Translations under genes and position numbers: made by a program | Assembly (NCBI RefSeq): GCF_024748615.1 | Contig: NZ_CP087168.1 | Span: 124,001 to 188,000, forward strand | Direction of reading: 5' to 3' | From: Pseudomonas sp. B21-048 | GTDB lineage: Bacteria > Pseudomonadota > Gammaproteobacteria > Pseudomonadales > Pseudomonadaceae | DNA length: 64,000 bases | Shown: positions 1 to 64,000 of the stretch, in pieces | Layout of the letters: every line of letters starts with the position of its first letter | Position numbering within the stretch: position 1 is the first letter of the stretch | The notes under the pieces: generated by a model | Databases searched by the model: none | Told to the model about the DNA's origin: nothing | Seen by the model: only the letters and a program-made list of their open reading frames with translations

Positions 1-2
1 CT

Positions 3-1757
3 TCCGTGGAGCAAGCCGGCGATTTGACCGCCAGCAGCGTACAGAACTGGATGAGCGGCCGCGTTCTGGTTCTGGAAAACCTTGCGCAAAACGTTGCCCA
101 TCAAGGCACCCATGCCGATCTGCCGGGGCTGGTGGATCAACCCGCCCTCACCTCGAACTTTCAGTTCACTTACGTCGGGCAGGCCAATGGTGTGTTCACC
201 CAGCGCCCTGACGCGAAGATGCCGGACGGTTACGATCCGCGTCAGCGCCCTTGGTACAAACAAGCCGTGGTCGCCGACAAGACCATGCTGACCCCGCCTT
301 ACATGGCCGCGGTCGGCGGGTTGGTGGTGACCATCGCCATGCCGGTGAAAAAGAGCGGCGAGCTGCTGGGCGTCGTCGGCGGCGACCTGAGTCTGGAAAC
401 CCTGGTGAAGATCATCAACTCGGTGGACTTCGGTGGCATCGGTCATGCGTTCCTCGTCAGCGCCGAGGGTCAAGTGATCGTCAGCCCGGACAAGGATCAG
501 GTGATGAAGAACCTGAAAGACATCTATCCGGGGTCCAATGTCCGCATCGAAAAGGGGATTCAGGAAGTAGAACTGAACAAGCAGGACCGCATCCTCTCGT
601 TCACCCCGGTGACGGGTTTGCCGAATGCCGAGTGGTATGTCGGTCTGTCGATCGACAAAGCCAAGGCCTACGCGCCGCTGAGCCAGTTCCGCACCTCGGC
701 GCTGATCGCGATACTCATCGCCGTGACCACCATTGCGGTACTGCTGAGCCTGCTGATCAATGTGCTGATGCGTCCGCTGACTACGATGGGCCGTGCAATG
801 CAGAACATCGCGCAGGGTGAGGGCGACCTGACCCGTCGCCTGGTCGTAGAAAGCAAAGATGAGTTCGGCGAGTTGGGCGGTTCCTTCAACCAGTTCGTGG
901 AGCGGATTCACGCGTCGATTTGCGAAGTATCCTCGGCGACCCGTCAGGTTCATGACCTGTCACAACGGGTGATGGCATCGTCAAACGCTTCGATCCTTGG
1001 CTCCGACGAACAAAGCGCCCGCACCAACAGCGTGGCCGCGGCGATCAACCAATTGGGCGCTGCTACCCAGGAAATCGCCCGCAACGCCGCCGATGCTTCG
1101 CAACACGCCAGCGGCGCGAGCGAGCAGGCTGATGATGGTCGTCAGGTGGTGGAAAAAACCATTCTGGCCATGAATGAGCTGTCGCAGAAGATCAGCCTGT
1201 CTTGCACGCAGATCGAAACCCTGAACGCGAGCACCGACAACATCGGCCACATTCTCGATGTGATCAAAGGCATCTCCCAGCAGACCAATTTGCTGGCGCT
1301 CAATGCGGCCATCGAAGCGGCCCGTGCCGGTGAGGCGGGTCGTGGTTTTGCGGTAGTGGCGGACGAGGTGCGTAACCTGGCTCATCGCACCCAGGAGTCG
1401 GCGGAAGAAATCCACAAGATGATCAGTTCGCTGCAGATCGGTTCTCGCGAAGCGGTGACCACCATGAACGCCAGTCAGGTGTCCAGCGAGCAGAGCGTTG
1501 AAGTGGCGAACCAGGCCGGCCTGCGACTGGTCAGCGTGACCCAGCGCATCGGCGAAATCGACGGCATGAACCAATCGGTGGCCGCAGCGACTGAAGAGCA
1601 GACCGCCGTGGTGGAAACCCTCAACGTCGACGTCAGTCAGATCAACCTGCTGAACCAGCAGAGCGTGGCCAACCTCAATGAAACGTTGAAGGATTGCGAT
1701 GCGCTGTCCCAGCAGGCCAATCGGTTGAAGCAACTGGTTGATAGCTTCAAGATCTGA
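3..1757 (+). CDS. Methyl-accepting chemotaxis protein, 5'-truncated by window edge
   Basis: Transmembrane chemoreceptor that passes ligand binding to the CheA/CheW complex. The frame is open to the window edge and the first membrane segment is missing, so the true start lies upstream; a GTG at position 6 is internal. What remains is most of a periplasmic Cache-type sensor domain (about residues 1-228, with the [12 protein letters not shown] motif typical of dCache receptors). A membrane segment follows at about 230-254, then a HAMP domain, then the cytoplasmic signalling domain with the conserved hairpin tip ([19 protein letters not shown], about nt 1277-1333). The ligand cannot be told from sequence; dCache receptors of this sort often bind amino acids or organic acids. 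The gene faces the mgo operon tail to tail, separated by a long palindrome. Confidence 0.93.
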
Positions 1758-1786
1758 TTGAGGTCAGTTGGGCCGCGTTATCGTTC

Positions 1787-1876
1787 TTCGCGGGCAAGTC
1801 GGATCGCCGCACCGCTCGCGCCTACAAGTTAGCCCTTGTAGGCGCGAGCGGTGCGGCGATCCGACTTGCCCGCGAA
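1787..1876. repeat. Long perfect inverted repeat between convergent genes (REP-like, likely bidirectional terminator)
   Basis: Two arms of about 42 bases, starting TTCGCGGGCAAGTCGGATCG, are exact reverse complements around a 6-base centre. The arms contain the common Pseudomonas REP-like words (CGCGGGCAAG, TGTAGGCGCGAGCGG). It sits between the converging chemoreceptor gene and the last mgo gene, so it can fold in both transcripts and probably serves as a terminator or 3'-end stabiliser. Confidence 0.8.
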
Positions 1877-1908
1877 AGCGGCAGATCAGGCACCGCCGAA
1901 CCAAAGTC

Positions 1909-2376
1909 TTACCCAAACAGCTTCAACACATTCCCCATCGCATCATCGGCAAACCCCTGAACGAAATCCTTGAACCCCGGCAGGGCTTCGGCACCGCCCT
2001 GGGCCGGTTCGGCGATGATGGTCCAGGTCGCCCGCGACTTGCTCGCCCCCAAGGATTCAACACTCATCGCCGCCCACAAATTGGCCACGCCCAGCGTGTT
2101 GTAGATCGTCGTCCAGGTCATGTTCAGCGCCTGATCATCCCGGGAGTTGAGTTGCTCGACCACCAGATTGCCGTCCTTGAAGAATTTCTTGCGCAGCGAC
2201 GACACGCCGTCGCCCGTCATCTCGATGTGCGACAGCGCCGGAATGAATTGGTCGAAGCCGGCAAAGTTGCCGACCACGGCCCAGACTTGCATTGCATCGG
2301 CCGGTACTTCCACCGAAGAAATGACCTGGCAGCCGTGAGGGTTTTTGATCAGGGTATCGGGTTGCAGAGTCTTCAT
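1909..2376 (-). CDS. mgoD: SRPBCC (polyketide cyclase/dehydrase-like) protein, MgoD/PvfD-like
   Basis: A 155-residue protein of the SRPBCC/Bet v1-like fold, a small helix-grip domain that binds hydrophobic ligands. The N-terminal VEVPADAMQVWAVVGNFAGF matches the usual start of the family (strand, then Trp, then N-F). It is the last gene of a four-gene minus-strand set whose order (DUF3050 protein, AurF-like oxygenase, A-T-R synthetase, SRPBCC protein) is that of mgoBCAD in P. syringae and pvfABCD in P. entomophila. ATG at 2376 is preferred to the longer frame because the peptide upstream of it has no family similarity and overlaps the synthetase gene. Its exact step is not known to me; a role in maturing or binding the product is inference. 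Confidence 0.88.
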   Translation of the reverse strand: MKTLQPDTLIKNPHGCQVISSVEVPADAMQVWAVVGNFAGFDQFIPALSHIEMTGDGVSSLRKKFFKDGNLVVEQLNSRDDQALNMTWTTIYNTLGVANLWAAMSVESLGASKSRATWTIIAEPAQGGAEALPGFKDFVQGFADDAMGNVLKLFG

Positions 2377-2405
2377 GGTTTTGCTCCGTGCAGGGGTAGG
2401 GTGAA

Positions 2406-5400
2406 TCAGATGAAGTTGATTTCTTTGAGGTAGTCGCAGCCGCGCCGCAGCAGCGCCGGGGATTTTTCCGGGTAGTGCGCGCCCATCTGCCGGACGCCGG
2501 CCTGGGCGTTGTCGTGGCCGATCATCGAGATGTCGCCGATGTCTTCCTCGAAGCCGTTGAGGTAGAAACCCAGTACGCCAAACAGCGCGTTGTCGCTGTC
2601 GACCCGGCCCAGTTGCTGTTGCCAGTCGGCGACGCTGACCATGGCGAACTCCCGACCGGCCTCGCGAAAGGACGCCACGTAGGTGTCCCAGCTCAGGGGC
2701 TCGGGGTTGTGCAGGTTGAACACCGCTTTTTCGGCCTGGTAACGGCTGGCGTGGAAGGCGATGAAACGGGCGAGGAAATCCACCGGCATCAGGTCGAAAT
2801 TCAGCGCGAACTCCGGCACCTGGCCGAGCTGGATCGAGCCCTTGAGCATTAGCATCAAGCGATTTTTGTGGGGCTGGCAGACGCCGGTGAGGCTGTTGAA
2901 GCTGATGTTGCCGGGGCGATAAAGATTGACCCGCACCCCACGCTCCCGCGCCCGTTCGAGGATCCGCTCGCCGACCCATTTGGACAGGTTGTAGCCGTTC
3001 TTGATGTAGATCGGCGGCGTCTGCGCGGCGGGCAACTCCAACACCCGGCCATCGTCGGAAATCGTGCTGGACGCCGAGAGCGTCGAGACGAAGTTGAAGA
3101 TCTTCTTGCTGCGCCCTTCACACAAACGCAGGCATTCGAAAATCGGCTCGACGTTATCCCGCGCCAACGACTCGTAATCGAGGACGTGATTGACGTTGGC
3201 GGCGTTGTGCACCAGGGCACCGAACTCACGGTCCAGTCGTTGATAAACATCTTCGCTGAGCCCCAGTTGCGGGCGAGTGATGTCCGCCGCATAAACCCGC
3301 ACCCGGCTCAGGTCCAGATGCTCCAACCGGTTTTCCCGCAACGCATCAGCGAAGCGTTGCGCCGCCGATTGCCCGCCGCCATCGCGCACCAGGCACGCTA
3401 CTTCGCTGGCGCCCCAGGCCAGTAGCGCTTCGACGATGTGCACACCGACAAAACTGTTGGCGCCGGTGACGATCACCTTGTGGACATCGCCCATTCGGCT
3501 GACTGGCAACGGCTTGATGTCCAGTTCACGGAAGGCATCGGCCAGGGCTTTGTCGCTTAGCACTTCCTCGGTCCCGGAGCCGCGGACCAAGGTCGCCAGC
3601 TTCGCAATTGTGGGCAGTTCGATGAAACGGTTGATCGAGATACTGCGACCGAATTCTTCACGCAAACGCAGGAGCATGCGCGACAGCAGAATCGAGTGCC
3701 CGCCGAGATTGAAGAAACTTTCGTCGGTGGAAATGTCGCTGGCGGGCAGCTCCAGCAGCTCGGCCCAGATATTCAGCAGCAGCGCTTCATCGGCGCTGGC
3801 AGGCAAACGCCGCTGGCTGTTTTCGGTCACGTTGACGGGCAGTTCCAACAGCGCTTTGCGGTCGACCTTGCCGTTGCTGGCGAACGGCATGCTCGCCAGT
3901 TCGGTCCATGCGGTCGGCTGCATATAGTCCGGCAGAAACTGCATCGCGTGGGCTTTCAAGGCTTCGCGAGCAGCGCCGGGTTGCTCTTCCTGAGGCTGCG
4001 CGAGAAAGGCCAGAATCCGTCGATGAGGGTCGATGACCACCGCCACCTGACGGTACAGCTGGCTGTCGCGCAGGCAGCGTTCGATCTCTTCCGGCTCGAC
4101 CCGAAAGCCGCGAATCTTCACCTGATTGTCTCGCCGCCCGCACAGTTCGATACCGTCGCCGGTCCACTTGGCCATGTCGCCGGAGCGGTAGGCGCGCAAG
4201 CTCTGGCCGTTTGGCAGGCTCAGGTTCAGATAGCGTTCGGCAGTCTGCTGCGGATTGTTCAGGTAACCCAGACACACCCCCGGACCGACGATGTACAGCT
4301 CACCGACGGTGTGCTCGGTCACCGGTTGAAAATCCTCATCGAGGATCAGCACCTGACTGTTGGCAATCGGTGCACCAAGGGTGCGGTTGCTGTCGCCGGT
4401 GCGCAGTTGGCGCGCGGTGATCAGCACCGTGGCTTCGGTCGGGCCGTAGAGGTTGTAGAGATTGCCTTGGCGGGTCAGTTGCCCGATCACGTAGGGTTCG
4501 CAAACATCGCCACCGGTCATCACATGATCGAGGATTTGCAACTGCTCCAGCGGCAGGATGCTCAACAGCGCCGGCGGCAAAAAGGCATGGCTGAGTCGTT
4601 GGTGGCGGATCAGCTCGACCAGTTGCAGCGGGTCGCGACGTTGGTCCTCGTTGGGTACGATCAGCTCGGCACCCTGAAGCAGGGTCGGGAAAATATCGAT
4701 CAGCGATGAGTCGAAACTCAACGATGAAAACTGCAACACCCGACTCTGTTCGGTCAGCTGCACGTAGTCGGCGTACCACGCCGTGAAGTGCGCGAGGTTG
4801 GCCTGGCTGAGCAACACGCCTTTGGGATGGCCTGTGGTGCCCGAGGTGTAGAGCGCCATGCACGGCGCGTCGAGATCAGGTCGTTGGCGCATCAAGGGTT
4901 GATCGAGATTCATATCGCCGATGTCGATACTGCTGATGTCCAGCCCCGGCGTCGTCTCGCTGAGCGGATGTTCTCCGTCGTGCAGCAACAACACCGCCCC
5001 TGCGTTCTCCAGAATGTACCGCTGACGTTGCAGCGGATGGCTTGGCTCCAGCGGCAGGTACACCGCACCGCTGCCCAGAATCGCCAGAATCCCCGCATAC
5101 AACGCGCTGCATTTTGGCAGGCAGATCCCGACCACCAACGGTCCCTGATGCTGATCGAGCAAGGGTTGCAATCGCTGCTGGATGGCGCGGCTGTGGGCGT
5201 GCAGTTGCCGATAGCTCAGCGACGTACCGGCGATGTTCAGCGCCGGACGCTCGGCGGACTGGCTGAAGCGTTGTTCAAGCCGCTCAATCATCGGTATCTG
5301 GGCCAGTTGCAGCAACCAGGGTTCAGCTGAGGCGTTGAGCTGATGGACGTAGGCCAGACGCTCTAAAAACAGCAGATTCTCCACCTGCTCGAAGTGAGCG

Positions 5401-5822
5401 GGAGTTGAAGGTTCGACGAGCAGAAAATACTCGGCATCCCGGGAGAAGCGGCTGACCAGCAGCGCCACATGATCGACCAGATCGACCACTGCGCGCAGGC
5501 GTAATGCTTGGCCATTGCCGGACAGTTCTTCGGCGACTGGCACGCGACTTAGTTGCATCGAGTTGTATGTGCACAGCAGGTCCAATGCTGGCAGGCCTGA
5601 GACGCCTGGCACGCCGATACCCAGCTGCAGCGTCAGGCGCGGTGTATCGCCGAAGTCCTGAAACGGCAGGCTTGCATCGTCGATCAGCAAATCAAACGTG
5701 CCGGGCGGCAGCGCCTCCAGATTCACCAGCCGCGCCAGTGAATGACCGTGTTGTTCGAGTTCCAGCGCCAGGTCGGTCAGGGCCTGGCTTTGCCCAATGA
5801 GCAAAATATCGAGACGTCTCAT
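2406..5822 (-). CDS. mgoA: NRPS-like adenylation-thiolation-reductase protein (MgoA/PvfC-like)
   Basis: Single-module, 1138-residue synthetase that should activate an amino acid, load it on a carrier domain and release it by NAD(P)H reduction to an aldehyde or alcohol. Visible parts: an N-terminal region of about 180 residues with a formyltransferase-like start; an adenylation domain with ALYTSGTTGHPKGV (about 325), NLYGPTEATV, YRSGD and KIRGFRVEPEEIE motifs; a thiolation domain with LGGHS carrying the phosphopantetheine serine (about 709); and a thioester reductase domain with VTGANSFVG (about 787) and YNLSK catalytic Tyr/Lys (about 944). There is no condensation domain, as in MgoA/PvfC. MgoA is known to be needed for leudiazen-type signalling and mangotoxin control in P. 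syringae, and PvfC makes pyrazine N-oxides or valdiazen from valine. A strong GAGGAG precedes ATG 5822, 13 bases after mgoC. Confidence 0.93.
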   Translation of the reverse strand: MRRLDILLIGQSQALTDLALELEQHGHSLARLVNLEALPPGTFDLLIDDASLPFQDFGDTPRLTLQLGIGVPGVSGLPALDLLCTYNSMQLSRVPVAEELSGNGQALRLRAVVDLVDHVALLVSRFSRDAEYFLLVEPSTPAHFEQVENLLFLERLAYVHQLNASAEPWLLQLAQIPMIERLEQRFSQSAERPALNIAGTSLSYRQLHAHSRAIQQRLQPLLDQHQGPLVVGICLPKCSALYAGILAILGSGAVYLPLEPSHPLQRQRYILENAGAVLLLHDGEHPLSETTPGLDISSIDIGDMNLDQPLMRQRPDLDAPCMALYTSGTTGHPKGVLLSQANLAHFTAWYADYVQLTEQSRVLQFSSLSFDSSLIDIFPTLLQGAELIVPNEDQRRDPLQLVELIRHQRLSHAFLPPALLSILPLEQLQILDHVMTGGDVCEPYVIGQLTRQGNLYNLYGPTEATVLITARQLRTGDSNRTLGAPIANSQVLILDEDFQPVTEHTVGELYIVGPGVCLGYLNNPQQTAERYLNLSLPNGQSLRAYRSGDMAKWTGDGIELCGRRDNQVKIRGFRVEPEEIERCLRDSQLYRQVAVVIDPHRRILAFLAQPQEEQPGAAREALKAHAMQFLPDYMQPTAWTELASMPFASNGKVDRKALLELPVNVTENSQRRLPASADEALLLNIWAELLELPASDISTDESFFNLGGHSILLSRMLLRLREEFGRSISINRFIELPTIAKLATLVRGSGTEEVLSDKALADAFRELDIKPLPVSRMGDVHKVIVTGANSFVGVHIVEALLAWGASEVACLVRDGGGQSAAQRFADALRENRLEHLDLSRVRVYAADITRPQLGLSEDVYQRLDREFGALVHNAANVNHVLDYESLARDNVEPIFECLRLCEGRSKKIFNFVSTLSASSTISDDGRVLELPAAQTPPIYIKNGYNLSKWVGERILERARERGVRVNLYRPGNISFNSLTGVCQPHKNRLMLMLKGSIQLGQVPEFALNFDLMPVDFLARFIAFHASRYQAEKAVFNLHNPEPLSWDTYVASFREAGREFAMVSVADWQQQLGRVDSDNALFGVLGFYLNGFEEDIGDISMIGHDNAQAGVRQMGAHYPEKSPALLRRGCDYLKEINFI

Positions 5823-5835
5823 GATGTTCTCCTCG

Positions 5836-6765
5836 TTAAACCAGGTAGTCGCTCAGGGCGTTTTGCACGCACGGTGAATCGAGCAGCGAACTGCTGCGGA
5901 AAAACCGCACGATGTTGGCGACCAGCGGGTGATGGCGATTGATCGGGAAGGCCAGCCCCGACACTTCGCTCTTGAGTGCCCGGCGTGCTGCGTCGCTGAT
6001 CTGCAAGGCGTCGATCAAGCGGAAGTCGAAGGACTTCTGGATGTCATTGGTCAGGTAATGGCCGATGAACACCGGGAGAATTTGCGCGATGCACTGACGG
6101 TCGTCTTCGCTTGCGGTGTGCCAATAGATACGCACCAACCGCGCCCAGAACCCGGAGTGACGGCCCTCGTCGAGTAAGTGATCGGCCATCAGGCCCTTGA
6201 TCGACTGCTTGACCGTGTCGTCCTTGGCGAACGCCGCGACATCACCGGTCACGGTGTTCTCGGCGATGGCCACGCAGATCAGCTCCACGGCGCTGCGCAG
6301 GTGTTCCGGTGCGAGGGCCACGGCTGCCGGGATGGCACGGCTCAGTTCGATTTCATCCGGCAATCCGATCGGCGCGATGCCGGTCATGGCGACGGTTTGC
6401 TGCATGAAATCCATGGCCACCAAGGCGTGGTAATCCTCGTCCACCACCACCGTCATGGCGTCGTAGCGACAGGCGAACGGGAACGCCACGCTGAAGCGGT
6501 TTTTGGCGATGCTGCGGGCGGTCTTGTCGACGATCTCGGTTTCGAAAATCACCACGTCGTTGATGAACTTGTAGAGCGTCTGCACCAGGGCGAAGTCCCG
6601 TTGTTCCGGACATTCACGCAGGAAGGTTTCACTCAGCACCAGCGGCTGACGGCTCAGCGGATAGATCAGTTTGTCGTCGTTTTCCAGTACGCGCCGGGGG
6701 CGGGTGCGAATGGTCGCGCGGCTCTCCCAGGCGTCGGCGAAGGATTGGTAGTCGGCGGCGTTCAT
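5836..6765 (-). CDS. mgoC: AurF-like diiron N-oxygenase (MgoC/PvfB-like)
   Basis: A 309-residue protein of the p-aminobenzoate N-oxygenase (AurF) type: a helical ferritin-like diiron enzyme that oxidises an amino group. Candidate iron ligands are seen in [10 protein letters not shown] (about 73-80), [11 protein letters not shown] (about 108-118) and [11 protein letters not shown] (about 195-205). ATG 6765 is chosen because it overlaps the mgoB stop as ATGA and has GGAGG 7 bases upstream; the longer open frame adds an unlikely Gly-rich leader inside mgoB. In pvf, PvfB is the N-oxygenase acting on the amino-acid substrate, which fits the N-N or N-O bonds in the known products. Confidence 0.92.
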
Positions 6766-7538
6766 GCGTTCACCTCCGCCACCGGTTCGCTCATGCTCAG
6801 GCGCAAGCCGTCCCACAGAGCGATGCGGCTTTCCACGGCGGCAATGGCGCTGGCGTAGACGTCTTCTTCGCGCTGCGGATCGCCATCGACCAGGCGGGCG
6901 AGGAGTTTTTCCGCCGCCGGGCCGTGGTCTTCGGAGTCGACTTCGATGTGCCGTTCCAGGTAGTAACGGAAGGTCGGCGCCTGTTCGATGCCGATGCCCC
7001 AGTCGTCGAGAATCCGCTGGAACATCTGCGGGATGACACTCTCGCGGCCATGCAGAAACGCCGCCGCCACACTGTGCCCCGGCGCATGCAACGCGGTGTG
7101 CAAGGTGTGGCGCACGAACTGCGCGGCTGCCGGGTCGACGTCCACGCTTTGCAGGGCCACGTCATAGCTCACGCCTTCTTTTTGCAGCGCCACGAAGCGT
7201 TCGACGGCGACCGTGCTGGCACCGACTTCGCGCATTGCATCCAGGTACAACTCGAAATGGCTGTAGTGACCTTGGGCGGGACGATCATCAGACTCTTCAC
7301 CGAGCACGATCTCGTTGATCAACCGCGCGGCCTGAGGATCTCGCGGCGGCAGCCAGGGCAGTTGAACGCAGGTCAGTTCCTGTTGCAGGCGCTTGGTCAG
7401 CGACATGAAATCCCACACCGCAAACACATGGGTTTCCATAAAGCGTTGAAGGACCGATAACGAATGTATTTCAGAGAAGATCGGGTGTGCACTAAGTTCT
7501 GCTTTCTTCTGATTGAGACGATCTTTAGTCGGTTTCAT
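6762..7538 (-). CDS. mgoB: DUF3050 heme-oxygenase-like protein (MgoB/PvfA-like)
   Basis: First gene of the signal operon. The 258-residue protein starts [20 protein letters not shown] and belongs to the DUF3050 family, which has a heme-oxygenase-like helical fold. Proteins with this fold include non-heme diiron oxidases; possible ligands here are in [15 protein letters not shown]-rich [18 protein letters not shown], and [14 protein letters not shown] second in-frame ATG at 7580 would add 14 residues; I prefer 7538 because similarity appears to begin there, but the Shine-Dalgarno signals do not decide. The stop overlaps mgoC by 4 bases, so the two are probably translationally coupled. Confidence 0.88.
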
Positions 7539-8221
7539 GAGCGAGCCTATAAGTGATGTTGAGTGCCGTTGAACATGCATTGAAGTTTCCGTTGGCGAAC
7601 GGGTGCCTCAATTTGAACGGATATGTGTCATATGTTTGCAAGTCGTCAGGAGGTGCTGGCGCCAGGTGTTTATGGGTTGCAGAGAAAAACTAATACACGA
7701 GTAAAGTGTCGGGCAAGTTGTTTTTTAATTAGTTGTAAGTTTAACTTTCTCGCATGCGACAAGTTTCAATAAGACTTGTAGATAAAGTTTTATTTGGGCG
7801 TAGTTGCTCCTTTCGACTGATAGGGGTCAAAATTTAAATAAAGAGTGAATTCCTCACTCAAAGCAACTTTTTTCTGGGTTCGTTTGATGTGATCTGAGGG
7901 GTGGAAGTTGGCTGGGAAATGACGCCGGTTCTTCCTTTTCCCGTGGCAAGACTCCTTCCGTAGGTTCTTGGTGCGTCGACTGCTCCGCGGGTGCGGTGCG
8001 TCGTCCGTCATTATTCGTGGGCAGCTCAAGAGTGAGCGTAATTCACGGCGGTCGCTATCACCCCTGCTTGATCTGATAGGTGCAATGGCGGGTTTGAGGG
8101 GGAAGGGGGGGAGCAGGGATGAAGTCGTGGCACACCGGTCTGGAATGCGAACGAAAGGAGGATTTGTGAGTAGATTTGTTCGTCGAGTAATCCAGGTGCG
8201 GATCAGCTCAATGTCGCGGTA
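7539..8221. other. AT-rich intergenic region upstream of mgoB; no convincing gene
   Basis: About 680 bases with clearly lower GC than the neighbours, especially 7680-7870. Frames on both strands (for example 7790-8227 minus and 7968-8222 plus) have no family features or good ribosome site. The segment should hold the mgo promoter. A perfect short palindrome ATATG-TGT-CATAT lies at 7621-7633, 83 bases upstream of the mgoB start, and is a candidate operator. Confidence 0.5.
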
Positions 8222-8251
8222 AGCCAAAGCGAGCCGCTCGATGGGCTCGCT
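8222..8251 (-). terminator. Hairpin downstream of the GntR gene
   Basis: AGCGAGCC (8228-8235) pairs with GGCTCGCT (8244-8251) around a small loop, followed on the minus strand by a short T run. It lies 19 bases after the regulator stop. Only a short T tract, so a moderate call. Confidence 0.5.
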
Positions 8252-8269
8252 CGGCGTTGTCGCTGCGGG

Positions 8270-8980
8270 TTACTTCGAGGTTTTCCTGCGCTGTGGTTCA
8301 GAGCTTTCGAGGTAGCGCGTGATGACGTCGACAGCCCGGTTGAGGTGGTTTTCGAGCAACGTCACCGCGCGCTCGACGTCCCGCTCTTCGACAGCCTGCA
8401 ATAACGCTCGATGATCCTCCTGAGACAATTTGCCCAAGCCCATGGCTTCCAGGTTGAAGCGCAGGAAGCGCTCCTCTTCGTTCAACCCGTCCTCGACGAG
8501 TCTCAGCAGACGCTGGTTGGGAGCCTTGTTGTAAAGCGCCATGTGGAACAGGCGATTGAGCCGGCCGATCTCGGTGTAGTCGTGTTCCGTTTCCAACTCG
8601 TCGATATAGCGCGCCGCCTGTTCGAAATCGGCGGCTTCAAGCAGGGGGATAGACCGACGCAGGGCTTCGGACTCCAGCAGGATTCGCAGTTCATAGGTTT
8701 CTGCCGCGTCGCCCTGAACCAACGGTGCAACCACCGCGCCTTTATGGGCGATCACGTTGAGCAGCGATTGCGCTTCGAGCTGACGCAAGGCTTCGCGCAC
8801 CGGCATGCGGCTGACACCGAACAGGTCGGCGAGGTCTTGCTGACGCAGGGCGATGCCGCAAGGAATGCGACCGTCGAGAATCGCCGCGCGCAGCGTTTCT
8901 TCGATCACCGAGCGTGCCAAATGGGCGGGAATCGGCCCGTTGACCTTGATACTGCTGAGAGGGTTGGGCTTCTGTGTCAC
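8270..8980 (-). CDS. GntR-family transcriptional regulator, FCD (FadR) subgroup
   Basis: DNA-binding regulator of about 236 residues. The N-terminal winged helix contains GIALRQQDLADLFGVSRMPVREALRQLEAQSLL, the classic GntR helix-turn-helix. The C-terminal FCD domain follows, with acidic and His residues for metal or carboxylate binding (YELRILLESEALR, FHMALY, EDHRALLQA, LLENHLNRA). GTG 8980 is preferred because a good -35/-10 promoter and palindromic operator end at 9008, leaving no room for the longer frame that begins at 9070; AGGGTG lies about 8-10 bases upstream of the GTG. The effector is unknown; the divergent neighbour is lapG, and a functional link is not shown. Confidence 0.88.
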   Translation of the reverse strand: MTQKPNPLSSIKVNGPIPAHLARSVIEETLRAAILDGRIPCGIALRQQDLADLFGVSRMPVREALRQLEAQSLLNVIAHKGAVVAPLVQGDAAETYELRILLESEALRRSIPLLEAADFEQAARYIDELETEHDYTEIGRLNRLFHMALYNKAPNQRLLRLVEDGLNEEERFLRFNLEAMGLGKLSQEDHRALLQAVEERDVERAVTLLENHLNRAVDVITRYLESSEPQRRKTSK

Positions 8981-9007
8981 AACAAACGCACCCTGTTTGG
9001 CTGAAAT

Positions 9008-9052
9008 ATTTGGATCCAAATTGACACTAGTGACTGCCTGACAGGTTGTCAA
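9008..9052 (-). promoter_or_regulatory. Sigma70-type promoter with overlapping palindromic operator (autoregulation)
   Basis: On the minus strand TTGACA (9052-9047), a 17-base spacer, then TAGTGT (9029-9024) form a well-spaced promoter. Right at the expected transcription start lies a perfect 14-base palindrome, ATTTGGATCCAAAT (9008-9021). FCD-type GntR proteins bind such short palindromes, so repression of its own gene is the simplest reading. This is inference from position and symmetry. Confidence 0.7.
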
Positions 9053-9106
9053 ACGGCCAAAGGATTGCATTACCTTAAAGTCTAGCGTGCCGACAGTGAT
9101 CTCACC

Positions 9107-9871
9107 GTGCCATTGTCTTTTACCAGGCTAACCTTCACCATCAACCGACTTCCACCTGCCTACCCTGGATGCCTCGCATTGGCGGTACGTTTCGCGATCC
9201 CTCGGACCTTGCGCTGGCTAGGCTGCGCACTGCTGCTGGCCGGCGTCATGCTGGGCGGGCTGCATGCCGACTGGGATTTTTCCCTGATCAGCCGCCGCGC
9301 GCAGGCATTGTACGGGCCTTTGGGGGAAGGGCGGCAGCGCATCGATGCCTGGCAGCAGTTGCTGGCCACGCATAAGCAGGTGGGTGAGCTGGAACAGCTC
9401 AAGGTGGTCAACCAGTTCTTCAACCAGCAAATGCGCTACGAAGAAGACATCGACCTGTGGCACGAGGTCGATTATTGGGAAACGCCGATCGAAGCCCTAT
9501 GGCAAGGCGCCGGCGACTGCGAAGACTACGCGATCGCCAAGTATTTCAGCCTGCGCCATCTCGGTGTCTCCAGTGACAAGCTGCGCATCACCTACGTCAA
9601 GGCTTTGCGCCTGAACCGCGCGCACATGGTGCTGACCTACTACTCGAGCCCCGAGGCCCTGCCTTTGGTGCTCGACAGCCTGATCGACGCGATCAAGCCC
9701 GCCAGCCAGCGAACCGATTTGCTGCCGGTCTACTCTTTCAATGCCGAAGGGTTGTGGTTGCCGGGTGCCAAGGGCAACAAAAAGGTTGGAGACACCAAAC
9801 GCCTGTCCCGCTGGCAGGATGTGTTGAAGAAAATGCAGGCCGAAGGTTTTCCGGTCGAGACGACTAACTAG
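9107..9871 (+). CDS. lapG: LapG periplasmic cysteine protease (transglutaminase-like, BTLCP)
   Basis: Calcium-dependent periplasmic protease that cuts the N-terminus of LapA and frees the adhesin from the cell surface. The catalytic triad is visible: Cys in GAGDCEDYA (about 138), His in RAHMVL (about 173) and Asp in VLDSLID (about 190). A signal peptide ends at about GGLHA-DW, residue 54. The GTG at 9107 has only a weak ribosome site and the N-terminal 25 residues are unusual, so the start may be downstream. It is 14 bases upstream of lapD, the same order as in P. fluorescens Pf0-1. Its target motif TAAG is present in the LapA of this window. Confidence 0.93.
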   Translation: MPLSFTRLTFTINRLPPAYPGCLALAVRFAIPRTLRWLGCALLLAGVMLGGLHADWDFSLISRRAQALYGPLGEGRQRIDAWQQLLATHKQVGELEQLKVVNQFFNQQMRYEEDIDLWHEVDYWETPIEALWQGAGDCEDYAIAKYFSLRHLGVSSDKLRITYVKALRLNRAHMVLTYYSSPEALPLVLDSLIDAIKPASQRTDLLPVYSFNAEGLWLPGAKGNKKVGDTKRLSRWQDVLKKMQAEGFPVETTN

Positions 9872-9885
9872 GAGCATGCGCTCGG

Positions 9886-11832
9886 ATGTCTTTGTTCAAA
9901 CAGCTATTGATCGCTATCTGTCTGTTCCTGGTGGTCGCCTTCACCGGCAGCTTCATGGTCAGTCTGGAAAGCTCGCGCACCCAGTACGTCAACCAGTTGC
10001 GCTCCCACGCCCAGGACGCCGCGACGGCATTGGCGCTCTCCCTGACACCGAACATCGACGACCCGGCGATGGTCGAGTTGCTGGTCAGCTCGATCTTCGA
10101 CAGCGGCTATTACGCGAGCATCCGCGTGGTCGATCTGGCCAACGACAAGACGATCGTCGAGCGCAGCGGCATCCCGGCGGTCACCAACGTGCCGGACTGG
10201 TTCGTCAAACTGATCGGCCTGGAACCGGCCGGTGGCGACGCGATTGTCAGCCGTGGCTGGGAGCAGGCCGCGCGGGTCGAGGTGGTCAGCCATCCGATGT
10301 TCGCGTTGGCCAAGTTGTGGCAGAGCGCGTTGGGCAGCCTTGGTTGGTTGCTGATCTGCGGCGCGGTGAGTGCGGTGCTGGGCGCGCTGTTGCTGCGCCG
10401 GCAACTGAAGCCGCTGGATTACATGGTCAAGCAATCCCACGCCATTGCTCGCCGTGAATTCCTCAGCCTGCCGGAACTGCCGCGCACCCCGGAACTGCGT
10501 CGGGTGGTGCAGGCCATGAACCAGATGGTCGAGAAGCTCAAGGCACTGTTCCAGGAACAAGCCGAACGCAGTGAAAAACTGCGGGCCGAGTCCTATCAGG
10601 ACAACCTGACCGGCCTGGCCAACCGGCGCTATTTCGAAATGCAATTGAACGCGCGAGTGAGCAATCCTGAGCAGGCCAGCTCCGGCTATTTGCTGTTGCT
10701 GCGGGTCAAGGATCTGGCTGGTTTGAATCAGCGGCTGGGTGGTCAGCGTACCGATGAATTGTTGAAAGCGGTCGGCGAGCAATTGTCTCGCGAATGCGCC
10801 AGGTACCCGGAAACCCAGAACCTCGTGACGCGTATTCGTGGCGGTGAATTCGCCGTGCTGGCGCCGGGGCTGGTGCGCGAAGAAGCGCTGCAACTGGCAA
10901 GCAACCTCGACAGTGCCTTGGCGAGCCTGCATGCGACGGGCGCCACGGACGTGGCGTCGGTGGCCTCGATCGGGCTGGCGCCGTTTGCCCATGGCGACTC
11001 GCCGCAAGCGGTCATCGGGTTGGCGGATCAGGCGTTGGCCCAGGCAGAAAGTCAGGGCGAACCAAGCTGGGCGTGCCTCGATCACAGTGCATCGGCCCGG
11101 GTTGGCGACGATCACCATGCCTGGCACACCTTGTTGGATCAGGCATTGGATCAGCAGCGTTTCGAACTGTATTTCCAGCCGGTGGTGGCCAGCCACGACA
11201 CGCAGATGGTGCTGCACTACAAAGTGCTGTCGCGCCTGCTCGACGAGCAGGACCAGACCATTCCCGCCGGGCGTTTCCTGCCGTGGCTCGAGCGTTTCGG
11301 CTGGACCGCGCGGCTGGACCGTTTGATGCTGGAATTGGTGCTTGAGCAGATGGCCGAGCATGAAGAGTCGCTGGCACTGAACCTGTCTTCGGCGACATTG
11401 GCGGACCCGCAGGCGCTGAACAAGGTGTTCGAGATCCTGCGTTCTCATTCGAGTCTGGGCGCGCGACTGACCCTGGAAATTGGCGAAGAACAATTGCCCG
11501 AGCAAGCGGTGCTGGAACAGCTTACGCGGCGTTTACGCGAGCTTGGGTTCTCACTGAGTCTGCAGCGTTTTGGTGGGCGCTTCAGCATGATCGGCAACCT
11601 GGCGCGGCTGGGATTGGCGTATCTGAAGATCGACGGCAGTTACATTCGGGCGATTGATCAGGAGAGCGACAAGCGTCTGTTCATCGAGGCGATTCAGCGG
11701 GCGGCGCATAGCATTGATTTGCCGTTGATTGCCGAGCGGGTCGAGACCGAAGGGGAGCTGGCGGTGATTCGTGAGATGGGGTTGTATGGGGTTCAGGGGC
11801 AACTCTTTGGTGAGCCGAAGCCTTGGCAGTAG
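9886..11832 (+). CDS. lapD: LapD inner-membrane c-di-GMP receptor
   Basis: A 648-residue receptor that binds c-di-GMP in the cytoplasm and then sequesters LapG in the periplasm, keeping LapA on the surface. Order: membrane helix (7-25), periplasmic LapD/MoxY domain (about 26-150) with the W in VPDWFVK, second helix (about 152-172), HAMP, degenerate GGDEF (RGGEF about residue 324), and degenerate EAL (YKVLSRL in place of the catalytic EAL). Both output domains therefore look enzymatically dead but fit for binding, as in characterised LapD. A good AGGAG lies just after the lapG stop, so lapG and lapD are one operon. Confidence 0.95.
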   Translation: MSLFKQLLIAICLFLVVAFTGSFMVSLESSRTQYVNQLRSHAQDAATALALSLTPNIDDPAMVELLVSSIFDSGYYASIRVVDLANDKTIVERSGIPAVTNVPDWFVKLIGLEPAGGDAIVSRGWEQAARVEVVSHPMFALAKLWQSALGSLGWLLICGAVSAVLGALLLRRQLKPLDYMVKQSHAIARREFLSLPELPRTPELRRVVQAMNQMVEKLKALFQEQAERSEKLRAESYQDNLTGLANRRYFEMQLNARVSNPEQASSGYLLLLRVKDLAGLNQRLGGQRTDELLKAVGEQLSRECARYPETQNLVTRIRGGEFAVLAPGLVREEALQLASNLDSALASLHATGATDVASVASIGLAPFAHGDSPQAVIGLADQALAQAESQGEPSWACLDHSASARVGDDHHAWHTLLDQALDQQRFELYFQPVVASHDTQMVLHYKVLSRLLDEQDQTIPAGRFLPWLERFGWTARLDRLMLELVLEQMAEHEESLALNLSSATLADPQALNKVFEILRSHSSLGARLTLEIGEEQLPEQAVLEQLTRRLRELGFSLSLQRFGGRFSMIGNLARLGLAYLKIDGSYIRAIDQESDKRLFIEAIQRAAHSIDLPLIAERVETEGELAVIREMGLYGVQGQLFGEPKPWQ

Positions 11833-11837
11833 CCCAC

Positions 11838-11974
11838 TGATCGTTCCCACGCTCTGCGTGGGAATGCAGCCCGTGACGCTCCGCGTCACAACGGTGTCAG
11901 GCGCAACGCCGGCGGTGGGGCTGGAACGCGGAGCGTCCCTTGAGGCATTCCCACGCAGAGCGTGGGAACGATCA
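11838..11974. repeat. 136-bp inverted-repeat element, copy 1
   Basis: The ends are exact inverted repeats (TGATCGTTCCCACGCTCTGC and its complement, continuing to about 30 bases). Inside are smaller hairpins such as GTGACGCTCCGCGTCAC. A near-identical copy lies at 12592-12727. No coding capacity; it is like other dispersed palindromic elements of Pseudomonas and may be mobilised in trans. Confidence 0.85.
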
Positions 11975-12045
11975 CCGCTAACGAGGTCCTAGGAGATTTC
12001 CTTCAAGTTGTAGCGGTGTTGGTGAACTTGTTCCGGTCGAAGTCC

Positions 12046-12302
12046 AAGGCTAGTCTGGCCTTGTCACTGAATAATCGGTGACACGGACGTGCAAGTCCGA
12101 CCAAACTGTTCAGGTAGCGTGCTGCCATTCCTCTCAATGAACATTTCGATGTTCACTGCTTTATGGCGGCTGCGCGCAGGAGATCCTCGGATCTGCTGGG
12201 TGTCCTAAACAGTCCCGGTCTTGCACACCTGCGCACGGCCGCCACCCTATTCGCGTGCAAGCGAACGGTGACGGCTCCAACATACTGTTTAGGGTATTTC
12301 TT
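12046..12302 (+). ncRNA. Structured leader RNA upstream of the DUF6124 gene (candidate translational switch)
   Basis: Helices seen by eye: 12046-12062, 12063-12082, 12084-12099 (stem CGGAC/GTCCG, loop GTGCAA), 12138-12155, a 17-bp closing stem 12164-12180 with 12228-12244, inside it 12181-12194 with a CTCG loop, and 12196-12218 whose 13-base loop contains CCTAAACAGT. After the stem comes hairpin 12250-12265 (TTCGC/GCGAA), again with loop GTGCAA. CCTAAACAGT is exactly complementary to ACTGTTTAGG (12284-12293), which holds the Shine-Dalgarno bases of the next gene, and with one mismatch to ACTGTTCAGG at 12105-12114. CTTGCAC (12220-12226) is complementary to both GTGCAA loops. A second element on the minus strand at 57559-57823 keeps this whole plan with different bases. 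Function as a switch is inferred. Confidence 0.75.
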
Positions 12303-12575
12303 ATGTTCAAAGTAACGCCGAATCCCCCTGGCCACCGCAAAGGCCGCCTCTTCACCGTCTCCCCCGACATCGACACTGAAGCCCTTCTCGCCAACGCCTC
12401 CGAAGACTTGCTCTCCATCAGCGCCATCGCCGCCGACCTGGCGGATGATGTGGAAGGTTCACGGCGATCCATAGCCTTGGCCCTCAGCCGAATGGCCGAT
12501 GGCGTGCAGTTGTTGGTGGAACGAGCGCTGGATCACCTTGAATCGCCGCAGATGCAGGATCGGGCCAAGGTTTAG
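12303..12575 (+). CDS. DUF6124 family small protein
   Basis: A 90-residue protein starting MFKVTPNPP, the typical opening of the Pseudomonas DUF6124 family. Function is unknown. The body is helical and acidic (DTEALLANASEDLLSISAIAADLADDVEGSRR), with no signal peptide or membrane segment. ATG 12303 has AGGG 8 bases upstream, and that site is complementary to a loop of the leader RNA just upstream, so translation is probably controlled. The RNA plus this gene are bracketed by two copies of the same palindromic element. Confidence 0.85.
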   Translation: MFKVTPNPPGHRKGRLFTVSPDIDTEALLANASEDLLSISAIAADLADDVEGSRRSIALALSRMADGVQLLVERALDHLESPQMQDRAKV

Positions 12576-12591
12576 CGTGAGGTAGCACCGA

Positions 12592-12727
12592 TGATCGTTC
12601 CCACGCTCTGCGTGGGAATGCAGCCCGTGACGCTCCGCGTCACAACGGTGCCAGACGCAACGCCGGCGGTGGGGCTGGAACGCGGAGCGTCCCTTGAGGC
12701 ATTCCCACGCAGAGCGTGGGAATGATC
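12592..12727. repeat. 136-bp inverted-repeat element, copy 2
   Basis: Almost the same sequence and orientation as copy 1 at 11838-11974; the few differences include the last bases (GGAATGATC for GGAACGATC). The two copies flank the leader RNA and DUF6124 gene at 5' and 3' sides. Confidence 0.85.
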
Positions 12728-12738
12728 GGCGTCGGGCG

Positions 12739-13077
12739 TTAGATCAACCCCGTCTCATCATCATCGATCAACTGGCTCAACCCGCCCAATGCTTCACGGG
12801 CCTGGGTGCGGTCCATCAGCTTGGCCTGCGCGGCCGGCGGCAGGTCGGTGACGCGGATCACGCCTTTTTGGGTCAGCACCTGAATCAAGTCGTCGAGTAC
12901 CCGGATCATTTCCAGGTCGCTCTGCTTGAGCTGCTTGAGGCTGGTCTCCACCACTTCGTTGGCATACCAGGCCTGGATTTCATGATGGTCGGCCGGCAGC
13001 GTTTCCGTGGCCTCGGCGTAGGCGGTGGCTTCCACGCGCACCAACTGACCTCGCGCATCGCGTTGCACGTAAAACAT
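12739..13077 (-). CDS. Conserved Pseudomonas protein of unknown function, downstream of lapA
   Basis: A 112-residue soluble protein starting MFYVQRDARGQLVRVEATAY. Relatives in Pseudomonas are sometimes labelled tryptophan synthase beta-like, but nothing here suggests a PLP enzyme: no Lys-centred cofactor motif and far too short. The C-terminal half is acidic (LSQLIDDDETGLI). ATG 13077 has GAGGG 8 bases upstream; the longer open frame upstream lacks a ribosome site. It lies 147 bases beyond the lapA stop on the same strand, past a terminator-like hairpin. Confidence 0.8.
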   Translation of the reverse strand: MFYVQRDARGQLVRVEATAYAEATETLPADHHEIQAWYANEVVETSLKQLKQSDLEMIRVLDDLIQVLTQKGVIRVTDLPPAAQAKLMDRTQAREALGGLSQLIDDDETGLI

Positions 13078-13186
13078 TGAGCATCCCTCGAAAATGGACC
13101 AGCGTCGTGCTGTCAGCAGCATAGGCCAACGCAGGCGAGTATGCGGTGCGACGAGGAACTCGTCACCCGCAAGGTGGCCGCAAACG

Positions 13187-13215
13187 TGACGGCCGCCCGG
13201 TTTGGGCGGCCGTCA
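13187..13215 (-). terminator. Hairpin terminator after lapA
   Basis: TGACGGCCGCCC and GGGCGGCCGTCA form a 12-bp perfect GC-rich stem with a 5-base loop, starting 10 bases beyond the lapA stop, followed on the minus strand by a short T-containing tail. Strong stem, weak T run. Confidence 0.65.
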
Positions 13216-13224
13216 GTCTGCTGA

Positions 13225-16200
13225 TCAGCTGTTGTTGTGATCGACTTTAATGGTCGGATCACTGCCGGCAATCAACGAGTTGATGCTGGCGGTGGACCAA
13301 TTGTTGCCTTCCAGTTTGATCGTCACGTCCGGGGTGGCCGCTGCGGCGTCGGCGCCATTGAACTTGCCGCCAGAGCTGACTTGCAGGGACGAAACACCAT
13401 CCACCGTGGTGATCTTCAAGAAGTGATCAATAGTGCTGCCGCTTTCGCCCTGCAACAGATCACGCAGATCGATGCGATCGCCTTCGCTGGCCTTGAAGTC
13501 CTTGATCACGTCGCTGCCGGTGTCGCCAGCCTTCCAGATGAAGGTGTCGGCACCCGAACCGCCAATCAGAATGTCGTTGCCTTGACCGCCGGTCAGCGAG
13601 TCATTGCCGCTGCCGCCGAGCAGGATGTCATTGCCCTTGCCGCCGTCGAGGAGGTCGTTGCCACCCTGGCCGAAGAGAATGTCCTTGCCCGCGCCACCCA
13701 GCAGCGTGTCGTTACCGTCGTGGGCGCCAGACACATCGAACGCGGTGTAGTGCTCGGTGATGTACTGGTGCACGTTACTGGTGGTGACTTTGCTGACATC
13801 GACGCCGGTCTGCTGGGCCACGAACGCCTGCATGGCCTGATAACCCTCGCCGGAAATGCCATTGAAGCTCACCAGATCGCCGAACAGAATGTCGTTGCCA
13901 TCACCGCCATTGACCGTGTCGGCACCCGGCATCGTCGCTTCGGTATGGCCGATGACCGAGTTGGTCAGGTCTTTCGGGTCGATGTCGGTTTGTGGCGTTT
14001 GATTCGAGTCGTAGGGCTTGAGGTCGCCGAGGGTGATGTCCTTGTTCAGGCCGATGGCTTCGACAGTCGACACACGGCTCAGCAATGTGAAACTGCTGGT
14101 GGAGTTGTCGATGGCAGTGGAATCGGTAAAGTTGCCGGTACCATTGCGATAGGACAGTTCGTACGTTCCGTTACCCTCGGCATGGAGGGTACCCAATTCG
14201 GTACGCCCCCAGTTGTTTAGAGTCAGCAGCGTGACGTTGCCGGCGCTGTCGATGGTCAGGGAATGAGTGCTGTCCAAGGCTACGGAATAGGTCTGTCCCA
14301 ACTTGTAGTTGGTGGTGGTGATGACGTCATCGAGCTTCACATTGCCGTACAAGATCGGGTTGGTCTGCTCGCCGCTCTGATAGTAGGTCGGTTTGCCGTC
14401 AGTGATGAAGTACGTAAGGTTCTTCGCGCCGGTGTTGGCAATCGCGTCGGCACTCTGGAACCAGTTTGCTGTGGTCTTGAACACGTCCTCGTAGTTGGTG
14501 CCTCCGCCGGACGACATCGAATCCAGAACGGATTTGAGCAAGGTCAGCGCGTTTGGATCGTTCAGGTTCACCGACACAGACTTGTTGACCTGGTTATCGA
14601 AATCCACCAGGAAGATATTCACCGTCCCGGAGTTGCCACCCATGCTTTGCTTGAGCGTGTTGAACACCGCGGTCAGCGAATCCTTGGCGTCGTTGATCGA
14701 CGTGCTGCTCATGCTGCCCGAGCTATCGACCATGAACGCGATGTTGTAGTTGGTGCCCGGCACCACGGTCAGCCCGCCGATGTCGGCGATGACGATGTCG
14801 TTGCCGTCGGTGCCGGTGATGGTGTCATTGGCGGCCGTGGCGGTGATGGCGTTGTATACCGCCGGGTAAACCGTAACGGGGACCTGTGCGGTACTTGGCG
14901 CCGAACCACCCAGCGATTCGGTGGATGTCGAGGTGACGGTCAGGGTGAACTGGCCGTTGTAGTACGGCGGCGGGGTGACGGTCAGCGTGCCGAGGTTCCA
15001 GCCGGTGACGTTGGTTTCGCCGTTGGTCGCGCTGGCAGTGAAGGTGTGGCCCGCGCCATCGGTGAGTACCGAGCCCGCCGGTATGCCGCTGATCTTCACG
15101 CTCAGGCTTTCGGAGCCGTCGGTGTCGGTCAGTGCCGTTTTGATGGTGGACAAGTGAACGCTGGTGCCTTCGGCGCCTTCGTTGAGTTTGTAGCCGTCGT
15201 AGTAGCCTTCGCCATTGGTGCCGTGCAGGTCGGAAACCGTCACACCAGATGCGGCCAGATCCGCCACGCCGGTGTACAGCGGCACGCCGGCGCTACTCAG
15301 GTCGATCGCCGCACCGCCGTTGACCGACAGGTTAACGTCATAGCTGCCCTTGTTGTACTGGTTATGGTGGTAGATATCTAGGGTGTAGTAACCGCGGATG
15401 GTCGGGGTGAACGAACCGTTCAGGTTGCCGCCCGCCCCCCAAGTGGTGGCGGCCACGTTTTTACCGCCGATGGTCACCAACAGGCTGTCGTCACCGGTAC
15501 CGCTGAAGGTGTACGTCTTGCCGGCTTCGAGGAAAATCAGGCCGGACGTTTTCGAGGCTGTGCCGGCAGTGACGTTGCCGTTGGACTGCACGTTGGTCAC
15601 AGTGCTGCTGGAGTTCGGGGTGCCAGCGCCGTCGATGACCGATTTCAGCGTGCTGGAAGACGCGCCGCTGCCATCGGTGCCGAGGCCCGATAGGCCGGTC
15701 CAGACTTCCTTGATCAGGCCGGTGGACTTGACGCTGTTGTCCGCGACGCTCAGGGAGGGCGCATCGGCAACCGGCGTGATGTCGATTTTCACCGTGCCGG
15801 CGTTGCCCAGCAGTTGACCGTCGGTTGGCTGGAACTTGATCTGCGCGTAGTCCGCCTGTTTGTTGCCCACGCCGGTGCCGCCGTAGCCATCGGCGCCCGA
15901 TTCGTTGGCATCTGGCGTGAAGCGCAATTTGCCAGCATCGATGTCGGCCTTGCTGAAGGTCTGGTTGGTCGCTACGTCTTTCCAGGTCGAACCGTCTAGG
16001 TACTGCAACTTGCCGTCGCCCGGCAGCTGAGTAATTTTTACCCCCAGATTGGCGGACGGGCTGTCGATATCGCTGATGCCGAAGGTCGACCAGCCGAGAG
16101 TCAGCGGGGTGTCTTCAGTGCCAGTGACATTAACCGGTGCGGCGGTCGGCGAGTCGTTAACGGCGACCACGTTGACGGTGGTGGTCGCGGTGTTGGAGTA

Positions 16201-19200
16201 GTTGCTGCCATCGGTCACCGTCACGGTGATGATCCGCGGCACGGTGCTCGGGTCATCACTGCTGTTGGTGAAGCTGATGTTTTTGATCTGCTGCATGTAG
16301 TCGGCCAGCGTCGCGTTGCCCGACAAGGTCAGGGTGACCGTGCCGTCCTGGCTGTTGGCATTGATGGTGATGCCATTGACGCTGTTGCCCAGGTTCAGCG
16401 CGTCGCCCGGCTGACGGTTGGTCAGCACGATGGTCGCGCCGGTCAGCATCGTGCTGTCCGGGTCGGTGATTTTCAGGTCGGTGTCGCCGATCGAGACGCC
16501 CTGGCCGGTGGTGCCTTCAGTGAAGGTCACGTTGTAGTTGGCCCCGGTGGCTCCGCTGGAGTTGTTGGCATCCAGGTCGAGAACCGGCGCAGCATCGTTG
16601 TCGATGATCGAGGTGCTGACGCTGCCATTGGAAGCGCTGACCGCGAGGTTTTCGAAGTTACCACCCGTGGCCGAGTCGATCTTGACCACGAAGTTTTCGG
16701 TGCCTTCGGTGAGCTTGTCGTCCAGCGTCGCGACGTTGAAGCTCGCGCTGCTGGCGCCAGCCGGGATTTTCACGGTGTATACACCGGTGAAATCCGAACC
16801 GTCGGCGGCGGTGCCGCTGTAGACGATTTTCAGCGTCACTTCGGTCTGCGCCGGGTGGGTCAGGCTGACGGTGTAGCTGGCGGTCTGGCCTTCGGTGACC
16901 GAGGTACTGCCGCTGATGCTGACTTCGGTTTTGTCGATTGTGTCGGTGACGGTGGTGACTGCCGCTGTGTTGCTGGTGACCAGGTTTTCGAAGTTGCCAC
17001 CGGTGGCGGTGGAGATGGTCGCCTGGACAGTGCCGGCGTCTTTGTAGACGTCGTCCTTCGGTGCATCGACAGTCACGGTGCCGGTGGTTTTACCGGCGTC
17101 GATGGTGATCACGGCACCGTTGCTCAACGTCACGGTCACCGGAGTGCCGGCGGCGTTGGTCAGGGTTGCGGTGTAAGTGATCTGGCTACCTTCGGCGACC
17201 GAGTTGGATGCGCTCAGGCTGAGAGTGGTGGTTTCGACGGTGTCGGTCACCGTGGTGCTGACCGGCGTTTTATCCGCCACCAGGTTCTCATAGTTACCGC
17301 CGCTGACGCTGCTGATCGAGTTGGTCAGCGGGGTATGACCAGCCAAAGCATCGTTCGGCGCCGCGGTGGTCACGGTACCGGTGGTTTTACCAACTTCGAT
17401 AGTGATCGTCTGGCCGTTGGCCAAGGACACGGTGACCGGGCTGCCAGTCACGGGTGCACCGACAGTCGCGGTGTAGGTGACGGTGCCGCCTTCAGCTGCC
17501 GAAGCGGTGGCGTTCAGGGTGACGGTCGAGGTGTCGATGGTGTCGGTGATGCTGGTGACCGCGGGAGCCGTGCTTGGCACCAGGTTTTCGAAGTTACCGC
17601 CGGTGGCGTCTTTGATGGTTGCTTCGACGGTACCGGCGTCTTTGTAGACGTCGTCCTTCGGCGCATCGACGGTCACGGAACCAGTGGTTTTGCCCGCATC
17701 GATGGTGATCACTGCGCCGTTCGACAACGTCACGGTCACTGGTGTGCCGGCGGCGTTGGTCAAGGTCGCGGTGTAAACGATGGAACCGCCTTCAGCGACC
17801 GAGTCGGTTGCGCTCAGGCTGAGAGTGGTGGTGCTCGCGGTATCAGTTACCGAGGTGTCGGCCGACTTGCCGTCGACGTCCAGTTTTTCGTAGTTGCCGC
17901 CTTTGGCGTCGTTGATTTTTACGCTCAATGAACCACCGCCGGCCAGGGCATCGTTCGGCGCGGTGAAGTTGACGCTGGCGCTGCTCGAGCCGACCGGGAT
18001 GGTAATGGTCTGGCCATTGGACAGGGTGACAACCACTGGCGAACCGGTGACCGGTGCGCTCACTGATGCGGTGTAAACCACGGTGCCGCCTTCAGCCACA
18101 GTGCTGGTCGCAGTGAGGTTCACGGTCGAAGTGTCGATGGTATCGGTGACGTTGGTGATCGCCGCCGCCGGGTTGGTCGCCAGATTTTCGAAGTTACCAC
18201 CGCTCGCGTCTTTGATGGTCGCTTCGACGGTGCCGGCGTCTTTGTAGACGTCGTCTTTTGGTGCGTCGACAGTTACGGAGCCAGTGGTTTTGCCCGCTTC
18301 GATGGTGATCACGGCGCCGTTCGACAAGGTCACGGTGACCGGTGTGCCGGCGGCATTGGTCAAGGTCGCGGTATAAACAATCGACCCACCTTCAGCGACC
18401 GAGTCAGTAGCGCTCAGGCTGAGAGTGGTGGTGCTCGCGGTATCAGTCACCGAGGTGTCGGCCGACTTGCCGTCGACGTCCAGCTTCTCGTAGTTGCCGC
18501 CCGTAGCGCTGTTGATCTTGACGCTCAATGAACCGCCACCGGCCAGTGCATCGTTCGGCGCGGTGAAATTCACGCTGGCGCTGCTCGAGCCGACCGGGAT
18601 GGTGATGGTCTGGCCGTTGGACAGGGTCACGACCACTGGCGAACCGGTGACCGGCGCGGACACGGACGCGGTGTAAACCACGGTGCCGCCTTCAGCCACA
18701 GTGCTGGTCGCAGTGAGGTTCACGATCGAAGTGTCGATGGTGTCAGTCACGTCGGTAATCGCAGCCGCCGGGTTGGTGGCCAGATTTTCGAAGTTGCCAC
18801 CGGTGGCGGTGGAGATGGTTGCCTGGACGGTGCCGGCGTCCTTGTAGACGTCGTCCTTCGGCGCATCGACGGTCACGGAGCCGGTGGTTTTGCCGGCGGC
18901 GATGGTGATCACGGCGCCGTTGCTCAGCGTGACGGTCACTGGTGTGCCGGCGGCATTGGTCAAGGTCGCGGTATAAACAATCGACCCACCTTCAGCGACC
19001 GAGTCAGTAGCGCTCAGGCTGAGAGTGGTGGTGCTCGCGGTATCAGTCACCGAGGTGTCGGCCGACTTGCCGTTAACGTCCAGTTTTTCGTAGTTGCCGC
19101 CCGTTGCGCCGTCAATCTTGACGCTCAGGGAGGTGCCTCCGGCCAGGGCATCGTTCGGTGCAGTAAAGTTGACGCTGGCGCTGCTCGAACCGACCGGAAT

Positions 19201-22200
19201 GGTGATGGTCTGGCCGTTGGACAGGGTGACAACCACTGGCGAACCGGTGACCGGCGCTGACACGGACGCCGTGTAAACCACGGTGCCGCCTTCAGCCACA
19301 GTGCTGGTCGCAGTGAGGTTCACGGTCGAAGTGTCGATGGTGTCGGTGACGTCGGTAATCGCAGCCGCCGGGTTGGTGGCCAGATTTTCGAAGTTGCCAC
19401 CGGTGGCGGTGGAGATGGTTGCCTGGACGGTGCCGGCGTCCTTGTAGACGTCGTCCTTCGGCGCATCGACGGTCACGGAGCCGGTGGTGGCACCGGCGGC
19501 GATGGTGATCACGGCACCGTTGCTCAACGTCACGGTCACTGGCGTGCCGGCGGCGTTGGTCAAGGTCGCGGTGTAAACGATCGAACCGCCTTCAGCGACC
19601 GAGTCAGTAGCGCTCAGGCTGAGAGTGGTGGTGTCCGCAGTGTCAGTCACCAAGGTGTCGGCTGGCTTGCCGTCGACGTCCAGCTTCTCGTAATTACCGC
19701 CCGTTGCGCCGTCAATCTTGACGCTCAGGGAGCTGCCGCCCGCCAAGGGGCTGTTTGGCGCGACAAAGTTCACGCTGCCAGTAGTTTCGCCGACCGGGAT
19801 GGTGATGGTTTGGCCGTTGGAAAGAGTGACGACCACTGGCGAACCGGTGACTGGCGCAGAGACCGAAGCGGTGTAAACCACGGTGCCGCCTTCGGCGACG
19901 CTCGAAGTGGCAGTCAGCGAAACGGTGCTGGTGTCGATGGTGTCATTGACGGTGGTCACCGCCGGGGTGTCGCTGGCGACCAGCTTCTCGAAGTTACCGC
20001 CGGTCGTACCTGTGATCGTCGCTTCGACGGTGCCGGCGTCCTTGTAGACGTCGTCCTTCGGTGCATCGACGGTCACAGTGCCGGTGGTTTTGCCCGCTTC
20101 GATGGTGATGACGGCGCCGTTCGACAGGGTCACGGTGACCGGTGTGCCGGCCGCGTTGGTCAGGGTCGCGGTGTAGGTGATCTGGCAGCCTTCATCCACG
20201 GCATCGGTCGCGGTCAGCGACAGGTGGGTGGTGTCCTGGGTATCGGTCACCGAGGTGTCCGCCGACTTGCCGTCGACGTCCAGTTTTTCGTAGTTGCCGC
20301 CTTTGGCGTCGTTGATTTTGACGCTCAGTGAACCACCGCCGGCCAGCGCATCATTTGGCGCAGTGAAATTCACGCTGGCGCTGCTCGAGCCGACCGGAAT
20401 GGTGATGGTCTGGCCGTTGGACAGGGTCACGACCACTGGCGAACCGGTGACCGGTGCGCTGACGGATGCGGTGTAAACCACCGTGCCGCCTTCAGCCACA
20501 GTGCTGGTCGCAGTGAGGTTCACGGTCGAAGTGTCGATGGTGTCAGTCACGTCGGTGACCGCAGCCGCCGGGTTGGTGGCCAGCTTCTCGAAGTTGCCGC
20601 CGGTGGCGGTGGAGATGGTTGCCTGGACGGTGCCGGCGTCCTTGTAGACGTCGTCCTTCGGCGCATCGACGGTCACGGAGCCGGTGGTGGCACCGGCGGC
20701 GATGGTGATTACGGCGCCGTTCGACAAGGTCACGGTCACCGGGGTGCCGGCCGCATTGGTCAGGGTCGCGGTGTAAACGATGGAACCACCTTCAGCGACC
20801 GAGTCAGTAGCGCTCAGGCTGAGAGTGGTGGTGCTCGCGGTATCAGTTACCGAGGTGTCGGCTGACTTGCCGTCGACGTCCAGTTTTTCGTAGTTGCCAC
20901 CTTTGGCGTCGTTGATTTTGACGCTCAGGGAGCTGCCGCCAGCCAGGGCATCGTTCGGCGCAGTGAAGTTGACACTGGCGCTGCTCGAACCGACCGGGAT
21001 GGTGATGGTCTGGCCATTGGACAGGGTGACAACCACTGGCGAACCGGTGACCGGTGCGCTCACTGATGCGGTGTAAACCACGGTGCCGCCTTCAGCCACA
21101 GTGCTGGTCGCAGTGAGGTTCACGGTCGAAGTGTCGATGGTATCGGTGACGTTGGTGATCGCCGCCGCCGGGTTGGTCGCCAGATTTTCGAAGTTACCAC
21201 CGCTCGCGTCTTTGATGGTCGCTTCGACGGTGCCGGCGTCCTTGTAGACGTCGTCCTTCGGTGCATCGACGGTCACGCTGCCGGTGGTGGCACCGGCGGC
21301 GATGGTGATCACGGCGCCGTTGCTCAATGTCACGGTCACTGGTGTGCCGGCGGCGTTGGTCAGGGTGGCGGTGTAAACGATGGAACCGCCTTCAGCGACC
21401 GAGTCAGTAGCGCTCAGGCTGAGAGTGGTGGTGCTCGCGGTATCGGTCACTGAGGTGTCGGCCGACTTGCCGTTAACGTCCAGTTTTTCGTAGTTGCCGC
21501 CCGTTGCGCCGTCAATCTTGACGCTCAATGAACCACCGCCGGCCAGGGCATCGTTCGGCGCGGTGAAGTTGACGCTGGCGCTGCTCGAACCGACCGGAAT
21601 GGTGATGGTCTGGCCGTTGGACAGGGTCACAACCACTGGCGAGTCGGTGACCGGTGCGCTGACGGACGCGGTGTAAACCACGGTGCCGCCTTCAGCCACA
21701 GTGCTGGTCGCAGTGAGGTTCACGGTCGAAGTGTCGATGGTGTCAGTCACATCGGTGACTGCCGCCGCCGGGTTGGTGGCCAGCTTCTCGAAATTGCCGC
21801 CAGTCGCATCTTTGATCGTGGCTTCGACGGTGCCGGCGTCTTTGTAGACGTCATCTTTCGGTGCGTCGACGGTCACGCTGCCGGTGGTGGCACCGGCGGC
21901 AATGGTGATCACGGCGCCATTCGACAAGGTCACGGTGACTGGTGTGCCGGCGGCGTTGGTCAAGGTCGCGGTGTAAACGATGGAGCCGCCTTCAGCGACC
22001 GAGTCGGTTGCGCTCAGGCTGAGAGTGGTGGTGCTCGCGGTATCGGTCACTGAGGTGTCGGCCGACTTGCCGTTAACGTCCAGTTTTTCGTAGTTGCCGC
22101 CTTTGGCGTCATCGATTTTGACGCTCAATGAACCACCGCCGGCCAGGGCATCGTTCGGCGCAGTGAAGTTGACGCTGGCGCTGCTCGAACCGACCGGAAT

Positions 22201-25200
22201 GGTGATGGTCTGGCCGTTGGACAGGCTGACAACCACTGGCGAGCCGGTGACCGGCGCTGACACGGACGCCGTGTAAACCACCGTGCCGCCTTCAGCCACA
22301 GTGCTGGTCGCAGTGAGGTTCACGGTCGAAGTGTCGATGGTATCGGTGACGTTGGTCACCGCCGGGGTGTCGCTGGCGACCAGCTTCTCGAAGTTACCGC
22401 CGGTGGCGGTGGAGATGGTTGCCTGGACGGTGCCGGCGTCTTTGTAGACGTCATCTTTTGGCGCATCGACAGTCACGGAACCGGTGGTTTTGCCCGCTTC
22501 GATGGTGATCACGGCACCGTTCGACAACGTCACGGTCACTGGCGTGCCGGCGGCATTGGTCAAGGTCGCGGTATAAACAATCGAACCACCTTCAGCGACC
22601 GAGTCGGTTGCGCTCAGGCTGAGAGTGGTGCTGCTCGCGGTATCAGTTACCGAGGTGTCGGCCGACTTGCCGTTAACGTCCAGTTTTTCGTAGTTGCCGC
22701 CCGTTGCGCCGTCAATCTTGACGCTCAGGGAGGTGCCTCCGGCCAGGGCATCGTTCGGTGCAGTAAAGTTGACGCTGGCGCTGCTCGAACCGACCGGAAT
22801 GGTGATGGTCTGGCCGTTGGACAGGGTCACGACTACTGGCGAACCGGTGACCGGTGCGCTGACGGATGCGGTGTAAACCACCGTGCCGCCTTCAGCCACA
22901 GTGCTGGTCGCAGTGAGGTTCACGGTCGAAGTGTCGATGGTGTCAGTCACGTCGGTGACCGCAGCCGCCGGGTTGGTGGCCAGCTTCTCGAAGTTGCCGC
23001 CGGTGGCGTCCTTGATGGTTGCTTCGACGGTACCGGCGTCTTTGTAGACGTCGTCCTTCGGTGCGTCGACGGTCACGGAACCAGTGGTTTTGCCCGCATC
23101 GATGGTGATCACTGCGCCGTTCGACAACGTCACGGTCACTGGTGTGCCGGCGGCGTTGGTCAAGGTCGCGGTATAAACAATCGAACCACCTTCAGCGACC
23201 GAGTCAGTAGCGCTCAGGCTGAGAGTGGTGGTGCTCGCGGTATCAGTTACCGAGGTGTCGGCCGACTTGCCGTCGACGTCCAGTTTTTCGTAATTGCCGC
23301 CTTTGGCGTCATCGATTTTGACGCTCAATGAACCACCGCCGGCCAGGGCATCGTTCGGCGCGGTGAAGTTGACGCTGGCGCTGCTCGAGCCGACCGGGAT
23401 GGTGATGATCTGACCGTTGGACAGTGTGACAACCACTGGCGAGCCGGTGACCGGCGCTGACACGGACGCCGTGTAAACCACCATGCCGCCTTCAGCCACA
23501 GTGCTGGTCGCAGTGAGGTTCACGGTCGAAGTGTCGATGGTATCGGTGACGTTGGTCACCGCCGGGGTGTCGCTGGCGACCAGCTTCTCGAAGTTGCCAC
23601 CGCTCGCATCTTTGATGGTCGCTTCGACGGTACCGGCGTCTTTGTAGACGTCGTCCTTCGGTGCATCGACGGTCACGCTGCCGGTGGTGGCACCGGCGGC
23701 GATGGTGATCACGGCACCGTTGCTCAACGTCACGGTCACTGGTGTGCCGGCCGCGTTGGTCAGGGTCGCGGTGTAAACGATGGAACCGCCTTCGGCCACG
23801 CAGTCAGTAGCGCTCAGGCTGAGAGTGGTGGTGTCCGCAGTGTCAGTCACCGAGGTGTCGGCCGACTTGCCGTCGACGTCCAGTTTTTCGTAGTTGCCGC
23901 CCGTTGCGCCGTCAATCTTGACGCTCAGGGAGGTGCCTCCGGCCAGGGCATCGTTCGGCGCGGTGAAGTTGACGCTGGCGCTGCTCGAGCCGACCGGGAT
24001 GGTAATGGTCTGGCCATTGGACAGGGTGACAACCACTGGCGAACCGGTGACCGGCGCCGACACCGAAGCGGTGTAAACCACGGTACCGCCTTCAGCCACA
24101 GTGCTGGTCGCAGTGAGGTTCACGGTCGAAGTGTCGATGGTATCAGTCACGTCGGTAATCGCGGCCGCCGGGTTGGTGGCCAGCTTCTCGAAGTTGCCGC
24201 CGGTGGCGTCCTTGATGGTTGCTTCGACGGTACCGGCGTCTTTGTAGACGTCGTCCTTCGGTGCGTCGACGGTCACGGAACCAGTGGTTTTGCCCGCATC
24301 GATGGTGATCACTGCGCCGTTCGACAACGTCACGGTCACTGGTGTGCCGGCGGCGTTGGTCAAGGTCGCGGTATAAACAATCGAACCACCTTCAGCGACC
24401 GAGTCAGTAGCGCTCAGGCTGAGAGTGGTGGTGCTCGCGGTATCAGTTACCGAGGTGTCGGCCGACTTGCCGTCGACGTCCAGTTTTTCGTAATTGCCGC
24501 CTTTGGCGTCATCGATTTTGACGCTCAATGAACCACCGCCGGCCAGGGCATCGTTCGGCGCGGTGAAGTTGACGCTGGCGCTGCTCGAGCCGACCGGGAT
24601 GGTGATGATCTGACCGTTGGACAGTGTGACAACCACTGGCGAGCCGGTGACCGGCGCTGACACGGACGCCGTGTAAACCACCATGCCGCCTTCAGCCACA
24701 GTGCTGGTCGCAGTGAGGTTCACGGTCGAAGTGTCGATGGTATCGGTGACGTTGGTCACCGCCGGGGTGTCGCTGGCGACCAGCTTCTCGAAGTTGCCAC
24801 CGCTCGCATCTTTGATGGTCGCTTCGACGGTACCGGCGTCTTTGTAGACGTCGTCCTTCGGTGCATCGACGGTCACGCTGCCGGTGGTGGCACCGGCGGC
24901 GATGGTGAACACGGCGCCGTTGCTCAACGTCACGGTCACTGGTGTGCCGGCCGCGTTGGTCAGGGTCGCGGTGTAAACGATGAAACCACCTTCAGCGACC
25001 GAGTCAGTAGCGCTCAGGCTGAGAGTGGTGGTGCTCGCGGTATCGGTCACCGAGGTGTCGGCCGGCTTGCCGTCGACGTCCAGCTTCTCGTAGTTGCCAC
25101 CCTTGGCGTCGTTGATTTTGACGCTCAGCGAACTGCCGCCGGCCAACGCATCGTTCGGCGCGGTGAAGTTCACGCTGGCGCTGCTCGAGCCAACCGGGAT

Positions 25201-28200
25201 GGTAATGGTCTGGCCATTGGACAGGGTGACGACCACTGGCGAACCGGTGACCGGTGCGCTAACGGACGCGGTGTAAACCACCGTGCCGCCTTCAGCCACA
25301 GTGCTGGTCGCAGTGAGGTTCACGGTCGAAGTGTCGATAGTGTCAGTCACCTCGGTAATCGCAGCCGCCGGGTTGGTGGCCAGATTTTCGAAGTTGCCGC
25401 CGGTGGCGGTGGAAATGGTTGCCTGGACGGTGCCGGCGTCTTTGTAGACGTCGTCTTTTGGCGCATCGACGGTCACGGAACCGGTAGTCGCACCGGTGGC
25501 AATGGTGATGACGGCGCCATTGCTCAACGTTACGGTCACTGGCGTGCCGGCGGCGTTGGTCAAGGTCGCGGTGTAAACGATGGAACCGCCTTCAGCGACC
25601 GAGTCGGTAGCGTTCAGGCTGAGAGTGGTGGTGCTCGCGGTATCAGTCACCGAGGTGTCGGCCGGCTTGCCGTCGACGTCCAGCTTCTCGTAGTTGCCAC
25701 CCTTGGCGTCGTTGATTTTGACGCTCAAGGAACCGCCACCGGCCAGGGCATCGTTCGGCGCGGTGAAATTGACGCTGGCGCTGCTCGAGCCGACCGGAAT
25801 GGTGATGGTCTGACCGTTGGACAGGGTGACAATCACTGGCGAACCGGTGACCGGCGCCGACACGGACGCCGTATAAACCACGGTGCCGCCTTCGGCGACG
25901 CTCGAAGTGGCACTCAGCGAAACGGTGCTGGTGTCGATGGTGTCGTTGACGGTGGTGACCGCGGGAGCCGTGCTTGGCACCAGGTTTTCGAAGTTGCCGC
26001 CGGTGGCGGTGGAGATGGTTGCCTGGACGGTGCCGGCGTCTTTGTAGACGTCGTCTTTTGGTGCATCGACAGTCACGGAGCCGGTGGTTTTACCCGCTTC
26101 GATGGTGATGACGGCGCCGTTGCTCAGCGTCACGGTCACTGGTGTGCCAGCGGCGTTGGTCAGGGTTGCGGTGTAAGTGATCTGGCCGCCTTCATCCACG
26201 GTGCCGGTCGCGGTCAGCGACAGGTGGGTGGTGTCCTGGGTATCGGTCACCGAGGTATTCGCCGACTTGCCGTCGACTTCCAGTTTCTCGTAATTGCCGC
26301 CCTTGGCGTCGTTGATTTTGACGCTCAGCGAACTACCGCCGGCCAACGCATCGTTCGGCGCGGTGAAGTTCACGCTGGCGCTGCTCGAGCCAACCGGGAT
26401 GGTGATGGTCTGGCCGTTGGACAGGGTGACAACCACTGGTGAGCCGGTAACCGGTGCGCTGACGGACGCGGTGTAAACCACAGTGCCGCCTTCGGCGACG
26501 CTCACAGTGGCAGTCAGCGAAACGGTGCTGGTGTCGATGGTGTCAGTCACGTCGGTGACCGCAGCCGCCGGGTTGGTGACCAGATTTTCGAAGCTGCCGC
26601 CGGTGGCGGTGGAGATGGTTGCCTGGACGGTGCCGGCGTCTTTGTAGACGTCGTCCTTCGGCGCATCGACGGTCACGGAGCCGGTGGTGGCACCGGCGGC
26701 GATGGTAATCACGGCGCCGTTCGACAAGGTCACGGTCACTGGTGTGCCGGCGGCATTGGTCAAGGTCGCGGTATAAACAATCGAACCGCCTTCAGCGACC
26801 GAGTCGGTTGCGCTCAAGCTGAGAGTGGTGGTGCTCGCGGTATCGGTCACTGAGGTGTCCGCCGACTTGCCGTCAACGTCCAGTTTTTCGTAGTTACCAC
26901 CTTTGGCGTCGTTGATTTTGACGCTCAGGGAGCTGCCGCCGGCCAGGGCATCGTTCGGCGCAGTGAAGTTGACGCTGGCGCTGCTCGAGCCGACCGGGAT
27001 GGTGATGATCTGACCGTTGGACAGGGTGACGACCACTGGCGAGCCGGTGACCGGAGCTGACACGGACGCCGTGTAAACCACGGTGCCGCCTTCAGCCACA
27101 GTGCTGGTCGCAGTGAGGTTCACGGTCGAAGTGTCAATGGTATCGGTGACGTCGGTGATCGCAGCCGCCGGGTTGGTGACCAGGTTCTCGAAGTTGCCGC
27201 CCGCGGCATTCTTGATGGTTGCTTCGACGGTACCGGCGTCTTTGTAGACGTCATCCTTCGGTGCATCGACGGTCACGCTGCCGGTAGTCGCACCGGCGGC
27301 AATGGTGATCACGGCGCCATTGCTCAGCGTGACGGTGACTGGTGTGCCGGCGGCGTTGGTCAAGGTCGCGGTGTAAACGATGGAGCCGCCTTCAGCGACG
27401 GAGTCGGTTGCGCTCAGGCTGAGAGTGGTGGTGCTCGCGGTATCAGTTACCGAGGTGTCGGCCGACTTGCCGTCGACGTCCAGCTTTTCGTAGTTACCGC
27501 CTTTGGCGTCGTTGATTTTGACGCTCAGCGAGCCGCCACCGGCCAGGGCATCGTTCGGCGCAGTGAAGTTCACGCTGGCGCTGTTCGAACCGACCGGGAT
27601 GGTGATGGTCTGGCCGTTGGACAGGGTCACAACCACCGGCGAACCGGTGACCGGCGCGCTGACGGAGGCGGTGTAAACCACGGTGCCGCCTTCAGCGACG
27701 CTCGAAGTGGCACTCAGCGAGACGGTGCTGGTGTCGATGGTGTCGTTGACGGTGGTCACCGCCGGGGTATCGCTGGTGACCAGCTTCTCGAAGTTGCCGC
27801 CGGTCGCATCTTTAATGGTCGCTTCGACGGTACCGGCGTCTTTATAAACATCATCGGCAGGCGCATCGACGCTCACGCTGCCGGTGGTTTTACCCGCTTC
27901 GATGGTGATGACGGCACCGTTCGACAAGGTCACGGTCATCGGTGTGCCGGCCGGGTTGGTCAGGGTCGCGGTGTAGGTGATCTGGCCGCCTTCGACGACG
28001 CTGCCGGTGGCACTGAGGCTCAGGCAGGTGTCGTCGACCGAATCGGTAATGGTAGTGAGTGCCGGTTCGGTGCTCGGATTCAGTTGCTCGAAATTGCCGC
28101 CGGTGGTGCCGGTGATCGTGGTGCTGACGGTGCTGCCGTTGTTGTAGACGTCGTTGGCCGCGGTGTCGACAGTCACGCTGCCGGTGGTCTTGCCCGCTTC

Positions 28201-31200
28201 GATGGTAATGACCGAGCCGTTGCTCAAGGTCACGGTCATCGGTGTGCCGGCCGGGTTGGTCAGGGTCGCGGTGTAGGTGATCTGGCCGCCTTCGACGACG
28301 GTGCCGGTGGCACTGAGGCTCAGGCAGGTGTCGTCGACCGAATCGGTAATGGTAGTGAGTGCCGGTTCGGTGCTCGGGTTCAGTTGCTCGAAATTGCCGC
28401 CGGTGGTGCCGGTGATCGTGGTGCTGACGGTGCTGCCGTTGTTGTAGACGTCGTTGGCCGCGGTGTCGACAGTCACGCTGCCGGTGGTCTTGCCCGCTTC
28501 GATGGTAATGACCGAGCCGTTGCTCAAGGTCACGGTCATCGGTGTGCCGGCCGGGTTGGTCAGGGTCGCGGTGTAGGTGATCTGGCCGCCTTCGACGACG
28601 CTGCCGGTGGCACTGAGGCTCAGGCAGGTGTCGTCGACCGAATCGGTAATGGTAGTGAGTGCCGGTTCGGTGCTCGGGTTCAGTTGCTCGAAATTGCCGC
28701 CGGTGGTGCCGGTGATCGTGGTGCTGACGGTGCTGCCGTTGTTGTAGACGTCGTTGGCCGCGGTGTCGACAGTCACGCTGCCGGTGGTCTTGCCCGCTTC
28801 GATGGTAATGACCGAGCCGTTGCTCAAGGTGACGGTCATCGGTGTGCCGGCCGGGTTGGTCAGGGTCGCGGTGTAGGTGATCTGGCCACCTTCGACGACG
28901 GTGCCGGTGGCACTGAGGCTCAGGCAGGTGTCGTCGACCGAATCGGTAATGGTAGTGAGTGCCGGTTCGGTGCTCGGGTTCAGTTGCTCGAAATTGCCGC
29001 CGGTGGTGCCGGTGATCGTGGTGCTGACGGTGCTGCCGTTGTTGTAGACGTCGTTGGCCGCGGTGTCGACAGTCACGCTGCCGGTGGTCTTGCCCGCTTC
29101 GATGGTAATGACCGAGCCGTTGCTCAAGGTGACGGTCATCGGTGTGCCGGCCGGGTTGGTCAGGGTCGCGGTGTAGGTGATCTGGCCACCTTCGACGACG
29201 GTGCCGGTGGCACTGAGGCTCAGGCAGGTGTCGTCGACCGAATCGGTAATGGTAGTGAGTGCCGGTTCGGTGCTCGGGTTCAGTTGCTCGAAATTGCCGC
29301 CGGTGGTGCCGGTGATCGTGGTGCTGACGGTGCTGCCGTTGTTGTAGACGTCGTTGGCCGCGGTGTCGACAGTCACGCTGCCGGTGGTCTTGCCCGCTTC
29401 GATGGTAATGACCGAGCCGTTGCTCAAGGTGACGGTCATCGGTGTGCCGGCCGGGTTGGTCAGGGTCGCGGTGTAGGTGATCTGGCCACCTTCGACGACG
29501 GTGCCGGTGGCACTGAGGCTCAGGCAGGTGTCGTCGACCGAATCGGTAATGGTAGTGAGTGCCGGTTCGGTGCTCGGGTTCAGTTGCTCGAAATTGCCGC
29601 CGGTGGTGCCGGTGATCGTGGTGCTGACGGTGCTGCCGTTGTTGTAGACGTCGTTGGCCGCGGTGTCGACAGTCACGCTGCCGGTGGTCTTGCCCGCTTC
29701 GATGGTAATGACCGAGCCGTTGCTCAAGGTGACGGTCATCGGTGTGCCGGCCGGGTTGGTCAGGGTCGCGGTGTAGGTGATCTGGCCACCTTCGACGACG
29801 GTGCTGGTGGCACTGAGGCTCAGGCAGGTGTCGTCGACCGAATCGGTAATGGTAGTGAGTGCCGGTTCGGTGCTCGGGTTCAGTTGCTCGAAATTGCCGC
29901 CGGTGGTGCCGGTGATCGTGGTGCTGACGGTGCTGCCGTTGTTGTAGACGTCGTTGGCCGCGGTGTCGACAGCTCACGGAACCGGTGGTCTTGACCGGCT
30001 TCGATGGTGATGGCCGAACCGTTGGACAAGGTCACGGTGACGGGTGTCTGTGCCGGGTTGGTCAGGGTTGCGGTGTAAGTGATCTGACCGCCTTCGGTGA
30101 CGGTCGAGCCCGCCGTCAGCGTGACGGTGGTGGTGTCGACCGAATCGGTAATGGTGGTGACGGCCGGCGTGGTGTTCGGCACCAGATTGCTCGAAGTTGC
30201 CGCCGGTGGCGCCGGTAATCGTGGTGCTGACGGTGCTGCCATTGTTGTAGACGTCGTTGGCCGGCGTCGGAACGTTCACGCTGCCGGTGGTGTTGCCCGC
30301 GGCGATGGTGATGGTCGAACCGTTGGACAAGGTGACGGTGACCGGCGTCTGCGCCGGATTGGTCAATGTCGCGGTGTAGGTGATCTGGCCACCTTCAGTG
30401 ACGGTCGAGCCCGCTGACAGTGTGATGGTGGTGGTGTCGATGGTGTCGGTGACTTGGGTCACGGCCGGAACGGTCGGCAGGGTGACCACGATACCGCTGC
30501 CGCCCGTGGTGCCGGTGACGGTCACGTTGATCTGGGTCGGATCGTTATAAACCGTGTCGTTCGGTGCCAGCGGAACGTTGACGGTGCCGGTGGTTTGGCC
30601 GGCTGCAATCACGATCACCGAGCCGTTGGACAGGGTGATGGTCAGGTCGGTCAGCGGTGCCTGGGTCAGGGTCGCGGTATAAACCAGCACGCCACCGGCC
30701 TCGGTGATGGTTGGCGTGGCACTCAGACTCAGCGTCGATTCAAGCGGGGCATTGGTGCTGGTGCCAGCAGTCTGGCCGCCGGTGGTGGCTTGTGCTGCCA
30801 AAGCGGCAGTGGCGAGACCCTCGGTCGGGAAGCCGATAGTCGGATCCACCCGGCCAGCGGTTGCATCCAGCACCACGAAGCTATGGCCACCACCCGCAGC
30901 ACCACCCGTACCCGCAGCCGCAGGGCCGGCGGCGGTGGCTTCAAGAGCGGTGGTCGGGTCGACGCCGGCGGCGATGGCTTGCTGCAATTCGTCAACCGAG
31001 GGCGCGGCTTGTGCAGTGGCCTGCGCAAGGTCGGTGCTGGAATCCGGATTGCTGCCGCTCCACTGCGTGTCGCGGCCCAGGTCCAGGGTGCGGCCATCAG
31101 TCAGTTCGAGCGTGATGGCACCGGCGGCACCGGTGTCTACCTGATCGCCGACAAACAACCGGTCGCCTTCAACGAGTACGCGGCGGACGCCTTCTGGCGA

Positions 31201-31254
31201 CACCGCAAAAACCTGACCAACAATGCTTTTGACGTTGGCAACAACACTACTCAT
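13225..31254 (-). CDS. lapA: LapA-type giant RTX adhesin (reading frame interrupted near 29970-30190)
   Basis: Surface adhesin of about 6000 residues, secreted by LapE-LapB-LapC. The N-terminus (MSSVVANVKSIVGQVFAVS, start 31254 with CGGAGAG upstream) is the periplasm-held retention module. The LapG site TAAG is at residues 107-110 (30925-30936). Then come 100-residue Ig-like repeats for nearly 14 kb, a Calx-beta-like part (about 16580-16940), a PA14-like part (about 15230-15720), a vWA domain with the metal site DSSGS (about 14700), RTX nonapeptides of GGxGND type (about 13560-13720), and a C-terminal secretion region. As written, three single-base insertions relative to the repeat consensus (near 30185, 29995 and 29972) shift the frame 0-2-1-0, and a TGA at 29974 would stop translation after about 426 residues; removing them gives one open frame. 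Sequencing error in repeats or true inactivation cannot be told apart here. Confidence 0.93.
17521..27720 (-). repeat. Seventeen tandem 600-bp repeats within lapA (two alternating 100-residue units)
   Basis: The pattern recurs exactly every 600 bases. Each repeat encodes two related 100-residue Ig-like units. One has DTIDTSTVNLTATSTVAEGG and NDALAGG...GGNYEKLDVDGK; the other has TTLSLSATDSVAEGG and KDDVYKDAGTVEATI. Units are kept in phase without indels. Synonymous changes are patchy, suggesting frequent gene conversion or unequal crossing over. Confidence 0.95.
28021..29970 (-). repeat. Tandem 300-bp near-identical repeats within lapA (6.5 copies)
   Basis: Period 300 bases, starting at 28021, 28321, 28621, 28921, 29221, 29521 and 29821. 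Each encodes a unit with VVEGGQITYTATLTNPAGTP, ANDVYNNGSTVSTTITGTT and DSVDDTCLSLSATG. Several copies are identical at the base level, pointing to very recent amplification. Each carries one Cys. Confidence 0.95.
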
Positions 31255-31613
31255 TGAAAACTCTCCGGGTGTCACGTTCAGTTGGCTTTCCATAAACCGC
31301 TCGGTGGGCTCACCGATTGGGGCTGGACGTACTTGCAAGATATTGGATGCATAACTTTGACGCTGTAACCGTCAATATTTTGGCTGTATTTTTTCGAAAT
31401 TAACTTTGTGCCAAACTATTGACCTTATGGGAGCCATCCTAAACAATCGTCGAAATAATGTCACATTGATATTTAAGCGGCGGCCTGTTCTACAGTGTGT
31501 GACCCAGTTCTGATTTTGAACTTTCCGACATACGGTCATGTCGGGGTGCCACATTCGATGCAGCGCCACGTTCTGCAGTGATTCAAGACATGAAGTCTCG
31601 GGAAAATCCAACT
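31255..31613. promoter_or_regulatory. Divergent lapA/lapE regulatory region
   Basis: About 360 bases, AT-rich in 31340-31480, between the start of lapA (minus) and lapE (plus). In Pf0-1 and P. putida lapA transcription is controlled by FleQ and c-di-GMP. A sequence resembling the FleQ consensus, GTCAATATTTTGGC (31371-31384), and an adjacent inverted repeat TTGACG...CGTCAA (31357-31375) are present. No site is proven; no other gene is seen here. Confidence 0.4.
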
Positions 31614-32966
31614 ATGCGTTTGCACTTGTTCAAGGTTCTACCCTTCGCCCTTGCCGCCAGCTTTGTACAGGCGCAAAGCCTCCCGCAGGCTATGCAGCAG
31701 GCACTCGATGTTCATCCGGAAATTCAGGCAGGGGTTAACAGCCGATTGGCCGCGGATTATCAGTTAAAGGCCGCCAAAGGTGGATACCTGCCACGGGTTG
31801 ATCTGCTGGGTGGTTATGGTCGCGAAGGTACCGACAGTGTCACCACCCGTTCCGCCGGCAATAGCAATCACTGGGAAACGCTGAACCGCAGCGAGTCAAG
31901 TTTACGTCTGTCGCAGATGGTATTTGACGGTTTTGCGACGTCCAGCGAAGTAGGGCGTCAACAAGCCACCGTTAATTCCCGCGCTTATTCCTTGCTGGGT
32001 ACGTCGGAACGTACCGGGCTGACTGTCGCTCAGGTCTATCTCGATGTGTTGACCCGCCGCGAGTTTGTGCGCCTGGCAGAAGATAATTTAAAGAGTCACG
32101 AACGGATTTTTGATCAAATCAAGTTGCGCACCCAGCGTGGTGTAGGCAGCGGGGCCGATCTCGATCAGGCTGAAGCCCGTGTAGCCCAGGCCCGCAACAA
32201 CCTGATCACTGAACAGACCAACCTGGCTGATGCCGAAACCAACTTCCTCAGCGCTGTCGGCCAGATGCCCGATCAACTGGAGCGGCCTGCCGATTTCATG
32301 GCGTTGTTGCCGGCCAACCTGAATGAAGCCCGGGCGCAGATGCTGGAAAACAGCCCAATCCTGCGCTCCGCCGAATCTGATATTTCCGCCGCCGAGAAGC
32401 AGTATGAAGCCGCCAAGTCGAGCTTCTATCCGCGCTTCGATGCGGAACTGGGGCGCACCGCCGACAACGATCTCGACGGTCAGAACGGTCACAACAACGA
32501 ATGGCAGGCCATGTTGCGCATGCGTTTCAATCTGTTCGCCGGTGGCAGCAACAAGGCTGACCTGGAATCCAAATCCTACCTGTCGAACCAGGCGCTGGAT
32601 GTTCGCAACAACGCCCTGCGCGTATTGAATGAAGAACTGGGCCTGGCCTGGAATGCCCTGAGCAACGCCAACGCCCAAGTGCCGATCGCCCAGCAATATG
32701 TCGATCGCAGCGCCAGTGTACGCAGCGCGTATCAGAAGCAGTTCAGCCTCGGCGAGCGTACCTTGCTTGATCTGCTCGACAGTGAAAACGAGCTGTTCAG
32801 CGCTTCCCGTCGGCTGGCAGAGATCAAGAACATTCAGTTATTTACTCAGTACCGAATCAAGGCGACCATGGGCGAATTGCTCAAAAGTCAGGGCGTAGTT
32901 GCACCGTTGGCATCCGTCGTGCAAAACGACGTGAAGCCCAAGGTTCAGCTGCCCGGGATGAATTGA
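31614..32966 (+). CDS. lapE: LapE, TolC-family outer membrane protein
   Basis: Outer membrane channel of the type I secretion system for LapA. 450 residues with signal peptide MRLHLFKVLPFALAASFVQA, then paired TolC-type repeats, each rich in long helices (AEDNLKSHERIFDQIKLRTQRGVGSGADLDQAEARVAQARNNL style, and the second half around YQKQFSLGERTLLDLLDSENELFSASRRLAEIK). The start is put at ATG 31614, where the signal peptide begins; ATG 31590 and GTG 31578 upstream in frame are possible. It leads lapB and lapC, diverging from lapA. Confidence 0.93.
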   Translation: MRLHLFKVLPFALAASFVQAQSLPQAMQQALDVHPEIQAGVNSRLAADYQLKAAKGGYLPRVDLLGGYGREGTDSVTTRSAGNSNHWETLNRSESSLRLSQMVFDGFATSSEVGRQQATVNSRAYSLLGTSERTGLTVAQVYLDVLTRREFVRLAEDNLKSHERIFDQIKLRTQRGVGSGADLDQAEARVAQARNNLITEQTNLADAETNFLSAVGQMPDQLERPADFMALLPANLNEARAQMLENSPILRSAESDISAAEKQYEAAKSSFYPRFDAELGRTADNDLDGQNGHNNEWQAMLRMRFNLFAGGSNKADLESKSYLSNQALDVRNNALRVLNEELGLAWNALSNANAQVPIAQQYVDRSASVRSAYQKQFSLGERTLLDLLDSENELFSASRRLAEIKNIQLFTQYRIKATMGELLKSQGVVAPLASVVQNDVKPKVQLPGMN

Positions 32967-33005
32967 GTCCTGCCCCATTTTAATCGTTAGCCAAGAGTGT
33001 CGAGC

Positions 33006-35162
33006 GTGGAATCAGAAGTCAGTCGAGTTCAACTCATTCATGATCCGCGCGCGCTGCATGACGATCCGTTACTGGACGGCCTGTTAGCCCTTTGCACTTT
33101 GCACCAGAAACCGGCCAGCGCCGCGATGCTGACCACCGGCCTGCCGCTGCCCAAACAACGCCTGAGCGTCGAACTGCTGCCCCGTGCGGCCGCTCGCGCC
33201 GGGCTGCAAGGGCGGGTGCTGCAACGCAAGCTGGAGCAGATTCCGGCGATTGCCATGCCGGCGCTGTTGCTGCTCAAGGAAGGTCGCAGCGCGGTGCTGC
33301 TCGGCTGGCACGGTGAAGACCAGGCCCGCCTGCTGCTCAGCGAAAGCGATGGTGGCGAAGTCTGTGTCAGCCGTGAACTGCTCGCTGACGATTACAGTGG
33401 CAAAGTCTTCTTCGCTCAACCCCAACACAAATTCGACGTCAACCACGGCACGCTGATCCCGCGCGCGCGTTCTTGGTTTCGCGACACCCTCAAGCGTTCG
33501 CGCTGGTTGTATGCCGATGCCATCGCCGCCAGTTTTCTGATCAACATCATTGCCATGGCCGCGCCGCTGTTCGTGATGAATGTCTACGACCGCGTGGTAC
33601 CGAACCAGGCCGAGTCGACCCTTTGGGTCCTGGCCATCGGCATCACCGGCGCTTATCTGTTCGACCTGATCCTCAAGAGCCTGCGCAGCTTGTGCCTGGA
33701 CCTGGCCGGCAAGAAAACCGACCTGATCATCTCCGCGACGCTGTTCGAGCGCATCGTTGGCATGGCCATGAAGTACCGCCCGGCGCGGGTCGGCAGCTTC
33801 GCCCAGAACATCCATGAGTTTCAGAGCCTGCGGGACTTCCTCGCGTCGCTGACCCTCACCAGCCTGATCGATCTGCCGTTTACGCTACTGATCTTCATGG
33901 TCATCGCGATTCTGGGCGGGCATCTGGTGTGGATTCCGGTGTTGGCGTTCCCGATTGCCCTGCTGATCGGTTATGCCTTGCAGAAACCGCTGGTGGCGAC
34001 CATGGAACGAACCATGGCCCTGGGCGCCGAGCGCCAGTCGAGCCTGATCGAAACCCTCGCCGGCCTCGATGCGGTGAAGGTCAACAACGCCGAAAGCGAA
34101 CGCCAGTATCAGTGGGAGCAGACCATCGGCACCCTCAGTCGCCTCGAGCTGCGGGTGAAAATGCTGTCCGGCCTGGCGATGAACATCACCTTGCTGATTC
34201 AGCAACTGGCCGGGGTGATCATGATCGTCTTCGGCGTGTACCAGATCATCGACGGTCACCTGAGCATGGGCGGCTTGATCGCGTGCTACATGCTCAGCGG
34301 TCGTGCCCTCAGCCCATTGGCTTCGTTGTCCGGCCTGCTGACCCGCTACCAGCAGGCCCGCGTGACCATGACCTCGGTCGATCAGATGATGGAGCTGCCC
34401 CAGGAGCGCAATTTCGACGAGCGCCCGCTGAGCCGCAAAGTGCTGCAAGGCGCCATTGAATGCCGTCAGCTGAACTTCACTTACCCGGATCAGCAGAACC
34501 CCGCGCTGAAGAACATCAACCTGACCATCAAGCCCGGCGAGAAGATCGGCATCATTGGCCGCAGCGGTTCTGGCAAAAGCTCCCTGGCCAAATTGCTGGT
34601 GGGCCTCTATCAGCCGGACAACGGCGCGCTGCTGGTTGATGGTGTGGATATCCGTCAGATCGACGTCAGCGAATTGCGCCACAACATCGGCTACGTGCCC
34701 CAGGACATTCAATTGCTCGCCGGTACCTTGCGCGACAATTTGGTCTCGGGCGCGCGCTATGTCGAAGACGAATTGGTGCTGCAAGCCGCGGAACTGGCCG
34801 GCGTTCACGAATTCGCCCGTCTGCACCCGCAAGGTTATGAACTGCAAGTCGGTGAACGTGGGCAGAACCTCTCCGGCGGTCAGCGTCAGAACGTCGCCCT
34901 GGCCCGAGCGCTGCTGCTCAACCCGCCGATTCTGTTGCTGGACGAACCGACCAGCGCCATGGACAACACCGGTGAAGAACGCCTCAAGCAACGCCTCGCT
35001 GCCGTGGTGGAAAACAAGACCGTGGTGCTGGTGACGCACCGGGCTTCGCTGTTGTCGCTGGTGGATCGTTTGTTGGTGATCGACCGTGGACAGATACTCG
35101 CCGATGGCCCGAAAGCCGCCGTGATGGAAGCGTTGAAGAAGGGGCAGATCAGTGTTGCTTAA
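33006..35162 (+). CDS. lapB: LapB, type I secretion ABC transporter
   Basis: Inner membrane ATPase that drives export of LapA. About 718 residues: an N-terminal C39-like domain (1-130) with no catalytic Cys, as in transporters of RTX adhesins; membrane domain (about 160-430) with five or six helices; and nucleotide-binding domain with Walker A GRSGSGKSS (about 517), signature LSGGQRQ (about 621) and Walker B ILLLDEPTS (about 643). GTG 33006 is chosen because AAGAG lies 8 bases upstream; GTG 32997 is an alternative. Its 3' end overlaps lapC by 11 bases. Confidence 0.94.
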   Translation: MESEVSRVQLIHDPRALHDDPLLDGLLALCTLHQKPASAAMLTTGLPLPKQRLSVELLPRAAARAGLQGRVLQRKLEQIPAIAMPALLLLKEGRSAVLLGWHGEDQARLLLSESDGGEVCVSRELLADDYSGKVFFAQPQHKFDVNHGTLIPRARSWFRDTLKRSRWLYADAIAASFLINIIAMAAPLFVMNVYDRVVPNQAESTLWVLAIGITGAYLFDLILKSLRSLCLDLAGKKTDLIISATLFERIVGMAMKYRPARVGSFAQNIHEFQSLRDFLASLTLTSLIDLPFTLLIFMVIAILGGHLVWIPVLAFPIALLIGYALQKPLVATMERTMALGAERQSSLIETLAGLDAVKVNNAESERQYQWEQTIGTLSRLELRVKMLSGLAMNITLLIQQLAGVIMIVFGVYQIIDGHLSMGGLIACYMLSGRALSPLASLSGLLTRYQQARVTMTSVDQMMELPQERNFDERPLSRKVLQGAIECRQLNFTYPDQQNPALKNINLTIKPGEKIGIIGRSGSGKSSLAKLLVGLYQPDNGALLVDGVDIRQIDVSELRHNIGYVPQDIQLLAGTLRDNLVSGARYVEDELVLQAAELAGVHEFARLHPQGYELQVGERGQNLSGGQRQNVALARALLLNPPILLLDEPTSAMDNTGEERLKQRLAAVVENKTVVLVTHRASLLSLVDRLLVIDRGQILADGPKAAVMEALKKGQISVA

Positions 35163-36519
35163 GTCCGGGGTCAAAGATTCCATCCGCCGCTACTTCAAAG
35201 GCTCCGCATCGCTGCAAGGCCAGCCCCTGCCCGAGGTCAACAAAGCGCTGATTGAAGACGCGCCGCGCGTGGTGCGATTGACGATCTGGGCGATCATCGG
35301 CTTCTTCGTGTTCCTGATGCTCTGGGCCAATTTCGCGGTGATCGATGAAGTTACCAAGGGCGACGGCAAGGCGATTCCGTCGTCGAAGATCCAGAAAATC
35401 CAGAACCTTGAGGGCGGCATCGTCTCCGAGTTGTTCGTCACCGAAGGGCAGATCGTCGAGGCCGGTGCGCCGCTGATTCGTCTGGACGACACGCGGTTTG
35501 CCTCCAACGTCGGTGAAACCGAGGCCGATCGGCTGTCGATGCTGCTGCGTGTGGAACGCTTGAGCGCCGAGGTCGATGACCGTCCGCTGAACTTCCCCGC
35601 CGACGTGCTCAAGGCTGTTCCCATTCAGGCAGCCAGTGAAGAGTCGCTGTACACCAGTCGTCGTCAGCAATTGCACGATGAAATTGGTGGCTTGAAGGAG
35701 CAGTTGATCCAGCGTCAACAAGAGCTGCGTGAGTTCACCTCCAAGCAGGCTCAATACCGCAGCGGTCTGGCCTTGCAGCGCCAGGAAATCAACATGTCCG
35801 AGCCGTTGGTGGCTCAGGGCGCGGTGTCCCCGGTGGAGGTGTTGCGACTCAAACGCGCCGAGGTTGAAACCCGCGGCCAACTGGACGCCACCACCCTGGC
35901 GATTCCTCGCGCTGAATCGGCGATCAAGGAAGTGCAGCGCAAGATCGACGAGACTCGCGGCAAATTCCGCAGCGAAGCCCTGACTCAACTCAACGAAGCA
36001 CGCACCGATTTGAACAAGGCCAAGGCCACTGGCAAGGCCCTGGAAGACCGGGTCAGCCGGACGCTGGTGACATCGCCGGTGCGCGGTATCGTCAATAAGT
36101 TGCTGGTGAACACCATCGGCGGCGTGATCCAGCCGGGCAGCGATCTGGTGGAGATCGTGCCGCTGGATGACACCTTGCTGGTGGAAGCCAAAATTCGTCC
36201 GCAAGACATTGCGTTTCTGCATCCGGGGCAAGATGCCACGGTGAAGTTCACGGCTTACGACTACACCATTTATGGTGGCCTCAAAGCCAAGCTGGAGCAG
36301 ATCGGTGCCGACACCATTACCGACGAAGACAAGAAGACTACCTACTACATCATCAAACTGCGCACCGAGCGCAGTCACCTCGGGACGGATGACAAACCCT
36401 TGTTGATCATCCCCGGGATGGTAGCGTCGGTGGACATCATTACCGGCAAGAAGACCGTCCTCAGTTATTTGCTCAAGCCGATTATTCGGGCTCGGGCTGA
36501 GGCGTTGCACGAGCGGTAG
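35152..36519 (+). CDS. lapC: LapC, HlyD-family membrane fusion protein
   Basis: Periplasmic adaptor joining LapB to LapE. 455 residues: short cytoplasmic part, one membrane helix (about 41-64, LTIWAIIGFFVFLMLWANFA), lipoyl half-motif (KIQNLEGGIVSELFV), a long coiled coil (about 165-310), and the HlyD C-terminal beta domain (VRGIVNKLLVNTIGGVIQPG, PLDDTLLVEAKI). GTG start inside the end of lapB, so the two are translationally coupled. A REP-like palindrome follows 11 bases after the stop. Confidence 0.94.
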   Translation: MLLKSGVKDSIRRYFKGSASLQGQPLPEVNKALIEDAPRVVRLTIWAIIGFFVFLMLWANFAVIDEVTKGDGKAIPSSKIQKIQNLEGGIVSELFVTEGQIVEAGAPLIRLDDTRFASNVGETEADRLSMLLRVERLSAEVDDRPLNFPADVLKAVPIQAASEESLYTSRRQQLHDEIGGLKEQLIQRQQELREFTSKQAQYRSGLALQRQEINMSEPLVAQGAVSPVEVLRLKRAEVETRGQLDATTLAIPRAESAIKEVQRKIDETRGKFRSEALTQLNEARTDLNKAKATGKALEDRVSRTLVTSPVRGIVNKLLVNTIGGVIQPGSDLVEIVPLDDTLLVEAKIRPQDIAFLHPGQDATVKFTAYDYTIYGGLKAKLEQIGADTITDEDKKTTYYIIKLRTERSHLGTDDKPLLIIPGMVASVDIITGKKTVLSYLLKPIIRARAEALHER

Positions 36520-36530
36520 GACGCTAAGTC

Positions 36531-36632
36531 TGTGGCGAGGGAGCTTGCTCCCGCTGGGGCGCGAAGCGGCCCCCTCTTTATCCAAAAAAAGGACTGCTAC
36601 GCAGTCCAGCGGGAGCAAGCTCCCTCGCCACA
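36531..36632. repeat. REP-like inverted repeat
   Basis: Arms TGTGGCGAGGGAGCTTGCTC and its complement (to 36632) enclose smaller palindromes (GGACTGCTACGCAGTCC). The same arms occur at 38901-38993, so this is a dispersed element. It follows lapC and may stabilise or end the lapEBC message. Confidence 0.85.
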
Positions 36633-36826
36633 GGTGACTCATCGCCTGTTCCGCCATATCGTTATTCACTAACGGTATTTAAATTTAAATTCTTATACCT
36701 ATAAAGTCACTCCCCTGCGTACCTGCCGACCAATCGGCGCGCCGCACGACACGAACCAACACGGGACCTCCGTGAGTTTCTGATCGACGCGCGCCCTTGA
36801 GCGTGCCGTGCGTGGGAGTGATTTTT

Positions 36827-37738
36827 ATGTCAGCCGTCTCTTTTTCTCCAAAGCCTGCATCAACCAGCGCCGCCATCCTCGCGTCGCAAGCCTTCGAAGT
36901 CCGACCATTCAGCGGCGCTGTCGGTGCCGAGATCATCGGCCTGGACCTGTCCCGCCCGATCAACGACCAGGACTTCGCCCGCGTCCATCGCGCGCATCTG
37001 GATCATCACGTCGTGGTGTTCCGCGACCAGCGCATTACCCCCGAGCAGCAGATCGCCTTTGGCCGCCGTTTTGGCGTGTTGCAGATTCACGTGCTCAAAC
37101 AGTTCCTGCTGGCCGCGCATCCGGAAATCCTCATCGTTTCCAACATCATCGAAAACGGCCAATCCATCGGCCTCGGTGACGCCGGCAAGTTCTGGCATTC
37201 GGATCTCTCCTATAAAGAACTGCCAAGCCTGGGCTCGATGCTGCATGCCCAGGAGCTGCCGTCCGAAGGCGGCGACACGCTGTTCGCCGACATGCACAAA
37301 GCCTGGGACAGCCTGCCCGAAGCACTGCGTAAAACCGTCGAGGGCCGCTCGGCCGCGCACTCCTACACGGCGCGCTACAGCGAGACAAAATTTGAAGGCA
37401 ACTGGCGCCCGACCCTGACGCCGGAGCAACTCGCTCAGGTCTCCGAAGTGGTTCACCCCATCGTCCGCGCCCACCCCGAAAATGGCCGCAAGGCGTTGTT
37501 CGTCAGCGAGGGCTTCACCACCCGCATCGTCGGTTTGCCGGAAGACGAGAGCAAACAATTGCTCGACGAGCTCTACGCCCACAGCGTGCTGGCGCAAAAC
37601 ATTTACCGCCATCAATGGCAGGCCAACGACCTGGTGTTCTGGGACAACCGTTCGCTGATTCACCTCGCCGCCGGATGCCCCAGCCATCTGCGCCGCAAGT
37701 TGTATCGCACCACCATCCAGGGCGACGCGCCTTTCTGA
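36827..37738 (+). CDS. TauD/TfdA-family Fe(II)/2-oxoglutarate dioxygenase
   Basis: 303-residue oxygenase that hydroxylates a substrate next to a sulfonate, sulfate ester or similar group using 2-oxoglutarate. The iron ligands are visible as His-x-Asp in KFWHSDLSYK and the distal His in RSLIHLAAG. The 2-oxoglutarate-binding Arg is in LRRKLYRTTI. ATG 36827 has GGGAG upstream; the longer frame adds 10 residues without a site. It is followed at once by a broken gene for an ABC substrate-binding protein, so it is probably the remnant of a sulfur-source uptake and use locus. The exact substrate is unknown. Confidence 0.9.
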   Translation: MSAVSFSPKPASTSAAILASQAFEVRPFSGAVGAEIIGLDLSRPINDQDFARVHRAHLDHHVVVFRDQRITPEQQIAFGRRFGVLQIHVLKQFLLAAHPEILIVSNIIENGQSIGLGDAGKFWHSDLSYKELPSLGSMLHAQELPSEGGDTLFADMHKAWDSLPEALRKTVEGRSAAHSYTARYSETKFEGNWRPTLTPEQLAQVSEVVHPIVRAHPENGRKALFVSEGFTTRIVGLPEDESKQLLDELYAHSVLAQNIYRHQWQANDLVFWDNRSLIHLAAGCPSHLRRKLYRTTIQGDAPF

Positions 37739-37753
37739 TTTCGGAGAGTTCCC

Positions 37754-37879
37754 ATGTCCAAACGTCTTCCATTTGCACCCTTGGCTGCGGCCATTGGCCT
37801 GGGTTTCAGCCTGCTCGCCGGCAGCCTGGTAGCGCCGACCGTCGCCCACGCCGAAGGTGAAATCCGTATCGCGTGTTGA
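37754..37879 (+). pseudogene. N-terminal stub of an ABC-transporter substrate-binding protein
   Basis: ATG 37754 begins a clear signal peptide (MSKRLPFAPLAAAIGLGFSL, ending THAHA-like at VAHAEGEIRIA), typical for periplasmic binding proteins of sulfonate/nitrate type ABC systems. The frame stops at TGA 37877-37879, after only 41 residues, and the rest of the protein and the transporter genes are absent. A further in-frame remnant on another frame (NTYDLLGPNSPTVLTVD) follows. Reads as a deletion scar rather than a working gene. Confidence 0.7.
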
Positions 37880-37945
37880 ATACCTATGACTTGCTCGGTC
37901 CGAACTCGCCGACCGTACTGACGGTCGACGTCAATGGAATGAACA

Positions 37946-38890
37946 ATGGAGTGCCTGAATCTCGAAGGCTGGTTGCCGATCCGCGTCTGGCAAGAAGCCG
38001 GACAATGGCAAGTCGACTGGTGCTGGTTCGGTGACACGCGGCTGCATCAGCCGTTTTTTCGTGATGCGGTGGAGGATGCGCTACGGCTGCCGTTCAATCA
38101 GGCGTTTCACCGGAAAACTGCGTTGTCGACCCTCGCTGACTGGCAGGTTTGCAGTCCCGGCCTGACGCCGAGCGCCTTTATCTTTCACACCTCCCGCTGC
38201 GGCTCGACCCTGCGCAGCCAGATGTTGGCGCAACTCGATAACCACATCGTCATCAGCGAACCACCGCCGCTGGATGCGTTGCTGCGCAGTGATTTGCCCG
38301 CCGTCGAGCGCCGTGTTGCCATCAAAGGCTTGCTGTCTGCCTACGGGCAACGTCGGTTTGGCGTGGAGCAACGTCTGGTGATCAAGCTCGATGCCTGGAA
38401 CATCGGTGAACTGCCGTTGCTGCGCGAGTGTTTTCCTGAAACGCCGTGGTTGTTTCTTTATCGCGATCCGCTGGAAATCGCCGTCTCGCATCTGCGTCGC
38501 CCGGGCATGCACATGGTGCCGGGGATGATCGGGGCGAGCGTGCTGGATGACGAATTTGCGTTCAGTAGCCGTGAGGATTTCATCGCGCGACGATTGGGGC
38601 GGTTGCTGGCGTCGGGATTGGCGCAATGCCAGGCGCTTGGTGGCCTGGCGGTGAATTACAGCGAACTGCCGCAGGCCATGGCAGGGCGGTTGGCCGCGTT
38701 CTTTGCGTTGGATATCGAGCAGCGCAGGCAGGTGTTTGCGGCGGTGGGGCAACATGCCAAGCAGCCGTCGCAGGTGTTTGTCGGTGACAGCGATGGCAAG
38801 CGTCGTGAAGCCTCGACAATGCTTAATGAACGCATACAACAATCGGCGCTAGAGCCTTATGAAGCTTTGGAGCAATTGCGCAAGATATGA
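37946..38890 (+). CDS. Sulfotransferase-family protein
   Basis: 314 residues. The PAPS-type 5'-phosphosulfate loop is seen as FHTSRCGSTLRSQML (about 73-87), and the 3'-phosphate region as LFLYRDPLEIAVSHLRRPG (about 170-188), both hallmarks of the sulfotransferase fold. No membrane segment. The acceptor is unknown. The start has only a weak ribosome site (GGAATGAACA). It lies next to the dioxygenase and binding-protein stub, in keeping with sulfur metabolism, but this is only context. Confidence 0.75.
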   Translation: MECLNLEGWLPIRVWQEAGQWQVDWCWFGDTRLHQPFFRDAVEDALRLPFNQAFHRKTALSTLADWQVCSPGLTPSAFIFHTSRCGSTLRSQMLAQLDNHIVISEPPPLDALLRSDLPAVERRVAIKGLLSAYGQRRFGVEQRLVIKLDAWNIGELPLLRECFPETPWLFLYRDPLEIAVSHLRRPGMHMVPGMIGASVLDDEFAFSSREDFIARRLGRLLASGLAQCQALGGLAVNYSELPQAMAGRLAAFFALDIEQRRQVFAAVGQHAKQPSQVFVGDSDGKRREASTMLNERIQQSALEPYEALEQLRKI

Positions 38891-38900
38891 TCGCGGCCTT

Positions 38901-38993
38901 TGTGGCGAGGGAGCTTGCTCCCGCTCGGCTGCGAAGCAGTCGCAGATTTCAGGGCCGCTACGCGACCCAGCGGGAGCAAGCTCCCTCGCCACA
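38901..38993. repeat. REP-like inverted repeat, second copy
   Basis: Same terminal arms as 36531-36632 (TGTGGCGAGGGAGCTTGCTC and complement) with a different centre (GCGAAGCAGTCGC and related). Lies between the converging sulfotransferase and slipin genes. Confidence 0.85.
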
Positions 38994-39006
38994 GGTCATC
39001 GGTGCA

Positions 39007-39765
39007 TCAAGGCTTGGACGACAAATCCGCCATCCCCTTGAGCAACTCGATCGGCAGCGGAAAGACGATGGTCGAACTCTTGTCGCCGGCAATCGAACTC
39101 AGCGTCTGCATGTAACGCAACTGCATGGCCCCCGGCTGGCGGCCGAGCATTTCCGCAGCCTGCATGAGTTTTTCCGAGGCTTGCAATTCGCCTTCGGCGT
39201 GGATCACCTTGGCCCGACGTTCCCGTTCGGCCTCGGCCTGTTTGGCGATGGCGCGAATCATCGATTCGTTGAGGTCCACGTGCTTGATCTCGACGGTGGC
39301 CACCTTGATCCCCCAGGCATCGGTCTGCGCATCGAGCACTTGCTGGACATCGACGTTCAGCCGCTCCCGTTCGGCCAGCAACTCATCGAGTTCATGTTTA
39401 CCCAGCACCGCCCGCAACGTGGTCTGCGCCAGTTGGCTGGTGGCCATGAGAAAGTCTTCGACCTGAATGATCGCCCTTTGCGGGTCGAGCACGCGAAAAT
39501 ACAACACTGCATTGACCTTGACCGAGACGTTGTCGCGGGTGATGACGTCTTGTGGCGGTATGTCGAGCACCACGGTCCGCAGGTCGACGCGAACCATTTG
39601 CTGAACCACCGGAATCAGCAGGATCAGGCCGGGGCCTTTGACCTGCCAGAAGCGTCCGAGCTGGAACACCACGCCGCGCTCATATTCGCGCAGGATGCGG
39701 AAGGTCGACCCCGCCAGTGCAATCAGCAATAACAGCAGCGCGGCAAAACCCAGTTGCAGGCCCAT
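39007..39765 (-). CDS. Slipin (stomatin-like SPFH-domain protein)
   Basis: 252 residues: N-terminal membrane segment (5-22), then an SPFH/band 7 domain ([36 protein letters not shown]) and a helical C-terminus ([28 protein letters not shown]). These proteins form membrane-bound oligomers and organise membrane domains. Start ATG 39765 lies two bases after the stop of the NfeD gene upstream, and slipin/NfeD pairing is the classic gene arrangement, supporting both calls. Confidence 0.93.
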
Positions 39766-39767
39766 GA

Positions 39768-40310
39768 CTATTCTCCGCCATCATTGTTCATTGCGGGCGC
39801 CGCGTCAGCCGCGGCCACTTCCAGCAGCAGACCCTTGCGTGCCACCACCCGGACCTGTTGACCCGGTTGCAGCGGTGTTTCGCTCAGTACCTGCCATTGT
39901 TCGCCTTGCAGATGGACCCAGCCGATATAAACATTGCCTGCCTGCAACGACGTCACTGGTGTCACCGCGCCCAGTATTTCGGCGTCACCGCTGACGTTGC
40001 GGCGTGGTCGGGTTTTCAAGGCACGGATCAGCAGGAAAGCCAGCAGCAGTGCACTGATCAGCCCCAGCCCGATCATCAAGGGAACAGGCACTTCGGCATT
40101 GGTCAGAATCACCGCGCCGATCACGAACATCACCAAGCCGCCCAAGCCCACCACGCCATAATTGGGCAAGGCTGCCTCGGCGATCAAAAACACAATGCCG
40201 AAGGTGATCAGCCAGATCCCGAGGGGGTCGGGAACCAGCACTACAAGGGTGTCCGCTGCGAAAACCGGCCCGCACAAGGCCAACAGCAGCGCCATTGCAC
40301 AATAACGCAT
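39768..40310 (-). CDS. NfeD-family membrane protein, slipin partner
   Basis: 180 residues: signal-like segment ([18 protein letters not shown]), several membrane helices ([55 protein letters not shown]), then a C-terminal OB-fold NfeD domain ([33 protein letters not shown]). This is the short form without the protease domain. ATG 40310 fits the hydrophobic start and has AGGGTC upstream. Cotranscribed with the slipin gene. Confidence 0.9.
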
Positions 40311-40529
40311 GTTCACTTGACCCTCCGCAGAGTCAACTGTCCGCGAATCGTTTCGTGACTCTGTATACAAGTCTAGTTGAGCCTGCACTGGTATGAATTT
40401 TGACCCGTTGTCGACAGCGTCCGACGGGCGGATTTCCCGCCAGATCCCACCAGCGGGCCTAGACTTTTAAGGGAGACAAAAAAGTTAACCATCGTCCGCG
40501 ATTCGTTGCTGCGGACACCGAGGTGCATC

Positions 40530-40997
40530 ATGCGAATGGCAAAAACCGTGCAGAACAGCCTCGAAAAGGCTCACTGCGAATATGACATCGTTTCCCACCC
40601 GCACTCGGCCAGCAGCCTTGAAACGGCTCGGCTGGCGGGCATCCCTGCCGAACGGGTGGCCAAATCGGTGATTCTTGATGACCGTCACGGCCACTACTTG
40701 ATGGCTGTGCTGCCCGCCAGCCGTCACCTGGACCTGAGCAAAGTACGTGGCAGCAGCGAATGGCAAGTCACCCGGGAAAGCAACCTGCCGCACCTGTTCG
40801 ATGATTGCGAACGCGGCGCCGTGCCTGCTCTAGGTGAGTCCTACGGGATGGACATGGTCATCGACCCACAGCTGACCCGGCAGAAAGACATTTACCTCGA
40901 AGCCGGCAACCACAACAACCTGGTACACATGAGCGTTCCGGAATTCCTGAAAATGGTGCCGCACGCCGAGGTATGCGAGTTGAGTCAATCGGCATAG
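40530..40997 (+). CDS. YbaK/aminoacyl-tRNA editing domain protein
   Basis: 155 residues. The fold removes wrongly charged amino acids from tRNA (for example Cys- or Ala-tRNA-Pro). Typical features are LARLAGIPAERVAKSVILDD with the conserved Lys, a middle strand YLMAVLPASRHLDL, and GAVPALGESYGMDMVIDPQL. ATG 40530 has GAGGTG upstream. A stand-alone cytoplasmic editing enzyme; the exact tRNA is not shown. Confidence 0.88.
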   Translation: MRMAKTVQNSLEKAHCEYDIVSHPHSASSLETARLAGIPAERVAKSVILDDRHGHYLMAVLPASRHLDLSKVRGSSEWQVTRESNLPHLFDDCERGAVPALGESYGMDMVIDPQLTRQKDIYLEAGNHNNLVHMSVPEFLKMVPHAEVCELSQSA

Positions 40998-41007
40998 CGT
41001 CGACATC

Positions 41008-41046
41008 GCGGGTAAGCCTCGTTCTGTAGGAGCGAGGCTTGCCCGC
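41008..41046. repeat. Single REP-like hairpin
   Basis: GCGGGTAAGCCTCG pairs with CGAGGCTTGCCCGC (one G.T pair) around TTCTGTAGGAG. Lies just after the YbaK gene and could end its transcript. Confidence 0.7.
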
Positions 41047-41098
41047 GAACAGCCGCGCCGCAGTCCCCCTCCTATATGCCATCACGAAGGAACCCGAC

Positions 41099-41344
41099 AT
41101 GGAATCCCCAACCCACAACCTCCCCTCTCTTTTCAAACAACTCGGCCTGCCCGACGACGCCGAAAGCATCGACAAATTCATCGCGACCCATTCACCGCTC
41201 AAACCCGAATTGCACCTGGCGGACGCGTTCTTCTGGAGCGAGAGCCAGGCAGAGCTGCTGCGTGAGGAGATTCTGGATGATGCGGATTGGGCGGAGGTGG
41301 TGGATCAGTTGGATGTGCTGCTGAGGAAGGGACGGGGGGTGTAA
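41099..41344 (+). CDS. DUF2789 family protein
   Basis: 81-residue acidic protein beginning MESPTHNLPSLFKQLGLPDD, the usual start of DUF2789. Function unknown. Helical, soluble. GAAGGAA precedes ATG 41099; the longer frame from 41039 runs back through the REP hairpin and is unlikely. Confidence 0.87.
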   Translation: MESPTHNLPSLFKQLGLPDDAESIDKFIATHSPLKPELHLADAFFWSESQAELLREEILDDADWAEVVDQLDVLLRKGRGV

Positions 41345-41347
41345 CAA

Positions 41348-41629
41348 TCATCTTTCTGGTGGCCACTGTCGGGACGTATGCGCTAGAGCGAGTATCCAGA
41401 TCGCGTCTGGCTGCAGTTCATAAACGACACGATAGCTCTGATGTGGAATCAACTCGCGAGTACCTGCAATGATTCCGACAGGGCCGCTTTCAGGGTATTG
41501 GGCAATACGGGATATCGCGTTTTTGAAGCGATTATCCATGTCGATCGCGGCTTGCGGGTTGACGGCATGCAAGTAATCCCAAATGTCTGCACGATCCTGT
41601 GCTGCTGTGGGTGTCCAGATTATCTTCAT
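41348..41629 (-). CDS. ParE/RelE-family toxin
   Basis: 93-residue small basic protein of the RelE/ParE fold (KIIWTPTAAQDRADIWDYLHAVNPQAA, and the C-terminal RVVYELQPDAIWILALAHTSRQWP). ParE members poison DNA gyrase, while RelE members cut mRNA; the Arg-Trp-Pro end and sequence layout look like ParE. Its ATG overlaps the stop of the antitoxin gene by 4 bases (ATGA), the usual arrangement of such pairs. Confidence 0.9.
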   Translation of the reverse strand: MKIIWTPTAAQDRADIWDYLHAVNPQAAIDMDNRFKNAISRIAQYPESGPVGIIAGTRELIPHQSYRVVYELQPDAIWILALAHTSRQWPPER

Positions 41630-41904
41630 TCCTGGATGGCTGCTCGCACTCGCCTGGCAGTGAATTCTGCTTCAACTTCATCGTTTGTCAGGCCATCCCC
41701 TGCGCGCATGGACGCTCGGGCACTGTCGACTTTGCGCTGCAGGAATGCTTCGTACTCGCGCGACTCTCGTTGTGTTTGAACGAATTGGCGCATCATTTCC
41801 CTGACGATTTGAGAGGCAGGACGATGAGAAGCTTCTGCTTCGGCCATGAATTGTTCGCGCAATTCAGATTCGAGTTTCATCGTAAAAACGGCTTGTTTTG
41901 ACAT
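41626..41904 (-). CDS. Ribbon-helix-helix antitoxin partner of ParE-like toxin
   Basis: 92 residues. The N-terminus (MSKQAVFTMKLESELREQFMAEAEASHRPASQIVREMMRQF) is a ribbon-helix-helix DNA-binding domain, and the C-terminal part (YEAFLQRKVDSARASMRAGDGLTNDEVEAEFTARRVRAA) is the toxin-binding region. ATG 41904 is favoured; TTG 41910 would add two residues. A palindromic operator lies just upstream. Confidence 0.9.
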   Translation of the reverse strand: MSKQAVFTMKLESELREQFMAEAEASHRPASQIVREMMRQFVQTQRESREYEAFLQRKVDSARASMRAGDGLTNDEVEAEFTARRVRAAIQE

Positions 41905-41920
41905 GCTCAAGTTCTCCGAA

Positions 41921-41941
41921 TATGTACTGACTGAGTATATA
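41921..41941 (-). promoter_or_regulatory. Inverted-repeat operator of the toxin-antitoxin pair
   Basis: TATGTACT and AGTATATA are imperfect inverted repeats around GACTG, 17 bases upstream of the antitoxin start. RHH antitoxins typically bind such sites to repress their own operon. Confidence 0.55.
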
Positions 41942-42145
41942 CGCCTTCATTACTTACTCTAGTTTCAAGCGATGCTGTCACGACGGACGGCCGTGTTTGT
42001 TCCTTGCCTTGGGTGGCGGCTGGTAAAGCGGACGAACGCAAGGCTCACAACCCGGCAAACCCTGAGCCCGTTGCTATGCTTTGACTTGATGGGGGCGCGC
42101 GGCGAACCCGTCGATCAGGCTTGCGTTGGTCATGGGGATCTAATA

Positions 42146-42781
42146 ATGAAAAACCCTTATGCTCCCGGCTTCTGGTGCGCCATTGCGGCATTGGTTTTGC
42201 TGTCGGCCACCTATTTCTACGGCGTGATGCTGGCTCACCAGCTCGACACGGCGCTGATATTCCTCGACAGCGCGGTGGCGTTGATCGCCGTGATGGCTAT
42301 CGTGGTGGTCGCCTGGGCTTCTTTACAGAACCAGCGCATCAAGAAACGACAACTCGAACAAGGCAAGACCCTGGTGCTGATCTGGGACACCAAGGTGGCT
42401 TTGCGTCGTGTCGAAACCGTGTTCGACCGGTATTTCTGGGGCAGTTACTGGCAACCGGGGCGCACGTTCCAGGAAGTCATGGGCGAACTCACCGGCACGC
42501 CGCTGGAAAAAAGCCTCGAAACCTTGAAAAAACAATGCCTGGCGTTGGACAAGCAAGTGGCCGACGAGGGGTGGCACTGGCTCAACAATGCGCGAGAGCT
42601 GTCCGATGTCGCCAACGCCATGGCCCGCGAGCGTTATCAACTGGACTTCTGCGATCCACGCGGGGAAGTGACGGGGGGGACGGTGATCAATCGGGATTTT
42701 GAAGTGCTGGTGTACACCTGGACCGCACGGCTCAAGAGCTTTGATCATCAATTGGATGAGATTGAGGTTCAGTATTCCTGA
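42146..42781 (+). CDS. Hypothetical protein with two membrane helices
   Basis: 211 residues, not recognised as a named family. Two N-terminal membrane helices (FWCAIAALVLLSATYFYGVML and TALIFLDSAVALIAVMAIVVVAWA), then a cytoplasmic helical region rich in charged and aromatic residues (ETVFDRYFWGSYWQPGRTFQ, KKQCLALDKQVADEGWHWL). ATG 42146 has GGGGATC upstream; the open frame upstream to 41972 has no features. Stands alone between the toxin-antitoxin pair and DUF945. Confidence 0.75.
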   Translation: MKNPYAPGFWCAIAALVLLSATYFYGVMLAHQLDTALIFLDSAVALIAVMAIVVVAWASLQNQRIKKRQLEQGKTLVLIWDTKVALRRVETVFDRYFWGSYWQPGRTFQEVMGELTGTPLEKSLETLKKQCLALDKQVADEGWHWLNNARELSDVANAMARERYQLDFCDPRGEVTGGTVINRDFEVLVYTWTARLKSFDHQLDEIEVQYS

Positions 42782-43014
42782 ATTGATGTTGGCTGGACTG
42801 ACGCCTTCGCGGGCATGACCGCCGAAACTCTCAACTCTTGCCAGTTATCCACAAGCAGCGATATCCCATAGACACTCTTGCACCTTTAATCATTGGGCCG
42901 CCCTGTGGCGCAAATGCTAATCTCCTTCCACTTTCAGCGAAGTCGAGCCGCAACCCGTCATGGGTTCAGGGAAGACGACCACACTTTCAACAACGGACAT
43001 TGAACGGGTACTTC

Positions 43015-44526
43015 ATGAATAAATCAGCAGGCGTGTTTCTAGGAATTGTCGTGGCGATCGGTGCAATCAGCGCTGGCGGTGCGTGGTACACCGGCAGCAA
43101 ACTCGATGGGGTGCTGAACACCTCGATCGCAGACGCCAATAAAGAACTGCAAGCCGCGCTGGCAGGTTCCAATGGCACGGCGTCGTTGGAGCTGGTGTCG
43201 CTGGACCGCCATGTGTTCAGCAGCACCGCGCACTACCGCCTCAAGGGCGAGGGCGAGATGTTTGGTGAAGCGCCGGTCGAGTTGCTGTTCGTCGACCGCA
43301 TCGAACACGGCCCGCTGCCGTTCTCGCGCCTGGTGTCGCTGAAGTGGTTGCCGGTCCTGGCCACCAGTCACTACGAGCTGGAAAAGACCCCGCTGACCGA
43401 GAAGTGGTTCGTCGCCGCCAAGGACAATTCTCCGGTCAAAGGCGTGGTCAACATCGGTTACGACAATTCCACCAAGGGCACGCTCGAATTTCTGCCACTG
43501 GAAGCCGCGCTGGATGACAAGTCCAATCTGACATTCTCCGGGTTGAAACTGGACGTGGCCGCCAGCGCCCAGGCGCAAAAGGTCAAGGCAGACGGTTACA
43601 TGGACAGCCTGAAGCTGATCACCGTGGCCGAAGATCAGACCCCGGTGCAGGTCGAGCTCAATGGCTTGACCGTGGCCAGTAACCTGAACAAAAGCACCTA
43701 CGGCTATTACGTCGGTGAGAACACCGTCGAGCTGACCAATAGCAAGACCACTTTCGGTGCGAAACAATCGGTACTCGGTTTCAAGAATTTTGAAATGAAG
43801 AACAAGACCGAGGAGTCGGGCACTAATGCTTCGGGGCGTGCCGATTACAAGGTCGGTGAAGTGTCCTTGAACGGCAAGGTTATCGGTTCCGCGCAGATGG
43901 CCATGAGCCTGAAAAACCTCGACATCCCGTCAACGATGTCGCTGATGCAGATCTACCAGACCAGACTGCAACCGTACGAGAGGGCCGCCGCTGAAGCTGC
44001 TACCGCCGGTCTACCGGCGCCGGAGCTGAACCTGACGCCGGCCGAAGAGGCACAGGTCAAGACCGGCCTGGAGAAACTGCTGGCCGCCGGCCCGCAGGTG
44101 GCTCTGGAAAACCTGTCGTTCCATACCAGCAACGGCGAAAGCCGCGCCAACCTGGTGCTGGACCTGACCAAACCGCAGTCCATGGACCTGCCGCCAGACC
44201 AGTTGGTCAAGCAGTTGATTGCTCTGTTGGACTTCAACCTATTGGTGTCCAAGCCAATGCTGGTTGATGTGCTCACCGTGCAGTCGCAAATCGACGGCCA
44301 GACCGACGCCAAGCTGATTGCCGATCAGGCGAGCGCAACCGCCGATATGTTCGGCAGCATGGCGGTCGGCACGCAACTGGCGAAACTGGACGGTAACAAC
44401 GTCGTCACCAAACTGCACTACGCCAATAATCAGGTGGACTTCAACGGCCAGAAAATGACCCTCGAAGAATTTGTCGGCTTCGTGATGAGCAAACTCGGCG
44501 GCACGAGCGACGTCACCATCCAGTAA
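43015..44526 (+). CDS. YdgA-like DUF945 family protein
   Basis: 503 residues. N-terminal membrane anchor (AGVFLGIVVAIGAISAGGAWYTG) followed by the long DUF945 region, a beta-rich periplasmic body. Members are abundant in gamma-proteobacteria and of poorly known function. ATG 43015 places the anchor at residues 4-24; the longer frame adds 59 residues without character. A clear terminator follows. Confidence 0.88.
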   Translation: MNKSAGVFLGIVVAIGAISAGGAWYTGSKLDGVLNTSIADANKELQAALAGSNGTASLELVSLDRHVFSSTAHYRLKGEGEMFGEAPVELLFVDRIEHGPLPFSRLVSLKWLPVLATSHYELEKTPLTEKWFVAAKDNSPVKGVVNIGYDNSTKGTLEFLPLEAALDDKSNLTFSGLKLDVAASAQAQKVKADGYMDSLKLITVAEDQTPVQVELNGLTVASNLNKSTYGYYVGENTVELTNSKTTFGAKQSVLGFKNFEMKNKTEESGTNASGRADYKVGEVSLNGKVIGSAQMAMSLKNLDIPSTMSLMQIYQTRLQPYERAAAEAATAGLPAPELNLTPAEEAQVKTGLEKLLAAGPQVALENLSFHTSNGESRANLVLDLTKPQSMDLPPDQLVKQLIALLDFNLLVSKPMLVDVLTVQSQIDGQTDAKLIADQASATADMFGSMAVGTQLAKLDGNNVVTKLHYANNQVDFNGQKMTLEEFVGFVMSKLGGTSDVTIQ

Positions 44527-44544
44527 AACCGCAGGCTTGCGCGC

Positions 44545-44583
44545 AACGCCCGGCCTCTGCAGCACGCAGACGCCGGGCGTTTT
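44545..44583 (+). terminator. Rho-independent terminator after DUF945 gene
   Basis: AACGCCCGGC pairs with GCCGGGCGTT around a loop of 17 bases that itself contains CTGC/GCAG, then TTTT. Lies 18 bases past the stop. Confidence 0.8.
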
Positions 44584-44627
44584 GCTGTCTGGGGTTTCGA
44601 AAGGAGGTGAGGAGAGGAACCGCTTTT

Positions 44628-44695
44628 TGTAGGAGCCAGGCTTGCCGGCGAAGGCGCTCTTAAGGACGCCTTCGCCGGCAAGCCTGGCTCCTACA
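44628..44695. repeat. REP-like perfect inverted repeat
   Basis: TGTAGGAGCCAGGCTTGCCG with the complement ending CTCCTACA; centre TCTTAAGGA. Located upstream of pgaA. The remaining 200 bases up to pgaA hold its promoter region, with no further gene seen. Confidence 0.85.
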
Positions 44696-44898
44696 GGTCC
44701 GATTTACGCTTGGCTGACTGGCACCAGAGAAAAGCCGAGCGTCAGGAATCTGAATAATTATTGTGTTCTGAATAGTCGACTGCGCTTGCATGCAAAACTG
44801 CGTCGATAAATTTTGGCTGGGTCTTTCGCCCCGGCTTTTCTCGTTACGAATGGGCAAGGGACATTGCGACCCGGCTAGCCATGTAAGGATGCTGACAA

Positions 44899-47379
44899 AT
44901 GCCGTGTATTGCTGGTCCCTTCATTCATCGTGGGTTGCGCCCCTTGTTTCGCGTTGCGCTCTGCGGCCAGTTGCTGTGGCCGATGCCAGCGCTTGCCGAC
45001 ACCCCCTACGACCAAATGGTTCGCGATGCTCGGGCCGGCAATTACGCGCCGGCGCTGACCGTGTTGCGCCAAGTGCCGGAAAATCAGGCCACCACCGGCC
45101 AGATCAGCGATCACTTGCAGATCGCCAACTGGGCCGGCCTGGACGCCGAAGTGGTCCAGGTCTATGAAACCCAGGGGTACAATCGGGCGCTGCCGGTTCA
45201 GGCCCTGACCGCCACCGCGCGCGCCTATCGCAACCTCAAACGCTGGGATTCGGCAACCCAGGTGTACAACAAGGCCCTGGCCCTTGAGCCGCAAAATCCC
45301 GACCTTCAGCTGGGCCTGGCAATGACCCAGGCCGACGCCGGTAAACCTGACGAGGCCGTTGCCCGTGCCAGGGCGCTCGTGGCGGCGAAACCGGATGATC
45401 CTTCCCGCCGCCTGGCCCTGGCCTACGCCCTGACTCGCGCCGGTGCCACCTATGACGCGCTGTTTGAATACGACCAGGCTTTCATTCGTGCTGGCAACAA
45501 ACCCGACATCGCTCGGGAATATGTGATCGCCCTGCAACGTGCCCGTCTGCCGGAGCCCGCCTTGCGCCTGGCGCGTCAGCGGCCGGGATTGATTGATCCG
45601 GTCACGCTGCGACGCCTTGAAGGGGACCTGGCCGCAGAACGCGTGCGCCTGGCCGAGCTGGCGACTCCCAACGAAAAAGAACGTTATGTGATCGCTGATC
45701 GGGCTCTGGCCGATTACGACCAGTTACTGGCGACCTGGACGCCGGACCCTCAGGCCCACGATGACGTTGTCCGCTGGCGAATCGATCGCATGGGGGCCCT
45801 CAAGACCCGTGCGCGCACCGCCGAGGTAATCGCCGAATACCAGAAGCGGCTCGCCGAAGGCGTGAAGATTCCGACCTACGCCCTGCGTTGGGTGGCGTCG
45901 TCCTATCTGGATCAGCGTCAGCCGGAAATCGCCGCCGATTTGTATCGCCAGATACTGGTCGCGCCGGATGCCGATGTCGGCGACCGTCTGGAAGACAGCA
46001 CGGCGCTCTATTACGCCTTGCTCGAAAGCGACAAGGCCGATGAAGCGCGTCAGGTCGCCGAAGACCTGGCCAAGACCCAGAAACCGCGAGTCGAGCTCAA
46101 AGGTTTGCCAGTGGGTAACCCCAACGATGAATGGATGGACGCGCAACAACTCGCCGCCCAGGCGGGCACCTACGGCGCCGATCTGCCGTCGGGCGAGCAG
46201 CGCTTGCAGGCGTTGGTGGATCAGGCCCCGGGCAACCTCGGCTTGAGTCTGGCCCAGGCCGATCTGTACCTGGCCCGGAACTGGCCACGGCGCGCCGAGA
46301 ATCAGCTCAAGGATACCGAGAGCATGGTCCCGCGGGACATCGGGCTGGAAGTTGCGCAAGGCCACACTGCCATGGATCTGCAGGAATGGCGGCAGCTGGA
46401 TGCGCTGACCGATGATGTGGTCACGCGTTTCCCCAACAACCGTCAGGTCCAGCGTTTGCAGCGTCAGCGTGCGGTTCATGAGATGGCCGAACTGCGGGTG
46501 GAGGCCTATGGCGGCAAGAGTTATGGCGGTGGCGACAGCGACGTCGGGGCGGTCAATGGCAGTCGCGATTTCGGCATCGAAACCACGCTGTATAGCCCGC
46601 CCATCGATGAAGACTGGCGCCTGTTCGCCGGTGCCGGTTACGCCACCGGCGACTTCCAGGAAGGCACCGGCCACCATCGCTTTCAGCGCGTCGGGCTAGA
46701 ACGCCGGACCCGCGACATGACCCTGGAAGCGGAAGTCTCCAACCACTCCTATGGCTTCGGTAACAAACAGGGCGCGCGCCTGGCGATTGCCCGAGACATC
46801 AATGATCACTGGCAGTACGGCGGCAGCCTCGAATACCTGTCGGCGCAAACGCCGTTGCGGGCCTTGAACAGCGACATCACCGCGAACGGCGGCAGCGGTT
46901 TCATCCGTTGGCGCGCCAATGAGAGCCGTGAGTGGAGGCTGGCGGTCAGCCCCTCGCACTTCAGTGACGGCAACAACCGTGTCGAAGCCTTGCTCACCGG
47001 TCGCGAGGGTGTTTACCGCGCGCCGGGGTTGCAGGTTGATCTTGGCCTGGAGGTTGGCAGCAGCCATAACTCCAAGTCCGACGACGTGCCGTACTTCAAC
47101 CCCAAATCCGACTTCAGCGTGCTGCCGACGGTGAACGTCAATCACGTGCTCTATCACCGCTACGAAACGTCCTGGAGCCAGCAGTTCCAGGCCGGTGCGG
47201 GCACCTATAGCCAGCGCGATCACGGGACTGGCGGCGTCGGTCTGCTGGGTTACGGCCAGCGTTATAGCTGGAACGACGTATTGGAGGTAGGCGGCCTGTT
47301 AAGCGTGATCAACCGACCTTATGACGGTGACCGCGAAACCGATCTGCGCCTGCTCGTAGACCTCACTTACCGCTTCTAG
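44899..47379 (+). CDS. pgaA: PgaA outer membrane porin of poly-N-acetylglucosamine export
   Basis: 826 residues. Signal peptide to ALA-DTPYD (about 33). Then a TPR superhelix (about 40-480, e.g. AYRNLKRWDSATQVYNKALALEPQNPDLQLGLA) that binds de-acetylated PNAG in the periplasm, and a C-terminal beta-barrel (about 510-826, ending in DLTYRF, a normal outer membrane terminal Phe). AAGGATG lies upstream of ATG 44899. First gene of pgaABCD. Confidence 0.94.
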   Translation: MPCIAGPFIHRGLRPLFRVALCGQLLWPMPALADTPYDQMVRDARAGNYAPALTVLRQVPENQATTGQISDHLQIANWAGLDAEVVQVYETQGYNRALPVQALTATARAYRNLKRWDSATQVYNKALALEPQNPDLQLGLAMTQADAGKPDEAVARARALVAAKPDDPSRRLALAYALTRAGATYDALFEYDQAFIRAGNKPDIAREYVIALQRARLPEPALRLARQRPGLIDPVTLRRLEGDLAAERVRLAELATPNEKERYVIADRALADYDQLLATWTPDPQAHDDVVRWRIDRMGALKTRARTAEVIAEYQKRLAEGVKIPTYALRWVASSYLDQRQPEIAADLYRQILVAPDADVGDRLEDSTALYYALLESDKADEARQVAEDLAKTQKPRVELKGLPVGNPNDEWMDAQQLAAQAGTYGADLPSGEQRLQALVDQAPGNLGLSLAQADLYLARNWPRRAENQLKDTESMVPRDIGLEVAQGHTAMDLQEWRQLDALTDDVVTRFPNNRQVQRLQRQRAVHEMAELRVEAYGGKSYGGGDSDVGAVNGSRDFGIETTLYSPPIDEDWRLFAGAGYATGDFQEGTGHHRFQRVGLERRTRDMTLEAEVSNHSYGFGNKQGARLAIARDINDHWQYGGSLEYLSAQTPLRALNSDITANGGSGFIRWRANESREWRLAVSPSHFSDGNNRVEALLTGREGVYRAPGLQVDLGLEVGSSHNSKSDDVPYFNPKSDFSVLPTVNVNHVLYHRYETSWSQQFQAGAGTYSQRDHGTGGVGLLGYGQRYSWNDVLEVGGLLSVINRPYDGDRETDLRLLVDLTYRF

Positions 47380-47391
47380 AAGAGTTTGAAG

Positions 47392-49389
47392 ATGCCTTTT
47401 ATTTCGCGTTTCATCCTTCTGCTGGGAGCGCTGTTGATCAGCGCCTGCGCCCAGCAAGCCCCGGCCTTCACAACGCCGTCCGAACGTCCGGTGGCGGTCA
47501 ATGAACAGCCATGGCCGAAAAACCACGTACTCGGGATCGCTTACCACGATGTCGAAGACCGCGACCCCGATCAGGCGGTAGTGGCCGTACGCACCGAGCG
47601 CCTGCTCGAGCAACTGGCGTGGCTACGGGAGAATAATTACAAGCCGGTCACTGTCGACCAGGTCATGGCGGCTCGCAATGGCGGCCCTGAACTACCGCCC
47701 CGGGCGATCATGCTGAGTTTCGACGATGGCTATTCGAGCTTCTACACCCGCGTGATGCCGGTGCTGCGCGCCTATAACTGGCATGCCTTGCTGGCGCCGG
47801 TGGGGACGTGGATCGATACGCCGCTGAACCAGCCGGTGGATTTCGCCGGTACGCCGCGCAAGCGTTCGGACTTCCTGACCTGGGAGCAGATTCGCGAGGT
47901 TTCCCGATCCGGTCTGGTGGAAATCGCCGCCCACACCGACGCCAGCCACAAAGGTGTGTTGGCCAACCCGCAAGGCAACCTGCAACCGGCTGCTGCGACC
48001 CGGCGTTATGACGCCACTACCGGGCGCTATGAAACCGAGGCCCAATTTCAGGCCCGGATGCGCGCCGACGTGATGGCCATCTCGGAAAAAATCCACAAGA
48101 TCACCGGTTACAAACCGCGGGTTTGGGTCTGGCCGTATGGCACGGCGGATGGCACCTCGCTGCAAGTGATCAACGATCAGGGTTATCAGATGGCCCTGAC
48201 CCTGGACGATGGCCTCAGTGCCCTCGACAACTTGATGAGCAGCCCGCGCTATTTGGTGGCCTCGGACCCGGATGGCGAACACTTCGCCAACAGCGTTGTC
48301 TCGGTGCAGTCCAAATCGCCCATGCGCGTGGTGCATGTGGATCTGGACAATGTCTACGACCCGGACCCGGCACAACAGGAAATCAACCTCGGCAAACTGA
48401 TCCAGCGCATGGCCGACATGGGCGCCAACACGGTGTTCCTGCAAGCCTTCGCCGACCCTGCGGGCGATGGCCTGGTGCGCTCGTTGTACTTCCCTAACCG
48501 TCACCTGCCTGTGCGCGCCGATCTCTTCGATCGCGTGGCCTGGCAGTTGCGCACTCGGGCTCACGTCCAAGTGTATGCCTGGATGCCAGTGCTGAGTTTT
48601 GCCCTGGACTCGAAGCTGCCACGCGTTACTCGCTGGAACCCGAAAACCGCTACCACGTTGATTGATCCGGACCAGTACAAACGCTTGTCGCCATTCGATC
48701 CGAAGGTGCGGCGCATCATCGGTGAAATCTACGAAGACGTGGCGCGCCTGACCTCGGTCGACGGCATTCTCTATCACGATGACGCGGTGCTGTCAGACTT
48801 CGAAGACGCCGGCCCCGAAGCCCTGAAGGTCTATGCCGCCCACGGTTTTCCCGGTTCGATTGCCGCCCTGCGTGCCGATCCGGCCACCCTGCAACGCTGG
48901 ACGCGTTTCAAGAGCCGCTACCTGATCGATTTCACTCACGAACTGACCGCCAAGGTGCGTGCCATTCGCGGCCCGCAAGTGGAGACGGCGCGCAATATTT
49001 TCGCCGAGCCGATGCTCAACCCCGAGAGCGAAACCTGGTTCGCGCAGAATCTCGACGACTTCCTGGGTGCCTACAACTGGACGGCACCCATGGCCATGCC
49101 ATTCATGGAAAAACAGAGCCGCCAGCAATCCGGCCGTTGGCTCGAAAAACTGGTGGCGACGGTCAAGTCGCGCCCCGGCGCACTCGGCCGCACGGTGTTC
49201 GAACTACAGGCCCGCGACTGGAGGAAAAGCACCGGAGCCGATATCAAGAGCGCACAGCTGGCTGACTGGATGGGCCGCCTCAAGCGTCAGGGCGCCACCA
49301 GTTTTGGCTACTACCCGGACAACTTCCTCGAGAACCAGCCGGACCTGAAAACCGTGCGGCCCGCGCTCTCCAACAAGTGGAATCCATAA
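47392..49389 (+). CDS. pgaB: PgaB PNAG N-deacetylase lipoprotein
   Basis: 665 residues. Lipobox LLISAC at residues 16-21. The polysaccharide deacetylase domain shows the metal-binding pattern ([12 protein letters not shown] with Asp-Asp, and [12 protein letters not shown] with paired His). The C-terminal half (about 310 on, [20 protein letters not shown]) is the glycoside-hydrolase-like PNAG-binding domain. It partly de-acetylates PNAG for export. ATG 47392 is chosen over TTG 47386. It lies 12 bases after pgaA and abuts pgaC by one base. Confidence 0.95.
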
Positions 49390-49390
49390 C

Positions 49391-50749
49391 ATGCTGGACA
49401 GACTTCTAGCCCTGCTGGTTCTGGCGATCGTCCTTGGGCTTCCCCTCGGGCTGATCTTTCTGTTCACCGGGCAATTCCTGATGGATTTCGTGTTCTTCTA
49501 TCCACTGTTCATGTCGGGACTATGGATTGCCGGCGGCCTGTATTTCTGGCTGCACTGGGAACGGCACTGGCCGTGGCAGGATGACACCTTGCCGCCACCG
49601 CTGGCCGGCGAACCGCTGATCTCGATCCTGATCCCTTGTTACAACGAAGGCGACAACGCGGCCGATACCATCCACGCGGCGCTGGCCCAGCATTACCCGA
49701 ATATCGAAGTGATCGCGATCAACGACGGCTCCAAGGACAACACCGCCGCGGTGCTCGATGCACTGGCGGCGCAGGATCCGCGTCTGCGGGTGCTGCACCT
49801 GGCGGAAAACCAGGGCAAGGCAGTGGCCCTGCGCATGGGCGCCATCGCGGCGCGCAGCGAGTATCTGGTGTGCATCGACGGTGACGCGCTGTTGGCGCCG
49901 AACACCGCGGCGTATCTGGTGGCGCCGATGCTCGACAATGCGCGACTGGGCGCCGTGACCGGCAACCCGCGAATCCGCACCCGTTCGACCCTGATCGGCC
50001 GTGTGCAGGTCGGCGAGTTCTCGTCGATCATCGGCCTGATCAAGCGCACTCAACGGGTGTTCGGGCGGATCTTTACCGTCTCCGGGGTTATCGTCGCTTT
50101 CCGTCGCACCGCACTGAACCGGGTCGGCTACTGGAGCCCGGACATGATCACCGAAGACATCGACATCAGTTGGAAGCTGCAACTGGATCACTGGAGCATT
50201 TTCTACGAGCCCCGCGCGCTGTGCTGGATCCTCATGCCGGAAACCCTCGGTGGCCTGTGGAAGCAGCGTCTGCGCTGGGCCCAGGGCGGCGCTGAGGTGC
50301 TGTTCAAGAACATCCGTGGCATCTGGCAATACCGTCATCGTTACCTCTGGCCGCTGCTGTTCGAATACTGCCTGTCTACTGGGTGGGCCTTCACGTTCCT
50401 GCTGTCGATGATTTTCTGGGGCGTCGGAACATTCATCGAAATGCCGCCAGCCATTGCTGTCGATCACCTCATGCCGCCGGCGTTTACCGGGCTGTTGTTA
50501 GCAGTAGTCTGCCTGGTGCAATTCGCGGTCAGCATCATGATCGACCGCCGTTATGAAAAGGGCCTCGGCAAGACCCTGTTCTGGGTGATTTGGTATCCGC
50601 TGGTGTTCTGGCTTATCAGCTTGCTCACCACCCTGGTCAGTTTCCCCAAAGTGCTGTTCGGCCAACATCAGAAGCGCGCGCGCTGGGTCAGCCCGGACCG
50701 TGGCATCAAGCCGCTGAATGACGATGAAGAGGAGGAGGTCATCAAATGA
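49391..50749 (+). CDS. pgaC: PgaC GT2 poly-N-acetylglucosamine synthase
   Basis: 452-residue processive glycosyltransferase that makes PNAG from UDP-GlcNAc at the inner membrane. Membrane helices at about 5-28 and 34-54, GT2 domain with [17 protein letters not shown] (metal DxD), TED (MITEDIDIS) and QRLRWAQGG (the QxxRW motif), then more helices (about 310-425). Acidic C-terminus. It overlaps pgaD by ATGA. Confidence 0.95.
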
Positions 50750-51273
50750 GAATCATCAGAACCCGGCAGCGGCCCTTTCTGGCCGTGATCGATATCTTTC
50801 TCACCGTGCTCGCCTGGGTCGGTCTGCTGTACTTGCTGGCGCGCAGTTTGTGGCCGTTGATGGATACCCATGCCGGCCCGCGTATCTACGCGTCGTTTTT
50901 CGACGCCCTCGGCACGCTGCAGATTTACCTGTGGGTGGCATTGTTCAACGCGGTAATCCTGATCACGTGGGCGCGTTATCAACAGCGCAAAAGCAAGAGC
51001 TTCGCCCAGCGCCGTTTACCGGCGCCGGTGGTGGATGATCAGGGGCTCAGCAAAAGCTTCAAGCTGACCGGCGACCGGCTGGCGAAACTGCGCACGCCGG
51101 GCTCGATGACCATTCATAACGATCAGGATGGCGATGTCAGCCATGTCGTTACGCACTTCCTCCCGGTCGACCCGGCCCAGCTGTCGCCGCCTTTGGCGCC
51201 GCTGGAGCATCCGTGGGTGATTCGTTTGCCGGCTGAGGATGATGACAACCGGGAGCCGATAAGCATCGTTTGA
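50746..51273 (+). CDS. pgaD: PgaD, small partner of the PNAG synthase
   Basis: 175 residues with two membrane helices (about 15-40 and 60-80), a cytoplasmic tail. In E. coli PgaD binds PgaC and both take part in sensing c-di-GMP to allow polymerisation. Its sequence is poorly conserved; the call rests on its place as fourth gene, the 4-base overlap with pgaC, and size. Confidence 0.87.
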
Positions 51274-51292
51274 CCCGCTCTTTGTAGATACA

Positions 51293-51378
51293 AGGAGCTG
51301 CCGCAGGCTGCGATCTTTTGATTTTCAGCGGTTTCGAAAATGCCAAAGATCAAAAGATCGCAGCCTGCGGCAGCTCCT
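51293..51378. repeat. Long inverted repeat after pgaD
   Basis: AGGAGCTGCCGCAGGCTGCG ... with complement ending at 51378, plus arms TCTTTTGAT/ATCAAAAGA. Lies between converging pgaD and the reductase gene; likely a bidirectional terminator-like REP variant. Confidence 0.85.
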
Positions 51379-51408
51379 ACGAGGGGAGCGGAGGATTGGA
51401 GAGATCGG

Positions 51409-52938
51409 TCAGGCAAAATCCCGAATCAGGCGCCACGCCTCATCCACCGACAACGGTTGTTTCATCCGTTCGGCGAGCATCGCCATGGCCCGTTCCTGAT
51501 CGCAGGCAATCGCAGCCGCCACCACGCCATTCTTGCCAAACAGGCCGATAAACGGTGGATGGTCAGGGTCGCCCTTGAACTCGACCTCGTCCCAGGCTTC
51601 GGCGTGTCCGAGGTAGTCGTAGTTTTTGCCGAAGTGCCAGGTCCAGAAATAGGGCACGTCAAGGTAGCGCTCGTCACCGCCAAGCATATTCGCCGCCGCA
51701 ATCCGCGCCTGTTGTTGGGCCAGGCGCCAATGCTCGATCCGTCGGGGCTGGCCATTGAGCGGGAAGGTCGCGATGTCGCCGACGGCCCAGAGCCCCTCGG
51801 TCACACGCATCCCGCCGTCGACCTTCAATGACTGATCTTTTTCTTTTGGCAAATCGGCAAACGGGGTCGTTGCCGGGGTGACGCCAATGCCGACCAATAC
51901 CAGGTCGGCCGGCAAGTGCTGACCATTATCCAGCCGCACCGCTTCAACCTTGCCTGTGCCTTCGATCCGCACGGCTTCGCCATCGGTATGAAAGACCACG
52001 CCGTTGGCTTCGTGCAGGGCACGAATGGCTTTGCCGACAGCTTCGCCGAATTGCGCCTCGAAAGGGATAGGATGGCGGGCCAGGACTGTGACCTCCAGGC
52101 CGTACTGACGCAGGGATGAAGCGGACTCCAGAGCAATGAAACTGTCACCCACAATCACTGCCCGTTGACCAGGTTTCGAGGCTGAAAGAATCTGCTGCGC
52201 CTGTGCCTTCGAACGCAATACGAATACCTGCGGCAGATCGGCACCGGGCAGCGACAGAGACTTGGGTATGCCGCCGGTGGCGATCACGGCGCCGTCATAG
52301 CTCAGCGATTGGCCATCAGACAGGCGCAGAGTCCGGTTCGCTGCATCCAAGCCCATCACATCGCTGTTTATCCGTTCAATGCGCTGTTCACGATAAAAAT
52401 CTTCATCCCGCAGAGGCGGAACTTCGTCCGGTGGCATCTCCCCGGCAATCACGAATTTGCTCAATACCGTACGGTCGTAACCGGCCTCGGGCTCGCGGTC
52501 GATCAGCAACACCCGGCCGCCGAAGCCTTTCTCCCGCAATGCCGCTGCACACGCTGTTCCTGCAGCACCGGCACCGATGATCACAAAGGTTCGCTTATCG
52601 TCCGCCGGTGGGGTGCTCGCGGTGGGCATCGGCTGGTCATCGACCCAGACCTCATCGTCGCGGACTTCAAGCGGGTAGCGCCGCAGACTGTCCAGGGACG
52701 GTGGCTCGCATAACGCGCCGTCTTCGAGCCGATAGGCTGCCTTGTGCCACGGACAGATCAGCCGCCCATGACACAACGCACCTTCGGCCAGCGGTGCTCC
52801 GGCGTGGGGACATTTGCCCTGATAGGCGCGCAATTGATCGCCGACCCGCAGCAAGACGATTTTCATCTTGTCGATCCGGACCTCAAGGCCACGGTCTTGG
52901 GGCACATCGGCGAAACGGGCGACGCGATGCAGTGCCAT
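51409..52938 (-). CDS. FAD-dependent NAD(P)H reductase with N-terminal Rieske domain
   Basis: 509 residues. Rieske [2Fe-2S] domain first (CPHAGAPLAEG and CPWHKAAY give the Cys-x-His and Cys-x2-His ligands, about 43-66), then a pyridine nucleotide-disulfide oxidoreductase fold (FVIIGAGAAGTACA about 119, AVIVGDSFIALESASSLRQYG about 263, LWAVGDIATF) and a C-terminal reductase domain. Resembles AIFL/apoptosis-inducing-factor-like or ferredoxin reductase type proteins. Probable electron carrier; partner unknown. ATG 52938. Confidence 0.85.
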   Translation of the reverse strand: MALHRVARFADVPQDRGLEVRIDKMKIVLLRVGDQLRAYQGKCPHAGAPLAEGALCHGRLICPWHKAAYRLEDGALCEPPSLDSLRRYPLEVRDDEVWVDDQPMPTASTPPADDKRTFVIIGAGAAGTACAAALREKGFGGRVLLIDREPEAGYDRTVLSKFVIAGEMPPDEVPPLRDEDFYREQRIERINSDVMGLDAANRTLRLSDGQSLSYDGAVIATGGIPKSLSLPGADLPQVFVLRSKAQAQQILSASKPGQRAVIVGDSFIALESASSLRQYGLEVTVLARHPIPFEAQFGEAVGKAIRALHEANGVVFHTDGEAVRIEGTGKVEAVRLDNGQHLPADLVLVGIGVTPATTPFADLPKEKDQSLKVDGGMRVTEGLWAVGDIATFPLNGQPRRIEHWRLAQQQARIAAANMLGGDERYLDVPYFWTWHFGKNYDYLGHAEAWDEVEFKGDPDHPPFIGLFGKNGVVAAAIACDQERAMAMLAERMKQPLSVDEAWRLIRDFA

Positions 52939-53078
52939 GATCGATCTCCAGGCAGGTGTTTCACTTAGGAGTTTGGCGCCTTTTCCGAGGTTCAGCCAAT
53001 TCCCGCTGCCACCGCACGAACGGTCCGGCTATAGTTTGCCAGCCGACGATGGCCCCACCCCGCACAAGGTGCTCCGGT

Positions 53079-53639
53079 ATGACCCGATTGACCTCTTTGA
53101 ACCCTTGGCTGGCGGCCGTTGCAGTCGCCCTTTGTGTGCAGTTTCCGGCACAGGCCCAAGAGCGTTTCACCCTCAGCATTCCCGGCGTTTCGGACAATCG
53201 CCTGTTCACGTCGGTGGCGGCCAGCGACGCCAACGGTTGCGGCGGCAAAAACCAGTCCCCGGCCCTGAGCTGGAACGCCGGCCCTCCGGGCACCCTCAGC
53301 TACGCCATCGTCATACACGACCCGGACGGCCAGAAAGGCCTGGGCGTCGATCACTGGATTCATTACGGCATCAAGGCCACGACGCGCCAGATCCCGGCCG
53401 GCGTCGGCGCTAAATCCGCCCTCGAAGGCGTGGGCGGCAGCAACAGCAAAGGCACTACCGGTTACATCGGCCCTTGCCCGCCCATCGGCGACAGCTCCCA
53501 CCACTACATCATCCAGCTTTACGCCCTGGACCTGGCGCCAGACGCTTTGCCTGCCGGCCTGACCCGCGCGCAGTTGATGGAGCAGATCAAAGGCCATGTG
53601 CTGAAAAACAGCAGCGTGGTGCGGCGTTATCACCGCTGA
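53079..53639 (+). CDS. YbhB/YbcL-type (PEBP) periplasmic protein
   Basis: 186 residues. Signal peptide (LNPWLAAVAVALCVQFPAQA), followed by the PEBP core with the family signatures SPALSWNAGPPGTLSYAIVIHDPD and GVDHWIHYGIKATTRQIP, and HHYIIQLYALD. Family members bind anionic ligands; the bacterial role is unclear. ATG 53079 with AAGGTG upstream is favoured over the longer frame from 52956. Confidence 0.88.
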   Translation: MTRLTSLNPWLAAVAVALCVQFPAQAQERFTLSIPGVSDNRLFTSVAASDANGCGGKNQSPALSWNAGPPGTLSYAIVIHDPDGQKGLGVDHWIHYGIKATTRQIPAGVGAKSALEGVGGSNSKGTTGYIGPCPPIGDSSHHYIIQLYALDLAPDALPAGLTRAQLMEQIKGHVLKNSSVVRRYHR

Positions 53640-53725
53640 AGATTTTTTGGGTGAGTTAACCCGAACCTGCCGGGCTGTCCGTCTCAGAGGATGAATGAGT
53701 CAATTTTCTCCTGAGGTCAGCCCCC

Positions 53726-55444
53726 ATGTCCCTCCCTCTGCACTACCTCTGCCCAGCAGCCCAGGGTTTCGCCGCCGGATTGTTGCTGGCCGTTGCCGGT
53801 TGTGGTGCTTCATCCCCATCTGATCCGGCAGCGGTTGCGCCTCCGGTTCAAGGTGCGCTGAAAACTGAGGCATTGGTGCGCGAGGCAGCCATGGCGGACA
53901 CCGCACAGGCCAAGCGTAGCGCGCGACCGGCACCCTTGGTCGCTTTCGCGCCAATGCCAGCCGGTGAAGCTTATCCACAGGGCTATCGGGATGAGCAGCG
54001 GGAGCAATATCAGGCGCTGGCCGATAACCCGATTCACAGCGTGACCGAGGCGCCGGTCTCGACCTTCAGTGCCGATGTCGACACCGGCGCTTACGCCAAT
54101 GTCCGGCGCTTGCTCAATCAGGGGCGCTTGCCTCCCGAAGGGGCGGTGCGGCTGGAAGAAATGGTTAATTACTTCCCCTACGATTACGCCTTGCCCACCG
54201 ATGGCTCGCCATTCGGCGTAACCACCGAGTTGGCGCCGTCGCCCTGGAACTCGCATACCCGATTGCTGCGCATCGGCATCAAGGCCTCCGATCGCACGGT
54301 GGCGGAACTGGCCCCGGCGAACCTGGTGTTTCTGGTGGACGTATCTGGCTCGATGGACCGGCGCGAAGGCTTGCCCATGGTCAAAAGCACGCTGAAATTG
54401 CTGGTCGATCAACTGCGCGAGCAGGATCGGGTTTCGCTGGTGGTGTATGCCGGAGAATCTCGCGTGGTCCTGGAGCCGACTTCCGGACGAGAAAAAGCGA
54501 AAATTCGTACCGCCATCGATCAATTGACTGCGGGCGGCTCGACCGCCGGTGCATCGGGTATCGAACTGGCTTATCAAATGGCGCAACAGGCGTTTATCCC
54601 CAAAGGCATCAACCGCATCCTGTTGGCCACCGATGGTGACTTCAACGTCGGCATCAGCGACTTCGACAGCCTCAAGCAAATGGCTGTGGATAAACGCAAA
54701 ACCGGCGTCTCTCTGACTACCTTGGGTTTTGGTGTGGATAACTACAATGAACACCTGATGGAACAACTGGCCGATGCTGGCGACGGCAACTACGCCTACA
54801 TCGACAACTTGCGCGAGGCGCGCAAAGTACTGGTGGATCAGCTCGGCTCGACCCTCGCGGTGGTGGCGAAAAACGTGAAACTGCAGGTGGAGTTCAATCC
54901 CGCCCAAGTCAGCGAATATCGGCTGCTGGGCTATGAGAATCGCGCCTTGAAGCGTGAGGATTTCAGCAACGACAAAGTCGATGCCGGTGAAATCGGCGCA
55001 GGGCATACGGTGACGGCGTTGTACGAAATTGTGCCCAAGGGCGAGAAGGGCTGGCTGGAACCGCTGCGGTATGGCAATTCCGGGGCCGATGTTTCCGTAA
55101 AAAACGGGGAAATGGCGATGCTGCGGGTGCGTTATCAGTTGCCGGAAGGTGGGAATAGTCGCTTGATCGAGCGGCCAATACTGAATGGTGAGGCCGGCAA
55201 GCTTTCGACCGGCAGCGATGACCTGAGATTCGCCGCCGCCGTTGCCGCATTTTCCCAGCAGCTCAAGGACGGGCGTTATACCGGTAATTACAGCCTCAAG
55301 GACACCGAAGCCCTGGCCCGTGGCGCACGAGGCGATGATCAATTCGGCCTGCGCAGTGAATTCGTGCAATTGGTGGAGTTGGCGCAGAGCCTGCGAACCC
55401 CAACCGCCTCGAATCAGCAGCCCAACGACAACCGGATAGAGTGA
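53726..55444 (+). CDS. YfbK-like vWA-domain lipoprotein
   Basis: 572 residues. Lipobox LAVAGC at about 21-26. vWA domain with MIDAS motif DVSGSM (about 205) and later T and D residues (ATDGDFNVG), then a C-terminal DUF3520-type part. The linker TFSADVDTGAYANVRRLLNQG is typical of the family. It leads an operon with an ECF sigma factor and its likely anti-sigma factor, so it may act in envelope stress or metal-related sensing; that is inference. Confidence 0.87.
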   Translation: MSLPLHYLCPAAQGFAAGLLLAVAGCGASSPSDPAAVAPPVQGALKTEALVREAAMADTAQAKRSARPAPLVAFAPMPAGEAYPQGYRDEQREQYQALADNPIHSVTEAPVSTFSADVDTGAYANVRRLLNQGRLPPEGAVRLEEMVNYFPYDYALPTDGSPFGVTTELAPSPWNSHTRLLRIGIKASDRTVAELAPANLVFLVDVSGSMDRREGLPMVKSTLKLLVDQLREQDRVSLVVYAGESRVVLEPTSGREKAKIRTAIDQLTAGGSTAGASGIELAYQMAQQAFIPKGINRILLATDGDFNVGISDFDSLKQMAVDKRKTGVSLTTLGFGVDNYNEHLMEQLADAGDGNYAYIDNLREARKVLVDQLGSTLAVVAKNVKLQVEFNPAQVSEYRLLGYENRALKREDFSNDKVDAGEIGAGHTVTALYEIVPKGEKGWLEPLRYGNSGADVSVKNGEMAMLRVRYQLPEGGNSRLIERPILNGEAGKLSTGSDDLRFAAAVAAFSQQLKDGRYTGNYSLKDTEALARGARGDDQFGLRSEFVQLVELAQSLRTPTASNQQPNDNRIE

Positions 55445-55461
55445 AAGAGGCCAGCGCTGAC

Positions 55462-56043
55462 ATGTCCGATTCTGCAGTCAGCTCAGCCGCCAGCAGCGAC
55501 GAATCGCTGCTGGCGCGCTACCGCTCGGGCGACGGGCCGGCGTTCGAAGTTTTGTACGCCCGTCATCGCCAGGGCCTTTATCGATTTCTCCTCGGCCTCA
55601 GCGGCAAGCCCGAACTGGCCGAAGAGGTGTATCAGGAAACCTGGCTGAGCCTGATCCGCAGCACCAGTCAGCCACAAGGCCGGGCGAACTTTCGTACCTG
55701 GCTCTACCAAATTGCCCGCAACCGACTGATCGACCACTGGCGCAAACACGGCATCCACAACCCCTTGCACGACCGCTATGACGAGCAAACCCATGCCCTG
55801 ATCGATGACGCGGCCGACCCCGAACAACTGCTGAGCCTGAGCCGCGACGGTCAACGCCTCGAAGCCGCCCTGCAAACGCTGCCCGCCGACCAGCGCGAAG
55901 TGTTCCTGCTGCGCGCCCACGGCGACCTCGACCTGCCGCAAATCGCCACCCTCACCGAAACACCGCTGGAAACCGTTAAAAGTCGCTTGCGCTACGCCCA
56001 GCAAAAACTGCGTCGGCTGCTGGCCGAGGAGGTACTGACATGA
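55462..56043 (+). CDS. ECF-type RNA polymerase sigma factor
   Basis: 193 residues. Sigma region 2 (LLARYRSGDGPAFEVLYARHRQGLYRFLLG, and RTWLYQIARNRLIDHWRKH) and region 4 (LQTLPADQREVFLLRAHGDLDLPQIATLTETPLETVKSRLRYAQQKLRRLL). ATG 55462 has GAGG 11 bases upstream; GTG 55441, which overlaps the vWA stop, is an alternative that adds 7 residues. Ends overlap the next gene as ATGA. Confidence 0.9.
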   Translation: MSDSAVSSAASSDESLLARYRSGDGPAFEVLYARHRQGLYRFLLGLSGKPELAEEVYQETWLSLIRSTSQPQGRANFRTWLYQIARNRLIDHWRKHGIHNPLHDRYDEQTHALIDDAADPEQLLSLSRDGQRLEAALQTLPADQREVFLLRAHGDLDLPQIATLTETPLETVKSRLRYAQQKLRRLLAEEVLT

Positions 56044-56660
56044 CTGACGCCAAACAGACGCCACCATCGCCTGACGATGAAGTGCTCAAGCATTTCCGCG
56101 ACCACGCAACCGGCGAACCACCGGCGCATCTCGATGCCTTCATCCTGGCCACCGCACACCGCGAAGTCCCCGCACCGAAGTCGAACCTGTGGCAACGCTG
56201 GCTTCGCGCCTGCCAGCAGCCTCGCTGGCAAGTGGCATTCGCCAGTCTCGTCGGCGTGGCCCTGATGCTGGCACTGGTGCAACGCACGCCGGAACAACTA
56301 CCGAGTTATGACTTCGCGCCTGTGCCCAAAGCGTCTGCCCCAGCCGCCAAACCGGAAGCCGCTGCCCGATCCCAGGCGGCACCGACCGGCGCTATATCCG
56401 CTCCCGCACCCGCTGCGCCCATGGCGGAGTTCTCGGCACCGTTGCAGCGCGAGTCGATCAATAGTGAAATGGCGGACGAAGCAAAAATCAGCAAACGCTT
56501 AGCCGCGCCGGCCAAGTCACTGGATGATCAATTACGTGAGGTAATACGCCTGCAAGAGACCGGTCAAACCCAAGCCGCCGAGGCGCTGCTGGCGACATTG
56601 CACAAGCGCTTTCCCAAGGAAAACCTCACGGCCCGACTCAAGGATTTGCAGAAGAAATGA
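56040..56660 (+). CDS. Putative anti-sigma factor, single membrane helix
   Basis: 206 residues. N-terminal cytoplasmic part (DDEVLKHFRDHATGEPPAHLDAFILATAHREVP), one membrane helix (about 63-80, WQVAFASLVGVALMLALVQ), then an Ala/Pro-rich periplasmic region and a final helical repeat. The 4-base overlap with the sigma gene and single helix make it the likely anti-sigma factor; no ZAS-type Cys/His site is visible. Confidence 0.75.
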   Translation: MTDAKQTPPSPDDEVLKHFRDHATGEPPAHLDAFILATAHREVPAPKSNLWQRWLRACQQPRWQVAFASLVGVALMLALVQRTPEQLPSYDFAPVPKASAPAAKPEAAARSQAAPTGAISAPAPAAPMAEFSAPLQRESINSEMADEAKISKRLAAPAKSLDDQLREVIRLQETGQTQAAEALLATLHKRFPKENLTARLKDLQKK

Positions 56661-56741
56661 GGTGAACAGCGGTCGGCAAATTTGGCATCGACACCCGAAA
56701 GCGCGCACTATCGGCCCATAGCCGATGCGTTGGAGGATGCC

Positions 56742-56948
56742 GTGGCACAAAAAATCGACCGCATCGCCCAAATGCTCAACTGCCCGGTGAAGGGTGAGGA
56801 ATTACGGCGAGCAGTGACTGAGAGTCGTAAGGAGTTTCTGCTGGCGAAGCAGGCAGAAGAAGCGCTTGAGGAAGACGTTCTTGATGATGAGTTGATCGAG
56901 GACGAAGAGGATGATGATTACGACGAGTTTGACTGGACGACAGAATGA
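56742..56948 (+). CDS. Small acidic protein of unknown function
   Basis: 68 residues starting (GTG) MAQKIDRIAQMLNCPVKGEE, with a strongly acidic tail (EDVLDDELIEDEEDDDYDEF then DWTTE). GTG 56742 has GGAGG 5 bases upstream. No known domain. The last 14 codons are repeated at 59700-59745 (see repeat entry), which suggests the 3' end was a site of insertion or recombination. Confidence 0.7.
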   Translation: MAQKIDRIAQMLNCPVKGEELRRAVTESRKEFLLAKQAEEALEEDVLDDELIEDEEDDDYDEFDWTTE

Positions 56949-56971
56949 AAAAACCGCTTCGGCGGTTTTTT
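56949..56971 (+). terminator. Rho-independent terminator
   Basis: AAAACCGC-TTC-GGCGGTTTTTT, directly after the stop of the small acidic gene; good stem and T run. Confidence 0.9.
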
Positions 56972-57102
56972 GCCATTGAAAGAAGCGCTGTTTGAACTTG
57001 CCATCAAGGCGAACCACCTTTCACCGACCGCCTGGACAAGGAAGCAAAGCCCTGCCAGGTTCGTGATGCTCGGGATTTCCTTGAACAAGCAGGAGTCACC
57101 CC

Positions 57103-57288
57103 ATGAACGTAATGAATTACAAAGGCTACGCAGCCCGAATTGAATACAGCGAAGAAGACGGACTGTTTGTCGGCCATATCGCTGGTATTAGAGATGTCGT
57201 TGGGTTTCATGGCGAGTCGGTACAGGAGCTTCGAAATGCATTTGAACAGGCCGTCACTGATTATCTGGATACTTGCGCCAAGCTCTGA
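57103..57288 (+). CDS. HicB-like antitoxin domain, apparently truncated and without HicA
   Basis: 61 residues, beginning MNVMNYKGYAARIEYSEEDG and GHIAGIRDVVGFHGESVQELRNAFEQAVTDYL, the HicB antitoxin core fold. Full HicB proteins have a further DNA-binding part of about 40-50 residues; here a stop follows LDTCAKL. No HicA toxin is seen. Its ATG overlaps by 4 bases (ATGA) a short frame tail (RLDKEAKPCQVRDARDFLEQ then AGVTP) that may be all that remains of an upstream gene. Confidence 0.7.
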   Translation: MNVMNYKGYAARIEYSEEDGLFVGHIAGIRDVVGFHGESVQELRNAFEQAVTDYLDTCAKL

Positions 57289-57321
57289 CGCGACCACGCG
57301 TTCACATCTGGAAGTTTTGGA

Positions 57322-57341
57322 CGCCCCGAAAAGTCGGGGCG
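57322..57341. terminator. Hairpin between HicB-like gene and the minus-strand tiny operon
   Basis: CGCCCCGA pairs with TCGGGGCG around AAAG. Placed between converging genes; T tract is poor, so only a fair terminator. Confidence 0.4.
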
Positions 57342-57362
57342 CATTTCAAGGGTGAGTTGCCG

Positions 57363-57467
57363 CTATTCGCTAATAGGCACCCCAGCGCTGACACGAAACA
57401 GCGGATCGTCTGCACAGTAAAGGCAGGGTGTGAAACCGATGGTTTTTGCTTCTGAGTGTTCAGTCAT
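57363..57467 (-). CDS. Truncated DUF3077-like small protein
   Basis: 34 residues: MTEHSEAKTIGFTPCLYCAD then DPLFRVSAGVPISE. The final block (PLFRV.AGVP) matches the middle of DUF3077 proteins, which are normally 80-100 residues, but a TAG follows. Strong GGAGG upstream of ATG 57467. Its start overlaps the stop of the 32-residue gene upstream, so the two are coupled. Confidence 0.45.
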   Translation of the reverse strand: MTEHSEAKTIGFTPCLYCADDPLFRVSAGVPISE

Positions 57468-57558
57468 TTGTCACCTCCATTAACGGAGGTGCGGTGGGGC
57501 ACGATTCGAAATCGCGGTGAGGGATAAGCCTAATTTCGTACGGATTTATATTGCGCAT
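57460..57558 (-). CDS. Tiny gene (32 residues) directly under control of the leader RNA
   Basis: MRNINPYEIRLIPHRDFESC then PTAPPLMEVTND; not recognised. ATG 57558 has a very good AAGGAG 7 bases upstream. That ribosome site (GTCAAGGA, 57574-57567) is exactly complementary to a loop of the upstream RNA. The stop overlaps the start of the DUF3077-like frame. It may be a real small protein or a leader peptide. Confidence 0.5.
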   Translation of the reverse strand: MRNINPYEIRLIPHRDFESCPTAPPLMEVTND

Positions 57559-57823
57559 GGTCTAGCTCCTTGACGAGGAACTGCCACTTTTTCGTTACCA
57601 AGCGAATGGGTGGCAGCTGTGCGCAGGTTGGTAAACCGGGAGTCAAGGAATCCGGCACGCCCGAAGACGTCCCACGCACAGCCGCCATAACTCAAAATTG
57701 CGGGCATAAAAAAACGCCTGCAAATCTAATGGGGGCGCTGTTGCGCTTAACTCTCGGGTTACCAAGCCCGGCCGCTGAATTGGCAGCGACGGCGGAAGGG
57801 TATCGTGCAGGCTGATCTCCTGC
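57559..57823 (-). ncRNA. Structured leader RNA, second copy (candidate translational switch)
   Basis: Read on the minus strand, helices are 57823-57807, 57790-57771, 57770-57755 (stem CGGG/CCCG, loop CTTGGTAA), 57746-57735, 57722-57699, a 17-bp closing stem 57687-57671 with 57627-57611, inside it 57670-57657 with a TTCG loop, and 57655-57636 whose loop holds TCCTTGAC. Then comes hairpin 57606-57591 with the same loop CTTGGTAA. TCCTTGAC is complementary to the ribosome site GTCAAGGA (57574-57567), and its CTTGAC part also to GTTAAG at 57751-57746. TTACCAA (57634-57628) matches both CTTGGTAA loops. Same plan as 12046-12302 with changed bases. A frame antisense to this (57570-57815) is not a gene. 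Confidence 0.75.
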
Positions 57824-58038
57824 AACCTCCGCAGACCTCATGCGTCTAGCCGACGATAAAAGTAACAATCGACATTCATGCTGAGTTTTGTACGAGCGAT
57901 TTCCGAGAGTCGTCAGAATTTTCTCGTCAATCAACCGGAGGCCCGTCTGCGGCAGTAGTCAACTTTTAGTTTACAACTGCCCCTTCAGCCGGCTCACCGT
58001 CAGTCAATAGCTCATTCCGTTGTCATGGGCCCTCTCGA

Positions 58039-59034
58039 CTAGAGTGGCAAGTAGGTCAGCTTCAGTGGAATCAATCTCTTGGTTTCCGAATCCGTCTGCC
58101 CATAGTGTTCAATCAACGCGCGTACGAGGTTATCCAGCGTCCAAAGCGTCAGCGGCACACTGGCCCGTTCTGCTTCGTAGTAGGCATCCTTACTGAATCC
58201 ACCTGTGCTGACATAAAGCCCACGATCATCCTTATGCCGACCTCCAAGAAAACTACGGATTTGTTGACTGCCCATCTGGTCTTTGCGGTGTTTGACTTCA
58301 ACGATAATCCGCGGGTTTTCAAACCCGAATCCATCCGGCGACGCAATGATGTCTTTTCCACGATCAGGGCCAGCAGGGGAGACCTGGGTCTTGTAGCCCA
58401 TCGCACGCAAGATACCTGCGACCAAGTCCTGCATATCATCCCAAGGCAATGCGTTGATAAGGTCCTTGATGCGTTCGAGAGCCAGACTTTCCATGCCCGC
58501 CAGAGGATCGCTGTCGGGGTATTCCTCTTCAACGGTTGGTAACGCGGGTGGCTTGTCTCCAGCCGCCATCGCTTTCAATTCCTGGAGCGCAAAGTCAGGT
58601 ACGACAAAGACTGTAAGTGTGGAGCCGAGACTATTCTTGCTGGCAGAACTCAGGCTGTCGCGATCCACTTCTTGAGCCAGCCATTGAACTGGGCGGGTCA
58701 GTGACATTCCAAGGTCGGCGAGATCAGGATTGTGTTTGAAGTCGCCGGTGATTTTGCCCACCAAATAAGTGCGATTGGCGGGTGAATATGTCACCACCCA
58801 ATCACCGGGCTGAATTTCATTGATAAAGCGCCATACCTGCGAGGCGCCTGAAATTGCAGTGCCTGGTTTGATATTGGGTTCAATATCTTGGTAGAGGCGA
58901 GTGACTTCCTTGCGCGTCATACCAGGTTTGGCCAGCGGCGCGAGTTGTGACCATCCAATGGCGGCGACACCGCGTTCACGAAAATCGTCGTATAACCGGC
59001 CAGACTCGCCACGAATCATCCACATTTTGGCCAT
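58039..59034 (-). CDS. Mrr-family restriction endonuclease-like protein
   Basis: 331 residues. N-terminal domain (MWMIRGESGRLYDDFRERGVAAIGW, GDWVVTYSPANRTYLVGKITG) looks like a PUA/EVE-like reader domain. The C-terminal Mrr catalytic domain has MQDLVAGILRAMGYKTQVS, PDRGKDIIASPDG and IIVEVKHRK (the D...ExK site), then GSQQIRSFLGG. Such stand-alone enzymes cut modified foreign DNA. ATG 59034 with GGAAG 5 bases upstream. It sits in a patchwork region with an IS remnant. Confidence 0.87.
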   Translation of the reverse strand: MAKMWMIRGESGRLYDDFRERGVAAIGWSQLAPLAKPGMTRKEVTRLYQDIEPNIKPGTAISGASQVWRFINEIQPGDWVVTYSPANRTYLVGKITGDFKHNPDLADLGMSLTRPVQWLAQEVDRDSLSSASKNSLGSTLTVFVVPDFALQELKAMAAGDKPPALPTVEEEYPDSDPLAGMESLALERIKDLINALPWDDMQDLVAGILRAMGYKTQVSPAGPDRGKDIIASPDGFGFENPRIIVEVKHRKDQMGSQQIRSFLGGRHKDDRGLYVSTGGFSKDAYYEAERASVPLTLWTLDNLVRALIEHYGQTDSETKRLIPLKLTYLPL

Positions 59035-59061
59035 ATCACTTCCTTAGTAATCGATTGCACC

Positions 59062-59327
59062 GGTAGGTACGCGGCACGAGCTTGGGTGAGGGATTTCATG
59101 CACCGATACAACCACAAACACCGGCATAGCCGTATCCGGTTCGTCACACCGGCTGAGAGGCATTGAGGACTGGACCATCAAGTCTTGGCCCGGCGACATG
59201 AGCTGTACCAACGAGCCAAAGAGAATAAGCCGGAACGGTGGTCGGGTCGAACGCGTAACTGGAGCCAATCGGCACCGTGCTGTTGAACCCGGATCGAGAG
59301 CAACAGGTCGAGAAAAGAGCAGCATAG
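59062..59327 (+). mobile_element. Remnant of an IS3-family transposase (OrfB C-terminus)
   Basis: Reading across frame breaks, the plus strand spells WVRDFMHRYNHKHRHSRIRF, VTPAERH, stop, GLDHQVLARRHELYQRAKEN, KPERWSGRTRNW then, with one base missing, PIGTVLLNPDREQQVEKRAA and a TAG at 59325-59327. This is the typical end of IS3-type transposases (WYNHEHRHSGI, ARR..LY...R...PERWSG.TRNW, NP). A stop and a frameshift show it is dead. The following GACAACTACCTTG is like an IS3 right end. No matching left end is in view. Confidence 0.75.
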
Positions 59328-59376
59328 TTAGACGGTTGACGCGACAACTACCTTGAAAAACGCCGCATTTCCCGGC

Positions 59377-59607
59377 TTAAGCACTACAAGACAACTGAAA
59401 AATATAATCCGGACTGCCGAAGGTCTTGCCAGTCATGCTTTCAAGGCGACTTACCTGCTCAGACGATAGTTCGTATTCATAGATCGCATCCTCTGGCTCA
59501 CTCCAGGCCATGAGCTCCGCTAACATATCGAACTGGTCGGCAGGTATCTCGATACTGAATGCCAGTTGTTCGGTTTTCTTGTCGAATGCAAGAATCTCAT
59601 GCTGCAT
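59377..59607 (-). CDS. Immunity-like small protein (orphan copy)
   Basis: 76 residues, acidic: MQHEILAFDKKTEQLAFSIE and so on, with LSSEQVSRLESMTGKTF. Pattern and size like the immunity gene at 59892-60131 (both have a LT/LSxEQVxxLE stretch). Directly upstream on the same strand is a tail fragment of a toxin like the one at 60147. So this looks like a leftover immunity gene from an older toxin module. ATG 59607 has GAGAGGA upstream. Confidence 0.65.
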   Translation of the reverse strand: MQHEILAFDKKTEQLAFSIEIPADQFDMLAELMAWSEPEDAIYEYELSSEQVSRLESMTGKTFGSPDYIFQLSCSA

Positions 59608-59627
59608 TTTTCGGGTTCCTCTCAAGA

Positions 59628-59699
59628 TTACTTTGGCGTGAATCGGCCCGGCTCGGCGTCCTTTGTGCGTTCTCCCGTGTCAGGGTCGAACTCTCCCAG
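59628..59699 (-). pseudogene. C-terminal tail fragment of an E3-like toxin gene
   Basis: The minus strand reads LGEFDPDTGERTKDAEPGRF then TPK and stop, nearly the same as the end of the toxin at 60147 (LGEFNPDTGERTKGAEPGRT then TSK). The similarity stops sharply at 59699/59700, where the copied 3' end of the small acidic gene begins. Only the last 24 codons remain. Confidence 0.75.
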
Positions 59700-59745
59700 A
59701 TCGAGGACGATGACTACGACGAGTTTGATTGGACGACTGAATGAA
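59700..59745 (+). repeat. Copy of the 3' end of the small acidic gene (possible insertion scar)
   Basis: ATCGAGGACGATGACTACGA and following bases encode IEDDDYDEFDWTTE and a stop, matching the end of the gene at 56742-56948 with some base changes; weaker similarity runs on for about 35 bases (to CCATTGAAG). This forms a direct repeat bracketing the segment from 56949 to 59699. Confidence 0.7.
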
Positions 59746-59891
59746 AGAGTCGCCTAGGTAGCCCATTGAAGTTGCTCCGGGTGGGCAGCGATCAAATGCA
59801 GATACGCTATTTGTTCGGTGGTGTGCACTACCTGGTGCGCATCGATCTGGTGAGGGTGCGCACCTCGTCGAACTTCAGCTATTAGCCCCTG

Positions 59892-60131
59892 CTATGCCCG
59901 TACACCGATGAATAGCTCCAATTCTTTCGGTAATGACTGTTGGATCGCAATTTCTAATTGTTGGACCTGCTCGCCGGTTAATGGAAGCTCGCCATTAGCT
60001 TCTGCCGCTAAGCTGTCCCAACCCAATACGTCCATAACCGCTTGCTCAAACTCAGGACTTACGTCGAACTCAAATTTGATCGAATCGTCTTCGTTGTCGC
60101 CTGCCAGGAAGCCCGTAATCTCTAAAAACAT
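59892..60131 (-). CDS. Immunity-like protein for the adjacent toxin
   Basis: 79 residues, very acidic: MFLEITGFLAGDNEDDSIKF, EFDVSPEFEQAVMDVLGWD, LPLTGEQVQQLEIAIQ. Starts 15 bases after the toxin stop with GGAGAG upstream. Small size, acidity and position are those of a bacteriocin or polymorphic toxin immunity protein, probably binding the nuclease domain. I cannot name the family with certainty. Confidence 0.7.
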   Translation of the reverse strand: MFLEITGFLAGDNEDDSIKFEFDVSPEFEQAVMDVLGWDSLAAEANGELPLTGEQVQQLEIAIQQSLPKELELFIGVRA

Positions 60132-60146
60132 TATTGCTCTCCGATA

Positions 60147-61431
60147 TCACTTTGATGTGGTTCGCCCTGGTTCAGCACCCTTTGTACGTTCTCCCGTATC
60201 GGGATTGAACTCTCCCAAATGCTTACCTTGCTTGTCGTAGAGTTCAATTCTGTCGTTTTCATAATCCCATTCATAAATTCTGCCCTTGCGATCTTTCCAG
60301 CGACTTCGTTTTTTGCCTCCGCCTTGGACGCTCGACATTTTTTTTGCACGTGTGGCGTCTGGGAAGGCTGTCAGAGTTTTAGGGGCGGGATGGTAGCTGT
60401 AGTCGCCGCCAATAGGCCGAGCAAACACCACGTACAGCGACTTCAACCCAGTGTCCACTGGAAACACCAGAATACAGTCCTCGGTGGTGATGTCTTCACC
60501 GGGGAGGCCTTCGATTTGACTGTCTGTGTTTTCCGGGATCGGGTGTACCAGGATAGTGCCGAGCTGTTCTCCGCTACTGTCGGGATAGATCAGCGGCGGC
60601 AATTCTCCTAGTGGCCCGCGCTGGGGCGTCCATAGAATAGTGATGCCATTGAGATTGGCTTCCATGGCGGTTTTATCGGCGTTCCAGTTGGCCTGCACCG
60701 TGCGTACGGTGTCGTCGCCTGATGCGGTGGTGTGGATGCCGTAGATCTGTAATGCGCCCTCAGCATCATGACGAAATTGAAAACGCACACCGGTAGGTGC
60801 ATGGGCGCATGCTGCGCAACTGAGTGTCGGTATGAAGCGTGCCGTCGCCCATCTTGGTCGGGAGCATGCCCAGTATGAAAACACTGGCTGGCCCGCCCGT
60901 ACTGCGTATTGCCCAATTGAGACGCTGTTGCAGGATGCCACCACCGGCCATGCGACCTAGTGCCAGATCGGCGCCGAGTGCGGTCGCTATGGCGGTACTG
61001 GCCGACGGAAAAAGCATGGCGCCCGCCACCATCACCTTGCCGAAGTTCGAAGCGGGCTCCGGGGCGGTACCGGCGTCGGTGCTACACCAGTTATCGGGGG
61101 TACAGGATTTGGCAAAGACCTGATCGTCGCGAGGCTTGGTCTGTGGCCATGGATCTTTTGGGGGGATGTAGACCGGTTCAGGCGCTGGCGCTGATCTCGC
61201 GATGAAGCCACCGCCTGAACTGGCAAAGCGATCCTTTACCAACAGCAAATCACCCTTACGGACGGCTTCGACAATCTCGCTGTCGCTGCTGATACGGGAA
61301 TGGCTCCCAAAATCAGCGAGTCCGTCGATGTTGTGGCGACCTCGCATCAGTGCGTCGTTCACCAATTGGGCGGCAGTGCTGGGGCTTTCGGTTTGTTCGA
61401 GGCCCTTGTCGGCATTCCTTATCAAACGCAT
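60147..61431 (-). CDS. S-type pyocin/polymorphic toxin with colicin E3-like nuclease end; frame broken near 60806
   Basis: Two frames join into about 427 residues if one extra base near 60805-60808 is removed. The first part (from ATG 61431, AGGGA upstream) includes MRLIRNADKGLEQTESPSTA and a small hydrophobic stretch (VMVAGAMLFPSASTAIATAL). The second frame gives HAPTGVRFQFRHDAEGALQI, the S-type pyocin domain, and ends with GGGKKRSRWKDRKGRIYEWD, YENDRIELYDKQGKHLGEFN, PDTGE, which is like the ribosome-targeting RNase of colicin E3. The spacing D-x-x-H-x-x-x-E of E3 reads D-Y-E-N-D-R-I-E here, so the catalytic His is Asn. There is no long receptor-binding N-terminus, so delivery may be by another route. 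A sequencing error or real decay is possible. Confidence 0.7.
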
Positions 61432-61549
61432 GGCGTTCCCTTTGGTTAAATCCTCGGGGAGGCATTCTGGAGAGCGTGAAGCGCGCTAGGAAAAAAATAG
61501 TTTTGCGGCATTTGCCCGAGCTGGCTGTGCGTCCTGAGACACCATCCAC

Positions 61550-61584
61550 AAAAAAGCCCCAGACCCTGCGGCCTGAGGCTTTCT
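61550..61584 (-). terminator. Rho-independent terminator (tRNA-type)
   Basis: On the minus strand AGAAAGCCTCAGG...CTGGGGCTTTTTT forms a stem with a T run, placed just beyond the tRNA 3' fragment, where a tRNA terminator would be. Confidence 0.75.
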
Positions 61585-61596
61585 CGTTCTACATTA

Positions 61597-61640
61597 TGGT
61601 GCCCAGGCGGGATTCGAATTCACGACCCCTGCCTTCGGAG
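61597..61640 (-). other. tRNA 3'-end fragment (Arg-CCG-like), likely att site of an integrated island
   Basis: The minus strand reads CTCCGAAGGCAGGGGTC, then a T-arm with TTCGAAT, and ends GGGCACCA. The anticodon loop CTCCGAA and the following GGCAG match tRNA-Arg(CCG). No 5' half of a tRNA lies upstream on the minus strand; the sequence turns AT-rich at once. The T-stem has two mismatches (GTGAA for GTGGG) and one base appears to be missing near the acceptor stem. So it is a displaced 3' end, as left by integration into a tRNA gene, and not a working tRNA. Confidence 0.6.
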
Positions 61641-61870
61641 TTATAAGAATAGACGTTTAAAATCAATTCGTTAGCGCGAATTAGCGGGCTTTCGCCCCGG
61701 TTAGCGGGGTGAGTGTGGCAAATTTGTGGCATTTGCTCACTATCTGCGGTGGGGAGATCCATCACGCCGCTAGACTTTGCCGCTTTCGCCCCCAAGACGT
61801 CGATCGGGTTAGCCACGAAATCGAAGACGGCTCAATGCTGGGTGAGCGAGCCTCGTGAAATCGGCCCGCC
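61641..61870. other. Non-coding stretch beside the att-like site
   Basis: About 230 bases with short direct and inverted repeats (TTAGCGCGAATTAGCGGGC, CCCCGGTTAGCGGGG, and GTGGCAAATTTGTGGCA). Such sequence is common beside integrase genes, but no integrase is in view. No gene seen. Confidence 0.4.
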
Positions 61871-62203
61871 CTACGTCGGCTTGACCGAAACTACTTCGAC
61901 AAACCTGAATTTCTTCCTGGCCGCCCTAGTTGCTTCTTGCTCTGCCAGGAGTGTACTCAGCGTATCGGCTTCATGAACCATCTCGTGCGTCTCACCCTCA
62001 AATTCGTTGCCCACACGCAGCGTGACTCTCAGCCTAGGCGTAAACGCTTTCGCGACCTTCTTTTTCTCCGCTGCCTTTGCCGGCTCAATGATCACGATAT
62101 CCGAGAGCGTATCTTGCACAGGTGACGCACTAACCTGCGCAAGGGGCTCGGCACCGCCGAACAGCGCCCGGCGCATCTCTTCTTCCGTCAATTCTGCGCT
62201 CAT
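61871..62203 (-). CDS. Hypothetical protein, probably of a mobile island
   Basis: 110 residues: MSAELTEEEMRRALFGGAEP at the start, a Lys/Ala-rich middle (AKAAEKKKVAKAFTPRLRVT), then RVGNEFEGETHEMVHEADTL and STLLAEQEATRAARKKFRFV. No named domain. It reads like a small accessory protein of integrative elements, and its place next to the att-like fragment agrees. ATG 62203 has a weak GAGAA upstream, 8 bases after the preceding frame. Confidence 0.6.
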   Translation of the reverse strand: MSAELTEEEMRRALFGGAEPLAQVSASPVQDTLSDIVIIEPAKAAEKKKVAKAFTPRLRVTLRVGNEFEGETHEMVHEADTLSTLLAEQEATRAARKKFRFVEVVSVKPT

Positions 62204-62211
62204 GCCATTTC

Positions 62212-62430
62212 TCAGAGGGGTTTTATGTATAACCAGTCCGATTCTATCAGTGGCCGGTCTCTATAGTAGCGAGTCTCTGGGTCAGACCTCTGCATTGGCT
62301 CTGGCCCCATGGCGACCACTAACAGAGTTTTGGTTTGTTTGTGTGCCGATACGGCTGACCGCAGTTGGTCCATAGCTAGCGGTGGCGACAGGCAAGAATC
62401 GGCCAGTCGCTCAAAACCCTTAAAAACCAC
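62212..62430 (-). CDS. Small hypothetical protein, start uncertain
   Basis: Up to 72 residues (VFKGFERLADSCLSPPLAMD, QLRSAVSAHKQTKTLLVVAM, GPEPMQRSDPETRYYRDRPL, IESDWLYIKPL). GTG 62430 lacks a good ribosome site; an internal ATG (MDQLRSA) is possible. Close spacing (8 bases) to the next gene suggests an operon. The C-terminal half has the look of a real protein; the family is not recognised. Confidence 0.45.
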   Translation of the reverse strand: MVFKGFERLADSCLSPPLAMDQLRSAVSAHKQTKTLLVVAMGPEPMQRSDPETRYYRDRPLIESDWLYIKPL

Positions 62431-62463
62431 TGATTGCTAAAGTAATCAGGATTTGAAAATAGC

Positions 62464-63363
62464 TCACTCGGTCGAAGGGACGGATGCTTTGCTGCCCAAG
62501 CGGATTAGTTCATTGGAGAAACACAGGCCGACGATGATCAGTGCCGCCCCCGCGTACAGGCTTTCGCGCGGTACTTCATTGAGCGCCACAAACGCCAGCA
62601 GCGCGGCGAACAGCGGCTCGGTCAACTCCAGCGCCTGCACTTGGGATGGCTTGAGATACTCAATGGCCTTGGTGGTGCAGAAGAAGCCCAGGATGGTCGG
62701 CAGCGTGGCCAGTGCCAGCAGCGCGGCGATCGCCAGCGGCGACAGCTCGCCGATCGCGAAACCATCGGCCGCAGCCGGCATCAGCAGGTACAGGCTGCCA
62801 AAGAACAACAATTGTCGGGTGAAGTGCAGCCCCCCCGACACCCCCATCCGCTTCATGGCAACCGAAAAGGCCCCATAGCCGCAGCCGGCCATGGAGGCGA
62901 GCGCAGCACCTTGCAGGGTAAAGCCCTGCTGCAGGTCGCCGCCGAAGATCACCGAGATCCCAGCGATAGCCAGTGCGGCGCCCACGGTAGCGTTCGCGGT
63001 GATGGCATCCTTGAGGAAAATGCGCCCCAGAATGATCGAGGAAATTGAGGCACTGGCCATCAGCACCACCACCACACCTGCCGCAGCGTAGTGTCGATAG
63101 GCGGACGTTTCGAAATGGAACAGCACAAAGATGCCAAGGAATGCGCAGATAGCCGCCTGAGTCCATTTGGTCGACGCCGCCGGGCGCTTGAGGAAAAACA
63201 GTAAGATCGAGAGAAGCACGCAACCCAGTACGGTCTTGATGACAGCGACACTGCTGGCGGTGAAACCATTACTCATGAGTACTTTGCTGAGTACACCGAT
63301 CGTTGCGTTCAGTGCCGCAGCGGAGAGTGCAAATATGACGCCTTTGCTGAAAGTAGATTGCAT
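62464..63363 (-). CDS. EamA/DMT-family membrane exporter
   Basis: 299 residues with ten predicted helices in two EamA repeats (GVIFALSAAALNATIGVLSK ... and ALASMAGCGYGAFSVAMKRM ...). The second repeat ends with the usual LTEPLFAALLAFVALNEVP and GAALIIVGL. Members export metabolites or amino acids. ATG 63363 with AGGGATC upstream; the upstream extension to 63453 is unlikely. Substrate unknown. Confidence 0.9.
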   Translation of the reverse strand: MQSTFSKGVIFALSAAALNATIGVLSKVLMSNGFTASSVAVIKTVLGCVLLSILLFFLKRPAASTKWTQAAICAFLGIFVLFHFETSAYRHYAAAGVVVVLMASASISSIILGRIFLKDAITANATVGAALAIAGISVIFGGDLQQGFTLQGAALASMAGCGYGAFSVAMKRMGVSGGLHFTRQLLFFGSLYLLMPAAADGFAIGELSPLAIAALLALATLPTILGFFCTTKAIEYLKPSQVQALELTEPLFAALLAFVALNEVPRESLYAGAALIIVGLCFSNELIRLGSKASVPSTE

Positions 63364-63807
63364 TGATGACGATCCCTGTCGCTGAATTGTCGTTCGATAG
63401 AATGCCGCCCTACATCGACGGCGCAAAGTTTGAGGATACGAAGATCCCACCAACCCCAGTATTTATTGTGGCATAAGCTGGATCGCCCAGTAGGATGCTG
63501 TAGGCCTTCTTGAAGTTCCAGTACGAAATGGCAGAAAAAAGAGGGTGGATCAGGTGGACGTTCACTCCCATGCATCGCTGTGAAGTAGTGCTCAAACATA
63601 TGGCTGAGGCGATTGAGTGTTAGTTAGACATACCCCCCAAGCTAGAGGCGATTATGCACCCTGTTCTCCCAGCATAGGATCGACAATGAGTCGACAAGGG
63701 CCGATTTCAAGCACGATGGTTGCACTTCTAAGTTGATGAATCCGCATTACTTACCTTAGGAAAGTCCATTTAATCGGGGCTAACGGCTTTGTCGCCCCCA
63801 AGAGAGG
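63364..63807. other. Region without a clear gene
   Basis: About 440 bases of lower GC. A minus-strand frame at 63410-63595 (VNVHLIHPLFSAISYWNFKK...) looks peptide-like but has no convincing start or family. It may be the remains of a gene. Confidence 0.4.
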
Positions 63808-63999
63808 TCAGTGGGCCTTGCCCTTCGCTATGCAATATGAGTTGACGAATGTTGCAGTGTGCTGCAAAGACTGGCGTATATCCGGTTTGGCTATTCCATG
63901 CCTGTTGGCAAATTGCTCGACCGCCGCTGTATCAAAACGAGTGGTCTGGATAAAGTCCAAGGCTTCGGGTTTTGTATTCAAAAACCGCGCGACGGGAGG
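63808..63999 (-). CDS. C-terminal part of an unidentified protein, cut by window edge
   Basis: The minus-strand frame is open from the right window edge to TGA at 63808-63810: PPVARFLNTKPEALDFIQTT, RFDTAAVEQFANRHGIAKPD, IRQSLQHTATFVNSYCIAKG, KAH. 63 residues, helical, no family recognised. It has normal amino-acid composition and no internal stops, so a real partial gene is likely. Confidence 0.6.
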   Translation of the reverse strand, partial: PPVARFLNTKPEALDFIQTTRFDTAAVEQFANRHGIAKPDIRQSLQHTATFVNSYCIAKGKAH

Positions 64000-64000
64000 A

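Follow-up and report, generated by a model that had tools for sequence, protein, structure and literature searches.

C4 antisense RNA cassettes with individually matched pairing sites in the genome of Pseudomonas sp. B21-048

The C4 antisense RNAs form the RNA family of phage P1. Release of C4 from its transcript by RNase P has been reported for P1 and P7, and sequencing reads from Acinetobacter are consistent with it according to the main text of PMC5320573. In the Salmonella prophage Gifsy-1 the short RNA IsrK ends at a terminator and opens in trans the read-through mRNA of a leader ORF that is coupled to an anti-repressor; the authors also report a processed RNA downstream and kinship with seqA and CI of phage P4 (PMC4825925). 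Weinberg (2010) listed C4 from Proteobacteria and phages and the motif c4-a1b1 from gamma-Proteobacteria and phages in the body of the paper, and copies from Pseudomonas may be contained in its supplement (PMC2864571). The titles and beginnings of abstracts searched, mostly of freely accessible papers, do not describe C4 cassettes in multiple copies for Pseudomonas. Here we present two C4 cassettes found in a window of 64,000 nucleotides of Pseudomonas sp. B21-048 (NZ_CP087168.1, positions 124,001 to 188,000), together with their relatives in the same and other genomes. The RNA itself is filed as C4; what is new is the array of C4 cassettes with private codes.

The two cassettes of the window

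In cmscan both copies match Rfam family RF01695, C4 antisense RNA, above its gathering threshold of 45 bits: the copy on the minus strand (57606..57692) with 85.3 bits and copy 1 on the plus strand (12159..12249) with 62.9 bits. RF03163 (c4-a1b1) was detected upstream of the minus-strand copy (57751-57803; 55.1 bits, gathering 46.7), and copy 1 gave no RF03163 match at gathering in the same scan. The RNA is already known, as RF01695 with RF03163 upstream. A preliminary description of the two copies had stated that they would not be new if they matched an annotated Rfam family of different structure; the annotated family is there, the structure is unchanged. Naming of the parts follows the P1 record, with the 7-nt linker of C4 as a' and the loop of P3 as b'. 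Membership in C4 is reflected in the complementarity of a' and b' to sites a1 and b1 on the 5' side and to a2 and b2 on the 3' side in both copies, b1 of the minus-strand copy being a partial complement. The downstream contact covers the ribosome site in both.

All parts of the minus-strand cassette are read on that strand. A promoter-like TTGCAG...GATACC with a spacer of 15 nt was recognized by eye just 5' of the leader (57799..57825). The leader itself (57708..57790) comprises three hairpins, the last one terminator-like, and is similar to isrK (RF01394) over its full length, yet with 43.6 bits (E 4.6e-8) falls short of the gathering threshold of 50. It contains the a1 site TTGGTAA (57759..57765), complement of the C4 linker, and the b1 site GAGTTAAG (57746..57753), whose duplex with the P3 loop is calculated at -8.8 kcal/mol compared to a mean of -6.8 for other loops. 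The b1 pairing overlaps the 5' arm of an antiterminator-like hairpin GCGC-AACA-GCGC (57735..57746), and an intrinsic-terminator-like hairpin AGCGCC...GGCGTT with a U run lies between b1 and C4 (57708..57739). Within C4 the b' loop TCCTTGAC (57642..57649) is complementary to the ribosome-site region, and the a' linker reads TTACCAA (57628..57634). Downstream follow the a2 site TTGGTAA (57595..57601) and the b2 site GTCAAGGA (57567..57574), which lies over the greater part of the ribosome site AAGGAG. A leader ORF of 32 codons (57460..57558) overlaps the start codon of the next gene, which belongs to DUF3077 (57363..57467; Pfam 23.5 bits, cut-off 21). The downstream genes had been named correctly as DUF6124 and DUF3077, but the DUF3077 gene of this copy stops after 34 codons. 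Its intact counterpart occurs in the same cassette of another species (L085); because its own gene is truncated, the minus-strand cassette may be decaying, though its RNA scores highly.

Copy 1 shows the corresponding parts on the plus strand: the a1 site GTGCAAG (12089..12095), the b1 site ACTGTTCAGG with 9 of 10 pairs (12105..12114, by eye), the loop CCTAAACAGT (12204-12213), the linker CTTGCAC (12220-12226) that pairs with the GTGCAAG sites, the a2 site GTGCAAG (12255..12261) and, over the ribosome site, the b2 site ACTGTTTAGG (12284..12293) that pairs with the loop. The target gene (12303..12575) encodes a DUF6124 protein of 90 aa (Pfam 95.1 bits), which is predicted to form a helical hairpin (pLDDT 79.8); a structure search with this model yielded no specific PDB match. 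The closest named protein matches are from Pseudomonas frederiksbergensis and P. cucumis.

The pairings listed in the preliminary description are all present in the sequence of both copies. This includes the 17-bp long stem (57687-57671 with 57627-57611, minus strand), the apical tetraloop, TTCG in the minus-strand copy and CTCG in copy 1, the loop/ribosome-site pairs TCCTTGAC/GTCAAGGA and CCTAAACAGT/ACTGTTTAGG, respectively, and the second contact, TTACCAA/TTGGTAA and CTTGCAC/GTGCAAG, with its partner site both upstream and downstream. Absent from that description were the partial second upstream loop site b1 (57753-57746) and the terminator-like hairpin (57739-57708).

Several other features were noted in the window. 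The gene beside the minus-strand copy (58039-59034, minus strand) has an Mrr catalytic domain and is a PADLOC candidate (PDC-S02, 273 bits). Two plus-strand ORFs flanking the same copy (56682-56948 and 59559-59744) end in the same residues DDDYDEFDWTTE, a partial duplication. At 59377-61431 (minus strand) lies a putative bacteriocin gene with small immunity-like ORFs. Copy 1 is framed by a pair of directly oriented 135-bp palindromic repeats (11839-11973 and 12593-12727; 132 of 135 positions identical); the repeat is no general vehicle, because its core is found on both sides in only 2 of 32 cassettes. A repetitive ORF of 5504 aa (13225-29739, minus strand), presumably a giant LapA-type adhesin, has a LapD-type gene (Pfam) nearby (9886-11832).

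Distribution, structure and leader of the C4 units

The genome of strain B21-048 (5.71 Mb, one contig) contains 32 C4 matches over the cut-off. Of the 59 Pseudomonas genomes sampled, our own included, 53 carry C4 over the cut-off, and at E 0.001 the number rises to 54. Genomes with C4 have between 1 and 54 matches each. In a survey of the class with one genome per genus (151 genomes), C4 was present in our own genome and in 5 of the 150 others, each with 1-3 matches. The counts of both surveys are lower bounds because stricter filters were used and a limited number of candidates was scored; the class survey recovered 27 of the 32 own matches. Searches with proteins in place of the C4 RNA gave one match for the DUF6124 protein of copy 1 in a set of 50,697 phage records, located at the edge of EU982300, and none among 72,556 plasmids, and no match for one DUF3077 protein in the phage records.

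Structure was compared in 112 C4 units, the 32 of our genome and 80 from 43 other Pseudomonas genomes; consensus-like copies are favoured in this sample because the 80 were the top-scoring ones among the matches listed. Paired bases occupy 2949 of 3024 stem cells (97.5%) versus 88.2% when partners are shuffled without regard to relatedness. Changes on both sides are seen in 20 of the 27 stem pairs.

A hairpin with U run resembling an intrinsic terminator is located between b1 and C4 in 36 of 112 units versus 3 of 560 shuffled sequences, and by the same rule in 7 of 7 C4 loci of other genera. It was called in the minus-strand copy; copy 1 is without one. A competing antiterminator-like hairpin lies 5' of the terminator in 35 of the 36 terminator-bearing units, with an overlap between its 5' arm and the b1 pairing in 34; these counts are no test against chance because the search for the hairpin itself used complementarity to the terminator arm. 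Twenty sources, namely P1 and 19 of the 36 terminator-bearing units, were searched with the model isrK (RF01394); 19 gave a full-length match, nine of them over gathering, and the miss is L059. In Rfam c4-a1b1 belongs to clan CL00128, and no clan is shown for isrK. Since isrK matches C4 leaders at full length, and given the layout of IsrK in Gifsy-1 and its kinship with P4, the comparison suggests that the names isrK and c4-a1b1 refer to overlapping segments of a single leader, treated separately in Rfam.

Just 5' of the promoter region, 11 of the 32 cassettes (L013, L020, L022, L025-L027, L029, L031-L033 and L037) carry a block like GCCAGAATCCGCCGGCTTGTGCG, which has one match elsewhere in the same loci and is a possible common operator. 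Repeats like CCGACA...TGTCGG were seen by eye in another group of cassettes.

Pairing code and downstream genes

Between the linker and its own a2 site complementarity is perfect in 100 of 112 units and extends to at least 6 of 7 positions in all 112, versus 44 perfect matches and 1391 with at least 6 of 7 among 11,674 combinations with foreign a2 sites. For a1 the own site is perfect in 102 units and reaches at least 6 of 7 in 111, versus 31 and 2215 foreign combinations, respectively. The duplex between P3 loop and ribosome site has a calculated mean of -13.6 kcal/mol for the own target compared to -6.7 for foreign ones, and the own mean loop-to-target fit was reached by none of 20,000 permutations. 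The preliminary description had attributed the compensated changes to selection on RNA structure; the paired stem cells, the both-side changes and the permuted loop fit agree with it, and by this comparison of sequences such selection is well supported. The loop duplex overlaps AGG, GGA or GAG ahead of the start codon in 109 of 112 units, the exceptions being L020, L023 and L024, all of our own genome.

When the two contacts are summed, the own target is the best one in 30 of the 32 units of our genome and in 87 of all 112; within our genome the own target ranks first in 19 units by the loop contact alone and in 24 by the linker contact alone. All 32 own loops are distinct, with 22 distinct linkers for the 32 copies, and 86 distinct loops occur among the 112 units. 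Because nearly all of the 32 copies fit their own target better than those of others, each C4 would likely switch only its own gene. Some cross-talk is possible, with leaks predicted for L013 and L020, because in 25 of the 112 units the summed contacts do not place the own target first and 24 of 992 foreign pairs in our genome are as strong as -18 kcal/mol. Among the orthologues of copy 1, L126, L128 and L130 retain its loop, and L127, L129 and L131, with nearly the same protein, have a changed loop and a matching target. The own-genome units L019 and L035 likewise encode nearly the same protein behind different loops and linkers.

A set collected by protein comprised the best 80 of at least 386 DUF6124 loci and hence consists of close relatives; 65 of the 80 have a C4 upstream on the same strand. 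Here the linker fits its own site perfectly in 31 of 65 loci, versus 99 of 3136 foreign combinations, and at 6 or more positions in 54, and the loop duplex averages -12.1 kcal/mol for own and -6.3 for foreign targets, a weaker result in the same direction. Eleven of the 15 loci without C4 keep a c4-a1b1 below gathering.

The downstream gene, sought with its start 30-110 nt after C4, begins 46-56 nt after C4 in all 32 own units and 44-57 nt after it in the 80 others. By Pfam the 32 own genes comprise 22 of DUF6124, three of DUF3077, the truncated DUF3077 gene of the minus-strand copy, one at the QslA cut-off and five without a family. For 110 downstream genes (the 112 units less two) the assignments were 58 DUF6124, 20 DUF3077, 4 Bro-N and 1 QslA, the last just at its cut-off (25.6 versus 25 bits); the Bro-N type is an anti-repressor according to PHROGs. 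Conversely, 22 of 25 DUF6124 matches and 3 of 4 DUF3077 matches of our genome lie within 600 nt of a C4. Of the own DUF6124 genes free of C4, L123 keeps a c4-a1b1 below gathering, L121 has a remnant recognizable by eye only, and L122 has none. Among the 22 own DUF6124 cassettes, C4 and protein similarity are uncorrelated (Mantel r -0.02, equalled or exceeded in 2630 of 5000 permutations), so RNA and gene are not simply descended as one block.

DUF6124 is without mention in the titles, abstracts and papers searched, and DUF3077 appears there in one paper, in connection with one mutation. One gene of our genome, assigned to DUF6124 as well as to DUF3077 and lacking a C4 match in its vicinity, is divergent to a repressor with HTH and peptidase S24 domains (CI/LexA type), and in related loci the divergent protein is a CI/LexA-type repressor in 10 of 10 scanned (12 fetched). 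Two clues, the divergent position of this C4-free gene next to a repressor and the presence of Bro-N proteins and one protein at the QslA cut-off directly downstream of C4 in other cassettes, make it likely that the targets are anti-regulators of the anti-repressor or anti-activator type, possibly anti-repressors; this is the least certain step.

Some loci of these searches have further features. A c4-a1b1 below gathering, with no C4 at gathering, was recorded for L133, L151, L163, L166, L167, L176, L177, L190, L192, L198, L205 and L123; such loci could be targets of a C4 from elsewhere. At L122 (G000, 3717849-3719193) a CI-type repressor, the divergent DUF6124/DUF3077 gene and a PrrF sRNA occur in succession. 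The Rfam TwoAYGGAY RNA was found near the DUF6124 loci L197, L199, L201 and L205.

Proposed mechanism and comparison with known systems

We consider it probable that the minus-strand locus is a C4-type cassette, one of 32, whose C4 is predicted to be excised from the transcript that carries it and, through two contacts, to make the ribosome site of the small downstream gene inaccessible. The C4 structure, the contacts up- and downstream, the location of b2 over the ribosome site in the majority of units, the adjacent gene and the co-changing loops can be read from the nucleotides themselves. RNase P release, relief by the leader and self-limitation of C4 are modelled on P1, P4 and Gifsy-1. Transcription would begin at the leader hairpin, and a share of the transcripts would end at the terminator as a short IsrK-like leader RNA. 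A read-through transcript would be cut by RNase P, as in P1, and the released C4 would cover a2 and b2 and turn the neighbouring gene off. By offering a1 and b1, the leader RNA would titrate C4 and thereby relieve the gene, comparable to short IsrK, which opens its mRNA in Gifsy-1. C4 bound to b1 of the nascent leader would break the antiterminator hairpin and thus limit its own synthesis. Each gene is accordingly predicted to have a switch of three RNAs, the terminated leader, C4 as repressor and the target mRNA.

The position of all sites on one stretch in a single orientation would also suit an attenuator acting in cis, with the loops pairing inside one uncut transcript and no free antisense RNA, and the IsrK read-through RNA is described as folding on itself into an inactive form (PMC4825925). 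This reading is unlikely, as C4 retains its own closed fold, with 97.5% of cells paired across the units, its P1 relative is annotated as a separate RNA, and processed read pile-ups are reported for C4-type RNAs of Acinetobacter (PMC5320573). The authors of the latter study favoured trans targets for the RNAs of Acinetobacter baumannii, and the strong variation of the loops (86 distinct in 112) would fit small RNAs directed against other host genes or incoming phages; that in 30 of 32 cases C4 pairs best with its own adjacent site when the 32 sites of our genome are compared, and that orthologues re-code loop and adjacent target jointly, makes such a role here improbable. Least credible, with only a very slight probability, is that the cassettes are functionless passengers of repeat or gene shuffling. 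The truncated gene of the minus-strand copy and the position of copy 1 between two 135-bp repeats speak for it; pairing is nevertheless maintained while the loops turn over, and within a single genome the cassettes of almost identical proteins differ in their loops, each of which fits its own target.

Under the preferred reading of C4 as an antisense RNA released onto the adjacent gene, the cassettes resemble a phage lysis-lysogeny switch that became domesticated, increased in copy number and acquired private codes, so that cross-regulation is avoided. More tentatively, and with the balance of probability rather against so far-reaching a view, Pseudomonas may have turned a phage immunity switch into a genome-wide private antisense code, with up to 54 three-RNA switches per cell (leader as activator, C4 as repressor, and mRNA), each locked to one small anti-regulator and insulated by the re-coding of its loops after duplication. 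Dozens of copies of a riboregulator in one cell pose a problem, since a shared pairing code would presumably mean mutual silencing. The 32 copies with 32 different loops and adjacent targets are a natural test bed for antisense specificity after duplication, the cassettes would supply nearly orthogonal translation switches ready for use, and they give a first handle on DUF6124 and DUF3077.

Of the described systems, C4 of P1 (RF01695, AF234172) shares the set of stems, the order a1-b1-C4-a2-b2 and the contact with the ribosome site, and the short leader ORF of the minus-strand copy overlaps its target gene like icd-ant; here, in contrast, 32 paralogues reside in one chromosome, and the targets are mostly DUF6124 and DUF3077 instead of ant. 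IsrK-orf45-anrP of Gifsy-1 has terminator-ended leader hairpins, read-through to a coupled leader ORF and a processed RNA in between (PMC4825925), and the leader of the minus-strand copy matches isrK from end to end; the differences are the score below gathering and, in the Gifsy-1 account, a single locus with an anti-repressor target. In P4 the CI RNA lies between upstream and downstream target sites, seqA and seqC, with a structural homologue of IsrK upstream, but acts on transcription termination of replication genes according to the same paper (PMC4825925). The Group 1 C4-like sRNAs of Acinetobacter baumannii described by Weiss et al. (PMC5320573) are similar in number, with 21 related RNAs in one genome, and in their variable loops; their targets are left open in the main text of that study, with trans action favoured, whereas each copy described here has a matching adjacent site and gene.
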